A DNA stretch of 64,000 nucleotides from Crateriforma spongiae (GTDB lineage: Bacteria > Planctomycetota > Planctomycetia > Pirellulales > Pirellulaceae), in contig NZ_JAAXMS010000003.1 of assembly GCF_012290005.1 (NCBI RefSeq), positions 682,001 to 746,000 of the forward strand. Reading direction: 5' to 3'. The position numbers were made by a program, and so were the translations under genes. Positions 1 through 64,000 of this stretch are shown here, one piece after another (positions within the stretch are counted from its first letter, which is position 1; every line of letters begins with the position of its first letter). Under the pieces are notes generated by a model. That model was not told the origin of the DNA and searched no databases. It saw only the letters and a list, made by a program, of their open reading frames with translations.

Positions 1-2
1 TT

Positions 3-1793
3 CGCACGATGAACTTGAACATGTTCTCGTTGATCGCCGTGGGAACATTGGCGGCGTATCTGTTCAGTTTAGTTGTCGTGCTGCTTCCTGGTGTGATTCC
101 AGAAGCCTTCTTCGAGAACGGTGCTCCACCTCTCTATTTTGAAGCGGCGGCAGTGATCATCACCTTGGTGTTGCTCGGGCAGGTATTGGAACTGCGAGCA
201 CGACAGCAGACGGGCGGAGCGATTCGGGAACTCATGAAGCTTGCTCCCGATACGGCACACCGAATCACGGACGATGGCGAGGAAGATGTCTCGCTCGATT
301 CGGTCCACAAGGGCGATCGGCTGCGAGTTCGTCCTGGCGAGAAAGTTCCGGTCGATGGGAAAGTTCTTAGCGGGTCGAGCAGCGTCGATGAGTCAATGTT
401 GACGGGCGAGCCGATGCCGGTGAAGAAGGTAGAAGGTGACGAAATCACGGGCGGAACTTTGAATCAGACCGGTGCGCTCGTGATGGAAGCCGTCGGTGTT
501 GGCGGCGACACGGTCCTGAACCGAATCGTGCAAATGGTTGCCGAGGCTCAGCGAAGTCGCGCCCCGATTCAGAAACTGGTCGATGTGGTCGCGCGATACT
601 TTGTGCCGGCAGTGATCGTTTGTTCGATTCTCGCGTTCGTCGGCTGGGCGGTGTTTGGTCCAGAGCCGCAACTGGCTCATGCGTTCGTAGCGGCCGTTGC
701 GGTGTTGATCATCGCTTGCCCTTGTGCGTTGGGACTGGCGACGCCGATGTCCGTGATGGTGGGTGTCGGCCGAGGAGCGAAGGAAGGCGTGCTGATCAAG
801 AACGCTGAAGTTCTTGAAGTCATGGAGAAGGTTGACACGATTGTTGTCGACAAGACAGGCACACTGACGCAGGGACGACCGGAAGTGACGGGTGTCGAGA
901 CGTTTGCTGACTGGAATGAGAACGATGTATTGACGTTAGCTTCTGCTGTCGAAGCACAGAGCGAGCATCCGTTGGCTCAGGCGGTCGTTCGCCGAGCGAA
1001 GGCGGATGAGTTGCAGCTTGTGGAGGCGAGTGAATTCAATAGTATCACCGGTGGTGGCGTTCGCGCTCGCGTCGATGATCATGATGTGTTGATTGGCAAG
1101 GCTGACTTGTTGGACGAACAAGGCATCGAGGGCGTCGATGCGGGGCGAGACAAAGCGGGATCGCATCAGGCCGAAGGTGCGACGGTTGTGTTCGTGGCGA
1201 TCGACAACAAACTGGCGGCAATTCTCGCCATAACTGACCCGATCAAGCAAAGCACGCCTGCAGCGCTAAAGACGTTGCATGAACTGGGGTTGAGAGTGGT
1301 GATGTTGACCGGCGATGCCGAACCGACCGCGAAAGCCGTCGCGTCGAAACTGGGCATCGACGAATTTCATGCTGGGGTTTCGCCCGAGGAAAAGCATGAT
1401 TTCGTTCGCAAGCTAAAGCAGGAAGGCAAGACAGTTGCGATGTGTGGCGATGGGATCAACGACGCTCCTGCACTTGCCGAAGCGAACGTTGGCATCGCGA
1501 TGGGCACCGGGACGGGGGTTGCGATTGAGTCAGCTGGTGTCACGCTCGTCGGTGGCGATCTTCGCGGTGTGGCTGCGGCGGCGAACTTGAGCCGCAAAAC
1601 GATGAGCAACATTCGTCAGAACTTGTTTTTCGCTTTCATCTACAACACCCTGGGAATTCCGGTCGCAGCTGGGTTGCTGTATCCGATCTTCGGCGTGTTG
1701 CTCAGCCCCATGATTGCAGCGGCAGCGATGAGTTTTAGCAGTGTGTCCGTGATCGCGAATGCGTTGAGATTGCGTGCCGCTAAACTCACCTAA
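3..1793 (+). CDS. copA: Cu+-exporting P1B-type ATPase, 5' end cut by window
   Basis: This is the C-terminal three quarters of a heavy-metal P-type ATPase that pumps copper out of the cytoplasm using ATP. The frame is open to the window edge, so the N-terminal metal-binding domain and first helices lie outside. Counting from the Met at position 9, one sees the TGEP loop of the actuator domain (132-135), the CPC ion-binding motif (237-239), the DKTGT phosphorylation site (281-285), the HP dipeptide (320-321) and the GDGINDAP hinge near 480. A YN pair in the seventh helix and MSFSS in the eighth are the residues that mark Cu+-specific P1B-1 pumps. A CsoR-type repressor gene follows on the same strand, which supports copper as substrate. 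Family is certain; copper specificity is inferred from these motifs. Confidence 0.93.
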
Positions 1794-1913
1794 CCTGTTG
1801 CAAAGCAGGCTTTCGCTTCTAGAGGAGCCGATCAATACCCATCTAACGACGATCGACCTATCACGCTAAAATCTGGCTTCTTGAAAAGCCAGCCTATCCA
1901 AAAGTCTCCACGA

Positions 1914-2192
1914 ATGCTGTCCGACGACGAGAAGAAGAAGCTCAACAACCGACTTCGACGTGTCATCGGACAAGTCGAAGCGGTTGGTCGTATGATCGAG
2001 GATGAGGAATACTGCGTGGATATCCTGATGCAGTTGTCCGCCGCGACGGGAGCACTTAACAAAGTCGGCCAAATCGTCTTGGAGCAGCACATCCGATCCT
2101 GCGTCAGCGAGGCGATCAAGAGTGGCAGTGCCAAGGACCGCGACGAGAAGATCGAAGAGTTGATGACGGTCTTTCGGAAGTACGGCGAGTGA
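1914..2192 (+). CDS. csoR: CsoR/FrmR-family copper-sensing repressor
   Basis: A 92-residue all-helical DUF156 protein that would bind operator DNA and release it when Cu+ binds. With the ATG at 1914 as start, the Cys-His-Cys copper ligands fall at C34, H59 and C63. The spacing (25, then 4) is the same as C36-H61-C65 of Mycobacterium CsoR. The RLRRVIGQVEAV segment is the family signature. A TTG at 1881 could add eleven residues, but ATG gives the usual family length. It sits just downstream of copA on the same strand, the common copA-csoR arrangement, and probably controls that operon. The presence of all three ligands points to CsoR rather than FrmR or RcnR, although no test of metal was possible. 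Confidence 0.9.
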   Translation: MLSDDEKKKLNNRLRRVIGQVEAVGRMIEDEEYCVDILMQLSAATGALNKVGQIVLEQHIRSCVSEAIKSGSAKDRDEKIEELMTVFRKYGE

Positions 2193-2377
2193 GGGAAAGC
2201 TGGGCGTGGCGGAGGTGTCAGTGAAGAAGCGACGCATCCTTGTTTAGGCTCCCACCTTCCAGACTCCCCATCTTTTTCAGAAAGTCGTGAAGAAACGTCG
2301 GGACCGTGCATCCAAATAGCATCAAAGAAGAGATTCCCTCAGTGGGAGTCCTTTGAAAGCTCTTGGAACTGTCCGCC

Positions 2378-2758
2378 ATGAACCGTCGTCACACCAACCC
2401 TGCCTCTCGATTGTTTGCTGCTTTTGCAGTAATCGCGGTGCTGTTGGCGTCCTCGCCGGCCGCTCGGGCAGGATCACACGACGCGAAGCCTTGCTCTCAT
2501 GTGTGCTGCCAGCCGCGGCCGGTCGGGCACGGCTGCTGTGACAGTGATCCTTTGCACGAATGCCCTGCAATGGCTTCGTGTGAGACGACAGTCTGGTTGC
2601 CGCCGCGAACTTCTGGCGACGATCCGTCGCCTCGCGGCTTGGATCGCAGCGACTTCTCGCGGATCAGTTGGAAGACCGAATCGGTCGCCTTTGGTCGGCC
2701 GGATTCTTTTGTCCGTCCCAACTCTCTGATTGATTGGCACGTTCGTCTTCAGATTTAG
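2378..2758 (+). CDS. Small secreted Cys-rich protein, function unknown
   Basis: A 126-residue protein that I do not recognise. It starts with a clear Sec signal peptide (basic start, hydrophobic stretch about 10-25, AxA-type cleavage near SPAARA). A short mature N-terminus follows with CSHVCC and GHGCCDSD motifs, seven Cys and several His, which suggests binding of soft metals outside the cytoplasm. The C-terminal half is Pro/Arg/Ser-rich with no visible domain. The ATG at 2378 is preferred over a TTG at 2363 because it begins the signal peptide cleanly. It lies between the copper repressor gene and a second Cys-rich secreted protein, so a role in copper handling is inferred from context only. 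Confidence 0.6.
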   Translation: MNRRHTNPASRLFAAFAVIAVLLASSPAARAGSHDAKPCSHVCCQPRPVGHGCCDSDPLHECPAMASCETTVWLPPRTSGDDPSPRGLDRSDFSRISWKTESVAFGRPDSFVRPNSLIDWHVRLQI

Positions 2759-2874
2759 CGGTTGGCTCTGCTTCGACCTGCGAAGCCAGACCCAATTCAA
2801 AAAACGAAGATGTTTCTGTTTCCCAATCGGTGCATGTCGATGTCGGCCGCGCCATCAATCCTGGAGTTTCCAAA

Positions 2875-3285
2875 ATGTTAGCGACTGTATTCTCTGCTGT
2901 TTTGTTTGCCGTTTCGCTGGTCCCTGCTGGTGATGTTGGCACCGCCGCATCGGCTGAGCCGACGTGTTGTGCCAAGCATGCATACTGCTGCACCGTCCAA
3001 GCGGCGTGCTGTGGAAAACAAGCGGAAACGACAGCAACCACTGACGAAGTGACAAGGGCAACTTCTCAACCCACCTGCTGTGCCAAGCGTGCCTATTGCT
3101 GTTCGGTAAACGCACGATGCTGTGGGAAGCACGCTGGAACGAACGCAGCAACCGGCGACGTCGCCAGCACAACGGGTAAATCGGCCTGTTGTGCAAAGCG
3201 AGCGTACTGCTGCAGCGTCGGTGCGGCCTGCTGCGGAAAAGGATCGGTAAGTGCAACGGAAGCAAAATCGGCTGATTTCAGCTAA
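2875..3285 (+). CDS. Secreted protein with three Cys-rich 37-residue repeats
   Basis: A 136-residue protein with a signal peptide (about 1-27) followed by three copies of the 18-residue pattern CCAKxAYCCxxxxxCCGK. The copies begin at residues 31, 68 and 105, an exact 37-residue period, and give 18 Cys in the mature protein. The linkers are Ala/Thr/Ser-rich and not conserved. The density of paired Cys recalls metallothioneins, but I know no metallothionein family with this unit, and metal binding is an inference. The start at 2875 is chosen because the upstream in-frame stretch is not signal-like. A terminator-like hairpin follows at once, so it probably ends the copA-csoR transcription unit. 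Confidence 0.75.
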   Translation: MLATVFSAVLFAVSLVPAGDVGTAASAEPTCCAKHAYCCTVQAACCGKQAETTATTDEVTRATSQPTCCAKRAYCCSVNARCCGKHAGTNAATGDVASTTGKSACCAKRAYCCSVGAACCGKGSVSATEAKSADFS

Positions 3286-3315
3286 TCGCTTCTGATTCCG
3301 TTCGATCCCATATCG

Positions 3316-3350
3316 GCCGGACGAGCCTAAGAAACTCGCCCGGCTTTTCT
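3316..3350 (+). terminator. Rho-independent terminator
   Basis: GCCGGACGAG (3316-3325) pairs with CTCGCCCGGC (3335-3344) with a single mismatch across a 9-nt loop, and is followed by TTTTCT. It lies between the triple-repeat Cys protein and the phosphatase gene, so it should end the copper transcription unit. Confidence 0.75.
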
Positions 3351-3366
3351 CTGTTAGGTTGCCGTG

Positions 3367-4815
3367 ATGGAAGCGTTCAAATACCGATGGCATCAGTTGC
3401 CGATCAGCCGGCAACTGCTTGTCCTCGTCAATGCGATTCTCTTTGGATTTGTCGTTCTGTTTCTTGTCGTTGACTACCGCGTGCGGATAGATCGGCATTT
3501 GCATGAGAAGCAAATCGCGCTGACCGAAGAAGCTAAAACGATGTACGAATCACTGTTGGTCGCTGAATCCCACGGCGGCGAGGCGATTCAAAATCTGGTC
3601 GACAATGTCTGCGCTCGAATGAATACCGACGATTCGCCCGGTCACCATATTGCTGCGGATTGGCGAGGGCTTCCGTACCAGGCTGTCTCGCATGGGCATG
3701 CTTCCGACGAAATGCTCCTGGCAATGCGGTCGGCTGCTGATTCAACCCTCGCCAGATCAAATGCCACCGGCGCGCTCGTTGTTGGGTCTTTTACTGGACC
3801 AGCGGGCACCGTCTACATTTCAGAGAAACGTTCAGCCGTTGTGGGCGCAACACGCCGCTCGTTGTTAATCCAAATGTTCGGAGTCCTATTGCTGGGAGGG
3901 ATTACGGCCTTCGTGGTCAGCGCGGTATTACGGCAATTGATCGCCAAACCAATCCAAGGCTTTGTTTCGGCGTTGCAGAGTGTTGCCACTGGAGACCTAA
4001 GCGTGATTGCTCGTACGCGAAGCTGTCGAGAACTGAGTTATCTCGCCGATCAAATCAATTCGATGACCGAGGCTTTGGATCACGCTCAGCGCGACCATCG
4101 CGTTCACATGGAAAAGGCGCGTCAAATTCAACAGAACTTACGACCGACGGTGAATGGATTGGTTGGAATCGACGTCGCCGAATTGTTCGAGCCGGCCGAC
4201 GATGTTGGCGGTGACTACTACGACGTGATTCCATTGTCTGATGGACAATATCTACTTTGCGTCGCGGATGTGTCGGGTCATGGCGTGCCGGCCGCGATGG
4301 CGGCGACATTGTTGAAGGCGTTTGTGTCGGAAGCGGCAAAGAAATCGTCCAGCCCTGCCCAGATTCTGACAGATGTCAACGAGCGATACTGCGAGTACGT
4401 GATGATGGGACACTTTGCGACGATGACGCTACTGGTCGTTGACCCAAAAAGGCGACAACTGACCTACGCCAATGCAGGCCATGAATTTCCGTTCTTGCAG
4501 ATTGGACGCGAAACACCGGTGCGATTGAATGTGGGCGACCTGATCTTGGGCGTCGAAGAGGATACCCAATACAACGAAGATACAATCCAGCTCGGTGATG
4601 CGGCCCGTTTAGTCATTGTTAGCGACGGAGTGACTGAAGCGTTTGACCCGAGTGAAGAACAGTACGGAACCGAGCGGATTGAGCAGTTGATGAACACGGT
4701 CAAACGCTGCAACGCTCGGGAACTGGTTGAAGCGTTTGAGTCGTCCATCGAAACGTTCCGCAAGGGGCGCAAGGCCTTCGATGACACCACGCTGTTGGTG
4801 GCTCAGTTAACTTGA
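3367..4815 (+). CDS. Membrane HAMP-SpoIIE/PP2C serine phosphatase
   Basis: A 482-residue signalling protein. The first membrane helix is near 15-38, followed by a periplasmic sensor region of about 125 residues, a second helix near 163-187, a HAMP linker (about 187-240), a short coiled coil and a C-terminal PP2C/SpoIIE phosphatase domain (about 265-482). The phosphatase shows GGDYYD (near 280), DVSGHG (near 300) and SDGVTEA (near 418), which carry the acidic metal ligands. Such proteins dephosphorylate anti-anti-sigma (STAS) proteins and thereby control a partner-switching cascade. No STAS or kinase gene is adjacent, so its target is unknown. ATG 3367 is preferred over the GTG directly before it. 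Its end overlaps the convergent acetyltransferase gene by nine bases. Confidence 0.88.
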   Translation: MEAFKYRWHQLPISRQLLVLVNAILFGFVVLFLVVDYRVRIDRHLHEKQIALTEEAKTMYESLLVAESHGGEAIQNLVDNVCARMNTDDSPGHHIAADWRGLPYQAVSHGHASDEMLLAMRSAADSTLARSNATGALVVGSFTGPAGTVYISEKRSAVVGATRRSLLIQMFGVLLLGGITAFVVSAVLRQLIAKPIQGFVSALQSVATGDLSVIARTRSCRELSYLADQINSMTEALDHAQRDHRVHMEKARQIQQNLRPTVNGLVGIDVAELFEPADDVGGDYYDVIPLSDGQYLLCVADVSGHGVPAAMAATLLKAFVSEAAKKSSSPAQILTDVNERYCEYVMMGHFATMTLLVVDPKRRQLTYANAGHEFPFLQIGRETPVRLNVGDLILGVEEDTQYNEDTIQLGDAARLVIVSDGVTEAFDPSEEQYGTERIEQLMNTVKRCNARELVEAFESSIETFRKGRKAFDDTTLLVAQLT

Positions 4816-5478
4816 ATGGGCTGCGGTATCGTCGCCGAGATATCGTCCGATTGTGAATCCAACATCTTTTGAAAGCGTCGGGTAGGTTGATCGACTGAGT
4901 GGTCCGATGCGAAAGAACGATGCTTGGCCGACTTTTTGGAATTGCATTCGCTCGACCGCTCGCAGGGCGTTGTGGTTCGATCCTTCGGTCGTCAGCACCA
5001 GGTGTCGGATGCCGTCGCGTTGCAATTCGTCGGCCATTCTACTCAAGATCGCCGCGTACAGTCGTCGTCCTCGGTAGGCAGGAAGCACCAGGACTTGGAA
5101 TACGAAAGCGGCTTCGTCGGAGAGTTGGATTGGCAGACCAGTTTCGGGCTTGCCGTCGTGGTTCATTTCACCGGGTATGTTTCCAAAGGCGACCCAAGCG
5201 AACCCGGCGAGTGACTCGGCTTGAAAGGCTGCAAAGCATTTGGCTGCACCGGCGTCCAGTATTTCCAAGTCCCGCTCTGGGATTGCGTAATCCAACTCGG
5301 ATGCGTGTTCTCGTAGCCGTTTGGATGAACACGAACCAATCGTGTAGCTGTCAGGCGTTGGCGTTCGCGGCATCGTGTCGATCGGCGACTGATAGAAGTG
5401 ACTGACGTTCGCGATCGCAAAACGCCGGACTACTCGATACGCCAACCAACGTATCGAGCGTGTGGAGTTAGACTTCAT
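4807..5478 (-). CDS. GNAT-family N-acetyltransferase
   Basis: A 223-residue protein whose second half has the GNAT fold signature: a hydrophobic strand (FVFQVLVLPAYRG), the acetyl-CoA phosphate-binding turn (RGRRLYAAIL), and the closing NHNALRAVERMQF segment typical of motif B. It should transfer an acetyl group from acetyl-CoA to an unknown amine. The ATG at 5478 is preferred to upstream starts because the upstream in-frame sequence is low-complexity. The first 75 residues are basic and not recognisable. It lies at the edge of the metal island, convergent with the phosphatase gene, and nothing ties it to metals. Confidence 0.82.
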   Translation of the reverse strand: MKSNSTRSIRWLAYRVVRRFAIANVSHFYQSPIDTMPRTPTPDSYTIGSCSSKRLREHASELDYAIPERDLEILDAGAAKCFAAFQAESLAGFAWVAFGNIPGEMNHDGKPETGLPIQLSDEAAFVFQVLVLPAYRGRRLYAAILSRMADELQRDGIRHLVLTTEGSNHNALRAVERMQFQKVGQASFFRIGPLSRSTYPTLSKDVGFTIGRYLGDDTAAHSS

Positions 5479-5497
5479 GGTAGAGCGCGCTCCCGCG

Positions 5498-5773
5498 TTA
5501 GTGGCAACAGCTTTCGCCGCCTGATGAGGGACGCTGCGAAACTGAAGTGGGACCGGTTGTGAACGCATTTGCTGCGGGCGGTTGGTAGTCAGTGTCGAAA
5601 TCAATCGCCGTGTCGTATTGAATGTTGGCGGCAGCTTGCTCGGCGTACTGCTGAGCGGTCATTGCCGGTTCGTCTTTTCGATTGCCCACCCAGGGCAGCG
5701 AATGGCATCCGGCGGATAGCGAGAGGGGCAAAACGAGCGCTGCGGTTGCGCAATATTTCCATAGCGATTTCAT
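5498..5773 (-). CDS. Small lipoprotein, function unknown
   Basis: A 91-residue lipoprotein with a signal sequence and the lipobox LSAGC, giving C23 as the lipidated residue. The mature part has a short AQQYAEQAAANIQYD helix-like segment and ends in SGGESCCH, a possible metal-binding tail. No known domain is visible. The start ATG at 5773 begins exactly at the signal sequence; a longer start would add ten residues with no function. It is last in the minus-strand series that begins with efflux system A. Confidence 0.65.
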   Translation of the reverse strand: MKSLWKYCATAALVLPLSLSAGCHSLPWVGNRKDEPAMTAQQYAEQAAANIQYDTAIDFDTDYQPPAANAFTTGPTSVSQRPSSGGESCCH

Positions 5774-5907
5774 GACGACGTCCTTGTCGTAAGTTGAAAA
5801 CAAAAAGGCAGGGACGGCGTGGTGACGTCATCACTTGCGTGATTCAGCCGCGACACCGCCCCCGCGTGAGTCAGATCGGAAGCGAGCAGTTCTCGCTCCC
5901 GACTTAG

Positions 5908-7287
5908 TTAACGAATCAATGGAGCATCGACTCCTTGAGACTTCAGAACAGCCAACCACTTTTGCGGCTCGGCCGCAATCTTCTTCGCGCATCCAGGGCA
6001 ACAGATGTAGATTGCTTTGCCATCCGCATTGACTTTGTACGGTCCACCCATCGCATCAAGCGGCTCGTCCATCACGGGACACTTTTTTTGGGCCGCGATG
6101 AAAGGTGCATCGTCAGCAACCACTTTGAAAATGCCTTCCCGAACTTGTTCGGTACCTGCGGGAACGGACGCTTGATTACCGCTTCCGTAAACCATTGCCA
6201 AATACTTTGCTGGCTCGGCCTGAATCTTCTTGATGCATCCTTTGCAGCACAGATAGATCGGCTTATCGCCGACCATCACCTTGATCGGTATACCCATGCC
6301 ACCAAGTGGTTCATCCATGACGGGGCAGGTCTTCTGGGCCGCAATGGCCGCTGCGTCGGCTTGGGTTGAGGTCGAGACAGTGATCTTTGCCGTCGTCGTG
6401 GCAGCAGGCTGGCCACTGCTTTGCGTGCCGTTGCCATAAATCATCGCCAGATACTTGGCTGGCTCGGCCTGAATCTTCTTGATGCATCCCTTGCAGCACA
6501 GATAGATCGGCTTGTCACCAACCATCACCTTGATCGGCGTTCCCATTCCACCAAGCGGTTCATCCATCACGGGACAAACCTTCTGGGCGGCAATGGCTGC
6601 TGCATCGGCTTGGGTCGCTGTGGTGACCGTGATCTGCGGGCGACCGGCGGCATACTTAGCCGGGTCCGACTTGACCGCGTTCACACAGCCTGCACAGCAA
6701 ACGTAGAGCTTCTGTCCGTTGACATCGACGGAGACAGGATCACCCATGCTGCCGAGCGGTTTGCCGCTGACGGGACAGATTTTTTGTCGTGCGATCGCCG
6801 CGGCTGCCAGTTGTTGCTCGCTGGCCGGAACGGTGGCGACTTCGTTGAAAGAGATTGTGCTGGCCGCAATACCGACCAATTGCACATCGACGTCAATCTG
6901 TCGACCAGCGATTTGCGACAAGTTCACAGGAGCAGTCAACGCTCCTTTGCCATCGGGTAACAGGTCGTAGCGATAGCGTTTCGCATTGCCTTCGACTCGT
7001 ACCGAAACGGCACCGCGTCCCCGGTCAACCGAAACCGGCTGACCAGCGCGGTCATAGACGAACATTTGCAGCCCGCCTTGTGAAACAATCGTTTCGATTT
7101 GCAGGTTGCCGGTTTGTTTCAAACTGCCGCCATGCGGCCCTGCTTGCGTCGCTTCGCGAGCCTGCGTCATGCCGGGCATCACGTGGTTGTGCCCTGCGTG
7201 ATTGTGCTGCGATTGAATCGTCTGCCCAAACACGCCCGATGTGGACATCGCGAGTGAGAAAGCGGTGATGATGAGTGTTCGTTTCAT
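5908..7287 (-). CDS. Secreted protein with four YHS/TRASH-like metal-binding modules
   Basis: A 459-residue exported protein: signal peptide (1-21), a His-rich patch (HNHAGHNH, 28-35), a beta-rich N-terminal domain (about 50-150, starting GPHGG), then four modules with the pattern CPV(S/M)...GxMG...CCxGC. Their first Cys are C171, C238, C321 and C403, and each module ends DPxKY or EPxKY/W, the hallmark of YHS/TRASH domains. Modules 2 and 3 are almost identical, a recent internal duplication. The CC-x-x-C cluster suggests capture of soft metal ions in the periplasm. It follows the RND permease of system A on the same strand with a 114-bp gap that contains the small hairpin CGTGAA-TTCC-TTCACG. 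A two-module relative lies at 44095. Metal binding is inferred. Confidence 0.82.
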   Translation of the reverse strand: MKRTLIITAFSLAMSTSGVFGQTIQSQHNHAGHNHVMPGMTQAREATQAGPHGGSLKQTGNLQIETIVSQGGLQMFVYDRAGQPVSVDRGRGAVSVRVEGNAKRYRYDLLPDGKGALTAPVNLSQIAGRQIDVDVQLVGIAASTISFNEVATVPASEQQLAAAAIARQKICPVSGKPLGSMGDPVSVDVNGQKLYVCCAGCVNAVKSDPAKYAAGRPQITVTTATQADAAAIAAQKVCPVMDEPLGGMGTPIKVMVGDKPIYLCCKGCIKKIQAEPAKYLAMIYGNGTQSSGQPAATTTAKITVSTSTQADAAAIAAQKTCPVMDEPLGGMGIPIKVMVGDKPIYLCCKGCIKKIQAEPAKYLAMVYGSGNQASVPAGTEQVREGIFKVVADDAPFIAAQKKCPVMDEPLDAMGGPYKVNADGKAIYICCPGCAKKIAAEPQKWLAVLKSQGVDAPLIR

Positions 7288-7401
7288 GGGAGAACTCCGT
7301 TGTAAAGTTTCAGGACACCGTCCGTTGGGTCCGTCGATCTTGGTGAGGTTGATTGATTGGATGCCTGAGTCGTGAATTCCTTCACGGTCAAACGAAAAGT
7401 T

Positions 7402-10400
7402 TTATGCCGCTTTCATGAGTTCCTCCTCCGGCATCGCTTCGGTGCCTTCCCAAAGCTCGTCTTGAAATCCGAAACGCATTTTCAATTCCAGGTAGCCGCA
7501 ATAGAGCGTCGGCACAATAAACGACGTGAACGGTTCAGCTAACATGCCACCGAACACGGGAATCGCCATCGCTCGGGCGACGTCAGCACCACGGCCTGTC
7601 GCAATTAACACTGGAATCAACGCGGCAAGCGTCGTCACCGTTGTCATCATGCAAGGTCGAATGCGTTTCAGTCCAGCTTCGTAGACTGTGTTGCGGATAT
7701 CTTCGACCGTTTCGACTTTACGTTTCTTCAGCAGTTGATGGATGTAGGTCGCCATCACCACGCCATCGTCGACGGCTAGTCCGAATAACGCGATGAAGCC
7801 AACCCAAACTGCCGTATTGAGTTCGACGCCCATCGTTGCCACTGCAATCATGCCGCCGGCGAAGGCGACGGGGATACCGGAGAACACGGCAAGCGAAATC
7901 GAGAGGTTTCGGAACTCCATGTAAAGCAACATCAGATTGATGCAGATCACCATCGGAATGATCCACATCAGACGCCGGTTGGCTTCGATCTGATTTCGGA
8001 AGCTACCAACGGCCTCGAGAGAGTATCCCGCTGGCAGCGATAACCGATTCGTGTCGGACGGAGGCAGCGCCTGTGCCGCGCGGAGCTGTTCTTCGATGGC
8101 GGAGACCGATTCCAAATCGCCCTTGCTGCCATTGGTCATGAAAGAAACGTGAGCGACCAGTCGGCCATTCTCACTGTTGATCGCACCCGGACCCCAAGTC
8201 GTTTCCAGCGTCGCGAGTTCTTCGAGCGGTACGACCGCCCCCGAATGTGTGACGACGGGTAAGCGTTTCAGGCCGTCGATCTGTTCGCGGAGGTCGCGGT
8301 TGTAACGGAGCCGCACTGGATAACGCTCACGTCCTTCAACGGTCTTGATTAAGTTCATCCCGCCGAGTGCGGTCTCGATGACTTGGTTCACCATCGACGA
8401 ACTCATCCCGTACCGCGATGCCGCCTCACGATCGACGGTGAACTCGACGTAGGGTTTGCCAAGCACGATATCGGGATTGACGGTGCCGGCGTTGATCAGC
8501 GGCGACTTCTTCAGCTCAGCGGAGACATTCATGGCCGCGTCAGCCAACTCGTCGAGTTCGTTGCCGTAAACTCGAATGGCCATCGGTGCCTTGATGCCAG
8601 ACTGCAACATCACGACTCGGCCCTCGATCGGTTGTAACGCCGACGCGGGCGTGACACCGGGCAACGTGGCGACTCGGTTGATTTCGTCCCACACGTCGCG
8701 AGCCGTGACGCCTTCTCGCCACTCGCTTTCGGGTTTGAGCATCACATAGGTTTCGACCATCGCGGCCGGCGCGGGGTCGAGTGCCGATTCGACGCGACCG
8801 ATCTTGCCAAGCACATCTTTGACTTCGGGAATCTGGCCGATCAAAACATCTTGCGTCTGCAACACTTGCATCGCTTGCGAGAAACTGGCTGCCGGGTACA
8901 GCGTCGGCATGTAGAACCAGCTTCCTTCGTCGAGCGCGATCCAGTCGTCGCTCTGCAACCCCGTAAAAACATGCTTGGCATCGACGTAGCCGGGAAAGTC
9001 ATTCAGATCGGCACCGAACAAGTTGGCGAACTTTTCGACCGGACGGAGCACGGTTGGCATTCCGACGTAGGCACCCACGCCGATGATCAACAGCATCAAC
9101 GGAAACGAAAGCGCAACCGCTTTGTGGTTCAGGGCGTATCGCAATCGGGCTGCGTAAATCCAACGAACGAAGCGGCTGGAAGGAATCTCTTCGATTGGCC
9201 GAATTCGTTCTCGCAGCAATTGCCAACCGGCAACGAATCCGATCACTGCGGCGACGGTGGTCACGATCCAGGTTTCCAAGCCGAATCGCTCTGCGAGTCG
9301 TGACCCCCACAAGAAATGGGACGCGGCACCGAGCAATCCGGAGAGCGACAACGCGGCAACCATCGCGGTCGATTTTCGACGCACGCTGCTCCGCAACATC
9401 AATCGGCACAAAGCGGGCACAATCGTGACGGCCGCGATCATCGCTGCAGCGATCGCAAATGTCTTGGTGTAAGCCAGCGGAGAGAACAGCTTGTAATCGC
9501 GACCGGTCAAAAAGAAGACCGGCAAGAAACTGACAATGGTTGTCGCCACGGCGGTCACGACGGCCGGTGCGACTTCGACCGTCGCTTCGTAGACGACTTC
9601 CGTGCGAGGTTGTTTGATCCGAGCCTCTTCGCTACCAGACTCCCAATCCGAAAGATGCTGGTAGATGTTCTCCGAAACAATGATCGCCATGTCGACCATC
9701 GTGCCGATCGCGATCGCGATCCCCGCCAGCGACATGATGTTCGCTCCGACGCCGACGAACCGCATCGCGATGAACGACATCAGCACGGCTGCCGGCAAAC
9801 AGATCGCGACAACGAAACTGCTGCGGATGTGCAATAGAAACAAGAGGATGATGATCGCCGTGATGATGATCTCGTCGCGTAACGCATGCGTCAGCGTCGC
9901 CATCGTCTCGTCGATCAGTCCGCTGCGATCGTAGACGCCATGAATGGTCACTCCTTGTAGCGATGGCGTTATCGCGGCGATCTTGGCTTTCACGCGGTCG
10001 ATGACGACTCGAGGATTTTCGCCGTATCGCATCACGACCACGCCGCCAACTGCTTCGGCTCCGTTGTAATCCAATGCACCGCGACGAAAATCAGGGCCAA
10101 TCTGCACATTGGCAATGTCGCGGACGCGAACGGGAACTCCGTCACGCTGCATGATGACGGTGTCCTCGATGTCCTCAACCGCTTTGTCTTTGTCACCGCC
10201 AGAGCCGAGGAACCCCTTGCTGCGGACGATGAACTCCATGCCGGTCGTTTCGACTGTCTTAGCACCGACGTCCAAATTCGATCCCTTGATCGCCATCGCC
10301 AACTTGTCGAGCGATACGTTGTGAAAGCGAAGCTTGTCGGGATCGACTTCGATTTGATACTGGCGAACGTAACCGCCGATCGACGCGACCTCGCTGACCC

Positions 10401-10917
10401 CTTCGACCGCCTGCAATTCGTACTTCACAACGAAGTCTTGCATGCTGCGAAGTTCCGCCAGCCCCATGCCTTCCTCGGGTGGCTGAAGCGTGTAGTAGTA
10501 AACCTGTCCCAATCCGGTCGCGTCCGGGCCAAGTTGTGGTACAACCCCATCGGGCAACTGTGACGCCGCACTGCCGAGTTGCTCAGAAACTCGACTGCGT
10601 GCCCAATAAAAGTCGATCTCGTCCTTGAACGTGACCTGCACGAAGCTGTAGCCGAACATGCTCTTGCCACGCACCGACTCCGCACCGGGAACAGCGAGCA
10701 ACGAAACGCTCAGCGGATAGGTGACCTGGTCTTCGATGTCCTTTGGCGAGCGACCCGGCCAAGGCGTCAAAACGATGACTTGGTTCTCGCCAATGTTGGG
10801 AATCGCGTCGATCGGAATCGACTTAAAACTGATCCAGCCAGCGACGCTTAGACCAATGGTCAGCAATACCACCAGCCAAGGTTCTTTAACGCAGAAGCGA
10901 ATGATTAGATTAAGCAT
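7402..10917 (-). CDS. cusA: CusA-like heavy-metal RND efflux permease (system A)
   Basis: An inner-membrane proton-driven permease of 1171 residues, the pump of a tripartite metal efflux complex. Both halves of the RND fold are present. Helix 4 carries AIAIGTMVD (near 400), the proton-relay motif seen in the Cu/Ag group (HME4), and the porter region has VVMLQSGIKAPM, equivalent to the loop of E. coli CusA that carries an essential Met. Usual length is about 1040; the extra residues form additional hydrophobic segments between helices 6 and 7 (roughly nt 9110-9400). It follows the adaptor gene by 11 bases, so they form an operon. Cu+/Ag+ is the likely substrate but is inferred. Confidence 0.9.
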   Translation of the reverse strand: MLNLIIRFCVKEPWLVVLLTIGLSVAGWISFKSIPIDAIPNIGENQVIVLTPWPGRSPKDIEDQVTYPLSVSLLAVPGAESVRGKSMFGYSFVQVTFKDEIDFYWARSRVSEQLGSAASQLPDGVVPQLGPDATGLGQVYYYTLQPPEEGMGLAELRSMQDFVVKYELQAVEGVSEVASIGGYVRQYQIEVDPDKLRFHNVSLDKLAMAIKGSNLDVGAKTVETTGMEFIVRSKGFLGSGGDKDKAVEDIEDTVIMQRDGVPVRVRDIANVQIGPDFRRGALDYNGAEAVGGVVVMRYGENPRVVIDRVKAKIAAITPSLQGVTIHGVYDRSGLIDETMATLTHALRDEIIITAIIILLFLLHIRSSFVVAICLPAAVLMSFIAMRFVGVGANIMSLAGIAIAIGTMVDMAIIVSENIYQHLSDWESGSEEARIKQPRTEVVYEATVEVAPAVVTAVATTIVSFLPVFFLTGRDYKLFSPLAYTKTFAIAAAMIAAVTIVPALCRLMLRSSVRRKSTAMVAALSLSGLLGAASHFLWGSRLAERFGLETWIVTTVAAVIGFVAGWQLLRERIRPIEEIPSSRFVRWIYAARLRYALNHKAVALSFPLMLLIIGVGAYVGMPTVLRPVEKFANLFGADLNDFPGYVDAKHVFTGLQSDDWIALDEGSWFYMPTLYPAASFSQAMQVLQTQDVLIGQIPEVKDVLGKIGRVESALDPAPAAMVETYVMLKPESEWREGVTARDVWDEINRVATLPGVTPASALQPIEGRVVMLQSGIKAPMAIRVYGNELDELADAAMNVSAELKKSPLINAGTVNPDIVLGKPYVEFTVDREAASRYGMSSSMVNQVIETALGGMNLIKTVEGRERYPVRLRYNRDLREQIDGLKRLPVVTHSGAVVPLEELATLETTWGPGAINSENGRLVAHVSFMTNGSKGDLESVSAIEEQLRAAQALPPSDTNRLSLPAGYSLEAVGSFRNQIEANRRLMWIIPMVICINLMLLYMEFRNLSISLAVFSGIPVAFAGGMIAVATMGVELNTAVWVGFIALFGLAVDDGVVMATYIHQLLKKRKVETVEDIRNTVYEAGLKRIRPCMMTTVTTLAALIPVLIATGRGADVARAMAIPVFGGMLAEPFTSFIVPTLYCGYLELKMRFGFQDELWEGTEAMPEEELMKAA

Positions 10918-10928
10918 GGTTCGTCTCC

Positions 10929-13052
10929 TTATTGCACCGTGCGCGCGATTGAGGGAACCATGCCCGCGGGCATTGCCATATCACGAACGACTTCGCCGCA
11001 CGTCAGCATCTCGCTGCCCCAATACGGGTTCTGCAAGTCGCCGCCGGGCTGCATCCAGTCGCCACCGCCGCCGGGAACCATCGGGCAGTAATAGTGCGTC
11101 AACTTCACAGCCGTCTTCGGCCCGCGAGCCACCGTGGCCGCTCGCAACATTGCGTGACTGACGCCGCGATAGGCCTCGCGAGCCGTTTCTAACGAACCGT
11201 CCATGCGTGACGCCGCGCGGCGAGCGGTTGCGAATCGGCGTTGAGCTTCATCGGGAACATTGGCCAACATTTCCAGTTCGCGGAGTCCTTGGATCAGCGT
11301 GTTCAACGCGACGGGCGGCGGCGTTTGGTCCGCCGCCATCGCGCATTGGATCTCAAAGTAGGCGTCGTAGGTTCGATCGAGAGCCATGCCCGCGTCGCTG
11401 GCCAGCATGACGGGAGTTGTATTAGGAAGCTCAAGCGGTCCCGGCGAATAGCTCGGTGCTTTCGTCGGGTCCATCAACGATGGGTTGCCGGCGAGCTGCA
11501 TTTGTGAGTCGATCAGGAAATTGCCGCCTGTCGCAACCGTCTCACCAGCCGACAGTCCTTCCACAATCACCGCTTCTTTGCGATTCATGGGACCGACCGC
11601 AACTCGGCGAATCTCAAAACGTCCCGGTTCGGTTTCGACGTAGATCACGCTGTTTTCACCAGCCAGAAGCACGGCATCGCGCGGCACGGTCACGACTTGT
11701 TGCATCGGCAAGGGTTCTGATGCGAACCCAAGCTGCGACGTCGGCACCAAATCCATATCACAAAGCGGGCACGTTCCCGGTTCGTCGCGGATGACTTGCG
11801 GGTGCATTGGGCTGATGTATTTGTTCGCCAGTGCCGGATCGTAAACTTGGTCCATTGGGATCGCCGGCACGGTTACCCGAGCGGTCGCGTAGTCGCCCGG
11901 TCGCAGTTTGCCGTCAAAGTTCATGATCTCGACTCGCACGCGTACCGTTCGAGTCTTCGGGTTCACGGTCGGATCAATGAAAGCGACGCGGCCCGTGAAT
12001 ACTTCGCCCGGCATCGACTGAATTTCCGCTTCGACTTGTTGACCAAATCGAACAGCCGAAGCGTCATCGGGAAACAGATCAAGCATCAACCAAACACTGC
12101 TTAGGTCGGCTACACGGTAAAGCTTGTCTCCCGTTTTCACGTAGTCGCCCTCAACCGCTGACTTTTCGATCACGGTTCCTCTCTGCGGTGACTTGATGCG
12201 AATGCGCGACATTGGTTTACCCGACTTCCCCAACTGCTCGATCTGACTTTCCGTCATGCCCAGTTCCGTCAAATTCTCCCGTGCCATCTTGTTCAGATCG
12301 CCGCCAGAGATTTGAAAGCGACCGATCTTGCCATCGCTGTTCATGCTGGTGATGAACTCGGTTTGTGCGGTGTAGAGCTGTGGGCTGTAGATCAACGCCA
12401 GGTCGTCGCCTTCATTGACTTTCACGCCGGCGTAGTTCGCGTACATCTTTTCCAAGCGGCCGTCGATGTATGCACTGATGGTCGAGAGTTGGCTTTCGTC
12501 GAAGTCGATCGAGCCGATGGTGCGGATCGTTCGATTGACTTCGCCCATCTTCGACATCGCGGTTTGAATACCGACCAATCGCCGGGCGGATGGTTCGATG
12601 GTGACCGAGATACCATCGCCACCGCCCCCGCCGGTCGCTTCGACTAGTTCCATCGCACAGACGGGGCAGCGACCTGGTTCGGTCGACGGTGGCGTACACA
12701 TCATCGGGCAGATGTATCGCTTGTCTTCGCCGCCACCGGCTTCGGTGACAGATTCGCCTTGGCCGCCCGAGAAACCATCGGCAGTCAACCACTTCGTTCG
12801 CTGGGCGACTCCGAGTAAGAAAAACACAAGACCGGCGACGACGACGACCGTTGCGGCTTGCACACCCGTGCGCACCAGCCACTTCATCCCGCCATCACTT
12901 TGCGGTGGGGTCGGCTTGGCTTCAATAGGCGTGGTCGTTTCTTCGGCCACCGCTTCCACTGGCTCGCTATCGGTCGGCGCATCCGTATCCACGCTGCTGA
13001 CTTTATCGTCAACGTCGGCTTTGTTGGGTTCGATTGGTTCGTCCTGATTCAT
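10929..13052 (-). CDS. cusB: CusB-like periplasmic adaptor with two heavy-metal-binding domains (system A)
   Basis: A 707-residue membrane-fusion protein that links the RND permease to the outer-membrane channel. An acidic N-terminus is followed by one membrane anchor (about 58-80). A first heavy-metal-binding domain (YICPMMC...CPVCAMELV, about 110-135) comes next, then the barrel-sandwich and hairpin core, then a second such domain (YISPMHP...CPLCDMDLV, about 410-435). The C-terminus has a DUF3347-like helical domain ending in HYYCPM...NPYWGSEMLTCG. The duplicated metal-binding domains suggest metal delivery to the pump. The ATG at 13052 is chosen over an upstream TTG. It is the first gene of the adaptor-permease pair. 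Confidence 0.9.
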   Translation of the reverse strand: MNQDEPIEPNKADVDDKVSSVDTDAPTDSEPVEAVAEETTTPIEAKPTPPQSDGGMKWLVRTGVQAATVVVVAGLVFFLLGVAQRTKWLTADGFSGGQGESVTEAGGGEDKRYICPMMCTPPSTEPGRCPVCAMELVEATGGGGGDGISVTIEPSARRLVGIQTAMSKMGEVNRTIRTIGSIDFDESQLSTISAYIDGRLEKMYANYAGVKVNEGDDLALIYSPQLYTAQTEFITSMNSDGKIGRFQISGGDLNKMARENLTELGMTESQIEQLGKSGKPMSRIRIKSPQRGTVIEKSAVEGDYVKTGDKLYRVADLSSVWLMLDLFPDDASAVRFGQQVEAEIQSMPGEVFTGRVAFIDPTVNPKTRTVRVRVEIMNFDGKLRPGDYATARVTVPAIPMDQVYDPALANKYISPMHPQVIRDEPGTCPLCDMDLVPTSQLGFASEPLPMQQVVTVPRDAVLLAGENSVIYVETEPGRFEIRRVAVGPMNRKEAVIVEGLSAGETVATGGNFLIDSQMQLAGNPSLMDPTKAPSYSPGPLELPNTTPVMLASDAGMALDRTYDAYFEIQCAMAADQTPPPVALNTLIQGLRELEMLANVPDEAQRRFATARRAASRMDGSLETAREAYRGVSHAMLRAATVARGPKTAVKLTHYYCPMVPGGGGDWMQPGGDLQNPYWGSEMLTCGEVVRDMAMPAGMVPSIARTVQ

Positions 13053-13329
13053 GACAGTTCTCGCGGCGTTTTCCGGCACGCGTTTGTGGTTCCATCCACG
13101 AACGTCAGCTCAAGAGGTGACTGGCCGACGACGCGACGGAGGGGATCGCATCATCGACCAGTCATCGCCTCCAGGCTGTGACCGGTTCATTGTTTTGGTG
13201 ACGCGATCAAATCGCGTAGGGATTGCATCTGGATAGACTTCATTCGGAACGAGCGCGCAGCATCATTCGCGTGAAAGCCAACTTGAAAACGAAGAGCTAC
13301 GAGCGCGCAGCTCTCCTATCGAGACGACG
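13053..13329. repeat. Intergenic region with short direct repeat and hairpins
   Basis: This 277-bp gap between the system A adaptor and the Cys-rich gene upstream of it has no credible gene. It contains a perfect 7-bp hairpin, ACGCGAT-CAA-ATCGCGT (13201-13217). The 13-mer ACGAGCGCGCAGC also occurs twice exactly 50 bp apart (13249-13261 and 13299-13311), the second copy inside an AGAGCT/AGCTCT stem. These could be regulator binding sites for the adaptor promoter, but nothing proves it. Confidence 0.4.
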
Positions 13330-13884
13330 CTAGATGCGCCAGATGCAAAGAAACCGCTGAGAGAAATGCGGTGAGTGATCGCCGATCGGCAATCGTGACA
13401 TCAGTTGATCTGGACGAATTGAAAGTCCAGCCTCGGATGCAACGTGATCCAAGTACGCAATCACGACCAAATCACGAACCTGAGGAACAGGTACGCGATG
13501 TGGTGCCGGTGCTAGCGGTTCTGATCGAATGCCACACATGCACGATGACAACGCAAATTGGTCTTGAACCAATTTCTCGTCGTCGGATTTCGGTGGCTCG
13601 GGCACGACATCAGAAATTTCACCGAACAGGTCGTCGTGCTTTGATTGTTCGCCTTTCTTCGTGCAGCAACTGCTGGCGTCTTCTTCATTGCCGCTACAGC
13701 AACCGCACAGTTCGCCGTCCGTTTTCACTTCACAGCATTTGCAAGCGTGGCAGACCGTCTCGGCCTCGCAGCACTGACCTTGAGCACATGTTCCCTGCGC
13801 AGCCACCAACGTCATCGGCTGAATCACCATTGCAGCGATCAGACAAAGATTAACGGCGGTGCGAATTAGGGGGGAGTTACTCAC
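13330..13884 (-). CDS. Secreted Cys-rich protein upstream of efflux system A
   Basis: A 184-residue protein with a GTG start, a signal peptide (about 1-29), and a Cys-dense mature N-terminus (about 33-75). That stretch carries clusters such as GQCC, CHACKCC, CGCC and SSCC. A later CMCG precedes a non-Cys C-terminal half with the segment RDLVVIAYLDH. No family was recognised. The placement, just upstream of the adaptor and divergent from a TolC-like gene, matches that of other Cys-rich proteins in front of systems B and C. A periplasmic metal chaperone or buffer is inferred. Confidence 0.65.
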   Translation of the reverse strand: MSNSPLIRTAVNLCLIAAMVIQPMTLVAAQGTCAQGQCCEAETVCHACKCCEVKTDGELCGCCSGNEEDASSCCTKKGEQSKHDDLFGEISDVVPEPPKSDDEKLVQDQFALSSCMCGIRSEPLAPAPHRVPVPQVRDLVVIAYLDHVASEAGLSIRPDQLMSRLPIGDHSPHFSQRFLCIWRI

Positions 13885-14017
13885 TGTGACCTTCCGAAAA
13901 GGATACCCATGCCCGGTATATGAACTGTATCGGAAATTTTGCCGAAGAGTTCAATAGGAATTACCCGGTTAGGCAAACTTTGACTTCTTCAGTGTAACGG
14001 AACAGGACGGAAATGCC

Positions 14018-15688
14018 ATGGATCGGCAATATTGGACACCTGCTACGAAACAAACCAAGCGAATATTGCTTGGTGCACTGATCGCCGCCTCCATGTCCGG
14101 TTGTGCGACCCAAAGAGGCGTCCAAATTGCCTCGGACACCCAAAAAGCGACCTCATTCGTCGCCGCTGAAACAGTCTCAACGAACACGCGGCCGGAGGCA
14201 ATTGCCTATCGATCTGTCGAAACGCCAGTGCAATTGGCTGGCTTCAACGATGGCATGGTCGTCGCCTCGCCCGCCGCGTTCACGCTGCCACAAGACAACG
14301 ACGGTGAGCTGGGATTGGACAGCGAAGAGGCAGATGTATCGAGCCGCAGCTTCAGCGACTTCCTGCAATTGGATCCACCTGAAGAAGATGGGGAGAGGGG
14401 GAGTCAGGGAGATGGGGAGAGCGATGAAGATGAAGTTCGAAACACCGACTCCCAGACTCCCCCTCTCCCAGACTCCCCCACTCCCAGCTCCCCCACCGCC
14501 CCAGTCGAGTTCTTCGTCAACGAAGCACTATCGCGGCACCCGAAAATCCTTGCCGCACGACAGCGAGTCGCCGCCGCATCAAACGTCATCCCGCAAGCCA
14601 AAGCACTTCCCGACCCAACGTTCAACAACACGTTCTGGCCGTTCCATGACAACGCGTTGCAAACCGCAGGCGGTCGTGTCGGAAATCAGATGTCGGTTAA
14701 CCAGAAAGTCCCGTTTCCCGACAAGCTAAAAACGAAAGCCATCATTGCGAGTCGCGAAGTCCAGATCGCTCAAACCGAAGTCGACGGAATCGCTCGCGAG
14801 ATCACTGAGTCCGTACGACTGGCATACTACGAAGTCTGGTTTGCCACACGTGCGATCGCGATCATCGAGGAAACCAAAGACCTCGTCGCTGACTTGACTG
14901 ACGTTGCCGAAGCCCGCTACCGCAGCGGTGGTTCGCAACAAGACGTGCTGCGCGCTCAGCTTGAAACCGATCGCCTCGACGAACAACTCATCACGCTTCG
15001 CAGACAAAAGCAAGTCGCCCAAGCCGACCTCGCAACGCTGCTGCAACAACCTGTTGACTTGCTTCCCGAAGCAACGGATGAACTCGGTATCACTGACACG
15101 CCCCAGCAAATTGAAGAATTGATCGCGTTGGCCGAACAATGCAATCCAAAACTGCGGGGTCTTGCGTGGGAAATTCAACGCGACCGCGACAAGGAACGCT
15201 TGGCGTGTTTGCAGCAGTATCCTGACTTCAATGTCGGCCTCAGCTGGGGATTGATCAGCGACGGTCACGATGTGATCAGTCCTGTCGCCAACGGGAACGA
15301 CAACCTGAGCATCAGCTTTGGGACGACGCTGCCGATCTGGCGGGAAAAGATTAACGCCGGCATCCGCGAAGCCGCTCACCGACGCAGCAGCACCACCCGT
15401 CGCCTCGAAGCCGAACGCGACGAACTCTACGGAAAGATCCGTCGCCTGATCGTTCAAGCCGACGCATTGGCGGAACAACGCGATATCTATGAAAACCGCA
15501 TCATTCCCCGCACCGAAGGCACACTTGAACTTTCGATCGCCGACTACCGTGGCAAACGCACGGATTTCTTCACGCTGATAGAAACCTACCGCGAGCTCTT
15601 AATGTTCGAGACCCAACTCGCCCGCATCGACGCTACGCTAGCCGGCACGATCGCCCAGTTGGATCGCACTGTAGGTTGCCCTCAATAA
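14018..15688 (+). CDS. TolC-family outer-membrane efflux lipoprotein
   Basis: A 556-residue outer-membrane factor. The signal ends in SMSGC, making C29 the lipidated Cys. After a long variable stretch (30-165) come the two OEP repeats that form the trimeric channel and periplasmic helices. The second helical repeat contains the RYRSGGSQQDVLRAQLE motif (near 305), characteristic of CusC/CzcC proteins. It is divergent from the system A gene set and probably serves that pump. Residues about 123-160 are a low-complexity Pro/Ser/Thr linker encoded by a G-rich/C-rich palindromic insertion (see the repeat at 14388-14497), which appears to have been added without breaking the frame. Confidence 0.88.
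   Translation: MDRQYWTPATKQTKRILLGALIAASMSGCATQRGVQIASDTQKATSFVAAETVSTNTRPEAIAYRSVETPVQLAGFNDGMVVASPAAFTLPQDNDGELGLDSEEADVSSRSFSDFLQLDPPEEDGERGSQGDGESDEDEVRNTDSQTPPLPDSPTPSSPTAPVEFFVNEALSRHPKILAARQRVAAASNVIPQAKALPDPTFNNTFWPFHDNALQTAGGRVGNQMSVNQKVPFPDKLKTKAIIASREVQIAQTEVDGIAREITESVRLAYYEVWFATRAIAIIEETKDLVADLTDVAEARYRSGGSQQDVLRAQLETDRLDEQLITLRRQKQVAQADLATLLQQPVDLLPEATDELGITDTPQQIEELIALAEQCNPKLRGLAWEIQRDRDKERLACLQQYPDFNVGLSWGLISDGHDVISPVANGNDNLSISFGTTLPIWREKINAGIREAAHRRSSTTRRLEAERDELYGKIRRLIVQADALAEQRDIYENRIIPRTEGTLELSIADYRGKRTDFFTLIETYRELLMFETQLARIDATLAGTIAQLDRTVGCPQ
14388..14497. repeat. Palindromic G/C-strand-biased insertion inside the TolC gene
   Basis: The left arm is G-rich and the right arm C-rich. 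A perfect 15-bp inverted repeat pairs 14391-14405 (GGGAGAGGGGGAGTC) with 14455-14469. The right arm continues with two further ACTCCC-type units. Related GGGAG/CTCCC words occur between genes at about 15692-15757 and 2253-2275, so this seems to be a dispersed element that landed in a tolerant linker. Confidence 0.6.
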
Positions 15689-15691
15689 GAA

Positions 15692-15757
15692 GTAGGGGTG
15701 TTGGGGGTGAAGGAGAAGGGAGAACACAACTCGCTCCTCCCTCACTCCCGACTCCCA
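15692..15757. repeat. Imperfect G-rich/C-rich palindrome between convergent genes
   Basis: GGGGTGTTGGGGGTGAAGG on the left faces CTCCTCCCTCACTCCC on the right. It lies between the convergent TolC-like and ECF sigma genes and reaches the end of the latter, so it could act as a two-way transcription terminator. It resembles the insertion at 14388-14497. Confidence 0.4.
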
Positions 15758-16296
15758 TCTATCAACCTCCGCAATTCACGCCGTGCCCGGTTCAACCTCG
15801 ATCCAACAGTACCTTCGGGGATGTCTAGCGTCTGGGCGATCTCTTGGTATGACAGACCGCTCTCTTCTTTGAGCGTGAAGATCGCCCGTAGTTCCGGATC
15901 GAGTTGATCGAGTGCCTGGCGTACCATTGCGACTCGTTCGTCTTGCTCAATGTGGTCGGTTTGGTCAGCGGTCGGCTCGACCACCAGTTCTTCGGTCCGC
16001 CGATGTTTCTCGCGGCGCAGATGTTGCAATGCCTCGTTGGTGGCCAGTCGATACAGCCACGTTTCAAACTTCGACTCGCCACTGAATTGATCGAGCTTCG
16101 TAAACGCTCGGACGAAAGTTTGCTGCGTTAAGTCATCGGCGTCCTGCTGACCGACCATCCGAACCATCAAGCGAAACACACGATCCGACGTCGCCTGGTA
16201 GATCGAGCGCAACGCAGAACGATCTCCAGATATCGCAGCGGCGATTGTCTCGGAGGCGATCGTTTCGGTCGATTTGCGTTCATCGGGCTGGCCCAT
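15742..16296 (-). CDS. ECF-type RNA polymerase sigma factor
   Basis: A 184-residue sigma-70-family factor with region 2 (about 30-95; DADDLTQQTFVRAF and FETWLYRLATNEALQHLRR) and region 4 (about 125-178; the HTH LSYQEIAQTLDIPEGTVGSRLNRAR). It should direct RNA polymerase to stress promoters. The ATG at 16296 is preferred; the open frame upstream crosses a terminator-like hairpin and is not protein-like. No anti-sigma gene is next to it. An anti-sigma-like membrane protein with a Cys-rich outer domain lies 26 kb away at 42525 and could be its partner, which is speculation. Confidence 0.9.
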   Translation of the reverse strand: MGQPDERKSTETIASETIAAAISGDRSALRSIYQATSDRVFRLMVRMVGQQDADDLTQQTFVRAFTKLDQFSGESKFETWLYRLATNEALQHLRREKHRRTEELVVEPTADQTDHIEQDERVAMVRQALDQLDPELRAIFTLKEESGLSYQEIAQTLDIPEGTVGSRLNRARRELRRLIDGSRE

Positions 16297-16423
16297 TGAA
16301 GAAGTTATACCAATACCCACCGGGGGTACCAATGCGGCTGGTCGCCGGGCAGGATTGCATTGACTTGAGAGCGGCTCTTGTTGTCTATCATGATTTCGTC
16401 GTCTTTTGTCTATTACGAAAAGC

Positions 16424-16468
16424 GGCTCCCGACCCAACGAGGGCTAGTCGTATGATGGGTCGGGAGCC
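16424..16468 (-). terminator. 13-bp perfect inverted repeat, probable terminator
   Basis: GGCTCCCGACCCA (16424-16436) pairs perfectly with 16456-16468 across a 19-nt loop that has its own ACGA/TCGT stem. Read on the minus strand, the stem is followed by GCTTTTCG. It lies between the end of the lipoprotein gene at 16556 and the start of the sigma gene, so it probably ends the long minus-strand metal transcription unit. Confidence 0.6.
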
Positions 16469-16555
16469 TTGCCGTCTACGGTGAGACACCGCACACGACT
16501 GGAGCAAATTGTTTAATGCTCAATTGGTCAATTATCAGTTGTGGATTTCACGTTC

Positions 16556-17065
16556 TTAGTGGTCATGATCGTGATCATGCGAAATCTTGCCTGTGTAGGA
16601 TTTGCCTTCGATTTGCACGATGACCGCACCTTCGGCCTCGGCTTCGAGCCACTGGTCCATTTCGGCATTGGTCGAAGCGAATCGTGACGACTTGCCAGCT
16701 GCGTCTTCGCCTTGCGGGTCGGCGGGAAGCTCGAACGACTTCACTTTGCCATCATGCTTTAGGCTGACCGTTAGCTTTTCGGCTTCGATCGCGACCGGCT
16801 GCGTTGCCGAACCATCAAGGACATACATGGCGACCGCTCCGGTGCCGTGCATCATTTCGATGTGGAACGCTTCTTTGCCTAGTTCGACCAACTCGCCGCC
16901 GTGGGGTCCGTGCTCGGGATGCCCATCCATCTCAATCATCGGTGGCATTTCGTCTATCTCGACAGGGCCAGATGCTTCCGGAGCTTCGGAGACCTGCACG
17001 TCCTTCTTTGAACATCCGAGAAGAGTGAAGCAAGCGAGGGTCAGAGCGAATAGATGAATTTTCAT
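16556..17065 (-). CDS. Small metal-associated lipoprotein, function unknown
   Basis: A 169-residue lipoprotein (lipobox TLLGC, C18). The mature protein has EHGPHGGELVELG followed by a beta-rich region and ends in HDHDHDH, a likely metal-binding tail. The GPHGG opening and the following strands resemble the N-terminal domain of the YHS-module proteins at 5908 and 44095, so this may be the same domain standing alone. It is part of the minus-strand series after RND system B. Metal binding is inferred from composition. Confidence 0.65.
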   Translation of the reverse strand: MKIHLFALTLACFTLLGCSKKDVQVSEAPEASGPVEIDEMPPMIEMDGHPEHGPHGGELVELGKEAFHIEMMHGTGAVAMYVLDGSATQPVAIEAEKLTVSLKHDGKVKSFELPADPQGEDAAGKSSRFASTNAEMDQWLEAEAEGAVIVQIEGKSYTGKISHDHDHDH

Positions 17066-17114
17066 TTTGGATACCGATGAGAGGATGGGGATGAGCGGAT
17101 GAAAGTCAGGGAAT

Positions 17115-17153
17115 GGAATGGGGGATAGAACGAAGTTCCCTATCCCCCATTCC
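17115..17153. repeat. 14-bp perfect inverted repeat between two small genes
   Basis: GGAATGGGGGATAG (17115-17128) pairs perfectly with 17140-17153 across an 11-nt loop. It sits between the lipoprotein gene starting at 17065 and the small secreted-protein gene ending at 17168. It could terminate or stabilise the upstream mRNA, and resembles the G-rich/C-rich repeats elsewhere in the window. Confidence 0.55.
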
Positions 17154-17167
17154 CAATTCCGCGATTC

Positions 17168-17512
17168 TTAGTGAGCGTGTTTGGTCTCGAAGCCGAGCTT
17201 CTTTAACCATGCTTCCCACTGGTGAGCTTCTTCGTGGCTTTTCAACGCCATCTGCTGCCACTTTGGACAGCGGTAGTTGACGTCCATGTGTCCGCCGTGC
17301 GAGCCGACTTTGACTTCGCAGCGAAGTTTCTTCAGTGTGCCGACCAACTTGTCCGCCTTCTCGCCTTCGCTGTGTGTGGTCTTCCACTTCTCCAAGCGAT
17401 ACGACACCAGTTCTTTGGCAGCCGTGTTCGGCTCAGCGGCCTTCGCCAACATGCCACCCAACGAAATCGATGCGACCAAAGCCGCGACTGCAAACATCCG
17501 TAAATTCAACAT
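17168..17512 (-). CDS. Small secreted protein downstream of RND system B
   Basis: A 114-residue exported protein with a signal peptide (about 1-25, ending LAKAAE). The mature part is helical and basic with VGSHGGHMDVNYRCPKWQQ in the middle and ends in ETKHAH. Two Cys and several His might bind a metal, but no domain is recognised. It follows the system B permease by 67 bases on the same strand, so co-transcription with that pump is likely. Confidence 0.6.
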   Translation of the reverse strand: MLNLRMFAVAALVASISLGGMLAKAAEPNTAAKELVSYRLEKWKTTHSEGEKADKLVGTLKKLRCEVKVGSHGGHMDVNYRCPKWQQMALKSHEEAHQWEAWLKKLGFETKHAH

Positions 17513-17579
17513 TTCAAATCCTCCGTGGAAACCTTCTCAAACAGAAAACATCACTCCGGCAACGCACCGGAACAAACAA

Positions 17580-20500
17580 CTAGCTTGTGACCAATTCAGG
17601 TTCAGGACTGAGGTGTTCACTCCCCATGCCCGATTTCTCATCTCCTATGTCTCCCGCGTGATCGCGAACAATCTGCTGGCCCGCGCCGACACCGATCGTC
17701 CAAAACAACGCCGGTCGAACGAAGAACTCCGCCAACGTGCTGGTCAACAATCCGCCAACGATCACGGTGGCGATGGGATACAAAATCTCTTTGCCGGGTT
17801 CGCCCGCGGCGAGTGCGAGCGGAAGCAAACCGATGCCGGACGTCAGTGCCGTCATCAGCACTGGAGCCATCCGTTCTTGGCCCGCGCGACGCACCATCTC
17901 ACCCGTCCACGATTCGCCTTCGTGTTCGACCAAGTGGATGTAGTGGTTCAGCAGCAGGATGCCGTTGCGACTGGCAATGCCGCACAACGAGATGAAACCG
18001 ACCATCGCTGCGACCGTTAGGTTTTGATCCGTGATGACGAGTGCCGCGACCGCTCCGATGAACGCCGTCGGCAACGCAACCAACACCTGCATCGAGAAGT
18101 TGACGTTGCCAAACAACGTGTAAAGCACCAAGAACATGCCTAGCAACGCGACGCCCGAAAGAATCATCAATCGACGCGTTGCCGATTGCTGGCTTTCAAA
18201 TTGGCCGCCGTATTCGATGAAGTAACCCGGCTCCAATTCCAAATCAGCCAGTCGCGTTTTGATGTCGCTGACAACGTCCACGACGCCTCGCTCGGAGACG
18301 TTGGCTTGCAACACGATTCGACGCCGTACCTGTTCTCGCTTGATCATGTTCGGCCCGCCGCTTTCGTAGATGTTCGCCACCGCCTCAAGCGGCAACGTGC
18401 CTCCATCGGGAAGTGGGACGGCAAGACGCTTGAGTTTGGTGACGTCCTCGCGGTACGGTTCATCCATTCGTAGCATCAGATCAAACGTGCGTTGGCCGAG
18501 CAGAACTTGGCTAATTACTTGCCCGTTCATCGCCGTCTCGACCAACTCCATGACGTTGGCCGGTCGCAGCCCGTTCTGCGTTAGCGCTTTGCGATTCAGC
18601 TCGATGCGAAGCTGTGGAATGTTGGTCTGCTGTTCGATCATCACGTCGGCCAAGCCCGGCACGTCCGCGATGCGTCGTTTCATCTCTTCCGCCTTGGTCC
18701 GCAGCACGTCCAGATCGTCGCCGAACAGTTTGATGCCGATTTGCGCTTTGACGCCCGAGATCATGTGACTGATCAGGTGCGCCAGCGGTTGCTCGGTGCT
18801 GGACACCACGCCCGGAATGTCCTCCATCGTTTCGCGAATCTGCTGGATCGTGCCTTCGCGATCCGCGTCGTCAGCGATCTCCAAGAACAACTCGGTTACG
18901 TTGACGCCTTCGGCATGTTCGTCAAGCTCCGCTCGGCCCGTTCGACGTGCGACGGACTTGACCGATTCGATGTTCATCAACTCCTCTTGCACGCTCTGCC
19001 CGATCTGGTTGCTCGTCGCCAGCGATGTGCCCGGTGCAAGCAACGCGTTGACCTGAACGGCTCCCTCGTTAAAAGGCGGCAAGAAGTCACGTTCTAATTG
19101 CGAAACCGCGAACAACGCGAACGTCACCATGACGGCCGCGACTCCCAGCACGGGACCGGCGAATTTGGTGCTGAAGTTAATCGCCAAACCGGCAACGCCC
19201 TTCAGTCCCTCCAGCAACCGGCCTTCCTCGGCTTCGGGACCGCCGAGCAGTCGTTCGGTCACTTGAATCAGAACCCAAACCACTGGCGTCAGGACGAGCG
19301 ACCACCACAGCGGATTGCCTGGCAGTTCAAACGGCAAATGGAGAATGTGAATCGCACGCGGGACGACCCAGTACATCGTTAACGCGGCGATCCCAAAAGC
19401 AAGAATCGGTACCACGATTTGCCAGACGCGCCGGCCGACCAACAGTAACGATGCCAGTACCGGCGTGACGGTTAGCGAGACGCCCAGTGACGCGATCAGC
19501 GAGACGACATATCCCATCGCCAACGGCACAAAGAGCTTGCCTTCCATACCTTCGAGAGCAAACAGCGGGATGAACACCAGAACGACAATCGCCGTCCCGT
19601 AGACCACGCTGCTGCGCACCTCGATGCTGGCGTCGTAAACCACGGCGAGTGTCGGTCGGGGGGAATCGCAGTGGCGGTTCTCTTTCAACCGGCGGAAGAT
19701 GTTTTCCACGTCTACAATCGCATCGTCGACCAGTTCCCCGATGGCAACCGCTAACCCGCCGAGCGTCATGGTGTTGATCGACAGACCGAAAGCGGCGAAA
19801 ACGCACGCGGTTGCGATGATCGACAGAGGAATTGCGGTGAGCGTGATGAACGTCGTGCGAAAATTCAGCAAGAAGAGGAACAGGATCACCAAGACCAGCA
19901 CGCCGCCGTCTGCGAGAGCTTCGACGACGTTGTCGATGGCTCGGTCGATGAATGAACGCTGCGAATAGACGTTGGCGATTCGGATGTCATCCGGCAGGGA
20001 CACCTTCAACTCTTCGAGCGCTTCGGCAATCGCTTGATCGACGGCGCGAGTGTCGCTGCCGGGTTGCTTGTTGATGGTGAGAACAACTGCGGGGCCGCCT
20101 TCGACCGTCCCATCATCAGTGCGTAGATACGCGGACGAATCGCCACGCATGACTTGCGGGCCTTCGACGACTTTGGCCACGTCGCCCAAAGTGATCGGGC
20201 GACCGTCCCGAAGTGTGATCGCAATCTCTTTCAGGTCGGCGAGGCTCGTGATTCGCCCGAGTCCTCGAACCAGCAACTCGTTCGCACCACGCTGATCCAG
20301 ATAACCACCGGTCGCGTTCAGATTGGACTCACTGACAGCGGTGTGGACATCGTCCATCGTCAGTCCGAATTCACGCAGCAAGTCCGGATTCACCAGCACT
20401 TGGTACTGCATCCGGCCGCCGCCCATTGAAAAGACTTGTGACACGCCGGGGATCGTCAGCAATCGTTGACGGACGACCCAATCGGCCAGCGTGCGAACCT

Positions 20501-20963
20501 CCATCGGCTCGGTTTTGCCGCCTTCACTCCACATGCCGTACATGAGAATCTGTCCCATGATTGACGAGATGGGTGCGAGTGTTGGTTTCACGCCGTCGGG
20601 CAATTGCTCAGCGGCAAGTTGCAAACGTTCATTGACGACTTGTCGGTCGTTGTAGATGTCCGTGTCCCACTCGAACTCGACATAGATCACCGACAGACCG
20701 ATGCCGCTGCTGCTGCGGACTGCCTCAACGCCGCTGGCACCATTGAACGTGGTCTCCAACGGAAACGTGATCAGTGTCTCGACTTCCTCTGGTGCCATCC
20801 CCGGCGCTTCTGTGATGACCACTACACGCGGCCGGTTCAAGTTTGGAAACACGTCGATCGGCAATTGCAAGGATTGCCACGCACCAACGCCCAGCATGAT
20901 CGCGGCAACCGCGAGCACGATCAGTCGATTGTTCAGCGAGAAGTGAATGATTTTATCTAGCAT
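17580..20963 (-). CDS. Heavy-metal RND efflux permease (system B)
   Basis: A 1127-residue RND permease with the full two-fold repeat. Helix 4 reads GGLAVAIGELVDDAIVDVEN (near 400), which differs from both the CusA (AIAIGxMVD) and CzcA (DFGLxVD) forms and is closest to the less well-defined HME3 group. The porter domain has HMISGVKAQIGIKLFGDD. Between helices 6 and 7 an extra stretch of about 80 residues adds hydrophobic segments (roughly nt 19240-19440). The C-terminus after the last helix is short and acidic. The paired adaptor gene lies 39 bases upstream. Substrate cannot be named from sequence. Confidence 0.88.
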   Translation of the reverse strand: MLDKIIHFSLNNRLIVLAVAAIMLGVGAWQSLQLPIDVFPNLNRPRVVVITEAPGMAPEEVETLITFPLETTFNGASGVEAVRSSSGIGLSVIYVEFEWDTDIYNDRQVVNERLQLAAEQLPDGVKPTLAPISSIMGQILMYGMWSEGGKTEPMEVRTLADWVVRQRLLTIPGVSQVFSMGGGRMQYQVLVNPDLLREFGLTMDDVHTAVSESNLNATGGYLDQRGANELLVRGLGRITSLADLKEIAITLRDGRPITLGDVAKVVEGPQVMRGDSSAYLRTDDGTVEGGPAVVLTINKQPGSDTRAVDQAIAEALEELKVSLPDDIRIANVYSQRSFIDRAIDNVVEALADGGVLVLVILFLFLLNFRTTFITLTAIPLSIIATACVFAAFGLSINTMTLGGLAVAIGELVDDAIVDVENIFRRLKENRHCDSPRPTLAVVYDASIEVRSSVVYGTAIVVLVFIPLFALEGMEGKLFVPLAMGYVVSLIASLGVSLTVTPVLASLLLVGRRVWQIVVPILAFGIAALTMYWVVPRAIHILHLPFELPGNPLWWSLVLTPVVWVLIQVTERLLGGPEAEEGRLLEGLKGVAGLAINFSTKFAGPVLGVAAVMVTFALFAVSQLERDFLPPFNEGAVQVNALLAPGTSLATSNQIGQSVQEELMNIESVKSVARRTGRAELDEHAEGVNVTELFLEIADDADREGTIQQIRETMEDIPGVVSSTEQPLAHLISHMISGVKAQIGIKLFGDDLDVLRTKAEEMKRRIADVPGLADVMIEQQTNIPQLRIELNRKALTQNGLRPANVMELVETAMNGQVISQVLLGQRTFDLMLRMDEPYREDVTKLKRLAVPLPDGGTLPLEAVANIYESGGPNMIKREQVRRRIVLQANVSERGVVDVVSDIKTRLADLELEPGYFIEYGGQFESQQSATRRLMILSGVALLGMFLVLYTLFGNVNFSMQVLVALPTAFIGAVAALVITDQNLTVAAMVGFISLCGIASRNGILLLNHYIHLVEHEGESWTGEMVRRAGQERMAPVLMTALTSGIGLLPLALAAGEPGKEILYPIATVIVGGLLTSTLAEFFVRPALFWTIGVGAGQQIVRDHAGDIGDEKSGMGSEHLSPEPELVTS

Positions 20964-21002
20964 CTTGATCCCTCAAAGATTTGGTTTGGCAAAGCGAACA
21001 AC

Positions 21003-22529
21003 TCAGTGGTTGTGCCCTGCGTGGGGATCAATGGCTCCGCCCGCCTGGTTCTTCATCGCCATCTGCAATTGATGAGCACCGCTAACGGCGATCGTCTGAC
21101 CGGGCCAAACTTGGCCGTCGTTCTTGATCGCGACGTTGACGCTGTCCGACGCAATGACTTCCACCGGAACACGATCAAAGTGATCTCCGTTCTCGACGAA
21201 CAAGAATCGCTCGGGGCCTTCTTCGGCAACCGCGTCCTTGGGAACAACAATCGCGTCGGCGACTTGCGACTGTGGAAGCCGAACGGTTAGCCGTTGGCCG
21301 GGCTTGTATCGCCAACTGACGTAGCGTTTGTCGCCACGCTGTTCGCTGCGTTCGATCTCATTGGTCAGTCCGACATAGAACGGCAGCGACCGTGATTCAG
21401 TACCGACTTCGTTTCCGATGTAGACCACGTTCAATCCCGTGATCGTTTCGACTTCGTCGCCCGCACCGGTCATCGTGGCTTGCAATTCAGCACCCGAATC
21501 GGCAGCCTTTCGCAACAGACCTGCGTCACGCTGGTAGGCTTGGCCTTCGATTAGCAAGCGGCTGTAATTCGACAGCTGCGCGATCTGCTGACCGGCGCTA
21601 ACAGATTCGCCGCGTCGAACACTCAGTTCTGTGACCAAGAACTCAGCGTCAATGTGATTGTGCGAAGGCAGCGACATCGGCGGTGGTTGTATTGCCGCTA
21701 ATCTTGCACTCGGGTTGCCCGAGACTCGGTTGTTCGCTTCGCCCAGCGATTCGTGATGCAGTGAATTGTCTTCTTCGACCAAGGGGGCCGTCACGACGAC
21801 TTCGCGGACCAACGTGCGAGTGCGTTCGATGCTTGCGATTTGGTCTTCACTCAAACCGTGCAGCAACATTGACTGCTTCGCCGCACGGATTTTCGCCTGC
21901 AATTTGTCGCGTTCGTACTCGCGGGTTATTCGCGTTTTCCCAGCGATCGCGCCCGAACGGGACGCCGAAGTCAGCCGCTGAATCTCCCGCTCCTCGACAT
22001 CCAGTTGCCCGAGCTGCGAGAGGAAGTCTTCTTGCGTATTGACGAGGTCTTGGTGCGTCAGCCGAAGCGTGAACAACGGCTCGCCGCTCTTAATCATCTC
22101 GCCACGAGAGATATTGATCTTGTTAATGACGCCCGTCAGTGGCGACGTGATCGACACATGCGTTTCACCGGGCCAGCGCGTCACCATGCCGGGGACCTCG
22201 ATGTAGCTCGTGTACGGTCCAACGGTGACGGCCTCAGTCTTCAACCGCAAGTTCGCACGAGCCTGCTGGCTCAATTCGATCGACTGACCCGCTTCGTGAC
22301 CATCGTGATCATGTCCGGCATGGTCGTCGTCGCCGTGGTCATCGTGTTCACCTGGACCGTGATCGTGACCCGCGTGCGGATCAGACTCAACGATTGCAGT
22401 GGCAACGAGGCCAAATTGTTGTGGATAGTCGGTAAAGGCGAACGCGCCGACGACGATCGCGATTGCCATCGCCAGGACGGTCAAAACGGGGCCGCGCAGG
22501 CGCACCAGCCAAGCTCTTAGCGTGTACAT
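21003..22529 (-). CDS. HlyD-type periplasmic adaptor with His-rich N-terminus (system B)
   Basis: A 508-residue membrane-fusion protein. It has one membrane helix (about 13-35), then a His/Asp-rich stretch (about 48-80: DPHAGHDHGPGEHDDHGDD and HAGHDHDGHE), then barrel-sandwich, long hairpin (about 150-250) and beta-barrel domains. The last residues are DPHAGHNH, a second His cluster. The His-rich ends, instead of the CPM-type metal domain of adaptors A and D, fit a divalent metal such as zinc or nickel better than copper. This is an inference from composition. Confidence 0.86.
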   Translation of the reverse strand: MYTLRAWLVRLRGPVLTVLAMAIAIVVGAFAFTDYPQQFGLVATAIVESDPHAGHDHGPGEHDDHGDDDHAGHDHDGHEAGQSIELSQQARANLRLKTEAVTVGPYTSYIEVPGMVTRWPGETHVSITSPLTGVINKINISRGEMIKSGEPLFTLRLTHQDLVNTQEDFLSQLGQLDVEEREIQRLTSASRSGAIAGKTRITREYERDKLQAKIRAAKQSMLLHGLSEDQIASIERTRTLVREVVVTAPLVEEDNSLHHESLGEANNRVSGNPSARLAAIQPPPMSLPSHNHIDAEFLVTELSVRRGESVSAGQQIAQLSNYSRLLIEGQAYQRDAGLLRKAADSGAELQATMTGAGDEVETITGLNVVYIGNEVGTESRSLPFYVGLTNEIERSEQRGDKRYVSWRYKPGQRLTVRLPQSQVADAIVVPKDAVAEEGPERFLFVENGDHFDRVPVEVIASDSVNVAIKNDGQVWPGQTIAVSGAHQLQMAMKNQAGGAIDPHAGHNH

Positions 22530-22544
22530 GCAAACACATTGATG

Positions 22545-22658
22545 ATTTGAGATTGAAGAATGTAGATTTCAAAAGAGGACTGAAGGATTCAACAATCTGG
22601 CGACGCGCAAACGCCTTTCCAAATCGTCAATCTTCAATCAACAATCTTCAATTCAAAT
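22545..22658. repeat. Imperfect 24-bp inverted repeat
   Basis: The arm at 22545-22568 (ATTTGAGATTGAAGAATGTA and following bases) is repeated inverted at 22636-22658 with one gap and two or three mismatches. It occupies the gap between the adaptor gene of system B and the His/Cys-rich gene upstream. GATTGAAGATT-type words appear several times, suggesting a small dispersed repeat. Confidence 0.45.
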
Positions 22659-23153
22659 GATCCACGTGCAGAGAGAAGCACAATGGGAGAGAGAGTCCGT
22701 CGCAACCTGCGGCGACCGCTGATTCAAATGACGGGCCGATAGCGAACTAATGAAGCTCAGCATCGGATCGTGCTCATAAGTCACGAACGCGACCAACGGA
22801 GCATCAATGATGAACACGACATCACTTGAAGGCACAAAACTGCATTCGACGACGCCATGGCACCCCGGATGGTTTCCATCACAGGGTTGCGACTCGCAGG
22901 CACAACACGGAGCCGCTAACTCGATCGCATTGTGGATCGAATCCACCGTCTCTTCTTCACCCGAGCAATCATGCTCGTGATCGTGGCCACACGCGTGATC
23001 GTCGTGGACACTTGGTGAATCAGCCGCTGAACAGGTGTGCTGGCATCCGTCATGGTCGTGGTGCCCACACGCGTCAGCATGATGCAGCGAACACCCGAAA
23101 ATCAGGTGCAGCAGTAATGCGGCGACGGTAGTGAGACGACAAACGACAGACAC
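22653..23153 (-). CDS. Exported His/Cys-rich protein upstream of system B
   Basis: A protein of about 166 residues with a hydrophobic N-terminal segment (TTVAALLLHLIFGC, a signal or lipoprotein-type sequence). A dense metal-binding region follows (CGHHDHDGCQHTC, HDDHACGHDHEHDC, then CCACESQPCDGNHPGCHG), and the C-terminus is a less ordered hydrophobic part. GTG 23153 is preferred because GGATG stands seven bases upstream; a start at 23213 is possible. It lies between a TolC-like gene and the system B adaptor gene. No family is recognised; a periplasmic zinc or copper buffer is a guess from composition and place. Confidence 0.62.
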   Translation of the reverse strand: MSVVCRLTTVAALLLHLIFGCSLHHADACGHHDHDGCQHTCSAADSPSVHDDHACGHDHEHDCSGEEETVDSIHNAIELAAPCCACESQPCDGNHPGCHGVVECSFVPSSDVVFIIDAPLVAFVTYEHDPMLSFISSLSARHLNQRSPQVATDSLSHCASLCTWII

Positions 23154-23280
23154 AAAAACATCCTTCGGGTACGGTACAACGGTATTATCGGTCGATACGG
23201 TGGAAACGACCATACCAGTCCAATAGTAATGTCAAACTTTCGTCAGATTACGCATCTTCTGGTGGCGGTATCGCGGGAAA

Positions 23281-24837
23281 TCACAGGCTCAGAGTCACCA
23301 ACAGGCCTTCGATTTCCGCAGCAGCCTGCTTGGCTTGTCCGGCGGCATCCAGGACGTTCAATTGAGTCGTGAAGAGTGTTCGCTGTGCTGTTAACAGTTG
23401 TAGGAAATCGGTTTCGCCCGCATCAAATGCCTCCAACGAGAGCTTGTAGGTTTCCTCCGAGGTCGGCACGACCGATTCCTGCAAGCGGGTGTAGCGTTCC
23501 AACGCGACTTGGTAGCGGCCGACGGCTTCGGCGAGCCGGGCTTCTAGGCTGAGTTGCGTGCTCTGGATCGCTGCCGACGCTGCGGCGATGTCGGCTCGGG
23601 CACTGCGTATGTTGCCCTGATTGCGGTTGCGAATGGGAAGCGGAACGCTGACGCCAATGACCGCGAACGTATCATCCGTAGCGGCATCGACACCAACACC
23701 GACGGTTCCCGTCACGTTCGGCGTCACTTGGGCACAGGCAAGTTGCAACGACCATTTAGCTCGCTCAAGCTCCGATCCGGCCCGCGATAGTTCGGGACTG
23801 TTGGTCGAGATTTCGGCGAGCAATGCTTCCCACGGCGCGCCGGTCAGATCGTCACCCACGTTGCCGCTAAGCGGTCCGGGCGGCAGTGTTTGCATCCCGG
23901 CAGCAGCGGCAAGCGTCCGCAGGTTGGCTTGCAACTGCGTTCGAGCGTTCTCCGCCGTAATCCGCGCTTGCTCAGCTTCAACGCGAGCCTGCAACAAAGC
24001 AATTTTGGAAACCTCTTCGGCTTCCAACAGGGCATTCACTGATTCGATCGACTTCTCAGCCAACTCGACAATCTGGTCAGCAATGTTGGCCCTTCGCTGC
24101 GATACGATGGCTGTCGCAAACGCAGCACGAACGCGAGTCAAAACGCGAAGCTCCGCAATTCGCAGCGCAGCTTGCTGTTTTTGGATCTCGCGGGCCTGCA
24201 CCTGTTGAGCAATCCCCAGCTTGTTGGCGGTAACGAACTGCTGAGACATCTGCACCGAATGCAGACCGGTGGCATCTTCGTTGCCGATCTCATCCGACTG
24301 ATATTGCAGCACCGGATTGAACGGCAAGCCCGCTTGAACGTATTGCCCGCGAGTTGATTCGACACGAGCACGAGCTTCCGCGATGGCCGGATGCGAACCC
24401 AATGCCATCGACTCAATTGACTGAAGCGTCAGTCCGGCGGGTTGCTCAAAACCGTAGGAATACTGGTCCTGAATGAACGGAGCGGTTTCAACCGTCTCGT
24501 TCGCCGCGTCCAAAGCCATCGCGTCGCGTAGAGACGCGGGATCGTTGGCAGAGGCACCACCATCCGAATCCAAATCATCAAGCTCGACGTCGAGTTCGTC
24601 CAATTCATCAAGATCTCTGACCTGCAAGTCGTCATCGTCCGTGAACGCAACCGTCCGCACGGTGATAGGCGGTTCAACAACCCGCGTTTGGTTCGTCGCC
24701 GAGACGTGTTCGCTCGAAGTCGATTGAGCGACATGCTGCCCAACCGACTGGCAACCACTCGTGAAACCCAAAGCCGCCAAAAGCAACAAGCGTCTTGCTC
24801 GCCGCCGGCGCGTACTGGTCCTATCGTTCGCGATCAC
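23281..24837 (-). CDS. TolC-family outer-membrane efflux lipoprotein
   Basis: An outer-membrane factor of 518 residues. A GTG at 24837 with GGAGGA seven bases upstream is the best start; the stretch further upstream is not signal-like. The signal ends LGFTSGC, so this is a lipoprotein. An acidic Asp/Glu-rich linker (about 60-100) precedes two OEP repeats, with AEARARVESTRGQYVQAGLPFNP marking the first and the segment ending SLEAFDAGETDFLQLLTAQR the second, as in CzcC. It is the outer-membrane partner most likely used by systems B and C, since no other such gene lies in this minus-strand run. Confidence 0.88.
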   Translation of the reverse strand: MIANDRTSTRRRRARRLLLLAALGFTSGCQSVGQHVAQSTSSEHVSATNQTRVVEPPITVRTVAFTDDDDLQVRDLDELDELDVELDDLDSDGGASANDPASLRDAMALDAANETVETAPFIQDQYSYGFEQPAGLTLQSIESMALGSHPAIAEARARVESTRGQYVQAGLPFNPVLQYQSDEIGNEDATGLHSVQMSQQFVTANKLGIAQQVQAREIQKQQAALRIAELRVLTRVRAAFATAIVSQRRANIADQIVELAEKSIESVNALLEAEEVSKIALLQARVEAEQARITAENARTQLQANLRTLAAAAGMQTLPPGPLSGNVGDDLTGAPWEALLAEISTNSPELSRAGSELERAKWSLQLACAQVTPNVTGTVGVGVDAATDDTFAVIGVSVPLPIRNRNQGNIRSARADIAAASAAIQSTQLSLEARLAEAVGRYQVALERYTRLQESVVPTSEETYKLSLEAFDAGETDFLQLLTAQRTLFTTQLNVLDAAGQAKQAAAEIEGLLVTLSL

Positions 24838-24970
24838 CGCGTCTTCCTCCGTGAAAATACAGACCAGCCCATGCTTTCCATCGGATGGGTACGATCGGAT
24901 TGTTAGTTGCGATTCCGCAAGTGCGAACATTCGGAAGAATCCGCGATCGGGTTGTAACGATTTTAACGTC

Positions 24971-27109
24971 TCAGCAGCGGAGCAGCCTCAGACCATTGGC
25001 GATCACCAGTAGGGAAGCGCCCATATCGGCCGCGATGGCGGCCCACAGTGATGCCACTCCCGCCAAGGTCAGCACGACGAACAATGCTTTGATTGCCAGT
25101 GAAAACCAAATGTTCTGGCGAATGATGGACAACGTTCGTCGCGAGTGCTCGATCAGCCAAGGTAGTTTCGACAGGTCGTCGGACATGAGGGCGATGTCTG
25201 CTGTTTCAATCGCGGCGTCGCTTCCCGCCGCTCCCATCGCAAGTCCCAATGAAGCCCGGGCTAGGGCGGGTGCGTCATTCACGCCATCGCCTATCATCGC
25301 GACATGCTCGTAACGTGAAACGAGTTGTTCGACCGCCGCGACTTTGTCTTCAGGCAACAACTCCGCGTGGACTTCGTCGATACCGGACTCCTTGCCGATC
25401 GCTTTGGCGGTGCCTTCGTTGTCGCCGGTCAGCATCACGATTTGCTTGATGCCGACTTGGTGCAAAGTCTTGATTGCCTCTCGAGTCTCGTCACGGATGG
25501 CATCGGCCAGCGTAATGAAGCCGCAAACGTGCTGGTCATTGCCGATCACGACGACGGTTCGCCCGGCCTCCTGCATCGCTTCGAGTTGCTGGTGAACCTC
25601 CGGGGTTTCCTGACCGCGTTGTTCCAAATAGCGATGCGAACCGAGCCAGTAGCTTTTACCATTAATGACTCCGGTCGCCCCCTTGCCTTGAATCGTTTCG
25701 AACGATTCGGCTGGCGGCATCGTCATGCCACGTTTCTTGGTTTCATCAACGATGGCTCGTGCGAGCGGATGGTTGCTATTGAGTTCCAAGGCTCCGCCGC
25801 GCGTTAGCAATTCTTCTTCGTCGTGGTCGTTCATCGGAACGACGTCGATGACTTCGGGGGCACCCTTGGTTAGCGTCCCGGTCTTATCCATCGCGATCGC
25901 GACCAGCTTACCAGGTAGCTCGATGAACACGCCGCCTTTAACCAACACGCCATTGCGTGCAGCGGCGGCCAGCGATGCGACGACCGACACCGGTGTAGAA
26001 ATGACCAATGCACATGGGCAGGCGATGACCAGCAACACCAGCGACCGATAGATCCAAACCGACCATGGTTGTCCGAGCAGCAAAGTCGGAATTAAAAGCA
26101 TCAACAACGCGACCGCCATCACCACCGGTGTGTAGACCGCGGCAAACTTCTCTACCCACTTTTCTGACGGAGCACGCTTCGATCCGGCGTCGCCGACCAT
26201 CTGAATAATGCGGGCCAACGTCGTGTCTTCAGCGGCTTTGGTGCTTCGCATTTCCAGCAAGCCGTCGCCGTTAATCGTTCCAGCGAACACCTCACTACCG
26301 ACCTGCTTTTCGACTGGCACGCTTTCGCCGGTGATCGGTGCCTGATTGACGTCGCTAATGCCCACGGTGACTTCCCCATCGAGCGGTATTTTCTCGCCCG
26401 GTCGAATGATCAGGGTCGAACCAACCGGCACCTCGGCAGGAACAACGTCGCGGACTTCTCCAGATTCGTGTCGCAGGTGAGCGACCGGCGGCGTCAGGTC
26501 CATGAGCGAAGCGATCGCCCGTCTAGCCCGACCGATGCTCCATGATTCCAGCAACAACGACAGCGAAAACAGGAATGCGACCGCCGCTCCCTCAAACCAT
26601 TCGCCGATCGCGATCGCCCCGATCACCGCGACCGACATCAGCAAATTCATGTCAGGCCGCAAGGTGACCAGTGCTCGCCAAGCTTTCGGTAGCACCAAAT
26701 ACAGCCCGGCCAAAATTCCGATCAGGTAGCAAACGATCGCGGGCGTTGCGACGGCCCCGTCGAATCCGCCTGAGAGCAAATGAATCACCAGCCCGATCCC
26801 GCCGAACACACCGCTAATCGCGGTCATGATCGCCCGCTGATGCTTGACCCAGAACGATTGGTCGTCGGAGGACTGTTGTGCGTTCTCCCACGTTTCAGCT
26901 TTCAACCCGGTTCGCTCGATCGCCGCCAACACGTCACCGGAAGTAACGTCAACGCCATCGAGGTCGACGGTTAGTCGACCACTTAGCAAGTCGAAACCCA
27001 AACGCTCATCGCCACCGAGCAGCGGCACCAGTTCGCGTTTGATCAACGATACTTCTTCGGCACAATCCATGCCGTGAATTTTAAGTTGCATGTTGTTTGT
27101 ATCACTCAT
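24971..27109 (-). CDS. zntA: Zn/Cd/Pb-exporting P1B-type ATPase
   Basis: A 712-residue heavy-metal P-type ATPase. The N-terminal HMA domain has GMDCAEE, the acidic variant typical of Zn/Cd pumps. The TGES actuator loop, the CPC motif (IACPCALVISTP), DKTGTLTKG, HPLA and GDGVNDAP are all present in order. A Lys in the seventh helix (AIKALFVVL) and an Asp in the eighth (AADMGASLLVIANGLRLL) match K693 and D714 of E. coli ZntA, so divalent zinc, cadmium or lead is the predicted cargo. The ATG at 27109 overlaps the end of the CDF gene by eight bases (ATGAGTGA), which indicates translational coupling. It is the last gene of an overlapping four-gene run. Confidence 0.93.
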   Translation of the reverse strand: MSDTNNMQLKIHGMDCAEEVSLIKRELVPLLGGDERLGFDLLSGRLTVDLDGVDVTSGDVLAAIERTGLKAETWENAQQSSDDQSFWVKHQRAIMTAISGVFGGIGLVIHLLSGGFDGAVATPAIVCYLIGILAGLYLVLPKAWRALVTLRPDMNLLMSVAVIGAIAIGEWFEGAAVAFLFSLSLLLESWSIGRARRAIASLMDLTPPVAHLRHESGEVRDVVPAEVPVGSTLIIRPGEKIPLDGEVTVGISDVNQAPITGESVPVEKQVGSEVFAGTINGDGLLEMRSTKAAEDTTLARIIQMVGDAGSKRAPSEKWVEKFAAVYTPVVMAVALLMLLIPTLLLGQPWSVWIYRSLVLLVIACPCALVISTPVSVVASLAAAARNGVLVKGGVFIELPGKLVAIAMDKTGTLTKGAPEVIDVVPMNDHDEEELLTRGGALELNSNHPLARAIVDETKKRGMTMPPAESFETIQGKGATGVINGKSYWLGSHRYLEQRGQETPEVHQQLEAMQEAGRTVVVIGNDQHVCGFITLADAIRDETREAIKTLHQVGIKQIVMLTGDNEGTAKAIGKESGIDEVHAELLPEDKVAAVEQLVSRYEHVAMIGDGVNDAPALARASLGLAMGAAGSDAAIETADIALMSDDLSKLPWLIEHSRRTLSIIRQNIWFSLAIKALFVVLTLAGVASLWAAIAADMGASLLVIANGLRLLRC

Positions 27110-27746
27110 CGTTGTCTTCCTCGTCGATTTGAACTTGCCATGCGTCGCGTCCAGACTCGTAGGCTTCCCAAGCCACATAGGGAACGATCAACAGTGCAGC
27201 CACCGGATCGGCCCACCACCAACCTTGCCACTGCACCAGACCGACGCCGATCAGCACGACAATGGTTTGGTACTCGCAGATCATCGTGTCAATGGCGTCG
27301 TATTTCAGAGTCGCCGAATCGGTCTTCTTGCCGTAGCGATACTTGCCCCATGCCAGCATCGGGTTGACGACCAACGACACCAGCAAGATGCCAATGCCCC
27401 ACCACGACATCGACGCAGTTTCTTGGCTGATGAACTTGCTGATCGCCTCGTAACAGATGAATAAGACAGCAATCGTAAAGGCACCCGAGAGAACCCCTAA
27501 CGCGATCTTCTTTCTCTTCCGCTTGTCTCGCTCGTTGATACCTTTGGCTTCGCCGTTCAATTGCCAGATCATGAACGCGGCGGAGTTCGCTTCGACGATG
27601 CTATCGACGCCCCAACTGATCAGCGCCGAACTGCCCGTCATGAATCCGGCCGTTAGCGAAATGGTCACTTCGGTGATGTTGTAGATCAGGCTGGCAATTT
27701 CGACATTGCGACCCCGGCGTATCAATTTTGCTCGTTCCTCGCTCAT
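27102..27746 (-). CDS. Divergent CDF-like cation transporter
   Basis: A 214-residue membrane protein of the cation diffusion facilitator type with about six helices. The first-helix region has SSALISWGVDSIVE, aligning with the ALLADxxDSLVD metal-site motif, but the second acidic residue is Glu. In the fifth helix the usual HxxxD is replaced by a DAIDTMICE segment. The large cytoplasmic C-terminal domain of typical CDF proteins (about 290-320 residues) is missing; the tail is only acidic (QIDEEDNDE). The start overlaps the end of the P450 gene by ATGA. Proton-coupled export of a divalent metal is likely, but the altered ligands make the substrate uncertain. Confidence 0.78.
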   Translation of the reverse strand: MSEERAKLIRRGRNVEIASLIYNITEVTISLTAGFMTGSSALISWGVDSIVEANSAAFMIWQLNGEAKGINERDKRKRKKIALGVLSGAFTIAVLFICYEAISKFISQETASMSWWGIGILLVSLVVNPMLAWGKYRYGKKTDSATLKYDAIDTMICEYQTIVVLIGVGLVQWQGWWWADPVAALLIVPYVAWEAYESGRDAWQVQIDEEDNDE

Positions 27747-29002
27747 CGCACTTCTCTTAGCAGTTGAATGTTCGTCATGGCAAAGTGGTCAGCGGGAATG
27801 GCGGGAAGTCGATCAATCGCAATTTGCAAATCCTGTTCCGGGATCTCGTAGCTGCATCGGTTGACGAGCACGTCGGTGGCCGCTTTCATTTGCTCGATCG
27901 CGATCCATTCGCCGGGGCAGCGGTGGTTCTGGTAGTGATCGCCGCCGCCTTGAGGTATCAAGGTGAATGGATTCCCGTCCCATTCGCGAAAACGGGATGG
28001 TCTGAACGATTCTGGCTGGTTCCAAGGACGTGGATCATGGTTGGTGCCGTATAGGTCCAGCAGCACCTTCCGACCGCTCGGAAAGTGGTAACCGTGCCAC
28101 TCGAATGATTCTTTCACCTTTGCTCCGGCAAACGGAAAGAATGGATAGTAACGCCGGACCTCCTGCACAAAGCAATGCAAATCATCCGGGGAGCCATCGC
28201 GAAGTTGTTCGCGAATCACAGGATGCTCGTTCAAGGCGTGCGCACACTGAACGATGTAAGCCGACACGGCGACCGTTGGACGCAAAATGTTGTTTAGCTC
28301 GACCGCAGCGATTTGAGCGTCGAGCAAGTTTCCATCGAGATCGCGATGGTTGGCGACGATGAATGCGGCGGTGTCTTCGAGGGGTTGATAGGTTCCAGCA
28401 CGAATTTGTTCGATGATTCCACGCAGCCAAGCCTCGTTGCGTTTGCGTGCGATCCTTGCCCACCAATGGTTTGGACCAATACTGCCTGCATAGTCAAAAA
28501 GCGCCGCCAGCTCGCTGGTCCTGCGATCCACATCGGCGGGATCGAGCGGCACGCCTGCCCACTGACAAACCGCTTCGGTGAGAACTTCCTGAGCCTGTCG
28601 GTAAAGCACGACCTGATCCATGCGTGACCATTGCAGAATTCGACGGTTCCAAATGTCACGAGCAAGCCTCGTCAGTCCGCCAATTTTGTCTTCGGTCAGC
28701 AACGACATGAACATCATCTTGCGATGACGATGGGCCTTGCCGTCCATGCCCTGTACCCCGCCGCGTCCGAACAAAGTCTTGGCGATTCGCGGCGGAGCGA
28801 CACCGACGCGGGTGAAACGCGAGGTGTCGTAAAACGCCTTGGCGGCTTCCTCGCCTCGTATGCAAATGACCTTTTGCAGCAACAGCCGAGTTTCAAATGC
28901 GTCGGTGTTGAACTTCTCGCATCGTGACGAAACAAAACGGTACGGATTGCGTGCGAGCGCAAGTGTGCTATCGAGTCTTGTTTCTACAGGCAGCTTGCTC
29001 AT
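27743..29002 (-). CDS. cypC: CYP152-family P450 fatty-acid peroxygenase
   Basis: A 419-residue cytochrome P450. The haem-binding loop reads PQGGGDHYQNHRCPGEW, the form of the CYP152 peroxygenases (P450-BS-beta, CypC, OleT), with the Cys as haem thiolate. The I-helix lacks the usual acid-alcohol pair and instead has NNILRPTVAVSA, where the Arg-Pro positions the substrate carboxylate in this family. These enzymes hydroxylate or decarboxylate fatty acids with hydrogen peroxide and need no reductase. It overlaps the thioredoxin gene upstream and the CDF gene downstream by 4-base ATGA junctions, an odd place for a lipid enzyme. It may consume peroxide or repair lipids under metal stress, which is inference. 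Confidence 0.9.
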   Translation of the reverse strand: MSKLPVETRLDSTLALARNPYRFVSSRCEKFNTDAFETRLLLQKVICIRGEEAAKAFYDTSRFTRVGVAPPRIAKTLFGRGGVQGMDGKAHRHRKMMFMSLLTEDKIGGLTRLARDIWNRRILQWSRMDQVVLYRQAQEVLTEAVCQWAGVPLDPADVDRRTSELAALFDYAGSIGPNHWWARIARKRNEAWLRGIIEQIRAGTYQPLEDTAAFIVANHRDLDGNLLDAQIAAVELNNILRPTVAVSAYIVQCAHALNEHPVIREQLRDGSPDDLHCFVQEVRRYYPFFPFAGAKVKESFEWHGYHFPSGRKVLLDLYGTNHDPRPWNQPESFRPSRFREWDGNPFTLIPQGGGDHYQNHRCPGEWIAIEQMKAATDVLVNRCSYEIPEQDLQIAIDRLPAIPADHFAMTNIQLLREVR

Positions 29003-29451
29003 CGTTGTTTCTCCACGGCTACATGATTTGATAGCGCGTCGAGTAGTTGCTCGTGGGTTTCGCTTCCCACAAGTCTTTGCACCTCGATGCCATCGACGAA
29101 AATCAATAGCATCGGATACTTGTCAATGTCATACTTTTGTTGAATGAACGGGTTCTCTTCAATGTTCAATTCGGCCACTTTCACATCTCCGGACAACTCC
29201 GATGCAAGTCGCTGTATCGTCGGCTTCATCGCGATGCAGGGCTGGCACCACGGTGCCCACATATCGACCAACACCGGGAGTTCGCTTTCAAGGACTTCAG
29301 CTTGAAACGAATCATCCGTCAACTGAATCGGTCCCGCGCTGGTCGGTGACGGAACTACATTCGTTGGCGATGAGTCGCGATCGCATCCGACGGTTAGCAA
29401 AACGAGAGCGATCAACGCGGCGGCGATGTGGTGAGTTTGGTGAAATGGCAT
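28999..29451 (-). CDS. Thioredoxin-like lipoprotein (WCQPC)
   Basis: A 150-residue protein with a lipoprotein signal (lipobox LLTVGC, near residue 22) and one thioredoxin domain. The active site is WCQPC instead of WCGPC; the cis-Pro loop (KYPMLLIF) is intact. It would be anchored in a membrane and reduce or shuffle disulfides outside the cytoplasm, where metals oxidise or bind Cys pairs. The ATG at 29451 is chosen since it begins the signal sequence. It heads the overlapping run thioredoxin, P450, CDF, P-type ATPase. Confidence 0.87.
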   Translation of the reverse strand: MPFHQTHHIAAALIALVLLTVGCDRDSSPTNVVPSPTSAGPIQLTDDSFQAEVLESELPVLVDMWAPWCQPCIAMKPTIQRLASELSGDVKVAELNIEENPFIQQKYDIDKYPMLLIFVDGIEVQRLVGSETHEQLLDALSNHVAVEKQR

Positions 29452-29547
29452 AGGTGGTTGTTGGCTTCCGACATTCGTTGGCCGACTGCCGCCGATGCGG
29501 AAGAAGTCTCCACATCGGCGGCGTATCAATTGAGAGTCGGTGTGAGA

Positions 29548-29895
29548 CTATTGCTTCGGTTTGGACGTGAACGTTCCGCTCGGCCCGACGAGCTTCACTG
29601 GTTCCTTACCGGCCTTCTCGATCGCTTTCCAAAGTTTCAACGGCGACGGGGTCGCGTTGCTTTTGGGAACGACGGTCGCGGTCTTGGATTTGACGTCCGT
29701 CTTGACGCTTTCGACGCCGGGAACTTCGTTCAACTTGGCCGCCACCTTCTTGGCGCAGTTCTCGCAGGTGAGAACCTTCAAGGTGATGGTGGTTTTGGTC
29801 GTCGAAGCACCAGCGGCATTGGCCACTCGGCTTTGGGCGGTCATGCAAACGGCAAAGGCGAACGTCAGGGCAAGGCAGAGGGAGGTGCGGTACAT
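29548..29895 (-). CDS. Exported single-HMA-domain metal-binding protein
   Basis: A 115-residue protein: signal peptide (1-28), then a heavy-metal-associated domain (about 35-110) with the copper/zinc-binding loop LTCENCAKK (C44, C47). It resembles MerP and periplasmic copper carriers. It is 96 bases upstream of the thioredoxin gene on the same strand and probably hands metal to one of the pumps. Reading from the ATG at 29895 gives a clean signal peptide; the frame stays open further upstream only as an overlapping shadow. Confidence 0.85.
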   Translation of the reverse strand: MYRTSLCLALTFAFAVCMTAQSRVANAAGASTTKTTITLKVLTCENCAKKVAAKLNEVPGVESVKTDVKSKTATVVPKSNATPSPLKLWKAIEKAGKEPVKLVGPSGTFTSKPKQ

Positions 29896-30079
29896 TTTCA
29901 GATTCCTTCCAGGTAACAGATTGTGGTTTTCAAAATGGTCAGTCCTTTCGGATGGGGGCTGAGTGTCACATGGCGATCTCCTTTTGAGTTGGGAGTTGGG
30001 ACGAAAGAGTGACTGGGAGCGAGCGTTTTCAACGGGCTGGTCGAAGCCACCACACCCCCAGCCACTTGGCTCGAGCAAA

Positions 30080-30442
30080 TTACTCGGTCGGTTCGGGCGG
30101 TTGGTGACCGGTCTTCGCTTCGTAACGTGCGACAAACTTTTCGGCGCGTTTGGGGCTGCAAATGAAACACTGCGACTCGGGACGCTCGTGCTCGTCGCAC
30201 CAATCGCCCGCTTCCTTGAACTCGGACACCAGCGTTTTGTCGCATCGGGGACATTCCTCCTCGGGCACGCCGTGTTCGACGCACCACCAACCACCGTGGC
30301 TGTGGTCCACGTTTGTGGCCGCGACGGGTTCCGCCACGCCCGGTTCGGTAGCAACGTCGTCGCTATTGCATCCTGCCAGTCCGATCGCCGCTGTTACCAG
30401 CAAACCAAACATCAGGCCGCGTCCATTCATCATCCAATTCAT
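30080..30442 (-). CDS. Lipoprotein with two WCxxH-CxxC modules
   Basis: A 120-residue lipoprotein (lipobox IGLAGC, C25). The mature part holds two copies of the pattern WCxEHxxPExxCxxC. Possible ligands are C54, H57, C64, C67 and C82, H85, C92, C95, the spacing being identical in both. One copy of the same module, and a degenerate second one, occurs in the N-terminus of the system C adaptor at 33727. The CxxH...CxxC arrangement suggests a small zinc- or copper-binding knuckle. It directly follows the system C permease (31-base gap), so it probably passes metal to or from this pump. Confidence 0.75.
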   Translation of the reverse strand: MNWMMNGRGLMFGLLVTAAIGLAGCNSDDVATEPGVAEPVAATNVDHSHGGWWCVEHGVPEEECPRCDKTLVSEFKEAGDWCDEHERPESQCFICSPKRAEKFVARYEAKTGHQPPEPTE

Positions 30443-30472
30443 CTTGTTCTCCTTCGGCTCAGGGCCGAATTT

Positions 30473-33400
30473 CTAGGGGGTGACCGTCGTCGGTTCGGAC
30501 CAACGTTGTGACTCTCGCTCTTGCGAAGCATCAAACTCCAGTCCGGCCTCCGGGTCGGTCGGTTCTTCCGGCTCAAGACAATGACCGTCATCGTCTCCTC
30601 CATCGTCATCGTGGCTCTCGGTGGGCATGTTGAAGACCACGTAAAGCACACGAAGTACAAGCAGGCTCATGATCATGGCGCTGCAAACGCCACCGATCAC
30701 GACCGTCGCCAGCGGTCGTTGCACTTCCGCTCCCATGCCCGTGCTGAAGGCCATCGGCACAAAGCCGAGGCTGGCCACCAACGTGGTCATCAGGATCGGA
30801 CGCAATCTTGTCATTGCCGCTTCCTCGACGGCTTCATCCAGCGAACGCCCACGCCGTCGCAGTTGTCGGATCGTTGAAACCAGCAGCATGTCATCGAGCA
30901 CCGCAACGCCGGACAAGGCGATGAAGCCAACAGCGGCCGAAATCGAAAACGGCATGTCGCGAATCCACAACGCCAGCACGCCGCCGATCCATGCGAAGGG
31001 AACGCCCGTGAACACACGAAACGAGTCGATCCAGTTGCGGTACGTTGTGTAGAGCAATGCCAAGATCAACAGCAGCGCGATCGGCACGACGATCATCAAC
31101 CGCGTCTGTGCTCGCTCGAGGTTTTCAAACTGCCCACCCCACTCGATGCGATAGCGACCGGCGGGCAATTGAACCTTGGCATCGACGACTTGCTGTGCCT
31201 CGGCGACGAAACTGCCAAGGTCGCGGCCACGCACATTCGCCTCGATCGTGATGCGACGTTGATACCAGTCGCGTTTGATCGTGTTGAAACCTTCCACACG
31301 CTCGATCGAGGCCAGACGCGAAAGCGGAATGCGTTGGCCCGACGGCGTCGCGACCAAAATTTCACCGATGGCTTCCGGGTCAGACCTTGCTTCTTCTGGC
31401 AATCGAATCACCAACGGAAATCGCAGTTGCCCTTCGTAGACTTCGCCGACATGATTGCTTCCCAAGGAGCGGACGATGTTCATCACCGTGCTGGCGGGGA
31501 TACCGTAGCGAGCGATCTGATCCTGTTTGACTTGAATTTGCAAAACCGGCTGACCTGATATCTGCTCGATCTTCACGTCCGAAGCCCCGGCAATCGAATT
31601 CAATGCCCGTTCAATCTCGATTGCTTTCTCGTTCATCAGATCGAGATCATCGCCGTACAGGATTGCCGCGACGTCCGAGCGAACGCCCGAGATCATCTCG
31701 TTCATTCGCATCTCAATCGGTTGCGACAACGCCAAACGCGGCCCCGGCAAATCGCGAAGCTCCCGTTGCACCAGAGTCGTCAGTTCCTCTTGCGTTTCCG
31801 CCCGCGTCCATTGCTCGCGGGGATGCAGCGTGATGAACAGGTCGGTAAGTTCAGTCCCCATCGGATCGGTGGCGACTTCGGCGGTCCCGATGCGGCTCCA
31901 AACTTGGTTGACTTCGTCAGGGAACTTTTCCAGTAGCACCTGCTCCATCCGCGTGTTGTAACGCATGGATTCTTCAAGCGGCGTGCCCGCCAAACGCACA
32001 ACATTGAGCGTAATGGCTCCTTCGGAAAGTCGAGGCACGAACTCGCTGCCGAGGTTAGGTGCGACGAGGGTGAAAACGCTGACCAACAACAGCACGGCCG
32101 AACCAATCACGAACGCCTTGTGATGCATGGTGAACCGCAGCACCGGGGCGTACAGCCATTTCAGAACGCGGATCAACCAAGGTTCCGTTTCCTTGATGTT
32201 TTTGGGCAAAAAGATGCTCGCCAAAACGGGCATCAACGTCAGCGAAAGAATCATCGAACCGGCGAGTGCCATGATGACGGTCAACGCCATCGGCCTAAAC
32301 AGTTTTCCTTCGATGCCTTCCAGGGTCAGGATCGGCAAATAGACGATCATGATGATCAGTTCGCCAAACATCGTCGGCTTGCGAACTTCAATGGCTGCAT
32401 CGCGAATAATCTCCAAGCGGCTCTTACCGTCCCGGTTGTGTGCTAAATGCCGCACGCAGTTCTCGATCATCACGACACTGCTATCGACAACCAATCCAAA
32501 GTCGATCGCACCGAGACTGAGCAAACTCGCGGCGATGCCAAACTTCAACATTCCCGAGAACGCGAACAGCATCGACAACGGAATCGCCAAAGCCACGATC
32601 AACCCGGCTCGCAAATTGCCAAGAAAAATGAACAGGATGGCGATGACCAGCAGGCCGCCCTCAAACAAGTTTTTCTGCACGGTATGGATGACGTGGTCGA
32701 TCAGTTCCGTCCGATCGTAGACCGTTTGAATCGTTACACCGGCAGGCAGGGTTTCCTTAATCTGTTCGAGCTTTTCCTTCAGTGCCCATGTGACCTCGTC
32801 ACTGTTCTCGCCCATCAGCATGAAACCGAGACCCAGCACGGCTTCGCCTCGACCGTTGGCCGTGACCGCACCACGACGAATCTCGTGACCGATCTGTACC
32901 TCGGCCACGTCGCGAACACGAACCGGCACACCGTCTTTGGCCGTGACGATGACTTCTTCGATTTGTGCAATGTTCACCGTCCGACCAACACCGTGGACCA
33001 ACAGCATCTCACTGCCATCGGTCACCGTACCGCCGCCGACGTTTTCGTTGTTCTCCTGAATTGCCTCGCTGACTTGCTCGAACGTCAGTCCGTATTTGAG
33101 CAGTAGGTCCGGGTCGATCCGCACCTGATACTGTTTTTCATATCCGCCCCAACTGTTGACTTCCGCCACGCCACGCACCGAACGAAGCTGAGGCTTGATG
33201 ACCCAGTCATGAATCGTGCGGAGTTCGGTCAATTGCTTGACGCGTTGCTCTCGCGACACCTGCGAAAGATCAACACCGTCATTGACCACGACGTAGTGAA
33301 AGACCTCACCCAGCCCAGTCGATACAGGCCCCATTTGGGGCCGCCCAATTCCGTCGGGTAATTCGACTGTGGAAAGCCTTTCGTTGATCAATTGCCGAGC

Positions 33401-33715
33401 GAAGTAGATGTCGATGTCATCGTCAAAGATGACCACGACTTGCGACAACCCGAACTTGGAAATCGAGCGCAGTTCGTGCAGTCCCGGCAAACCGCTAATG
33501 GCTTGCTCGACGGGAAAGGTGATTTGGCGTTCAATCTCTTCGGAGGCCAGTGACGGCGCAACCGTGTTGATTTGAATCTGTACCGGAGTCGTATCGGGAA
33601 ATGCGTCAATGTCGAGTTGTTGCAGCGAGAAACCGCCGACAACCGCAAACAACAACGCCGTCACAATCACCATTCCGCGGTGCTTGAGCGAAAAATCAAT
33701 GAGCCAATTAAGCAT
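30473..33715 (-). CDS. czcA: CzcA-like heavy-metal RND efflux permease (system C)
   Basis: A 1080-residue RND permease of near-standard length. Helix 4 carries GAIDFGLVVDSSVVMIEN (near 400), the DFG-x3-D-x6-EN form of the HME1 group that exports Co, Zn and Cd. The porter loop is EMISGVRSDVAAILYGDD. Unlike the permeases of systems A, B and D it has no extra hydrophobic block between helices 6 and 7. The C-terminal tail is acidic and His-containing (ESHDDDGGDDDGH), which might sense metal in the cytoplasm. The adaptor gene ends 11 bases upstream, so both are in one operon. Confidence 0.92.
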   Translation of the reverse strand: MLNWLIDFSLKHRGMVIVTALLFAVVGGFSLQQLDIDAFPDTTPVQIQINTVAPSLASEEIERQITFPVEQAISGLPGLHELRSISKFGLSQVVVIFDDDIDIYFARQLINERLSTVELPDGIGRPQMGPVSTGLGEVFHYVVVNDGVDLSQVSREQRVKQLTELRTIHDWVIKPQLRSVRGVAEVNSWGGYEKQYQVRIDPDLLLKYGLTFEQVSEAIQENNENVGGGTVTDGSEMLLVHGVGRTVNIAQIEEVIVTAKDGVPVRVRDVAEVQIGHEIRRGAVTANGRGEAVLGLGFMLMGENSDEVTWALKEKLEQIKETLPAGVTIQTVYDRTELIDHVIHTVQKNLFEGGLLVIAILFIFLGNLRAGLIVALAIPLSMLFAFSGMLKFGIAASLLSLGAIDFGLVVDSSVVMIENCVRHLAHNRDGKSRLEIIRDAAIEVRKPTMFGELIIMIVYLPILTLEGIEGKLFRPMALTVIMALAGSMILSLTLMPVLASIFLPKNIKETEPWLIRVLKWLYAPVLRFTMHHKAFVIGSAVLLLVSVFTLVAPNLGSEFVPRLSEGAITLNVVRLAGTPLEESMRYNTRMEQVLLEKFPDEVNQVWSRIGTAEVATDPMGTELTDLFITLHPREQWTRAETQEELTTLVQRELRDLPGPRLALSQPIEMRMNEMISGVRSDVAAILYGDDLDLMNEKAIEIERALNSIAGASDVKIEQISGQPVLQIQVKQDQIARYGIPASTVMNIVRSLGSNHVGEVYEGQLRFPLVIRLPEEARSDPEAIGEILVATPSGQRIPLSRLASIERVEGFNTIKRDWYQRRITIEANVRGRDLGSFVAEAQQVVDAKVQLPAGRYRIEWGGQFENLERAQTRLMIVVPIALLLILALLYTTYRNWIDSFRVFTGVPFAWIGGVLALWIRDMPFSISAAVGFIALSGVAVLDDMLLVSTIRQLRRRGRSLDEAVEEAAMTRLRPILMTTLVASLGFVPMAFSTGMGAEVQRPLATVVIGGVCSAMIMSLLVLRVLYVVFNMPTESHDDDGGDDDGHCLEPEEPTDPEAGLEFDASQERESQRWSEPTTVTP

Positions 33716-33726
33716 CCGTGCTCTCC

Positions 33727-35424
33727 CTATTCAGCGACGCAGTCGCAGCCTGCACCAAGATTGTTTTTCAGTAACTGCGCCTTCAGCACGTCGCTACCAG
33801 CGGTCGCGATGACCTCGCCGGGCAAGACACCGGAGATGATTTCCGTGATGTCGCCGTTTTGGGCACCCAATCGAACCGAGCGGACGTGGAACAGCTTGTA
33901 GCTGTCGGGGCCGGAGAAATAATCCTTGTCGCGAACAAAGACGACTTGGCAACAGCCTTCCCAATGTGACGCTCCGGTCGGAATGACAATCGCATCGGCT
34001 TCCTCACGCAGGACGATCTCTCCCATGCCGAATGTCTCGTTTCGAAGCCGCCCGCCGTCATTGGCCAGAACCGCCCGCACTTCCAACATGCGAGTGTCTT
34101 GATCGGCCGATGTGTCGATCCAGTCCAGCACGCCTTCGACGACCTGACGACTGCCATCGGGTGCGAACCGGATGCGTTGCCCGATCGCCAATTGGTCCAT
34201 GTTTTCCAGCGGCACGCTCAGTTGCAGCCACATCTGGCGAGTGTTACCGATTTGAAATAGCATCCGCGACGGATTGACCACCTCGCCCGGCGTCACGGTT
34301 CGCTCGATGACGATCCCATCCATCGGCGACGCAAGCGGTAGCAGATTGGCAGTGTCGCTTTGTGCGTCGAGTTGCGAGCGGATTGACGAAGGAATACCGA
34401 TGAAACGCAATTCATCGAGCACCTGTTGTTCGTCCATTCCCCGAAGCCGTTTGACGTCAACCGGCAACCCCAGATTCCGCAACGATTGCTCCGCACTCAA
34501 GACATCCGCACGTGCTTTAGCCAGCGCCGCCTCTGCATCCAGAACTCTCGCCCCCGCAATCGCGCTTCGTGCCTTGGTCAAACGCGATACGTTCTGTTGT
34601 TGCAACTTCTCTTCGGCGAGCGAACGCAGCAGCGAGGTTTTTAATTCCCCGACTTCGACCGCGTCGACGACCACCAACACTTCGCCCTTGGAGACTTTGT
34701 CCCCCACATTCTTGAAAACTCTCCAAACGCTGCCCGGCACGCGAGACGCCAGTTTGGCTTGCCGCGTCGGGTCGTAGACAATTTCACCATTGCCAGAAAT
34801 CGACTCCACAATCGGATGCCGCTCAACCAGTTCGACATCAACGCCCGCCTGCATCACAGCTTCAATCGACGCGAACTGAATCCGCGTTTGGTAGATCTTG
34901 CAGCCGCTGTTGTTTTCCTTGCGCGGGGCAATCGCCAACGCACGGGCCGCACGCTGCAAGTCCGCCGCAAGCTCGCCCCGCGATGGCGGCTGCTTGAGTT
35001 GCGCGACATCGGGATGATCCAGCACGCAGTTGTGAACGCCATGATCCGAACACCAACCGTAGTCCGGTCCTTTGGGCATCAACGTCGGATCGCACTCGAC
35101 GCAAATGGACTCCGGCACCGCGTGTTCCTCACACCAATCATCGACAACCGGTTCGACTTCGCCGGTTAACGCGGCGAATTTGGGAATCCGCCAATCGTTG
35201 TGATGCCCATACCAAAACACGGCAGCGAAACCGGCCAGAACCAGCGTCGGTCCGATACTACCGAGCACGAACGAGATACCGCGGCGAACGGGACCGCGAG
35301 GTTTTGATTTCCCGTCCTGAGTAATTTCAGTTTTGGCGTCTGGAACCTTGTGTCCGTTGACGGACGGCTTCACGGGTTCTTGCCGAGGATTTTTTCTCGG
35401 CGCATGGGGAATCGGATGACTCAT
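33727..35424 (-). CDS. CzcB-like adaptor with WCxxH metal module (system C)
   Basis: A 565-residue membrane-fusion protein. A basic Pro-rich N-terminus precedes a membrane helix (about 52-72). After it come one WCEEHAVPESICVEC module (C98, H101, C108, C111) and a shorter WCSDHGVHNC unit, then the hairpin and barrel domains. The C-terminus ends GAGCDCVAE with a CDC motif. The first module is the same as that of the lipoprotein at 30080. The ATG at 35424 is preferred; the upstream extension carries Cys-rich non-signal sequence. The 11-base gap to the permease gene shows an operon. Confidence 0.88.
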   Translation of the reverse strand: MSHPIPHAPRKNPRQEPVKPSVNGHKVPDAKTEITQDGKSKPRGPVRRGISFVLGSIGPTLVLAGFAAVFWYGHHNDWRIPKFAALTGEVEPVVDDWCEEHAVPESICVECDPTLMPKGPDYGWCSDHGVHNCVLDHPDVAQLKQPPSRGELAADLQRAARALAIAPRKENNSGCKIYQTRIQFASIEAVMQAGVDVELVERHPIVESISGNGEIVYDPTRQAKLASRVPGSVWRVFKNVGDKVSKGEVLVVVDAVEVGELKTSLLRSLAEEKLQQQNVSRLTKARSAIAGARVLDAEAALAKARADVLSAEQSLRNLGLPVDVKRLRGMDEQQVLDELRFIGIPSSIRSQLDAQSDTANLLPLASPMDGIVIERTVTPGEVVNPSRMLFQIGNTRQMWLQLSVPLENMDQLAIGQRIRFAPDGSRQVVEGVLDWIDTSADQDTRMLEVRAVLANDGGRLRNETFGMGEIVLREEADAIVIPTGASHWEGCCQVVFVRDKDYFSGPDSYKLFHVRSVRLGAQNGDITEIISGVLPGEVIATAGSDVLKAQLLKNNLGAGCDCVAE

Positions 35425-35594
35425 TGGAAAACCTTGCTGGCTAGAGACGGTGCAAGCAGCGCACGCAACAACCGCGAGCGCATACAACGACTAAAATCGC
35501 AGCCAACCAGAAGGGAGAACCCAAGCGCGAAAATCCGTAGCCGGAATTACAAACCGAGTTCGCCGGTCAGCAGACGAAGTGACCTAGTCGCGGC

Positions 35595-35993
35595 TCAGAG
35601 CAGCCAAGAAGAGTGCGCAACGCGCACCGAGCGACCCGTCAAGAGATTGAATGGACGTGGTTGATGCTCGAATCGAGAAACCAAGACCTCAGAGAGATCA
35701 AGCGACTCCAATTTCAGCGGAGCGAGATCCAAGGCGAGCTGAAAATCAGCAATCGTTCGGTGGTTCAGCTCAGGCGTGACCTGGCACTCACATCCCGTTT
35801 CGCAAGGGCAAGGCGATTCCACCGGTGGAACGCTATCGTCATCACAAGGCGCGTTCTGTTCACCAGAACAACCACAAGAATGATGCACAACTGCCACATC
35901 GCTCACAAAACGATCATCAGACCCACCCAGGCAAAACACCGGGCACGCGACAACTCGCAATGCGATAAACGATAGTAAAAGCAGCCGAAACAT
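35595..35993 (-). CDS. Secreted Cys-rich protein upstream of efflux system C
   Basis: A 132-residue exported protein: signal sequence (1-17, LLLLSFIALRVVAC), then Cys-rich stretches (SCGCSGEQNAPC, SPCPCETGCEC), then a Cys-free C-terminal half with alternating hydrophobic residues. The CxC followed by a hydrophobic segment also appears in the proteins at 13330 and 22653, which hold the same position in front of systems A and B, though the sequences hardly align. A palindromic operator-like site lies upstream at 36040. Metal buffering or sensing in the periplasm is inferred. Confidence 0.6.
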   Translation of the reverse strand: MFRLLLLSFIALRVVACPVFCLGGSDDRFVSDVAVVHHSCGCSGEQNAPCDDDSVPPVESPCPCETGCECQVTPELNHRTIADFQLALDLAPLKLESLDLSEVLVSRFEHQPRPFNLLTGRSVRVAHSSWLL

Positions 35994-36039
35994 CGTGTCA
36001 GTTGGTTCTTCTTAATAGGTAGGCCATTAAAAAGATTGT

Positions 36040-36055
36040 AGGCTACAACTAGCCT
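36040..36055. promoter_or_regulatory. Palindromic operator-like site next to a -10 element
   Basis: AGGCTA-CAAC-TAGCCT is a perfect 6+4+6 palindrome. On the minus strand it runs directly into TACAAT, a good -10 hexamer (36036-36041), about 45 bases before the ATG of the Cys-rich gene at 35993. A repressor bound here would block that promoter. No -35 match was clear. Confidence 0.45.
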
Positions 36056-36194
36056 TGCGACCAGTCCAGTTTATCGGCAAATGCTTGCCGCGTTGTTCTG
36101 TCATTCTTGCATGGCCAGCCGCAAATCAAGCAATTCGCATACCAACACGCCCACTTGGGAGTCTGATTAACCCAGCTTCACTGCCCATCTTCCC

Positions 36195-39100
36195 TCAAGC
36201 GTCCTTCGCAAAGCGTTCGTCTCGGATACCCAGCCGCAACTTCCACTCCATCGCACTGCAATACAAAACCGGCACGATAAACATCGTGATGATTGCGATG
36301 ACCATGCCGCCGAAACTGGGGATCGCCATCGGCACCATAATGTCGCTGCCACGGCCGGTCGATGTCAGGATTGGAATCAATGCCAGGATTGTCGTCGCCG
36401 TGGTCATTAAACACGGTCGAACGCGTCTCATGCCGGCAGCCACAGTGGCTTCGCGAGCGTGCTGGGCGTTCTCGATGCGATCCTTGCGGAAGCTTTCGTC
36501 AAGGTACGATGCGATCACGACGCCATCGTCGCTGGCGATGCCGAACAGGGCCAAGAAGCCGACCCAAACGGCAACACTTAGGTTGATCGTTTTGACTTGG
36601 AACAGCTCACGCATGTTGGTGCCGAGTAAGCTGAAATCGAGGAACCATTCGGTCCCGTACAACCATAGCATGATGAAACCGCCCGCCCACGCGATCAGGA
36701 TGCCACTGAAGACTAGCGATGTTGTGATGGCTGATTTGAATTGCAGGTACAGAATCAAGAAGATGATCCCGAGTGCGAGTGGTAACACGATTGCCAGCGT
36801 TTTTTGCGATCGGATTTGGTTTTCGTAGTTGCCTGCGAACGTGTAGGTGACTCCAGCGGGCAGCGTGAACTCGCCCGAGTCAATCTTCGATTGCAAAAAT
36901 GCCTGAGCATCCTCAACGACGTTGACTTCCGCTTCGCCCGGCTTCTTGTCGAACAAAACGTACCCAAGCAAGAACGTGTCTTCGCTCTTGATGACTTGCG
37001 GACCTCGCGTGTAGCGAATGTCGGCGAGTTGTCCGAGCGGGATTTGCGATCCGGTCGGCGTTGGAACTAGAATCCGTTCGAGCGATTCGAGATCGTCCCG
37101 CAGTTCGCGGGCGTAACGCACTCGCACCGGGAAACGCTCACGACCTTCGACGGTCGTTGTGATCTGCCGGCCGCCAATCGCGACTTCGATCACGTCCTGC
37201 ACGCTGCGAATGTGCAGTCCGTATCGTTTGATCGCATCGCGGTCGATGTCGATCTCCAAGTACGGCTTGCCGACGATGCGGTCAGCGATGACGGCTGACG
37301 ATTGGACCGTTGGAATTTGCTTCAACAGCGATTCCAATTCCAAGGCAACCCGCTCGATCGTTTCCAGGTCCGGGCCTTTCACCTTCATCCCCATCGGCGC
37401 ACGCATGCCGCTCTGCAGCATCACGATCCGAGCCGCGATCGGTTGCAGTTTAGGAGCGGACGTCGTGCCTGGAATCTGGGCCGCCGTCGTGATGGCTTGC
37501 CAAATGTCGTCAGGCGTGCGTATTTCGTCTCGCCATTGCCGGAACGGACGACCGGTGGGATCAAGGATCAGCTCACCGTCGTCGTCGCGGATATACTCGT
37601 TTGCTTCCGTGTCATAGCGGAAGTTCAGCCGGTGACCGTCTTCGTCGGTTTTGTATTCCGACTTGTAGGTGATGTAGGTTTCGATCATCGACACGGGTGC
37701 CGGATCAAGCGGAGTGTCGGCGCGACCAATCTTACCGACGACCGATTCGACTTCGGGGATCGAGACGAGCAGTTGGTTCTGCAACTGCAACACGTCCATC
37801 GCTTCACCGATCGAAGCGTGCGGCATCGTGGTGGGCATGTAGAGGAACGAGCCTTCGTCGAGCGGCGGCATGAATTCTTTGCCGAGTCCCGGTAGCACGT
37901 TGGTTGCTGTTCTCCAAGGACCGGACTCCCGAACAGTCGAATCTGAAATGCCAACCATCGAGAACGCCTTGGGAACGAAACCAAAGACCTTGTCGAAACC
38001 CAACCAAGCCGATCCACCGAACAACAGGATCGCAGTTGGCAAGCAGAGAAACGCGAGCTTGTGATTCAGGCACCAACGCAGGATCGGTTCGTACAGGAAT
38101 CGTTGAAAGACAGTAAAGAAGCCGAGGATGCCGCCAATCAATCCGCCGACGAACAGCAAATTCAGTAGCAAACCTTTCTGCGGTCCCAGCGGCAACCACT
38201 CCTGCGTCAGCAGAACACCGACGACTATCGCCGCGAGTGCACTGGCCGCGTACGGTCCGAAACGGTGGTAACGCTCAGGAATCCGTTCTTCGTACAGTTT
38301 GTATGCGGACAGCACGATCAAGATTGCACCGACCCACCACGTCAACATCATCGACGCCGCAATACCGAGAATCAGTAACGCGAACCAAGCCCCACGACGC
38401 AAACTCTTTGACTCAATGCGCCCGCCCATCAACACGTGGGCGGCTGGCGGAATGATTGTCAGCGCCACAATGACGGATGCCGTGAGTGCAAACGTCTTGG
38501 TGAATGCGAGCGGACGAAACAGCTTTCCTTCCGCACCGATCATCGTGAATACTGGCAGAAAACTGACCACGGTCGTTGTCACGGCGGTCAGCACCGCACC
38601 GGCGACTTCGTGAGCCGCTTTGAAGATCACCGTCAACTTGTCGTCTTCGGGCGCAGCTTCATCCAGGTATTTGAGAATGTTCTCGGTGAGAATAATCCCC
38701 ATATCGACCATCGTCCCGATCGCAATCGCGATGCCAGACAACGCCACGATGTTTGCGTCCACGCCAAACGTCTTCATGGCGATGAAGCACATCAAAACGG
38801 CCAGCGGTAGTAGCGCACTAATAAGAAATGAGCTGCGTAGGTGGACGACCATCACCAGGATCACGATGATTGTCACGAGGATTTCTTCAAACAGCGCTGT
38901 GTTCAACGTGCCCAGCGTCTCGTAGATCAACCCCGTGCGATCGTAGAAGGGCACGACCGCGACTTGACTGGTCGTAATCCATGTCGGCCACTGTTCTTGG
39001 GGCATGCCACGAAGATGCTTGACCCAGGCATCGCTACTGGCCGTCGCTCCCGTGATCGGTTCCAGGTCATGCCGGTCGGCGTAGAGATCAACTTCATCGG

Positions 39101-40172
39101 CCGACGTCTTTGTGTAATCGACAAGCACCTTCGTCGGCAGGCCCGGCGAAACTTCCTTGATACGCTGTTTGATGTTCTTGATCGCTGCCAGCGGGTTGTA
39201 TCCGTAACGCACGACCGCGACTCCGCCGACGGCTTCCGCACCGGCCTTGTCGAGCGCACCACGCCGGAGAGCCGGCCCGAGTGACACGTTGGCTACGTCG
39301 GCCACCGTGATCGGCACGTTGTCCGTCACTTTTACGACCGTCTTCTCGATGTCTTCGATATCCTCGATGAAGCCGAGACCGCGGATGACGTATTCCGCCT
39401 TGTTCAGTTCGATCGTCCGAGCACCCACATCAACGTTCGTCATGCGAATCGACTCAAACACCTTCGCAAGCGTCACTCCAGCGGCCCGCATCGCATCGGG
39501 ATCAACGTCGATTTGGTACTCCTGAACGAAGCCGCCGATCGACGCGACTTCGCTGATCCCTTCCGCTGAAGTCAACGAATAGCGAACGTAGTAGTCTTGA
39601 ATCGTTCGCAGCTCTCGCAAGTCCCAACCGCCGGTCGGGTTGCCATCAGGATCGCGGCCCTCGAGCGTGTAAAGATAAATCTGCCCCAATGCTGTCGCGT
39701 CCGGTCCGAGAGTCGGTTGCACGCCATCGGGCAAGGTACCGGCGGGCAAGCTGTTCAGCTTTTCCAGCACTCGCGTTCGCGACCAATAGAAGTCTGCGTC
39801 TTCGCCGAAGATGATGTAAATCGACGAGAAGCCGAACATCGAATAGCTGCGGATCGTCTTGACTTCGGGAATGCCCAACAGCGCAACCGTCAACGGATAA
39901 CCGATCTGGTCCTCGACGTCCTGTGGGCTGCGACCCATCCACTGCGTGAACACGATTTGTTGGTTCTCGCCAATGTCGGGAATCGCGTCGACGGGAACGG
40001 GATCGCGAGGCAACGCGCCGGTTTCCCAATCGAACGGCGCGACCATGACGCCCCAGCCCAGCGTCGCAATGACCAGCAACAGGACAACGAGCTTGTTGGT
40101 CAAGCAGAACCAGATCAGCCGGCCGAGGATCGAGCGTTTTGCGTATTCAATGGTTTCATCGTTGTCAGTCAT
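36195..40172 (-). CDS. cusA: CusA-like RND efflux permease with large insertion (system D)
   Basis: A 1325-residue RND permease, nearly 300 longer than usual. Helix 4 has GIAIAIGTMVDMGIILTEN as in Cu/Ag pumps (HME4), and the porter loop reads RIVMLQSGMRAPMGMKVKG, Met-rich as in CusA. Extra length comes from additional hydrophobic segments between helices 6 and 7 (about nt 38100-38420). Insertions in the porter loops add the rest, including a segment near nt 39000-39100 and a charged stretch near nt 37540-37680. The adaptor gene ends 15 bases upstream. Silver or copper export is inferred. It is not closely related in its loops to system A, so it is not a recent copy. Confidence 0.9.
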   Translation of the reverse strand: MTDNDETIEYAKRSILGRLIWFCLTNKLVVLLLVIATLGWGVMVAPFDWETGALPRDPVPVDAIPDIGENQQIVFTQWMGRSPQDVEDQIGYPLTVALLGIPEVKTIRSYSMFGFSSIYIIFGEDADFYWSRTRVLEKLNSLPAGTLPDGVQPTLGPDATALGQIYLYTLEGRDPDGNPTGGWDLRELRTIQDYYVRYSLTSAEGISEVASIGGFVQEYQIDVDPDAMRAAGVTLAKVFESIRMTNVDVGARTIELNKAEYVIRGLGFIEDIEDIEKTVVKVTDNVPITVADVANVSLGPALRRGALDKAGAEAVGGVAVVRYGYNPLAAIKNIKQRIKEVSPGLPTKVLVDYTKTSADEVDLYADRHDLEPITGATASSDAWVKHLRGMPQEQWPTWITTSQVAVVPFYDRTGLIYETLGTLNTALFEEILVTIIVILVMVVHLRSSFLISALLPLAVLMCFIAMKTFGVDANIVALSGIAIAIGTMVDMGIILTENILKYLDEAAPEDDKLTVIFKAAHEVAGAVLTAVTTTVVSFLPVFTMIGAEGKLFRPLAFTKTFALTASVIVALTIIPPAAHVLMGGRIESKSLRRGAWFALLILGIAASMMLTWWVGAILIVLSAYKLYEERIPERYHRFGPYAASALAAIVVGVLLTQEWLPLGPQKGLLLNLLFVGGLIGGILGFFTVFQRFLYEPILRWCLNHKLAFLCLPTAILLFGGSAWLGFDKVFGFVPKAFSMVGISDSTVRESGPWRTATNVLPGLGKEFMPPLDEGSFLYMPTTMPHASIGEAMDVLQLQNQLLVSIPEVESVVGKIGRADTPLDPAPVSMIETYITYKSEYKTDEDGHRLNFRYDTEANEYIRDDDGELILDPTGRPFRQWRDEIRTPDDIWQAITTAAQIPGTTSAPKLQPIAARIVMLQSGMRAPMGMKVKGPDLETIERVALELESLLKQIPTVQSSAVIADRIVGKPYLEIDIDRDAIKRYGLHIRSVQDVIEVAIGGRQITTTVEGRERFPVRVRYARELRDDLESLERILVPTPTGSQIPLGQLADIRYTRGPQVIKSEDTFLLGYVLFDKKPGEAEVNVVEDAQAFLQSKIDSGEFTLPAGVTYTFAGNYENQIRSQKTLAIVLPLALGIIFLILYLQFKSAITTSLVFSGILIAWAGGFIMLWLYGTEWFLDFSLLGTNMRELFQVKTINLSVAVWVGFLALFGIASDDGVVIASYLDESFRKDRIENAQHAREATVAAGMRRVRPCLMTTATTILALIPILTSTGRGSDIMVPMAIPSFGGMVIAIITMFIVPVLYCSAMEWKLRLGIRDERFAKDA

Positions 40173-40187
40173 GTTGAATTACTTGGC

Positions 40188-42515
40188 CTACAACTTTTCG
40201 ACTTTGTCGGCACACTTCAGCATCGACGGGCCGTAGTACGGATTGCGAACTGCATCGTCGGACTGAATCCAAGATGCACCACGTCCCTCAAACGCCATCG
40301 GGCAATGCAGTTCGTAAAGAGCCGCGTCGGTGGGAAGGCCGAACATCCGCTCCAGGCTCAGCATCTGCTCAGACAGCAACGCGAATCCGCTCCGCAAGGC
40401 GGCGAGGTCGCTTGCTTTCTGCATTCTTGCGACGATCTCGGACAAGTCGCGTTTCTCTTTGTTCCACATTTCGACCGCTTTGGACTCAGAGACGATCGGC
40501 AGCAATGAAGCCAATCGCTGATGCAACGGCTCGACGGCTTGCTTCGCACCCTCCAGATCGTCGGCCGCGAGCGCCTTACCAAGTCCCAAATAAGGACCGA
40601 CAAAGCCGTCTAATTGCTGGGTCACTTCTGGCGGAGCATCCATGTTCGCCATCGCTGGCATCTGCATTTCATCGTGAGACATCGGCAACGGGAATTGCGT
40701 CTTCATTTGATCGACGTGCTGGCGAGTCAACGCGAACACCCGATCGGCTTCACGCATGGAATTGGTCTCACGGCCTTCGGTGACGTCGTTCCGCAATAAC
40801 ATCGCAATCTCGAACCATTGCGGTCGCATGTCGGGGCCGATCAAGTCTGCTGGCAACGCCTCGACCGCTTTACCCAGTTCGTCGTAGCCGGCACGAATCT
40901 CTGCGAGGTTCGCTGCTTCGACCTTTTCTTGAATCGTTTTGTATTGCTCAACAATGCCTTGCATCGCATCACGTACCGCTGGCACCAACTCCATCGGACT
41001 CGCGTTCATCGTGACACCTTCGTCTGCCTTTGGCATTTCCATACCGCCGTGGTTGTGTCCACCGCCGCCGCCACCTTGAGGTGTCATCATCGAGGGCTTC
41101 GCAGAAATCTGCAGCGCACTGTCGAGCTTGAAGTTTCCGTTGGTCACAACGAGGTCGCCTTCGTTGAGACCGGACTTCACCAGATAGAATTCACCTGCTC
41201 GCGGACCGATCACAATCTCCCGACCTTCATAAGTCGGCTTGTCTGCGTCGGGAATCTGAACGTAGACGATCGCTCGTGTGCCGGTTAGCAACACCGCTGA
41301 CGTCGGTACGATCAACGGCTTCGCAGCATCGGTCGGTTCCGCAGTGACATAGCCCAATGATTCGGCCCGTACCAATGGCATCCCGCAAATGTCGCAGTCG
41401 CCCGGTTGATCTTTCACGATCTCGGGATGCATCGGGCTGATCCACTTTCCAGCTAACGACGCATCAAGCACTCGGCCGCCCGCCGCGACGTTGCTCTTCA
41501 CGATCGCCCGCACGAACATCTCCGGCTTCAGTCGGCCGTCATCGTTGCTGACGTTCACGCGAACCTTCACTGTTCGCGTATCTTCGTTCAACACCGGGTC
41601 GATGAACGCGATGCGTCCGTGAAAAACCTCGCCCGGATAAGCTTCGGTCGTGAACTCGACGTCTTGCCCGTATCGCAACCAAGCTAGGTCCGATTCGTAA
41701 GCATCCATTTGAACCCACAAGTGGTTCAAATCAGCGACAGTGTAGATGCGGTCGCCGGTCTGTACGCGATCACCTTCTTGTTTCAACTTGCCGACGACCA
41801 CGCCGCCGACCGGCGAATAGATCGTTACGGTTTCGGATGACTTACCACGTTGCTCGATTGTCTGAATCTGTTCTGGCGTCAGTCCCAGCAACCGCAATTT
41901 CTCGCGAGCGGATTCGGCAAGATCGAGTGGTTCGATGAAACGCGATGAGCTTTGCGGCCGGTCCCGCCGAGTGGCGGCAAGCAACTCTTCCTGTGCGGTG
42001 TAGAGTGCCTCGCTGTAGATTTGCACCATGTGGTCGCCCTTGTTGACTTCGACGCCCGTATAGTCAACGAACATGCGTTCGAGCCTGCCGGGAACCCAAG
42101 CCGTGATGTGGGCAAGTCGTGTTTCGTCGTACTCGATCTTGCCCACCATCCGAACATCGGCCGTCACGTATTGCCGACGCACGGGGCTGACCTGAACGTT
42201 CATTAGGCTCTTGATCTCAGAGCTGATCGAAACGGTGCGAACACCGTCGGCCGATTCTCTGACCGGAACCAAGTCCATCCCGCAGATCGGACAACTGCCC
42301 GGACCATCGCGACGGATTTGCGGATGCATCGAACAAGTCCAAATCGACGGTTTCCCTTGCATGGCCTCCGAATTCGACGTACCGGAATTCGAGGACACAT
42401 TCGGCTCATCCGAGCCGCCGCCAAACCAAGAAGCGACGAAGACACCGAGCAGCACAAACGCCACCGCTTGTGCAATCCAGAGTTTCCCGCGGTGTTGTTT
42501 GAAGAATTCGTTCAT
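40188..42515 (-). CDS. cusB: CusB-like adaptor with two metal-binding domains and DUF3347 tail (system D)
   Basis: A 775-residue membrane-fusion protein. A single N-terminal helix (about 10-30) is followed by a first heavy-metal-binding domain (WTCSMHP...CPICGMDLV, about 58-84). The hairpin/barrel core comes next, with a second such domain (WISPMHP...CDICGMPLV, about 356-381), a His-rich linker (GGGGGGHNHGGMEMP, near 490), and two DUF3347-like helical segments. The end, CPMAFEGRGASWIQ...NPYYGPSMLKC, matches the usual DUF3347 close. Domain order is the same as in adaptor A. It lies between the anti-sigma-like gene (10 bases) and the permease gene (15 bases), clearly one operon. Confidence 0.91.
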   Translation of the reverse strand: MNEFFKQHRGKLWIAQAVAFVLLGVFVASWFGGGSDEPNVSSNSGTSNSEAMQGKPSIWTCSMHPQIRRDGPGSCPICGMDLVPVRESADGVRTVSISSEIKSLMNVQVSPVRRQYVTADVRMVGKIEYDETRLAHITAWVPGRLERMFVDYTGVEVNKGDHMVQIYSEALYTAQEELLAATRRDRPQSSSRFIEPLDLAESAREKLRLLGLTPEQIQTIEQRGKSSETVTIYSPVGGVVVGKLKQEGDRVQTGDRIYTVADLNHLWVQMDAYESDLAWLRYGQDVEFTTEAYPGEVFHGRIAFIDPVLNEDTRTVKVRVNVSNDDGRLKPEMFVRAIVKSNVAAGGRVLDASLAGKWISPMHPEIVKDQPGDCDICGMPLVRAESLGYVTAEPTDAAKPLIVPTSAVLLTGTRAIVYVQIPDADKPTYEGREIVIGPRAGEFYLVKSGLNEGDLVVTNGNFKLDSALQISAKPSMMTPQGGGGGGHNHGGMEMPKADEGVTMNASPMELVPAVRDAMQGIVEQYKTIQEKVEAANLAEIRAGYDELGKAVEALPADLIGPDMRPQWFEIAMLLRNDVTEGRETNSMREADRVFALTRQHVDQMKTQFPLPMSHDEMQMPAMANMDAPPEVTQQLDGFVGPYLGLGKALAADDLEGAKQAVEPLHQRLASLLPIVSESKAVEMWNKEKRDLSEIVARMQKASDLAALRSGFALLSEQMLSLERMFGLPTDAALYELHCPMAFEGRGASWIQSDDAVRNPYYGPSMLKCADKVEKL

Positions 42516-42524
42516 GAGTTCGCT

Positions 42525-43436
42525 TTAGGATTTGTCTAACCAGGTCACCAGCTTCGCCACTTCATCTTGGTCGCGAACACCGACGGCGGTGACGCTTCGA
42601 GTGCCTTGCTTCCAAGTTGCCGCGATGCTGGAATCGAGATCGACGAGGCAGCAATCTTTGTCGCCGCACGTTGCCATGCTTTGGCGGCGATCGCCAAACC
42701 AAGCCGTCTCTTCGTCGTCGTGTTCAAATAGAACCAACGTCGAACCGTCGTTGCGTTTGCAAACCGCCTTTACGCACGTGCAACAAGGCATTTTCAAGAC
42801 GCTGGTTGATGCCAACGAATATCCCTCGGGCAATCCGCCCGAGACGATCGGTCGATAGCCGACCAACTTAACTGCTCCGTCCGCGTCGACTTTCTCACCG
42901 TCGTACTTGGTAAGCAGCATTCGTTCCGCTGCGTCTGGATCGCTGGGCAGCTTCTGCAAGTATTCGTCCATCACGCCAGCGAACTCGACCATGTGTTCGG
43001 CTGACATCTCACCATCAGGCGAATGTCCATCGGTGCCGTGCGTCGCCATCGCACCACTGCTGGCCATGTTGTGATTGTTGCCGCCGCCGTACCACAGACC
43101 TGCACCCAATAGAACCAAAACGGACGCGGCCATCGACACCAGCCCCGCGCCATACGGCGACTCGCGAATCCAAACGCTAAACCGTCGCGACAGTGTCACC
43201 GGCTCAACGGCCGTCGGCAATTCACGCTCAATTCGCTGCCACAGACTAGACGGCTTTGCTGGGATGGGCGTTTGAGCGAAATTCGACCCGATTGACCTGA
43301 ACGAACTCAGCTCTGCCGCACACGATTCGCATGACTCAACGTGTTTCGCCACCGTTGCCGCTCGTCCAGCCGCAAGCTCGCCGTCGTGATAAGCCGACAG
43401 GTCTGGCTGCACAGTTTTGCAATCGTTGGTTGACAT
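42525..43436 (-). CDS. Anti-sigma-like membrane protein with Cys-rich outer domain
   Basis: A 303-residue protein. The N-terminus is a cytoplasmic zinc-finger anti-sigma domain (H17, H32, C36, C39 in HDGEL...HVESCESC). One membrane helix (about 98-118) follows, then a His/Met-rich segment (NNHNMASSGAMATHGTDGH). The periplasmic part carries KMPCCTCVKAVC and TCGDKDCC. The outer part could bind copper or zinc and so free a bound sigma factor, as CnrX/CnrY do for nickel, but no sigma gene is next to it. It is the first gene of the system D operon. The ATG at 43436 is chosen because the upstream frame is not protein-like. Confidence 0.78.
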   Translation of the reverse strand: MSTNDCKTVQPDLSAYHDGELAAGRAATVAKHVESCESCAAELSSFRSIGSNFAQTPIPAKPSSLWQRIERELPTAVEPVTLSRRFSVWIRESPYGAGLVSMAASVLVLLGAGLWYGGGNNHNMASSGAMATHGTDGHSPDGEMSAEHMVEFAGVMDEYLQKLPSDPDAAERMLLTKYDGEKVDADGAVKLVGYRPIVSGGLPEGYSLASTSVLKMPCCTCVKAVCKRNDGSTLVLFEHDDEETAWFGDRRQSMATCGDKDCCLVDLDSSIAATWKQGTRSVTAVGVRDQDEVAKLVTWLDKS

Positions 43437-43622
43437 AACCCACTCATTCTCTGGGAGACGCTTCTGCTGATGTGTTTTTGATGCCCGAAGTACGTGTTTA
43501 TTCACGCATTTCAGTGAATTTGCAGAATTCTTTCCGCACGGCGTGAAGAAAGCGACCGCCCAAGTATCCAAATGCACGTCAATCGAAAAATTCGCCCTCC
43601 TCATCCGCGAAGGCAAAACCCC

Positions 43623-44045
43623 ATGCGACTCACGAAATTCATCCCGTTTCTACTCGGCGGGTTGCTCATTCTCGGCATTTTCGGCTGCAACTCGCCCGAA
43701 TCCGATCCTGTGACGCCACCCGCGACTCCCGCCAGCGACACGGCCGAGGACCACGCAGACCATGACCATGGCGACCACGCCGATCACGATCACGGCGACC
43801 ACGCCACCGCAGATTCCGATTCGCCAATGGCCAAGATGATGGCGGGCTTGAAAGAGCTATCGCCGGAAGATCACAAGTCCGCCATGGCCCAACACATGTG
43901 CCCCGTCAGCGGCGAGATGCTTGGAACGATGGGAGCCCCTGAAAAGGTCGATGTGAACGGCAAGTCAGTGTGGATTTGCTGCGACGGCTGCAAAGACAAG
44001 CTGCTCGCCGACCCAGACAAGTACCTCGCCAAGTTGAATCAGTAG
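43623..44045 (+). CDS. His-rich lipoprotein with one YHS/TRASH-like module
   Basis: A 140-residue lipoprotein (lipobox GIFGC, C22). A His/Asp tract (EDHADHDHGDHADHDHGDH, about 43-61) precedes one CPVSGEMLGTMG...WICCDGC module ending DPDKYLAKL. The His tract and CC-x-x-C cluster both suggest metal capture at the membrane surface. It starts a two-gene plus-strand unit with the protein at 44095 and is divergent from the system D operon. The ATG at 43623 starts the signal sequence. Confidence 0.78.
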   Translation: MRLTKFIPFLLGGLLILGIFGCNSPESDPVTPPATPASDTAEDHADHDHGDHADHDHGDHATADSDSPMAKMMAGLKELSPEDHKSAMAQHMCPVSGEMLGTMGAPEKVDVNGKSVWICCDGCKDKLLADPDKYLAKLNQ

Positions 44046-44094
44046 CCCCACGTTCATCACCCTGTACCATCACTATTTTCAAAGAACTATTTCA

Positions 44095-44973
44095 ATGAAA
44101 CTTCGCATTCTCACTGCAATTGTCGCGGCCACACTGTTCGCGTCGCCCCAACTCGCGACCGCGCAGGACGTCCACTCCGGACACGACCACGCTGGGCACA
44201 GTCACGCCACTGCGGCAACTGGCCCGCACGGTGGCACTGTGCAAACCGTTGGCGACCGCCGCGTTGAAACCGTGATCGCCGACAAAGGCATCATGTTCAT
44301 GATCCTTGGCAAGAACGACCAACCGATCGCCCCGCCCGACGCGACCGGCACACTGAAACTGCGAGTCGGCGACAGCGAAAAGGAATACGCCTACGAACTC
44401 AAAACGCTCAAAAACCTAGCAATCGGCGTCGGCATCGACCTGTCTAAAGTCGTCGATCGACCGTTGCACATCAACGTCGAGATCACCAACATCGGAAGCC
44501 AGCCTCTGGTCTTCCATGCGATGGGCAAACTCGCCAGCGGTAAGCTCTCTGACGAACTCCTCATCAGCCTTCAAGCCACGTGCCCCGTCAGCGGCCAACC
44601 GCTCGGCAGCATGGGCAAGCCACCCAAGATCACAATCGGTGACAAGTCACTCTTCGTCTGCTGTGCGGGCTGCACGAAGAAAGTCGAAGCCTCACCCGAC
44701 CAGTACCTCACCAAGTACTACACCGCCAAAGGCGAACAAGTCCGCGAGGGCGTTTTCAAATCGACGCTTGCCGATGCTGCCGCAATCGCCGCACAGAAAA
44801 CCTGTCCCGTGATGGACGAACCGCTGGGCGGCATGGGCGTCCCAGGCAAGGTCAATGTCAATGGAAAAGCTGTCTACATCTGCTGCCCCGGCTGTGCCAA
44901 AAAGTTGGTCGCCGAACCAGACAAATACCTAGCCGCCCTCAAAGCCAAGGGAATCACGCCACCGGCGTTCTAA
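44095..44973 (+). CDS. Secreted protein with two YHS/TRASH-like modules
   Basis: A 292-residue exported protein: signal peptide (1-23), His-rich start (HSGHDHAGHSHATAATGPHGG), a beta-rich domain (about 45-155) and two modules. These are TCPVSGQPLGSMG...VCCAGC (about 162-203) and TCPVMDEPLGGMG...ICCPGC (about 238-282). It is a shorter relative of the four-module protein at 5908, with the same domain order. Its stop lies only eight bases before the end of the first integrase cassette, so the metal island and the mobile cassette meet here directly. Confidence 0.82.
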   Translation: MKLRILTAIVAATLFASPQLATAQDVHSGHDHAGHSHATAATGPHGGTVQTVGDRRVETVIADKGIMFMILGKNDQPIAPPDATGTLKLRVGDSEKEYAYELKTLKNLAIGVGIDLSKVVDRPLHINVEITNIGSQPLVFHAMGKLASGKLSDELLISLQATCPVSGQPLGSMGKPPKITIGDKSLFVCCAGCTKKVEASPDQYLTKYYTAKGEQVREGVFKSTLADAAAIAAQKTCPVMDEPLGGMGVPGKVNVNGKAVYICCPGCAKKLVAEPDKYLAALKAKGITPPAF

Positions 44974-44981
44974 ATATGGCG

Positions 44982-45398
44982 TCAAACATCTTTCGCCGCC
45001 GGACCGACTGAGCGAATCAGATCGCTCCACATTTCACGCTGCTTGACCCAACACAGTTGCTTCGTGATCGGACGCAAGTTCCTTTCGTGAATTTTGGAAC
45101 GCCCCGTCATTTCGCGGGGCAGGTAGAGCAACGCTTCTTGGATCTCGGGGGCGAGCAGTGATAGGCTCAGAATTTGAGTGAGACGGGGCTGCGAGACTTT
45201 GCCCAACTCGGCAAGTTCGATCGTGTCCTGTGCCTCGCCACGCCGCAGCATCTCGTCCATACGAATCGCGAGCGCCATCAAGCGAGAAATCCTGGGAACC
45301 TTTCCGCGCCTTTTCACCGGCGGTTCGTCGGCCGATTCCGCCTTCTTCTTGGCGGGTTTCTTCAGGTTCACGTTGACCTTACATTTGACCGTAATCAT
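44982..45398 (-). CDS. HTH protein of integrase cassette 1
   Basis: A 138-residue basic protein with a ParB/KorB-like helix-turn-helix (about 58-82, TIELAELGKVSQPRLTQILSLSLL). Both ends are basic. The N-terminus starts MITVKCKVNVNLK, a strand also seen in its paralogue at 51098. Its start overlaps the end of the recombinase gene by ATGA. In both cassettes it is the last gene, so it could guide the recombinase to sites, set its direction, or repress the cassette. Function is inferred from fold and position. Confidence 0.75.
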   Translation of the reverse strand: MITVKCKVNVNLKKPAKKKAESADEPPVKRRGKVPRISRLMALAIRMDEMLRRGEAQDTIELAELGKVSQPRLTQILSLSLLAPEIQEALLYLPREMTGRSKIHERNLRPITKQLCWVKQREMWSDLIRSVGPAAKDV

Positions 45399-46969
45399 GA
45401 ATTCGTCTCCTGTTGTTGTTCGGTCGCTTCGGCGGAAAAGGCTTTGATGCCCGCCGGGTGCATCGAAATCGAAAGCGAGCTTTCGTCTGCGTCGAATTCA
45501 ATCCGACTGATCAGCAACGTCAGCACCGCCGACTTCTCGCGAGTGTTCAGCTCATTCCAGACGTTGCCAAAATCTGCAAAGGCGGCGTTCACATCACGCT
45601 CGTCGATCTGTTCCGCAGTCAAACGTTCGATCTCGCCGTTAACGATTTCAAGCGACTCGATAATGCCGGCGACCTCCTGGTGCAATGCGGCCAATCGCTC
45701 TGAATCGCCAGACCCGGCATCCGTCGAATTGCTCACATGTTTCATCTGCTCGTGCTGGTGATTCAACCGTTGGGTGAGCTGCGTTCGTTGGGTAGTCAAC
45801 TCCGCCAACTCCGCTTCACAACGTTTGCTCGACTGTTCCAGCACATCGCGGCGCAAACCTGGATCATCCGCGATGCAGCGAATCTGGTCGACCACAGCGG
45901 CCTCGATATCAGCCGCTGGCAACGAGGGTGACGGACAATACTTCCGCCCGCGTTTGATTGCCGTCACACACGTGTAGTAGCGGTACACTTTCGACCGGCG
46001 GCGAGCGACGTTGTGAACCATTGAGTAGTTGCACGCCGGGCAATAGATCAAACCTTTCAACAACGCCTGATACTTGTTGACCAAGTGATTGCCGCCGCCG
46101 CGAGCGTGACTACGCATCATCGCCGCGACATCGTCGAACAACTTCTGGTCAATGATCGGCGTGTGCTCACCCTTGAACGTCTGCGTCTTATGCTTGATCC
46201 GACCAATGTAGGTTTGGTTGGTCAACATTGTGTGCAGCGACGATTTATCAAACGGCTTGCCGCCTCTCGTCTTTCCCGATTTCGTTTTCCAAGACTTCAA
46301 GCACCATCCACGACGGTCAAGTTCTTCGACCACCGGCGTCATCGACTCCATCTCGAGGTACAAGCCAAAAATACGCCGCACCTTCGCCGCCTCGTCCGCG
46401 TTGACCACCAACTTCGGGCTTGGCCCGGATCGGTCGACGTCGTAGCCCAGCACCGGGATACCGCCTGCCCATTTACCACGCCGTCGCTGAGCCGCGATCT
46501 TGTCGCGAATCCGCTCGCCGATGATCTCTCGCTCGAATTGTGCGAACGAAAGAAGAATATTCAACGTCAACCGACCCATCGAGTGCGTCGTATTGAACTG
46601 CTGCGTCACCGAAACGAACGACACGCCATGGTTGTCGAACGTTTCCATGATCTTCGAGAAGTCCAGCAAGCTACGACTCAATCGGTCGACCTTATACACG
46701 ACCACGCAATCAATCTTGCCCGCCGCGATATCCTCCAGCAATCGTTTCATCGCGGGCCGGTCAACGTTGCCGCCCGAGTAGCCGCCATCGTCGTACCTCG
46801 TCGAAATGACCTTCCAGCCCTCTTGCGATTGACTGGCGATGAAGTTCTCGCCGGCTTCACGCTGGGCGTCCAACGAATTGAATTCTTGATCGAGTCCTTC
46901 CTCAGTCGACTTACGAGTGTAAATCGCGCACCGAATGATCCGCCGTTCAGATTCCGTTTTCTTTTTCAT
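45395..46969 (-). CDS. Large serine recombinase, cassette 1
   Basis: A 524-residue site-specific recombinase. The N-terminal resolvase domain (about 12-165) has the catalytic Ser in YTRKS (S21), and the YKVDRLSRS and GRLTLNILLSFAQFEREIIGERIRDK signatures. The recombinase domain (about 180-285), a zinc ribbon (CPAC...YRYYTC...YC, about 308-345) and a coiled coil (about 370-440) follow. Enzymes of this class integrate and excise phages and mobile elements at short att sites. It is flanked by 4-base overlaps with the DUF2924 and HTH genes. It aligns along its length with the recombinase at 49533, but many positions differ, so the duplication is old or the two came from different elements. Confidence 0.93.
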   Translation of the reverse strand: MKKKTESERRIIRCAIYTRKSTEEGLDQEFNSLDAQREAGENFIASQSQEGWKVISTRYDDGGYSGGNVDRPAMKRLLEDIAAGKIDCVVVYKVDRLSRSLLDFSKIMETFDNHGVSFVSVTQQFNTTHSMGRLTLNILLSFAQFEREIIGERIRDKIAAQRRRGKWAGGIPVLGYDVDRSGPSPKLVVNADEAAKVRRIFGLYLEMESMTPVVEELDRRGWCLKSWKTKSGKTRGGKPFDKSSLHTMLTNQTYIGRIKHKTQTFKGEHTPIIDQKLFDDVAAMMRSHARGGGNHLVNKYQALLKGLIYCPACNYSMVHNVARRRSKVYRYYTCVTAIKRGRKYCPSPSLPAADIEAAVVDQIRCIADDPGLRRDVLEQSSKRCEAELAELTTQRTQLTQRLNHQHEQMKHVSNSTDAGSGDSERLAALHQEVAGIIESLEIVNGEIERLTAEQIDERDVNAAFADFGNVWNELNTREKSAVLTLLISRIEFDADESSLSISMHPAGIKAFSAEATEQQQETNS

Positions 46970-47457
46970 TTCTGTCTCCTTCCGAGCCGAAAGAAGAGGA
47001 ATCCGTTGTAGCTGACCCCGGTGATCTCGCCAGCGACTTTCGACAACGAACGAAACCGTTTGCCCTCGTACTCAAATCCGTCCGTCAATACGAGCACCCG
47101 AACCATCTGGCCCTTGTATCGCCGCTCCAGAAAGCTGCCCGGCGGTGGCAAGCGAGGATCCCAGTCGACGTACCCATCTTCCTCCGGCGTGGCCCGACGA
47201 ACGTTGTCCAGAACTTCTTCGCGTGGAGCCGTCATACGAAGATCCGATGTTGCCGCCAACTCTCGAGCCTTCTGCTTCGCTTCGTTGCTCAGCCCGCCTT
47301 CGTCCAACGCTTGCAGCCGCCAAGCGATTCGTCGCACCAAATACTTCTTGTGGCGACTGCGACAAACTTCATCAAACACTTCTTCGTAGAGCGATCGCAG
47401 TTCATTGACTGTCTTGTCCTCAAGCGCGGCAACCGCCAGTCGAGTTTCATCCGTCAT
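46966..47457 (-). CDS. DUF2924 protein, cassette 1
   Basis: A 163-residue protein of the DUF2924 family, recognised by the helical VNELRSLYEEVFDE...YLVRRIAWRLQ segment (about 17-50). The C-terminal part has the pattern YKGQMVRVLVLTDGFEYEG...RFRSLSKVAGEITG...GFLFFRLG. Members usually sit beside large serine recombinases; no biochemical role is known to me. It overlaps the recombinase gene and microprotein b by 4 bases at each end, suggesting equal synthesis and perhaps a complex. Confidence 0.86.
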   Translation of the reverse strand: MTDETRLAVAALEDKTVNELRSLYEEVFDEVCRSRHKKYLVRRIAWRLQALDEGGLSNEAKQKARELAATSDLRMTAPREEVLDNVRRATPEEDGYVDWDPRLPPPGSFLERRYKGQMVRVLVLTDGFEYEGKRFRSLSKVAGEITGVSYNGFLFFRLGRRQK

Positions 47458-47666
47458 CGGCTCACCTCCGTGTTAGCTTGCTCCGTTTCGGAGACGATCG
47501 ACATATCATTTTTGTCGAGCGAATCGGAATCTTGTTCGACGTCAACTTGATTCGACTGGCGAGTGTAGATCGCACATTGCGTCGAAGATTGTTCTGCCTT
47601 GGTCCGGCATCGAGTCAATGCACGCGAAAGAATGGCAGCGATATTGCTGCGTCTTGCATCACTCAT
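47454..47666 (-). CDS. Microprotein b of cassette 1, contains a recombinase N-terminal fragment
   Basis: A 70-residue protein. Residues 5-21 (RRSNIAAILSRALTRCR) form a basic amphipathic helix shared with the 53-residue protein at 48893. Residues about 30-51 (QCAIYTRQSN...DSDSLD) match the start of the adjacent recombinase (RCAIYTRKST...EFNSLD), retaining YTRxS, and the DNA also aligns over about 70 bases. It overlaps the DUF2924 gene by 4 bases and microprotein a by 8. It may be a recombinase remnant fused to a small gene or a peptide that mimics the recombinase N-terminus. Confidence 0.55.
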   Translation of the reverse strand: MSDARRSNIAAILSRALTRCRTKAEQSSTQCAIYTRQSNQVDVEQDSDSLDKNDMSIVSETEQANTEVSR

Positions 47667-47919
47667 GAATGGGTACCTCTGTGAAAGAAGGAATGGATTC
47701 GGCCGCGGTCATCTGCCGCTCAGAAACCGCGTCCGTCACAGAGAGCCCTGGAAACCGACCCGCCTCAAGCCGTTTTCCCAAAGAGTCTTCAAGAGTTCCC
47801 GAAACAGCTTCCAGGCAAAACCGTTTCCATCGCCCCACACCGCGACCAAGCAACTCAGCCACAGCCCGTCGTCGCGCATCTGGCGACAACTCAGCCACAT
47901 CAAAATCCGACTTACCCAC
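47659..47919 (-). CDS. Microprotein a of cassette 1
   Basis: An 86-residue protein read from GTG 47919, which has AAAGGG six bases upstream (a TTG at 47958 would add 13 residues). It contains a basic helix (RRRAVAELLGRGVGRWKR) and the C-terminal words DSLxxRLE and LSVxxxVSxR. Both also appear, in the same order and spacing, in the protein at 48570 on the other side of the spacer. That conservation is the evidence that this is a real gene. It overlaps microprotein b by 8 bases (ATGAGTGA). No function is known. Confidence 0.6.
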   Translation of the reverse strand: MGKSDFDVAELSPDARRRAVAELLGRGVGRWKRFCLEAVSGTLEDSLGKRLEAGRFPGLSVTDAVSERQMTAAESIPSFTEVPIHE

Positions 47920-48171
47920 ACGCAACCCTTTGAAAGAACGACAAGCAACCGGGAGCAACCAAACGCTCCCTCCCCGGTTACCTATGCCGTCCTACCGTTC
48001 GCCTGCGCGCCAAAGTAGAATTCAAGCCAATCAAAAAAATATTCACCCCACCAAGGAACGGTAACGAACAAACCGATCCCCGAGATCGAGCAATTCCTAA
48101 GAGAAAATCACTACATAATCTGCCAAGTGTTCTGACCAACGGTTAGAATCCCACAAGAGTTTGAAAACCGC

Positions 48172-48268
48172 CGGTCGCCCACAACTTCTCTGTTCGGTTG
48201 GGAAACTGACCGTCAGGGGTAAACTCCGAAAGCCGGCGTTTTGCTATTCGCGAAACGCCGGCTTTTTT
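48172..48268 (+). ncRNA. Possible small RNA ending at an intrinsic terminator
   Basis: A two-part stem (CGGTC 48172-48176 with GACCG 48208-48212; CCCA 48178-48181 with TGGG 48199-48202) is followed 16 bases later by a strong terminator on the plus strand. No plus-strand gene ends here, so the terminator may close a small RNA starting near 48120, where TACATAAT could serve as a -10 region. The -35 region is poor. Offered as a candidate only. Confidence 0.3.
48229..48268 (+). terminator. Strong Rho-independent terminator in the cassette spacer
   Basis: AAAGCCGGCGTTT (48229-48241) pairs perfectly with 48253-48265 across an 11-nt loop, and six T follow from 48263. The T-tract favours plus-strand transcripts. 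It insulates the two divergent cassettes or ends a small RNA. Confidence 0.85.
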
Positions 48269-48534
48269 CGTGGTTTCGCGGCGTTCTGCTGTTTTCTCGG
48301 ACTCTCTGGTGAGAGAGTTTGGGTCGGCTGGATCTTGGGGCTGGCGGTGATTTTTTGGCCAGATCGGGCCGAGACTCTCAGAGCTCTCTGGGTGATGGCG
48401 GAGACCGGGTTTTGAGGCTGAGGTTATTCGCTCTTCGGCCCACTCGGGATCTCTTTTCGGCACCTGTTCCGGCTCGGTCGGTCAGAGCCAATTCGGAATT
48501 TTTTGCTTTCGGGTGATGCGCGCACGTTCGGCCC

Positions 48535-48555
48535 AATCGCATAGCTAAGAAAGGG
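48535..48555 (+). promoter_or_regulatory. 21-bp repeat before cassette 2 (copy 1)
   Basis: ATCGCATAGCTAAGAAAGGG (48536-48555, with one more matching A before it) is repeated exactly at 54987-55007. In both places a GC-rich hairpin-forming stretch follows directly and an operon begins shortly after. This suggests a shared leader or promoter element of the mobile module. Confidence 0.6.
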
Positions 48556-48569
48556 AGGCCGCCGGCGGG

Positions 48570-48884
48570 GTGGCCCCAGTTCTGACTGCGATTGATTGGG
48601 GTGTCGTTATTTCTGATTCGGTTGATTTGGGTGCGAGCAGAACGAAGGCCGAGCTAGCCCGGTTTCGTTCGGTCGCGGCAATCTTGGCCCGTGCCGTCGG
48701 GCGTGTTCGGCGTGCGGCGGATGTGTCGCCGGATGGAACGCCTGTTTCTGAAAATTCGGGCGACTCTCTACCCGAGCGGCTTGAGATCGCCGGCGAACCA
48801 CCGCTCTCTGTGTCTCACGAAGTCTCCGACCGCGCTGGTGGGGACCAAAGTTCGATTGAACCGAGACACGGAGAGACAAATTGA
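48570..48884 (+). CDS. Microprotein a of cassette 2
   Basis: Up to 104 residues from GTG 48570; the true start may be further in, since the homology with the counterpart at 47659 begins only near residue 17. The shared features are the basic helix RFRSVAAILARAVGRVRR and the words DSLxxRLE and LSVxxxVSxR in the C-terminal half. The next gene begins eight bases after its stop. Conservation across two divergent cassettes is the main evidence for coding. No function is known; the basic helix may touch DNA or the recombinase. Confidence 0.55.
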   Translation: MAPVLTAIDWGVVISDSVDLGASRTKAELARFRSVAAILARAVGRVRRAADVSPDGTPVSENSGDSLPERLEIAGEPPLSVSHEVSDRAGGDQSSIEPRHGETN

Positions 48885-48892
48885 AAAACGAG

Positions 48893-49054
48893 ATGCGATA
48901 CCAAATGATCGCTGCTTTACTGGCCAAATCGCTGCGACGACGTAAGCCGTGGGTGGGCGAGGCCGTTTACCCGAAGAACGAAAGTGAGCAGTCGGGTGAT
49001 GACCGTCGAGCAGAGACATCCGAGATGACGGAAAAGATCGGAGGTGAACGATGA
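48893..49054 (+). CDS. Microprotein b of cassette 2 (53 residues)
   Basis: A short gene whose ATG at 48893 begins MRYQMIAALLAKSLRRRK, the same basic helix as microprotein b of cassette 1 (RRSNIAAILSRALTRCR). The rest is charged and probably disordered. Its TGA overlaps the ATG of the DUF2924 gene (ATGA at 49051-49054), the same junction as in cassette 1, which argues that it is real. It lacks the recombinase-like fragment found in its counterpart. Confidence 0.55.
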   Translation: MRYQMIAALLAKSLRRRKPWVGEAVYPKNESEQSGDDRRAETSEMTEKIGGER

Positions 49055-49536
49055 CACCGAAAATTGCCGCGGAAGTCCATCGGTTGCCGGACATGACAGT
49101 CAACGAATTGGTGAAGCGATACGAGCAGGTGTATCGCGAAGAATGTCGTAGTCGCAACAAGCAATATCTGATCCGACGCATCGCGTGGAAACTGCAAGCG
49201 AACGAAGAAGGCGGAGTGACGGCCGAGATGCTCTCGAAAGCGGAAGGCTTGGCGGCCGACGCCCAGACCCGTGTAACTGCACCGCGGGAAAACCGCAACG
49301 TTCAAGTCACACCACGACAGGCCAGTGCATTCGTGGACTGGGATCCTCGATTGCCTCCGCCCGGTCAATGGCTCGAGCGGCAGTACAAAGGCCGCATGAT
49401 CAAAGTCGCCGTGTTGCAAGAAGGCTTTGAATACGAAGGCGAGCGGTATCGCTCGTTGACCGCGGTGGCGAAGAAGGTCACCGGCACACACACCAACGGC
49501 TTTTTGTTCTTTCGACTGGGGAGGCGTGAATCGTGA
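49051..49536 (+). CDS. DUF2924 protein, cassette 2
   Basis: A 161-residue DUF2924 protein, paralogue of that at 46966. It shares the helical TVNELVKRYEQVYREECRSRNKQYLIRRIAWKLQ region (about 14-47) and the C-terminal YKGRMIKVAVLQEGFEYEG...RYRSLTAVAKKVTG...GFLFFRLG pattern. The ATG at 49051 has GGAGG seven bases upstream (GATCGGAGGTGAACG), and the gene overlaps the recombinase gene by GTGA. It presumably works with the recombinase, but no activity is known to me. Confidence 0.87.
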   Translation: MTPKIAAEVHRLPDMTVNELVKRYEQVYREECRSRNKQYLIRRIAWKLQANEEGGVTAEMLSKAEGLAADAQTRVTAPRENRNVQVTPRQASAFVDWDPRLPPPGQWLERQYKGRMIKVAVLQEGFEYEGERYRSLTAVAKKVTGTHTNGFLFFRLGRRES

Positions 49537-51101
49537 TCGCGAGCAAGACGACATCGACGCCAACGATTCGTTGTGCCATCTACACCCGCAAGTCGACCGA
49601 CGAGGGATTGGATCAGGAATTCAATTCGCTTGATGCTCAACGGGCCGCGGCCGAATCATTCATTCGCAGCCAAGCCGAAGAGGGTTGGGTGGCGATCGAG
49701 GACCGCTACGATGACGGCGGCTTCTCCGGCGGAAACATAGACCGGCCCGCTTTCCAGCGATTGCTTGAAGACATCGAAGACGGAAAGGTCGACTGCGTGG
49801 TGGTCTACAAGGTCGACCGGCTGAGTCGGTCTTTGATGGACTTTTCGCGGGTGATGGAAACGTTCGACAAGTACGGAGTGTCGTTCGTATCGGTCACACA
49901 GCAATTCAATACGACGCATTCGATGGGGCGACTGACGCTAAACATTCTGCTGTCATTCGCACAGTTCGAACGAGAAATTATCGGCGAACGCATCCGCGAC
50001 AAACTGGCCGCGAACTGCCGGCGTGGGCAGTGGACGGGCGGGTATCCGGTGCTTGGCTACGACGTCGACCGAACTCAGCGGCCACCACGATTGGTCATCA
50101 ACGCAGAGGAAGCGGTTCGCGTTCGCCGAATCTTTGCGATGTACTTGGAATTGAAATCGTTGCTCGCCGTGGCGGAGGAACTCAACAGGCTGCGCTGGTG
50201 CAACAAAGTCTGGCGAACCAAGAAAGGCGACGAAAAAGGCGGCCGTGAATTCAACACAGGCAGCGTTCACACGATGCTTACGAACCCGATCTACATCGGA
50301 CGCATCAAACACAAGTCCGAAACGTACGCTGGGCAGCATGAAGCGATCGTCGACGAAGCGATCTTCGAGCAAGTTCAATCGCAACTGCGGGCGAATCAAA
50401 GCAATCGGTCCAGTCGCCTGCCGTCCAAGAACGGCGGTTTATTGAAGGGCATCATTCGGTGTCCGCAATGCAATCTGGCGATGGTCCACAACGTCTCTCG
50501 GCGGAAGTCCAGAAGCTACCGCTACTACACGTGCGTCGGAGCCATCAAACGTGGTCGGAAATCTTGTCAGCATCCGTCACTGCCGGCCGCGGAGATTGAG
50601 AACGCGGTGATTGAACAAGTCGCTTGCATTGCCGGCGACGCAGATTTGCGTAGCGAGGTCGTACGGCAATCGCAGGAAGCGGTAAAGCTGCAACGCGCTG
50701 AGTTTGATATGCAACGCCAGCAACTCAAACGGCAACTTTCGCGAGACCATGCCGAGGTGCGACGATTGTCGACGAACGAAACCATCAGTTCCATCACGAC
50801 GATCCGTTTGGCCGAGTTGCATGAACGCATCGAAAGGTCCGAACGAAAACTCCGCAACGTGGGCAAGCGTCTTCAGGAGATTGACTCGGGCGTGTTGTGC
50901 GAAAGTGATGTCGACAACGCCTTCGCCGACTTCGACGGTCTTTGGCAAAACCTTTCGATTCGTGAACAAGCCGAGGTGCTGCAACTGTTGATCGCAAAAG
51001 TCGAATTCGATCAGAGCGATTGCACGATCGAAATTTCGTATCACGCCAGCGGTATCGCGGCATTGGAATCACTCAACGATGAACCGGAGACCGTCGCTTG
51101 A
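49533..51101 (+). CDS. Large serine recombinase, cassette 2
   Basis: A 522-residue recombinase starting with GTG. It has the same domains as the one at 45395: resolvase domain with catalytic S21 in YTRKS and YKVDRLSRSLMDFSRVMETFD, a recombinase domain with VLGYDVDRT and the NPIYIGRIKHKS segment, a zinc ribbon (CPQC...YRYYTC...SC), and a coiled coil (about 365-435). It is the better candidate integrase for the replication module to its right, because both are transcribed the same way. It overlaps its neighbours by GTGA and TTGA. Confidence 0.93.
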   Translation: MIASKTTSTPTIRCAIYTRKSTDEGLDQEFNSLDAQRAAAESFIRSQAEEGWVAIEDRYDDGGFSGGNIDRPAFQRLLEDIEDGKVDCVVVYKVDRLSRSLMDFSRVMETFDKYGVSFVSVTQQFNTTHSMGRLTLNILLSFAQFEREIIGERIRDKLAANCRRGQWTGGYPVLGYDVDRTQRPPRLVINAEEAVRVRRIFAMYLELKSLLAVAEELNRLRWCNKVWRTKKGDEKGGREFNTGSVHTMLTNPIYIGRIKHKSETYAGQHEAIVDEAIFEQVQSQLRANQSNRSSRLPSKNGGLLKGIIRCPQCNLAMVHNVSRRKSRSYRYYTCVGAIKRGRKSCQHPSLPAAEIENAVIEQVACIAGDADLRSEVVRQSQEAVKLQRAEFDMQRQQLKRQLSRDHAEVRRLSTNETISSITTIRLAELHERIERSERKLRNVGKRLQEIDSGVLCESDVDNAFADFDGLWQNLSIREQAEVLQLLIAKVEFDQSDCTIEISYHASGIAALESLNDEPETVA

Positions 51102-51541
51102 TCAAAGTCAAAACGAAACTGAACGTCGACATCAAGGCTCGCGGTCGAAAAGTCATCTCGTCAGTAACCGAGGTCGACATGGAAGACGACCGCCCGGTGC
51201 GTCCGAAGCTACATCGCGTGACGAAACTGATGGCGTTAGCGATCCAGTTTCAGGAGAAGCTGCGTCGCGAAGAGGCTCGCGATTTGACCGATCTGGCTCG
51301 GATGGGAAACGTCAGTCAGCCGCGGATGAGCCAGATCATGGGCCTGAACTTGCTGGCTCCCGACATTCAACGGGCATTGCTCGACTTGCCGCCGCAAGGT
51401 CCGGGCAAACCGTTTTTGCACGAGAAACGCATCCGGCCGATCACTGCCATCTTGGATTGGGAAGAGCAGCGGCGGGCTTGGCAGGAACTGCTGCGACAGA
51501 AAGAGGACTTCGAGAACCGACGATCTGTCGCCGCGGGATAG
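51098..51541 (+). CDS. HTH protein of integrase cassette 2
   Basis: A 147-residue basic protein with a TTG start that overlaps the recombinase stop (TTGA). The helix-turn-helix (about 62-87, DLTDLARMGNVSQPRMSQIMGLNLL) and the flanking RVTKLMALAIQFQEKLRR and KRIRPITAIL segments are shared with the protein at 44982. ParB-like HTH proteins bind short palindromes; a perfect 14-bp palindrome lies 190 bases downstream (51731). Its role in recombination or regulation is inferred. Confidence 0.76.
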   Translation: MIKVKTKLNVDIKARGRKVISSVTEVDMEDDRPVRPKLHRVTKLMALAIQFQEKLRREEARDLTDLARMGNVSQPRMSQIMGLNLLAPDIQRALLDLPPQGPGKPFLHEKRIRPITAILDWEEQRRAWQELLRQKEDFENRRSVAAG

Positions 51542-51730
51542 ATTCGCGGACGCTTACTGACCGGAAATCCTATCGCCGGCGACCTCCGTCAACCGGTTTT
51601 TCGGGTTCTGGTCCAAAATTATTTCGCAGCGGTTTTACCGTGGTTTTCGGCTGTTTTTCTGAAATTCCTGCGCGGGCTTGGACCAAACGTGTCACGCGCC
51701 TCCCGTTCAATGCCCTCCGCACGAAGTCGT

Positions 51731-51744
51731 GTTTGCTAGCAAAC
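51731..51744. promoter_or_regulatory. Perfect 14-bp palindrome GTTTGCTAGCAAAC
   Basis: This palindrome lies in the 271-base gap between cassette 2 and the next gene (start 51813). It could be an operator for the cassette HTH protein or for the following genes. No gene is seen in the gap; an open frame from 51678 covers it but is not conserved-looking at its start. Confidence 0.4.
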
Positions 51745-51812
51745 GCTGGATCGCTGGCTCAATCACTCTTTCACGGACGCTGGAACCAAGTGAGCGGAAA
51801 TTTACGCCCGAA

Positions 51813-53003
51813 ATGTCTCGTTTTCTCAACCACCTAACAAACCCCGAAATTGTTCGCACCATTGGCCCGACCCGACTGCTGGATCTGCTCTCACCACACC
51901 AAACGTACCTCGCCGGCCGAGGGTTGAAGCTGCCCGCTCCGTCCAAGGCGGCGACTCTGGATCATGACAAACTAATCGCCATTCTCGAAACACCTTCGAT
52001 GGATACGCCGCAAGAAATGCTCAACGCATTGGGCATGATCAACGACATGGCCACGGAACAGGGAATGGATGCCCTGTTGTCGTCCGCTCGTTCGGCTGAC
52101 GTGCGGCTTGATTTAAGCGATGAAGATTCGCCGGCCGACGTGGCCGTGCAAGTCTGGTTGGCCGCACCGGCATTGCTCGAAGCCCGTCACGCTTGGCACA
52201 CATTCAAGATGCCGCGTCGCATGGAGTGCTATGCACCCGCTGGCGACGACACGCCGCTGTTGAAATTGACGTCGGAGCGGATCGAATCGTGTCGCCGGAA
52301 CGTGGCCGACTGGATGAACCAAAACAATCGCAGTGACAATGCAAAAGTGTTGCTTCGCGAGGACGCGGATCAGGTCGTGACAACGATTCGTCGCGGCGAT
52401 CCTTACAAGAGATTTGAAACAATCGACAAGCGTGGCATTCGCCGAGTGCATTTGCGTCCGGCGGCCAAAGACGTCGCGATCTTGGACCGAGCCGAAAATG
52501 TCCTGCTGGTCAATTCGCAATTGAAGAACGCTCGCGAAGTGTATCGACGCTGCATGGGTTCGATGCTGTTCGGATCACCCGACCATTTCGTGGAGTTTCC
52601 GAGATTCACTTTCGATCCGTTTGTTGAACTTCAAAGAGACGTCCTGTCACCGGCAGACATTGACGAAATCGAGTCGATTCAATTGACCGAAGTTCGATTC
52701 GACTTTGATCGAGACCAGCACCCGTACAAGGTATTCGGTGCTGACGATCTGGTCGCCGACATGGAGCAACATCATTACGAATTGCCTTGGGACGAACGAA
52801 TCCAGAGCATGAATCTGCGATTCAAATTCCGCAACGTTCGCATGCGACGAGCGATCAAGTTGTATGCCGGCAACGCCGCCTGCTACACACGCGACGGGTA
52901 TGCCGAATTGATCGAGCGATGGTTGCGGTTGCGGGGAATCATGCTGGGACGAACGCCGGTGTCGCAGGTGCAGAAAGATGACATGTCTCTGGCAATCGCT
53001 TGA
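51813..53003 (+). CDS. Unrecognised 396-residue protein of the mobile module
   Basis: I do not recognise this protein. It is soluble, without signal or membrane segments. The N-terminal third is helical (NPEIVRTIGPTRLLDLLSPHQTYL). The middle has RRGDPYKRFETIDKRGIRRVHLRP, and the C-terminal third alternates strands (EVRFDFDRDQHPYKVFGADDL; MNLRFKFRNVRMRRAIKLYAGN), as if forming a beta-rich binding domain. ATG 51813 is chosen since the upstream frame runs through the palindrome. It overlaps the next gene by 26 bases, so the two products probably act together. It is conserved enough in reading frame and codon use to be real. Confidence 0.72.
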   Translation: MSRFLNHLTNPEIVRTIGPTRLLDLLSPHQTYLAGRGLKLPAPSKAATLDHDKLIAILETPSMDTPQEMLNALGMINDMATEQGMDALLSSARSADVRLDLSDEDSPADVAVQVWLAAPALLEARHAWHTFKMPRRMECYAPAGDDTPLLKLTSERIESCRRNVADWMNQNNRSDNAKVLLREDADQVVTTIRRGDPYKRFETIDKRGIRRVHLRPAAKDVAILDRAENVLLVNSQLKNAREVYRRCMGSMLFGSPDHFVEFPRFTFDPFVELQRDVLSPADIDEIESIQLTEVRFDFDRDQHPYKVFGADDLVADMEQHHYELPWDERIQSMNLRFKFRNVRMRRAIKLYAGNAACYTRDGYAELIERWLRLRGIMLGRTPVSQVQKDDMSLAIA

Positions 53004-54174
53004 GGATGACGGTGGTTTGTCGGATGTCTTAGGGGGGTGGCGACGGCGGTTCGGAACGGAGTTCGAATCGCTTCGTCGTTTCTTGTGCGTCACGGACAAG
53101 ATCAGTTCGAGCTATCGAATATCTGCGACCGCCGATCCGTGGCGAGTGATCGAAGATGCCGGCGAGTACGTGGCTTTAAACGATGAAACCTACGAGCACC
53201 GGTCGCTGACGCGCTCCGATGTCGCGTTGCACCGCTTCGACGTGAGGCGGCTTGCTCTCGAGATCGCCGAAGCGTTGAAATTGGTTGAGGGCTACGAGCA
53301 GATCGGGCCGAGCCAGCATCTGTCTCGCATCGGCAACTTGCCGTCAGAATTCGAGTCGCGAGCGGTCTGGCTTTGCATCCGCAAAACCGAACACGAAATC
53401 ATGGACGGGCTAAGTGACATCGCCACGCATGATGGTGGTCGGATCGTGGTACTGCATCCAACGGGACGGCGATTGACGCCCCGGGTTCGCCGGCTCATGG
53501 ATCGTTTCGGCAATCCGGTTGTGACGCTAAGTGATCTTGTTCAGTTGCATCGCTCGCATCGTATTGTCGCGAAAAATGATTGGCGTCAGGTGCTATCCAC
53601 CACGATGGGCATTCACGTTGGCGGACCCGTGCCCGAATACTCGTTCCAAAACGACGACGACATCTGGATGGTGGCTTTTGGCACTCAGCCACGTCCCGTA
53701 CGTGACAACAGCGGGATGCCGCACATCGCACATCTGCTGGCTCGGCCAAACGAGTCCATCGCGGCCACGACTTTGGAAGCTTTGGCGTCGGGAATCGATG
53801 AGGTCGCAAAAGCGGGCTCGCGAGGCGAACAAACCGACCGGCGCACTCTGAAAGAGGCAAACGATCGCTTGCACGCCATCGCGGCTGAGTTGGAGAGTGC
53901 AAACGCGAACGGCGAAATGGCGTCCGTGACCGAATTGCAAACCGAACGGGACGAGATCTTGACCTACGTTCGTAAGGCGACCGGGTTGGCCGGCAAGATT
54001 CGTGACGATTCGGATGCGGCCCGTTCAGGCGACAGCGTTTCGCGAGCGATCCGTCGGGCCATCAAGTTGATCGACAAGAAGTGTCCGGAACTTGCCGGTC
54101 ATCTTCGCCAGCATTTGGAGACGGGGGTGACGCTGCGTTATCGCCCGTCGCAGCCGATCGACTGGAAATTCTGA
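52978..54174 (+). CDS. Unrecognised protein with coiled coil and C-terminal YRPxxPIxW domain
   Basis: A 398-residue soluble protein. The N-terminal 270 residues match nothing I know. A coiled coil follows (about 290-335, LHAIAAELESAN...TELQTERDEILTYV), then a domain with VSRAIRRAIKLIDKKCPELAGHL and the ending YRPSQPIDW. I have seen this kind of C-terminus (basic helix, PxLxxHL, then YxPxxPxxW) at the ends of various large bacterial regulators, where it is not characterised. It starts inside the end of the previous gene. The pair lies between integrase and replication genes, a place where cargo or control genes occur. Confidence 0.7.
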   Translation: MTCLWQSLEDDGGLSDVLGGWRRRFGTEFESLRRFLCVTDKISSSYRISATADPWRVIEDAGEYVALNDETYEHRSLTRSDVALHRFDVRRLALEIAEALKLVEGYEQIGPSQHLSRIGNLPSEFESRAVWLCIRKTEHEIMDGLSDIATHDGGRIVVLHPTGRRLTPRVRRLMDRFGNPVVTLSDLVQLHRSHRIVAKNDWRQVLSTTMGIHVGGPVPEYSFQNDDDIWMVAFGTQPRPVRDNSGMPHIAHLLARPNESIAATTLEALASGIDEVAKAGSRGEQTDRRTLKEANDRLHAIAAELESANANGEMASVTELQTERDEILTYVRKATGLAGKIRDDSDAARSGDSVSRAIRRAIKLIDKKCPELAGHLRQHLETGVTLRYRPSQPIDWKF

Positions 54175-54284
54175 AGCAATTCTTGCTGCGGACACGCTTT
54201 GTCGTGTTCGGACAAAAGTTGTCTCGCCACGTTCTCGGCTGAGAGGACGTGAACTGCGTGTCTCGCCGTCGCCTGTGCGTTTTT

Positions 54285-54299
54285 GCGATTCGGAATCGC
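54285..54299. promoter_or_regulatory. 15-bp palindrome before the sigma-like gene
   Basis: GCGATTC-G-GAATCGC is a perfect 7+1+7 palindrome 40 bases upstream of the chosen start of the sigma-like gene. Several GACA/TGTC half-sites surround it. A repressor operator is plausible but unproved. Confidence 0.35.
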
Positions 54300-54338
54300 G
54301 ACACAGTTCTGTCTGCGACGGCGATTGTGACAACGGTC

Positions 54339-54962
54339 ATGCCTTGCCTCCGGCCGGAGGATATTCGCTTGACCATTCAAGACACGCACCCCGAACTGTT
54401 CGACCACGCGGTTCAAATGGGCCGCCGCGTCGCGTCGCTGATCGAGTTTCGGCCCGAATTCAACGGCAAGATAACGAAGGAGGATCTGGAGCAAGAGTTC
54501 ATGCTGCACATCCTCGAGCATCTCGATCAATTCGACGAACGTCGCGGAAGCCACGAGGTGTTCGTCAACCTGTTGATTCGCAACTGCACGGCCAAACTGG
54601 TGCGTCAGGCAAATCGCAAGAAGTGCAAACCGCCCGCGGGAACCGTTGTCGAATCGACGGGCGACGTGGTCGAAACCGGCGACGGGACTCACGAAGAGCT
54701 ATTCCGCATGCTCGGCATCGAAGACAAGGATCGACGAACGTTGGGTGAGACCAGTGATGTTTTCGAGCTTCACGACATGAGTGAAAGCGTCGAGCATCTC
54801 ATCCGCACGTTGCCGCGTGGTTACAGGGCGATTGCACGCAAATTGAAGACGTCCAGCCAAGCCGAAGTCGCTCGGGATCTGGGGATTTCGAATCGCCGAG
54901 TGACCGAAGCGGTGAAGGTGATCCGCGAACACTTCGGGAAAGCCGATTGGCTCGAGAACTAA
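54339..54962 (+). CDS. Sigma-70-like factor of the mobile module
   Basis: A 207-residue protein with a region-2-like part (KEDLEQEFMLHILEHLDQFD...FVNLLIRNCTAKLVRQ, about 42-90) and a C-terminal HTH (SQAEVARDLGISNRRVTEAVKVIREHF, about 172-198). It is more divergent than the two ECF factors in the window and resembles sigma-like proteins coded by phages and integrative elements. It probably turns on later genes of this module. Region 2 is not perfect, so a non-sigma DNA-binding role is possible. The ATG at 54339 is preferred because a palindrome lies in the upstream extension. Confidence 0.72.
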   Translation: MPCLRPEDIRLTIQDTHPELFDHAVQMGRRVASLIEFRPEFNGKITKEDLEQEFMLHILEHLDQFDERRGSHEVFVNLLIRNCTAKLVRQANRKKCKPPAGTVVESTGDVVETGDGTHEELFRMLGIEDKDRRTLGETSDVFELHDMSESVEHLIRTLPRGYRAIARKLKTSSQAEVARDLGISNRRVTEAVKVIREHFGKADWLEN

Positions 54963-54986
54963 TTTTCTCGGGATGCCAACGCGACG

Positions 54987-55007
54987 AATCGCATAGCTAA
55001 GAAAGGG
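54987..55007 (+). promoter_or_regulatory. 21-bp repeat before the replication genes (copy 2)
   Basis: An exact copy of the repeat at 48535-48555. Here it runs into a hairpin with nine pairs and one bulged G (55006-55015 with 55024-55032, GGGCGGGCAT against ATGCCGCCC). The first gene of the replication operon starts 50 bases later. Confidence 0.6.
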
Positions 55008-55057
55008 GCGGGCATCGGTTTGCATGCCGCCCGAAACACTTAGCCGCGGGAGTCAAC

Positions 55058-55291
55058 GTGACGGTCTTGGGTCTTGATCGACGAGTCGGAATCTCATTGG
55101 CCGTTGGACGCTATCTGCGTTCGGCCGAACGCTTCAACGATGCATCCCGCGATTTCACTGGAGCGTGCCGTTCGCTTCGCAAACAACTCGGACCGGACCA
55201 ACGCTTCGTTGTCCAAATCGACTTCAAGTACTACCTCGTGACCAGCGATCGCGACGGCAACTTCGACATCGAACACGTTCCTTCCATTTAA
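55058..55291 (+). CDS. Small protein heading the replication operon, unknown
   Basis: A 77-residue protein starting with GTG. It has a helical, basic middle (GRYLRSAERFNDASRDFTGACRSLRKQL) and two C-terminal strands (FVVQIDFKYYLVTSDRDGNFDIEHV). No domain is recognised. It is 34 bases before the AAA_24 gene, which has AAGGAG before its start, so both are likely in one transcript. Its place after the 21-bp repeat and hairpin suggests an early gene of the module. Confidence 0.6.
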   Translation: MTVLGLDRRVGISLAVGRYLRSAERFNDASRDFTGACRSLRKQLGPDQRFVVQIDFKYYLVTSDRDGNFDIEHVPSI

Positions 55292-55325
55292 CCCAACCAC
55301 CCATCACCAAGGAGTCATCCAACCA

Positions 55326-56087
55326 ATGACCAACTTACTGCAAACCATTCAGTCCGGCCGGCAATCCAAGCCGCCTCGCGTGTTGCTTTACGGCATCGAG
55401 GGCATCGGCAAGTCGACGTTCGGCAGCCAAGCCCCAAAGCCGGTGTTCATTCAAACCGAAGACGGGCTCGACGAGATCGACTGCGATCGTTTTCCGCTGG
55501 CCGGCGCACTTAACGATGTGATGGCGGCACTGATAACGCTGCGGGATGAAAAGCACGACTACCAAAGCGTGGTCATCGATTCGCTCGATTGGATGGAACG
55601 GCTGATCTGGGACAAGTTGTGCCAGCAGTACGGCGTCGAGTCGATCGAGAAAGTCGACGGCGGATACGCCCGCGGCTACACGCACGCTTTGTCGTTGTGG
55701 CGTGAGGTGCTCGACATTCTGAACGTGCTGCGATCACGCGGCATGGTCGTGGTGTTGATCGCTCATTCGAAGGTCGAACGCTTCGAGGATCCGGAGTCGT
55801 CGCCCTACGACCGATACTCACCGCGGCTTCACAAACACGCCGCGGCGCTCGTCAAGGAATGGACCGACGCGGTTTTGTTCGCCACCCGGAAGCTGAGGAC
55901 TCAGACGGAAGACGGAGGCTTCAACCGCAAACGCACCATCGCTCACGCGGTCGGCAAAGACGGCGGCGAACGCGTCATCCGTGCTTACGGCTCGCCATCC
56001 TGTGTCGCCAAGAACCGCTACGGCATCAGCGAAGAATTGCCGCTGTCGTGGTCCGCGTTCGTGTCGGCGATCACGTCGAACAACTGA
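55326..56087 (+). CDS. AAA_24/Sak4-like phage ATPase
   Basis: A 253-residue nucleotide-binding protein. The Walker A loop is GIEGIGKST (23-31), Walker B is SVVIDSLDW (near 82), and the family pattern VFIQTEDGLDEI and HAAALVKEWTDAVLFAT is present. AAA_24 proteins include the RecA-like Sak4 single-strand annealing proteins of phages, which load onto DNA with a partner ssDNA-binding protein. The next gene codes for a DUF669 protein of that partner kind, which supports a recombination or replication role. GGAG stands upstream of the ATG. Confidence 0.86.
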   Translation: MTNLLQTIQSGRQSKPPRVLLYGIEGIGKSTFGSQAPKPVFIQTEDGLDEIDCDRFPLAGALNDVMAALITLRDEKHDYQSVVIDSLDWMERLIWDKLCQQYGVESIEKVDGGYARGYTHALSLWREVLDILNVLRSRGMVVVLIAHSKVERFEDPESSPYDRYSPRLHKHAAALVKEWTDAVLFATRKLRTQTEDGGFNRKRTIAHAVGKDGGERVIRAYGSPSCVAKNRYGISEELPLSWSAFVSAITSNN

Positions 56088-56136
56088 TTCATTCCAACCC
56101 GTTTTTGTATTCAACCTTTGACCCAAGGAACCAACC

Positions 56137-56631
56137 ATGGCCAACCTGAACGGCTTTGATGCCAACACCGTCGAACCCGCCAACGACCTCGAACCGCTGC
56201 CCGTCGGCAGATACGTCGCCGTCATCACCGACAGCGAAATGAAGCCGACCAAGTCGGGTGCTGGGAATTATCTCCAGCTCACGTTTCAGGTAATCGAAGG
56301 CCCTCACGCCAACAGGCTCCTGTGGGTGCGATTGAACCTCGACAACCCGAACGCGACCGCCGTCGAGATCGCTCGTCGCGAGTTGTCGTCGATCTGCCGA
56401 GCGGTCGGCGTGCTGACTCCATCCGATTCGGCCGATCTGCACAACTTGCCGTGCGTGATCCACGTGAAGGTGAAGAAACGCAGCGACACCGGCGAGTTGC
56501 AAAACGAAGTGAAGGGGTATTCCCGGCGTGACGCCTCGGCCGCACCGATCGCGGCTTCCGAGATGTCGTCCACCGACGCCGATTCTTCGCCGGCCGCTGC
56601 CGGCACGGATACCCCACCTTGGCAGCGATAG
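56137..56631 (+). CDS. DUF669 protein, likely ssDNA-binding
   Basis: A 164-residue DUF669 protein with the typical LPVGRYVAVITDSEMKPTKSGAGNYLQLTFQVIEG strands (about 25-60) and an RRELSSICRAVGVL helix. DUF669 genes regularly accompany Sak-type annealing proteins in phages and are thought to be OB-fold ssDNA-binding proteins. The C-terminal 40 residues are Ser/Ala/Pro-rich and end TPPWQR; acidic residues before that end recall the flexible tail of SSB. AAGGA stands before the start. A strong terminator follows, so transcription may drop here. Confidence 0.84.
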   Translation: MANLNGFDANTVEPANDLEPLPVGRYVAVITDSEMKPTKSGAGNYLQLTFQVIEGPHANRLLWVRLNLDNPNATAVEIARRELSSICRAVGVLTPSDSADLHNLPCVIHVKVKKRSDTGELQNEVKGYSRRDASAAPIAASEMSSTDADSSPAAAGTDTPPWQR

Positions 56632-56663
56632 TCGCGACCTCTTCTTGATTCGCACCAAGGCCC

Positions 56664-56707
56664 AACGCCCGGCTGGCAACGGAATGCCGGCCGGGCGTTT
56701 TCTTTTT
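56664..56707 (+). terminator. Strong Rho-independent terminator inside the replication module
   Basis: AACGCCCGGCTGGCA (56664-56678) pairs with TGCCGGCCGGGCGTT (56685-56699) over 15 positions with one G-T wobble and a 6-nt loop, then TTTTCTTTTT. It separates the AAA_24/DUF669 genes from rusA and the helicase, which may therefore depend on read-through or another promoter. Confidence 0.85.
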
Positions 56708-56727
56708 CATCCACGACACGCCGTACC

Positions 56728-57270
56728 ATGTACAAACTCAGTCTGCCTTTTCCGCCGTCGGTCAACACATACTGGCGACACGTTGGCAACCGCGTGCTGG
56801 TCTCAAAGAAAGGCCGGCAATACCAAGCCGCGGTCAGTTCGCTGCTGAAACGCAAAAACGTCAAAACGCTCGACGGCGATCTGATCGTCGACATTCGTTT
56901 AATCCCGCCGGACCGTCGTCGCCGCGATGTCGACAATTCGCTCAAAGCGTTACTCGACGCGATGCAGTACGGCGGAGCGTACGAGGACGACAGCCAAATC
57001 GTGCGTCTGACCGTGGAGAAGTTCGCACCGGAACCGAAACAAGAGCGTGCCGAAGTAGTGGTTCAGCGTGTGCCGGCACCCATCGGCAAAGCCGGCTTCC
57101 GCACATGCCTACGTTGCGACGAAGCGTTCGAAAGCGATGGCCCGGGCAACCGCATCTGTCTGCCGTGCCGTCAGATCAACGCGATGTTCAGTTGCCGAGT
57201 CGAAGACATACGTGGCAAGAAGCGGCACAACGGTAACGTCATCATCGAACGCGAGGAGGACCAGGTTTGA
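56728..57270 (+). CDS. rusA: RusA-family Holliday junction resolvase with C-terminal zinc ribbon
   Basis: A 180-residue resolvase. The catalytic set D67, D69, K73 and D88 has exactly the spacing of D70, D72, K76 and D91 in E. coli RusA, within RRRDVDNSLKALLDAMQ. It would cut four-way junctions during phage-type recombination or replication. Unlike ordinary RusA (about 120 residues) it continues with a Cys4 zinc ribbon (FRTCLRCDEAF...RICLPCRQIN, about 117-143) and a basic tail. Its end overlaps the helicase start by TTGA. Confidence 0.9.
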   Translation: MYKLSLPFPPSVNTYWRHVGNRVLVSKKGRQYQAAVSSLLKRKNVKTLDGDLIVDIRLIPPDRRRRDVDNSLKALLDAMQYGGAYEDDSQIVRLTVEKFAPEPKQERAEVVVQRVPAPIGKAGFRTCLRCDEAFESDGPGNRICLPCRQINAMFSCRVEDIRGKKRHNGNVIIEREEDQV

Positions 57271-58931
57271 AGCTTCGCGGTTACCAACAAGCCGCCGTTG
57301 ATGCGGTTTACGCTCACCTCCGTCGTCGCAATGACAATCCGGTTGCCGTGTTGCCAACCGGTGCCGGCAAGTCGCTCGTGTTGGCGAAGATCGCGAGCGA
57401 TGCCGTCGGACAATGGAACGGCCGCGTGTTGATCTTGGCTCACGTCAAGGAATTGCTCGAACAGAATGCCGACAAAGTTCGGCGGCTGTGCCCAAACATC
57501 GAGGTCGGCCTGTATTCGGCCGGACTGAAGAAGCGTGACACCGACACGCCGATCTTGGTCGCTGGCATCCAAAGTATCTACAAGCGAGCGTGCGACCTCG
57601 ATCCGTTTGATCTGATCATCGTCGACGAAGCCCACCTGATTTCGAAGAAGGGCGACGGCATGTATCGGCAGTTTTTGGCCGACTGCAAAGTCATCAATCC
57701 CAACGTGCGAGTCATCGGACTGACCGCGACGCCGTTTCGTCTCGACAGCGGCATGATCTGTTCGCCGGACCATTTTCTCAACAGCATCTGCTACGAGATC
57801 GGTGTCAAAGAACTGATCCGCGACGGGTACCTGTGCCCCTTGGTTTCCAAAGCCGGCGTCAACCGAGCTGACTTTTCCAGCGTCCACGTTCGGGCTGGTG
57901 AATTTGTTTCGGACGAAGTTGAGCAACTGGCCGGCGACGACGCCCTCGTATCGGCCGCGTGTGCCGAGTTGGTGGAACTGACGGCTGATCGCCGGGCGGT
58001 GTTGATCTTCGCCACGTCCGTCGCCCACGGGCGGCAAGTCGTCGAAACGTTGCGAGACAACCACAATATCGAGTGTGGTTTCGTCTCTGGAGCGACGCTG
58101 GCCGAAGAACGTGACGAGTTGTTGGCACGGTTTCGCGGCGACGCACCGACCTCGCTTCTCGACGACGAACCGCTGCGTTTTCTCTGCAACGTCAACGTGC
58201 TGACCACCGGCTTCGACGCACCGCGAGTCGATTGCGTCGTAATGCTGCGTCCCACCATGTCGCCCGGACTGCTTTACCAGTGCGTCGGTCGCGGCTTCCG
58301 CTTACACCCCGACAAACAGAACTGTCTGGTCCTCGACTTCGGCGGCAACATCGAACGGCACGGTCCGATCGACCAAATCAAACCGAAAGAAAAGGCAACT
58401 CGCACTGACCAGACTCCGCCGGCCAAGGAATGCGAAAAGTGTCACGCCTTGGTCGCGTGCGGCTACGCGAACTGTCCCGAGTGCGGCCATCCGTTCCCAC
58501 CGCCAGACCGCGAAGCCCACGACGCAAAAGCTAGCGAAGCCGGTGTGCTGTCCGGTGAAGTGACCGACACGGAATACGAGGTCCAAGACATCGTCTACCG
58601 AATCCATCGCAAACGCGACGCGGACGATGATGCTCCGCGATGTTTGCGAGTCGACTACATGATCTGCCTCGATCATTGGCAGAGCGAGTTCATCTGCATC
58701 GAGCACTCCGGTTTCGCCCGCCGCAAAGCCGAACAGTGGTGGCAAAAACGTTGCCTTGATCCGTGCCCGACCGATGCCGACGAAGCGGCCGAGATCGCGA
58801 ACGCTGGTTTGCTCGCGTCCACAACAACGCTGACTGTCCGCTCCATCGCCGGCCAACGTTATGACCAGATCATCGGTCACGAACTTGGCGAAGTCCCCGC
58901 GACCGCCGGCCTCGAAGAAGCACCGTTTTGA
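57267..58931 (+). CDS. DEAD/DEAH-box superfamily 2 helicase
   Basis: A 554-residue helicase with TTG start. The motifs are VLPTGAGKS (28-36), DEAH (near 119), GLTATPFR (near 151), a motif V region LNVLTTGFD and motif VI CVGRGFRLHP (near 340). A Cys4 knuckle (CEKCHALVACGYANCPECG, about 390-408) follows, then a long C-terminal region with RRKAEQWWQKRC, which is seen in phage helicases of this type. It unwinds DNA or branched intermediates using ATP. It is coupled to rusA by a 4-base overlap, so both probably process replication forks of the element. Confidence 0.9.
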   Translation: MKLRGYQQAAVDAVYAHLRRRNDNPVAVLPTGAGKSLVLAKIASDAVGQWNGRVLILAHVKELLEQNADKVRRLCPNIEVGLYSAGLKKRDTDTPILVAGIQSIYKRACDLDPFDLIIVDEAHLISKKGDGMYRQFLADCKVINPNVRVIGLTATPFRLDSGMICSPDHFLNSICYEIGVKELIRDGYLCPLVSKAGVNRADFSSVHVRAGEFVSDEVEQLAGDDALVSAACAELVELTADRRAVLIFATSVAHGRQVVETLRDNHNIECGFVSGATLAEERDELLARFRGDAPTSLLDDEPLRFLCNVNVLTTGFDAPRVDCVVMLRPTMSPGLLYQCVGRGFRLHPDKQNCLVLDFGGNIERHGPIDQIKPKEKATRTDQTPPAKECEKCHALVACGYANCPECGHPFPPPDREAHDAKASEAGVLSGEVTDTEYEVQDIVYRIHRKRDADDDAPRCLRVDYMICLDHWQSEFICIEHSGFARRKAEQWWQKRCLDPCPTDADEAAEIANAGLLASTTTLTVRSIAGQRYDQIIGHELGEVPATAGLEEAPF

Positions 58932-59453
58932 TTACTTATGTTTCGCTTTGAAATGAAGTTCCATCACCCCGTGATTGCGTTGAAACGTTTGCTCCAGACC
59001 GAACCAGTGGCTGGTCTGCAGCGACTGGAAGAGTGGATTTCCACTTCCAATGCAAACGGGAACCACCGATGCAATCAGCTTGTCGATCAATTGAGCATTC
59101 GCAAACTGCCCGGCCAATCGACTCCCGCCCACCAACCAGAGACGCTGAATTCCATTTGGCTGTATTGAATCAACCAGTTCTTGTGGCGTTCCTGAAAGTG
59201 CTTTGCCCCGCGTGCCGCTTTCCAACTCACGGCCAGTCGCGACCCAGCATGGTTTATCGCCGTAGGGCCAATCGCCGAACGTCAGGATCTGATCGTAGGT
59301 CGCCCGACCCATCAACAACCCATCAATCGAATTGAAAAATGCTTCGTAGCCATTCGGATCTGGCTCACCGAGTTGCTCAAGGAAGCCGACGCTGCCGTCG
59401 GCCTCAGCGATGAAACCATCCAACGTCACGGCAACGTAGTAGCTGACTTCCAT
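58932..59453 (-). CDS. Dihydrofolate-reductase-family (RibD C-terminal-like) oxidoreductase
   Basis: A 173-residue protein with the fold signature SLDGFIAE-type start (VTLDGFIAEADGSVGFL), GLLMGRATYDQIL and the NADPH-binding LWLVGGSRLAGQF. It should reduce an unknown small molecule with NADPH. It is on the strand opposite to the replication genes, and its stop codon touches that of the helicase. It thus looks like a cargo gene dropped between helicase and primase. ATG 59453 begins the conserved part; a start at 59510 would overlap the primase gene. Confidence 0.85.
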   Translation of the reverse strand: MEVSYYVAVTLDGFIAEADGSVGFLEQLGEPDPNGYEAFFNSIDGLLMGRATYDQILTFGDWPYGDKPCWVATGRELESGTRGKALSGTPQELVDSIQPNGIQRLWLVGGSRLAGQFANAQLIDKLIASVVPVCIGSGNPLFQSLQTSHWFGLEQTFQRNHGVMELHFKAKHK

Positions 59454-59500
59454 TTCGTCCTCGCGTTTGTCTGCAATCAGAGTTCGAGAGCCTATCACTT

Positions 59501-61675
59501 TTGACCACACCTATCAGCCAGATCGACGTTCGGGCGCAAGTCGCGACGTACCGCAAGCGTGGCTGGTACTGCGTACCCCTTAAGCCCGGATCGAAGTCAC
59601 CGTCGCGACGTGATTGGACGTCGCTGAGGCTTGACCCCGAAGTCTTTCCCGAAGGCTGCAACATCGGCTTAATCCTTGGCGAACCGTCCGGTTGGCTCGT
59701 TGACGTTGATCTCGATTGCCCCGAAGCGATTGAACTGGCCGATCAATACCTTCCGCCAACGCCAGCGATTACTGGTCGGCCGTCTTCGCCGAAGTCTCAC
59801 CGCTGGTACATCGCCACTGGCGCGACCACCGACAAACACGCCGATCCATCCGACGGTTCAATGATCGTCGAGTTGCGATCGACCGGCGGTCAAACGGTCG
59901 TCGGTCCAAGTATCCATCCCGATGGCGAACCGTATGACGTCCTCGAAGCCGAACCCGCAATTGTTCCCGCCCCCATGTTGGCCGCGTGCGTGAAAGCTCT
60001 CGCCGATGCCGTCATCGTCAAACGTGGTGCGCCGGTCTCAAAACCGATACCCGTTCATCCCGACCAACCAACTGGCGACATTGAACAACGAGCCATCGCC
60101 TACCTCAACGCCATGCCGCCAGCAATCTCCGGCAGCAGCGGTCACTCGCAAACCTTCGCCGCGGCAACGGCACTCGTCCATGGTTTCGGCATTGAACCCG
60201 ACCGAGCCCTCGCGATCCTACAATCAGACTACAACCCGCGATGTTCCCCACCGTGGTCCGATCGCGAACTGCAGCACAAGGTCAACCAAGCCGCCACCAA
60301 ACCACACGACCGACCGTTCGGTTGGCTCCGCGATGAACAGATGCGGGAGCCAACCGGTGAACCGGTCGATCTGAGCGGCATTATTTCAAAGCCAGCGGTT
60401 AGCTCGTCGAAAAGTGAGAGTAAGTTTGGCAATCAGGTCGATCCCGGACGCTTGCCCGAACGCATGTTCGAGGTTCCGGGCTTTGTGCGTCGCGTCATGG
60501 ACTTCACACTCGCCAATGCTCCATATCCGAATGTGCCGCTTGCTTTCTGCGGGGCGTTGGCACTTCAGAGTTATCTTGCCGGACGGAAAGTCGCGACCAG
60601 CGGTGATCTTCGGACGAACATCTATTTGCTCGCTCTTGCCGGCAGCGGGACCGGCAAGGAGTTTCCCCGCAAAGTCAATTCACAGGTGTTGTTTCAGATA
60701 GGCGAATCGCAATCAATCGGTGACAAATTCGCGTCCGGCGAAGGCATTCAAGATTGTCTGGCTCGCAGCAGCAAAATGCTGTTTCAAAACGACGAGATGG
60801 ACGGCGTGCTGCGACAGATCAATCTCGACCGAGACGGCGGTCGTGAATCCATCCCCAATATTTTACTGACGCTCTACACATCCGCCGGCGACATCTACCC
60901 GCTTCGAGTCAAAGCCAATCAGAAGGAAACCGGCCACGTCGACCAACCGCACCTGACGCTGTTCGGCACCGCGACGCCAAAGTTCTTCTACGAGTCGTTG
61001 TCACCACAGATGCTTTGCAACGGGTTCTTCGCGCGGCTCAACATCATTGACGTCGGCCGGCGAGGCAAAGGTCAAACCCCGGGATCGGCTCGCGACCTAC
61101 CCGAGGAGATTCTGGAGACGGCCAAATGGTGGGCCGACTTCTATCCCGGCGGTGGCAACTTCATGCGTGAGCATCCACGGCCGCTTCGTGTCGCGTTCAC
61201 GACCGAAGCCGAATCCGCAATCACCGAACTTCGCAAACAAACCGAGACCGAATACGACAAAGCCGACGTCGCTGGCGACGAGGTCGCCCGCGCCGCGTGG
61301 AGCCGAACGTGCGAACACGCCAAGAAGCTGGCATTGATCTACTCGGTCAGCGAAAGCCACATGCAGCCACGGATCACGCTTGACGCGGTTCGCTGGGCGA
61401 GCGAATTCTCGCTGCACCAAACGCGACGCCAGCTTTACCTCGCATCGGTGCATGTTGCGGAGAATCCGTTTCACAAAGAGTGCTTGAAGCTGACCAAACG
61501 GTTGTCCGAACATCCTGAGCAGCAAATGCAGCGGCAGCACTTGCTGAAGTTCATGAAATGCAAAGCAATCGAGTTCAATCAAATCATCGATACCCTCGTT
61601 CAACAGGATGCGATTGAGTTCGTCACCATTCCGTCCAAAACTCGGTCGGCGCAGGGCTACCGCTTGCTCTCATGA
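59501..61675 (+). CDS. Primase-polymerase with DUF3987 helicase-like domain
   Basis: A 724-residue replication protein with a TTG start. The N-terminal prim-pol domain (about 8-175) shows GWYCVPLKPGSKSP, the catalytic DVDLD (near 68-72) and the SHRWYIAT strand. A short helical linker (QTFAAATALVHGFGIEPDRALAIL, near 215) leads to a DUF3987-type ATPase region with a Walker-A-like LAGSGTGKE (near 380) and FQNDEMDGVL (near 430). The C-terminus has a winged-helix-like part. It resembles replication initiators of phages and plasmids that prime and unwind at their own origin. The CTTCCC repeat cluster directly behind it may be that origin. Confidence 0.86.
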   Translation: MTTPISQIDVRAQVATYRKRGWYCVPLKPGSKSPSRRDWTSLRLDPEVFPEGCNIGLILGEPSGWLVDVDLDCPEAIELADQYLPPTPAITGRPSSPKSHRWYIATGATTDKHADPSDGSMIVELRSTGGQTVVGPSIHPDGEPYDVLEAEPAIVPAPMLAACVKALADAVIVKRGAPVSKPIPVHPDQPTGDIEQRAIAYLNAMPPAISGSSGHSQTFAAATALVHGFGIEPDRALAILQSDYNPRCSPPWSDRELQHKVNQAATKPHDRPFGWLRDEQMREPTGEPVDLSGIISKPAVSSSKSESKFGNQVDPGRLPERMFEVPGFVRRVMDFTLANAPYPNVPLAFCGALALQSYLAGRKVATSGDLRTNIYLLALAGSGTGKEFPRKVNSQVLFQIGESQSIGDKFASGEGIQDCLARSSKMLFQNDEMDGVLRQINLDRDGGRESIPNILLTLYTSAGDIYPLRVKANQKETGHVDQPHLTLFGTATPKFFYESLSPQMLCNGFFARLNIIDVGRRGKGQTPGSARDLPEEILETAKWWADFYPGGGNFMREHPRPLRVAFTTEAESAITELRKQTETEYDKADVAGDEVARAAWSRTCEHAKKLALIYSVSESHMQPRITLDAVRWASEFSLHQTRRQLYLASVHVAENPFHKECLKLTKRLSEHPEQQMQRQHLLKFMKCKAIEFNQIIDTLVQQDAIEFVTIPSKTRSAQGYRLLS

Positions 61676-62127
61676 ATCCTTCCCCAATACTTCCCAATTC
61701 TTCCCTGCGTTGGGAAGCTTTCGCCCAGATAGGTTGCCAAAATTCGGTTCTTTGACCAAATCCTTCTCAATCCTTCCCCACCGTGGGAGAAGGATTCGGG
61801 AAAGATTTCATCCGGCCAAAATACAACAAATAAAGAGGAAAACTCTCTCTCTGTGTGAATACTTCCCCACTTCGCCCTTGCCCCCTCGCGATCACGTTTC
61901 GTGCACACGCGAGGGTGGCGGGGAAGATTCTCGGGGAAGGATTAGGTACTTCCCGGCCGTTCGTTCTTCCGCAGGGGCCGCGGGAACAGCCGCCCTATTG
62001 GGCACAGTTTGTTTTGCTTGTCCGAATGAGTTTTCCCAGCAAACCCCAGGAATTTGCACGGTTTTCGAAGTTCCGTCATCCGTTGCGACCCATCGAGCGA
62101 CTGTACTCGTGAACGCAACGGAGAACC
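61676..62127. repeat. Gap of 452 bp with clustered CTTCCC repeats in both orientations
   Basis: No gene was found here. Repeats include CTTCCCAA (61690-61697) with its inverse TTGGGAAG (61710-61717). AATCCTTCTC (61759-61768) has its inverse at 61787-61796. A nested pair has CTTCCCC (61862-61868) with GGGGAAG (61920-61926) outside and CCTCGCG (61884-61890) with CGCGAGG (61908-61914) inside. At least three further single copies are present. This looks like a replication origin or a regulatory region; it also holds the promoter for the sigma gene at 62128. Confidence 0.55.
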
Positions 62128-62676
62128 ATGAGCAACTCACCCACAAAGCGACCGAACGATTCCGAATTGGTGATTCGATGCCAGCTTGGCGATCAGGACG
62201 CTTGGCACGAATTGGTGCAGCGTTGGAATCCGAGATTGATTGGGTTCTTCGGGCGAATGTCGGATGACGCGCACAAGACCGAGGACCTCCTCCAAGCCAC
62301 GTGGCTGCGTCTTGTTCGAACCATCACCCGGCTCGAACAGCCCGACCGATTCGCACCTTGGGCTTATCGTATCGCTCGCAACACGCTCAACGATCAATTC
62401 CGACGGAAATATCGTTCGCCGCCATTGGAGCCGAACGTCAACGATCCGGAACCTTCCGTGTCAAACGATGCTCTCGATCGATGGATCAATTCCGACGAAT
62501 TGGTCGCCGCCATGCGATCGCTCGACCCGAACGATCGGCTCGTCATCAACTTGCATTACTTCGAACATCTGACGGTGGCTGAGGTCGCCGACGTTTGTCA
62601 AACACCGGCCGGCACGATCAAGTCTCGCTTGCAACGTGCTCGCCGGCAACTTCACCATGAACTCGAAAAGTATTAA
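62128..62676 (+). CDS. ECF-type sigma factor (planctomycete type)
   Basis: A 182-residue sigma factor. Region 2 (about 27-95) has HKTEDLLQATWLRLVRTI and PWAYRIARNTLNDQFRR, the variant with QATWLRL common in planctomycetes. Region 4 (about 128-178) has DRLVINLHYFEHLTVAEVADVCQTPAGTIKSRLQRAR. It probably forms a two-gene unit with the membrane protein behind it. It is not clearly part of the mobile module; codon use and family are those of chromosomal planctomycete genes. Confidence 0.9.
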   Translation: MSNSPTKRPNDSELVIRCQLGDQDAWHELVQRWNPRLIGFFGRMSDDAHKTEDLLQATWLRLVRTITRLEQPDRFAPWAYRIARNTLNDQFRRKYRSPPLEPNVNDPEPSVSNDALDRWINSDELVAAMRSLDPNDRLVINLHYFEHLTVAEVADVCQTPAGTIKSRLQRARRQLHHELEKY

Positions 62677-62680
62677 ATCA

Positions 62681-63169
62681 ATGACAAGTCAAACACCCAT
62701 CGCCCAAACCAACGATCAAATTTTCGCGATCGTCCAACGCGAACTTTCGACTCAGCGACGAACCGTTCACCGATTGGCTTTGCTGGGGGCCATTGTCATG
62801 ACAGGAATCGTCGTGGCTTTATGGATCACCGAGCATCGTCCATTGCCCGTACGTCTCCACGTGTCCTTCGCCGCGATGTCGGCTCTTGGCGTAGCTTGGA
62901 TCATCATTCTCGGAAACATCCTGCTTCGGAAGAATTGCCCAACATCGTGGGACCGAATCGCAACCGCTTGGGCCGGTCTGGCTGGCGGCATCGCGTTCGC
63001 GGTCGCTTCGACCATCGTCTGCGTTATGCGGGGTGAACCAACCGCGGCTGTCTCGCTTGGGTTGGCAAGCAGTGTCTTCGTCGCGATTGCAGCGATGAAC
63101 GTCCGCAAGGCGTATCGCTGGCAGGACAGTCTGCGGCAGAGAATCGCAAGTGACGCCGCAAACCAATGA
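62681..63169 (+). CDS. Four-helix membrane protein, possible sigma regulator
   Basis: A 162-residue protein with four predicted membrane helices (near 35-52, 60-82, 95-115 and 125-142) and basic ends. The start at 62681 is four bases after the sigma stop; an ATG at 62657 inside the sigma gene is possible. Planctomycete ECF genes are often followed by a membrane protein of this size that may act as an anti-sigma factor. No zinc finger is present, so this role is inferred from position only. Confidence 0.65.
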   Translation: MTSQTPIAQTNDQIFAIVQRELSTQRRTVHRLALLGAIVMTGIVVALWITEHRPLPVRLHVSFAAMSALGVAWIIILGNILLRKNCPTSWDRIATAWAGLAGGIAFAVASTIVCVMRGEPTAAVSLGLASSVFVAIAAMNVRKAYRWQDSLRQRIASDAANQ

Positions 63170-63194
63170 TTGTTGTACAGGCTAAAATTGCTGC

Positions 63195-63761
63195 ATGGAA
63201 ATCACTGAAACCTTCGGCACGACCACGTGGCAAGACTGGCGACAGTGGTTGACGGACAACCACCAAGAGCAAACCGAAATTTGGTTGCTGCTCGACAAAC
63301 AGCCTGCCGCGGGCGAGCTGACCTATCTCGACGCCGTTGAAGAAGCGATCTGCTTCGGCTGGATTGACGGCATCGGAAAACGCTACTCCGACGAGGTGAA
63401 GGCTCAACGATTCACGCCGCGTCGCAAACGCAGCAATTGGACCGAGCTGAACAAGGAGCGTGCGCGTCGTTTGATCCGACTCGGACTCATGACGCCAGCC
63501 GGCGAGGCCACTCTGCCGGACCTTACGATTAACTTCGAACTCGCCGGTGACATCGAGTCCGCGATCAAAGCCGAAGACGGGGCATGGGAAACGTTCGAAG
63601 CGTTTCCCGACCTCTACAAACGAGTCCGAGTCGGCTACATCGAAGAGATGCGGAAACAACCAGGCGAGTTTGAGAAGCGTCTCGGCAATTTCGTCAAACA
63701 AACCACAGCCGGCAAAATGTTCGGCAATTGGAACGACGGCGGCCGGCTTACCGAGGCCTGA
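63195..63761 (+). CDS. YdeI/OmpD-associated family protein
   Basis: A 188-residue protein with the conserved TYLDAVEEAICFGWIDGIGKR motif and the ARRLIRLGLMTPAGEA segment, and a C-terminal helical tail. This matches the YdeI family (bacteriocin-protection or OmpD-associated proteins). The molecular role of the family is poorly known; links to antimicrobial-peptide tolerance have been reported for Salmonella YdeI. It stands alone here. Confidence 0.85.
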   Translation: MEITETFGTTTWQDWRQWLTDNHQEQTEIWLLLDKQPAAGELTYLDAVEEAICFGWIDGIGKRYSDEVKAQRFTPRRKRSNWTELNKERARRLIRLGLMTPAGEATLPDLTINFELAGDIESAIKAEDGAWETFEAFPDLYKRVRVGYIEEMRKQPGEFEKRLGNFVKQTTAGKMFGNWNDGGRLTEA

Positions 63762-63843
63762 CCCAAACTGTCCTGACAGGCGAGAATGCGTCCAGCCTTT
63801 GTCGGTCAATTTCATCGATGATAACAAACCACTGGAGCAACCG

Positions 63844-64000
63844 ATGCTTGAAATCATTCACGCGAACTTTGGCTGGCTTCACGCGCCCCCGCTGCCCCCG
63901 GCCTCGTGTCACGGATTGATTCTTAGACAGGCAGATCGGGTTGTTTTGGTCGACACAGGAATCGGAATGCATGACATCGAAAACCCGCTAGAAAGGATTG
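63844..64000 (+). CDS. MBL-fold metallo-hydrolase, start only, cut by window end
   Basis: Only the first 52 residues lie in the window, from the ATG at 63844. They read through a strand-rich start (MLEIIHANFGWLHAPPLPP) to SCHGLILRQADRVVLVDTGIGMHD, the opening strands and DTG loop of the metallo-beta-lactamase fold. The HxHxDH metal site would follow outside. The substrate cannot be guessed. Confidence 0.75.
   Translation, partial: MLEIIHANFGWLHAPPLPPASCHGLILRQADRVVLVDTGIGMHDIENPLERI

Follow-up and report, generated by a model that had tools for sequence, protein, structure and literature searches.

A four-gene serine recombinase module at the junction of two tandem prophage-type elements in Crateriforma spongiae

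In the genome of Crateriforma spongiae, two cassettes of five genes built around a large serine recombinase stand back to back and are read away from each other. This arrangement raises two questions: do the genes of a cassette belong together as a unit, and how did the mirror image arise? The window analysed here, which is the whole stretch of 64,000 nucleotides, holds the left cassette at 44982-47958 (-) and the right cassette at 48570-51541 (+), and all ten open reading frames of the preliminary description were recovered in two divergent groups of five (Table 1). Short overlaps between neighbouring genes had been noticed with one or two exceptions; with the starts used here there are no exceptions: seven of the eight junctions are overlaps of 4 nt and the eighth is an overlap of 8 nt (ATGAGTGA). 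The spacer, given before as 650 bp, measures 611 nt between the divergent start codons. Pairwise scores, tested against 300 shuffles each, bear out the proposed homology of the left and right copies for DUF2924 (470; shuffle maximum 51), the recombinase (1551; 65), the HTH gene (300; 61) and microprotein a (84; 44), but not for microprotein b, whose score of 33 lies below the shuffle maximum of 39. At its tail, the left microprotein b is similar to the beginning of the recombinase (score 73; shuffle maximum 50).

Table 1. Features of the two elements in the window (G001, a genome of the same genus; G036, a genome of another genus in the same family).
Feature	Position	Strand	Basis
Left-element cargo	1..44973		Metal-efflux-type, P-type ATPase and YHS-type proteins and others, named by ORF reading alone
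Left HTH gene	44982..45398	-	Homologue of right HTH; PHROG 14161; fold evidence from right copy
Left large serine recombinase (524 aa)	45395..46969	-	PF00239, PF07508 and PF13408 over cut-off; phrog_95 integrase
Left DUF2924 protein	46966..47457	-	PF11149, E 1.2e-37; fold evidence from right copy
Left microprotein b	47454..47666	-	Microprotein-like start and a piece resembling the recombinase N-terminus
Left microprotein a	47659..47958	-	Regular member of the microprotein family; E 7.2e-16, among the model's own 20 rows
Right-end (cassette-side) attachment arm of left element	47959..48181		G001 and G036 comparisons
Attachment core CAACTTCTCTG	48182..48192	+	Junction of both elements; same 11 bp at tRNA-Met 3' end
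Left-end attachment arm and leader of right element	48193..48569		Diverged relative in G001
Right microprotein a	48570..48884	+	E 5.1e-11 to microprotein model
Right microprotein b	48881..49054	+	Assigned by position and motif only
Right DUF2924 protein	49051..49536	+	PF11149, E 8.9e-40; SAP-like and RAMA in model
Right large serine recombinase (522 aa)	49533..51101	+	PF00239, PF07508 and PF13408 over cut-off
Right HTH gene	51098..51541	+	ParB/Noc-type DNA-binding domain in model
Right prophage genes	54249..61675	+	Sigma factor, Sak4-like annealing protein, SSB, RusA, helicase, primase (PHROGs)

Both recombinases carry the Resolvase, Recombinase and zinc-ribbon domains of Pfam in this order, over the cut-offs, and the microproteins and HTH proteins of both cassettes had no Pfam match over cut-off. 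None of the ten cassette proteins passed a cut-off in NCBIfam. PHROGs assigned the DUF2924 proteins to phrog_11806 (unknown function) and the HTH proteins to phrog_14161 ("recombinase"), and for the microproteins it returned a single line, at E 0.19, for the right microprotein b. Four more microproteins, including gp5 of the Acidithiobacillus phage AcaML1, gave nothing better than E 0.09 in PHROGs and nothing in Pfam. Rfam had no match within 44000-55400. Promoter-like sites numbered 2 against a shuffle mean of 2.5, and terminator-like sites 12 against a shuffle mean of 9.0 (sd 3.4).

The limits of the two elements were found by comparison with related genomes. G001 is 98.5% identical to the window over 2274-48354; the two genomes are identical over 48000-48194 and differ abruptly from 48195 on. 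The flanking chromosome is 90-94% identical to G001, except for a 3.5-kb stretch at 96.7%, and at its far left (C3:627437-650213) the left element is either at this flanking-chromosome level or unrelated. G036 holds a relative of the left cassette that is 91% identical over 45020-48187, where the homology ends inside the 11-bp core. The core recurs 102.7 kb leftward at C3:627434-627444, where a tRNA-Met gene (C3:627363-627437) has its 3' end, and it likewise stands at the tRNA-Met 3' end in G001; a short common core is therefore found at both ends of the left element. Because the core lies at both places and the G001 and G036 comparisons break there, the left element spans from the tRNA-Met 3' end to 48182, and the right element begins at 48182. 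Moreover, since G001 changes after the core and the G036 relative loses homology inside it, the mirror image marks the place where tandem elements meet and does not stem from a duplication, which lends good support to the earlier suggestion that one element had integrated beside another. The cassettes are divergent because the left module lies at the far end of its element, reading inwards, and the right module at the near end of its own. Of 60 genomes searched, the present one among them, three have the tRNA-Met 3' end with the core, namely G000, G001 and G036, the last with one mismatch. Each of these carries left-clade cassettes, and the sequence is absent from G051 and G025, which fall just outside this clade. 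In G036, three full-length DUF2924 genes lie over 82 kb downstream of the tRNA-core site. The right element of G001 is a remnant, in which a microprotein-like ORF is followed by a C-terminal piece of recombinase. The right element's right end did not turn up in a search with the exact 8-bp core; an inverted repeat lies at 48229-48265, within the left-end arm and leader of this element. A further core with a similar arm, at 153859 (minus) on contig C12, suggests a third element.

Beyond the window, the right element continues after its primase region with genes for terminase, head protease/major head and tape measure. It is a prophage, as terminase, head and tail genes occur together in this one element. 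The left element, which was checked for terminase, carries a related block of replication and structural genes, followed by some 45 kb of cargo that includes metal-efflux-type genes (named by eye), and then the cassette reading back inward. It is confirmed that each cassette belongs to a prophage-type element, and in planctomycete genomes prophages and metal-resistance cargo can be stacked behind one tRNA gene.

Whether the genes form a unit was judged across genomes. Loci were sampled with DUF2924 as the bait, so that their choice was independent of the HTH and the microprotein. DUF2924 was present in 20 of 60 genomes, counting the one analysed here, and in 50 of 199 of the phylum. Distinct DUF2924 matches were counted when they had at least 100 residues in the first set, from planctomycete genomes, and in the second set, or at least 90 in the third, and a recombinase was taken as intact when its match extended over 1000 nt or more in a single frame; a minimum of 800 or 1000 nt of room was required beyond it. 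The second set comprises 79 genome-contig loci, 68 viral-contig loci and 8 phage and plasmid records, of which only three satisfied the counting rules, with 140 distinct DUF2924 in all. The third, called proteobacterial-phage-like after the AcaML1 and Bradyrhizobium queries that found it (contig hosts are not stated), has 96 distinct DUF2924, mostly on viral contigs. The HTH and microprotein models were trained on the first set; for the proteobacterial-phage-like set, the HTH model and one of the microprotein models were derived from its own members.

With room available, an HTH gene directly follows the intact DUF2924-recombinase pair in 57/57 cases in planctomycete genomes, in 101/102 of the second set (43/44 on genome contigs, 56/56 on viral contigs, 2/2 others) and in 67/68 on proteobacterial-phage-like contigs, 55 of these with two HTH genes. 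Broken recombinases were left out of this count, namely eight in the first set (two with an HTH in reach) and 12 in the second (none in reach). The loci without a separate HTH are L212, where the recombinase match ends at residue 430, and L421, the one exception of the third set, where the HTH is fused. Indeed, recombinase and HTH share one open frame at 12 loci (L064, L110, L130, L185, L187, L192 and L420-L425), so that HTH and enzyme can be one protein; the fused frame of L423 contains only a recombinase piece, and the L187 fusion is gp31 of Wolbachia phage WO, annotated as a single CDS. The same open-frame check found no DUF2924 and recombinase in one frame. In the planctomycete genomes, the scan found no recombinase for 6 of 76 DUF2924 genes with room. 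The recombinase of L067 is broken and partly inverted, and only scraps are left in L116. The common unit is thus shown to consist of four genes in the order microprotein, DUF2924, large serine recombinase and ParB-type HTH. The unit idea of the preliminary description was to be judged by pairs elsewhere that lack the HTH and small genes or carry them in random order; it came through, the order being fixed and the HTH nearly always next or fused. Of a physical association of the products, the fusions of recombinase and HTH give the sole indication; the products may act as one functional unit.

The microprotein has a conserved start, LxPxxRxxExAxILAxGVLRL, and near its end CLEVPxETVLSV in planctomycetes or GLGFLPDQRVHTTP in AcaML1-like loci. 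Upstream of DUF2924, it was detected at 58/80 loci of the planctomycete training set at E<=1 (54/80 at E<=0.01), at 100/126 of the second set at E<=1 (75/126 at E<=0.01; 26/126 had none even at E<=1) and at 82/93 of the proteobacterial-phage-like set, where the planctomycete motif alone accounts for 39/93. In 15 genomes, 24 of the 27 matches at E<=1e-3, among the matches listed, sit no more than 650 nt upstream of DUF2924, and the remaining three are two orphans and one before a recombinase remnant. Likewise among the matches listed, no microprotein was seen at E<=1e-3 in six genomes without DUF2924, nor any in G019, which has DUF2924. By codon comparison, the microprotein is under protein-level constraint and has two conserved ends; pN was below pS in 572/589 and 84/85 pairs, which are non-independent, in random samples of 40 and 60 microproteins. 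It belongs to no family of the libraries searched (Pfam, NCBIfam, PHROGs). It is replaceable, because the Wolbachia WO loci have no microprotein and DUF3489 or a look-alike takes its place in some other loci. Two microproteins occur in 7/80 planctomycete loci and 0/126 of the second set, plus the right cassette of the window and G001:2074218. Microprotein b as a regular fifth gene is hence rejected, and of the strict five-gene unit proposed beforehand, the four-gene core stands, with the HTH nearly always and the microprotein mostly present. The second microprotein is a duplication. In a tree comparison made without L014, L086 and L089, five two-copy recombinases fall in one six-tip clade, whose sixth tip, L073, has one microprotein; since G001:2074218, with two microproteins by a later model, lies outside this clade, the duplication happened more than once.

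Predicted folds give some idea of what the partners might do. The model of the right DUF2924 protein (pLDDT 83.7, pTM 0.41) has a helical N-terminus that matches 1zbh (Z 7.2), which we take to be a SAP-type domain, and the Rho N-terminus (SAP/Rho-N) of 5jji (Z 5.8). Its C-terminus, residues 95-161, matches the RAMA domain of CcrM (6pbd, Z 6.4) and MPND (7ydw/7ydt, Z 6.0), and Foldseek returned no match to this model at E<=0.001. Thus, the protein is probably SAP-like plus RAMA, the Z scores of 6-7 being moderate, and the RAMA model agrees with a remark in PMC11342252 that RAMA partly matches DUF2924. The right HTH model (pLDDT 89.6, pTM 0.73) aligns with the DNA-binding domains of Noc and ParB at Z up to 9.4 over 88 residues (rmsd 2.4). 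Foldseek gave it a probability of 1.00 but an E of 0.028, with nothing at E<=0.001, and its sequence match to ParB is weak (E 0.02; 2/51 members match HTH_ParB). A ParB/Noc-type DNA-binding domain is accordingly predicted; the CTPase domain of ParB is absent from the 147-residue protein, in whose model the DNA-binding domain is preceded by two short strands.

The explanation that we favour, with a probability of about 75%, is a multi-part serine-integrase module of temperate phage-type elements, whose partners steer integration and excision. The recombinase would be the enzyme that joins attP to the tRNA-Met site. Of its partners, the HTH and the SAP-RAMA protein might bind DNA at the attachment arms or close by, and the microprotein might bind a protein partner; recombinase and partners together would decide between integration and excision. 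The likeliest candidate for a recombination directionality factor would be either the microprotein or the HTH. In favour of the microprotein are its small size, its adjacent position, its two conserved ends and its near-confinement to the module; in favour of the HTH, no other partner is retained so faithfully, and it can also form part of the enzyme. More tentatively, and with the odds somewhat against it, the module may be a multi-subunit integrase with a catalytic recombinase, an arm-organising ParB-type subunit that is at times fused to it, a SAP-RAMA subunit licensing integration according to DNA state, and a microprotein that represents a new, widespread directionality-factor family.

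It is unlikely that the recombinase alone suffices and that its partners are kept for regulation, the HTH as operon repressor, the DUF2924 protein as a reader of modified DNA employed to counter restriction or in the lysis-lysogeny choice, and the microprotein as a leader peptide. A ParB-type DNA-binding domain could indeed repress; RAMA is described in a passage of PMC12839542 as a reader of modified bases, although MPND, according to a statement in PMC9963953, bound DNA regardless of 6mA. Yet the retention of the HTH at nearly every intact pair in all three sets argues against a repressor, as do the one-frame loci, which would not be predicted for a plain repressor. Similarly, the microprotein, where found, is the first gene, as a leader peptide would be, whereas it evolves as a protein with two conserved ends. 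We consider it very improbable that the accessory genes ride with the integrase as factors of superinfection exclusion, defence or addiction: a small gene plus an HTH gene resembles a toxin-antitoxin layout, and the three DUF2924 genes of G036 also speak for this reading, but the window genes had no toxin or antitoxin match over cut-off in Pfam, NCBIfam or PHROGs, and the fusions speak against it.

The integrase module finds partial parallels in known systems. Serine integrases serve as tools of genome engineering, usually with no more than one partner, and we know of no serine-integrase system with three conserved partners. In phage SPbeta, a large serine integrase is paired with a directionality factor, and the pair is represented in the PDB. 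Another such pair, the integrase of phage phiC31 with gp3, is described in PMC5814800. Recombinase domains, prophage ends and a short core with unlike arms are common to these integrases and the module, which differs in having up to three partners in fixed order; the cassette partners match no family named as directionality factor in Pfam, NCBIfam or PHROGs. The ccr genes of SCCmec also encode serine recombinases and form tandem arrays. CcrB is the best NCBIfam line for both window recombinases, at 173.6 and 177.8 bits against an equivalog cut-off of 900, so that membership is rejected, and the window differs further by its tRNA-Met site and prophage contents. In AcaML1 (JX507079), gp5-gp4-gp3-gp2-gp1 have the same order of microprotein, DUF2924, recombinase and HTH, the record naming gp3 and gp2 site specific recombinase large and small subunit; it has a second HTH gene instead of a second microprotein and another target gene, and PMC3826726 mentions 10-bp direct repeats at its ends. 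In Wolbachia phage WO, DUF2924 adjoins the recombinase and the ParB-type HTH is the C-terminus of gp31; here the HTH is fused, the microprotein absent, and ankyrin genes lie upstream. Passages in Wolbachia papers already place DUF2924 beside a recombinase in print. Searches of the open-access PMC literature turned up neither the four-gene module nor the microprotein, though a description may exist elsewhere. This widespread module, with up to three conserved partners that include an unnamed microprotein family and a sometimes-fused HTH, offers ready candidates for directionality factors.

Finally, the trees bear on the history of the cassettes. L060, the identical copy in G001, stands for the left recombinase in them; it clusters with L087 and L088 of G036 (support 0.985 for the recombinase, 0.904 for DUF2924), and this group then joins the right copy (0.997 and 0.955). 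That an inverted duplication of one cassette in place gave both, as the mirror-image placement and the homologous larger genes might suggest, is almost certainly wrong and was rejected, since in two trees the left copy joins sequences of another genus before the right copy and the cassettes are separated by an attachment core. The tree of the HTH proteins is weaker, with L073 beside the right copy at 0.14. The distances of the three proteins correlate over 206 loci (0.76, 0.87 and 0.67; permutation maxima <0.12), which would fit joint inheritance, but shared descent alone could also account for it.

The right prophage carries three copies of the 21-nt sequence CGCATAGCTAAGAAAGGGAGG, one of them with two mismatches, and one copy immediately precedes that prophage's integration cassette; a locus of a genome from another genus of the same family (G036) contains it once, with two mismatches. 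Because a sigma factor gene is present in the right prophage itself, one idea is that these copies serve as promoters.

Features and their coordinates
Feature	Coordinates	Context
CGCATAGCTAAGAAAGGGAGG copies	window 48538; window 54990; contig C3:755749	right prophage
CGCATAGCTAAGAAAGGGAGG copy, two mismatches	L075:674	G036 locus
Microprotein b	window 47454-47666	left cassette
Rearranged recombinase	L067:4936-7847	G032:C86
Tandem HTH paralogues	L186:6799-7652	
Cargo-like block	C12:141540-151247	G000
31-tRNA array	C3:785075-793012 (window coordinates 103075-111012)	G000, outside the window (L155, L156)
DISARM DrmD homologue and Druantia DruE-like helicase	L156:12182-15454 and L157:3179-9004	defence-type, near contig C3 end

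The tail of the left microprotein b is similar to the first codons of the adjoining recombinase, and this recombinase-like tail is also present in the G036 relative L087. At four loci (L190, L420, L423 and L424) a longer gene occupies the microprotein position upstream of DUF2924; that of L190 is a DUF3489 gene (Pfam E 1.8e-25), which the other three resemble as judged by eye. At L067 the front half of the recombinase is inverted, lying between DUF2924 and the recombinase C-terminus, and a second, degenerate recombinase N-terminus adjoins it. Two tandem HTH paralogues 3' of the recombinase are usual for the modules from mostly viral contigs found with proteobacterial queries (55 of 68 loci).

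Contig C12 of the window's own genome (G000) has, behind another attachment core, a block with 72-77% similarity to a portion of the metal-efflux-type cargo carried by the left element. Past the structural genes of the right prophage lies a single array of 31 tRNA genes, followed by ORFs resembling TROVE/Ro60 and a KptA-type 2'-phosphotransferase, both named by eye. Near the end of contig C3, PADLOC identified the DrmD homologue (E 3.8e-194) and the DruE-like helicase (E 2.6e-108).
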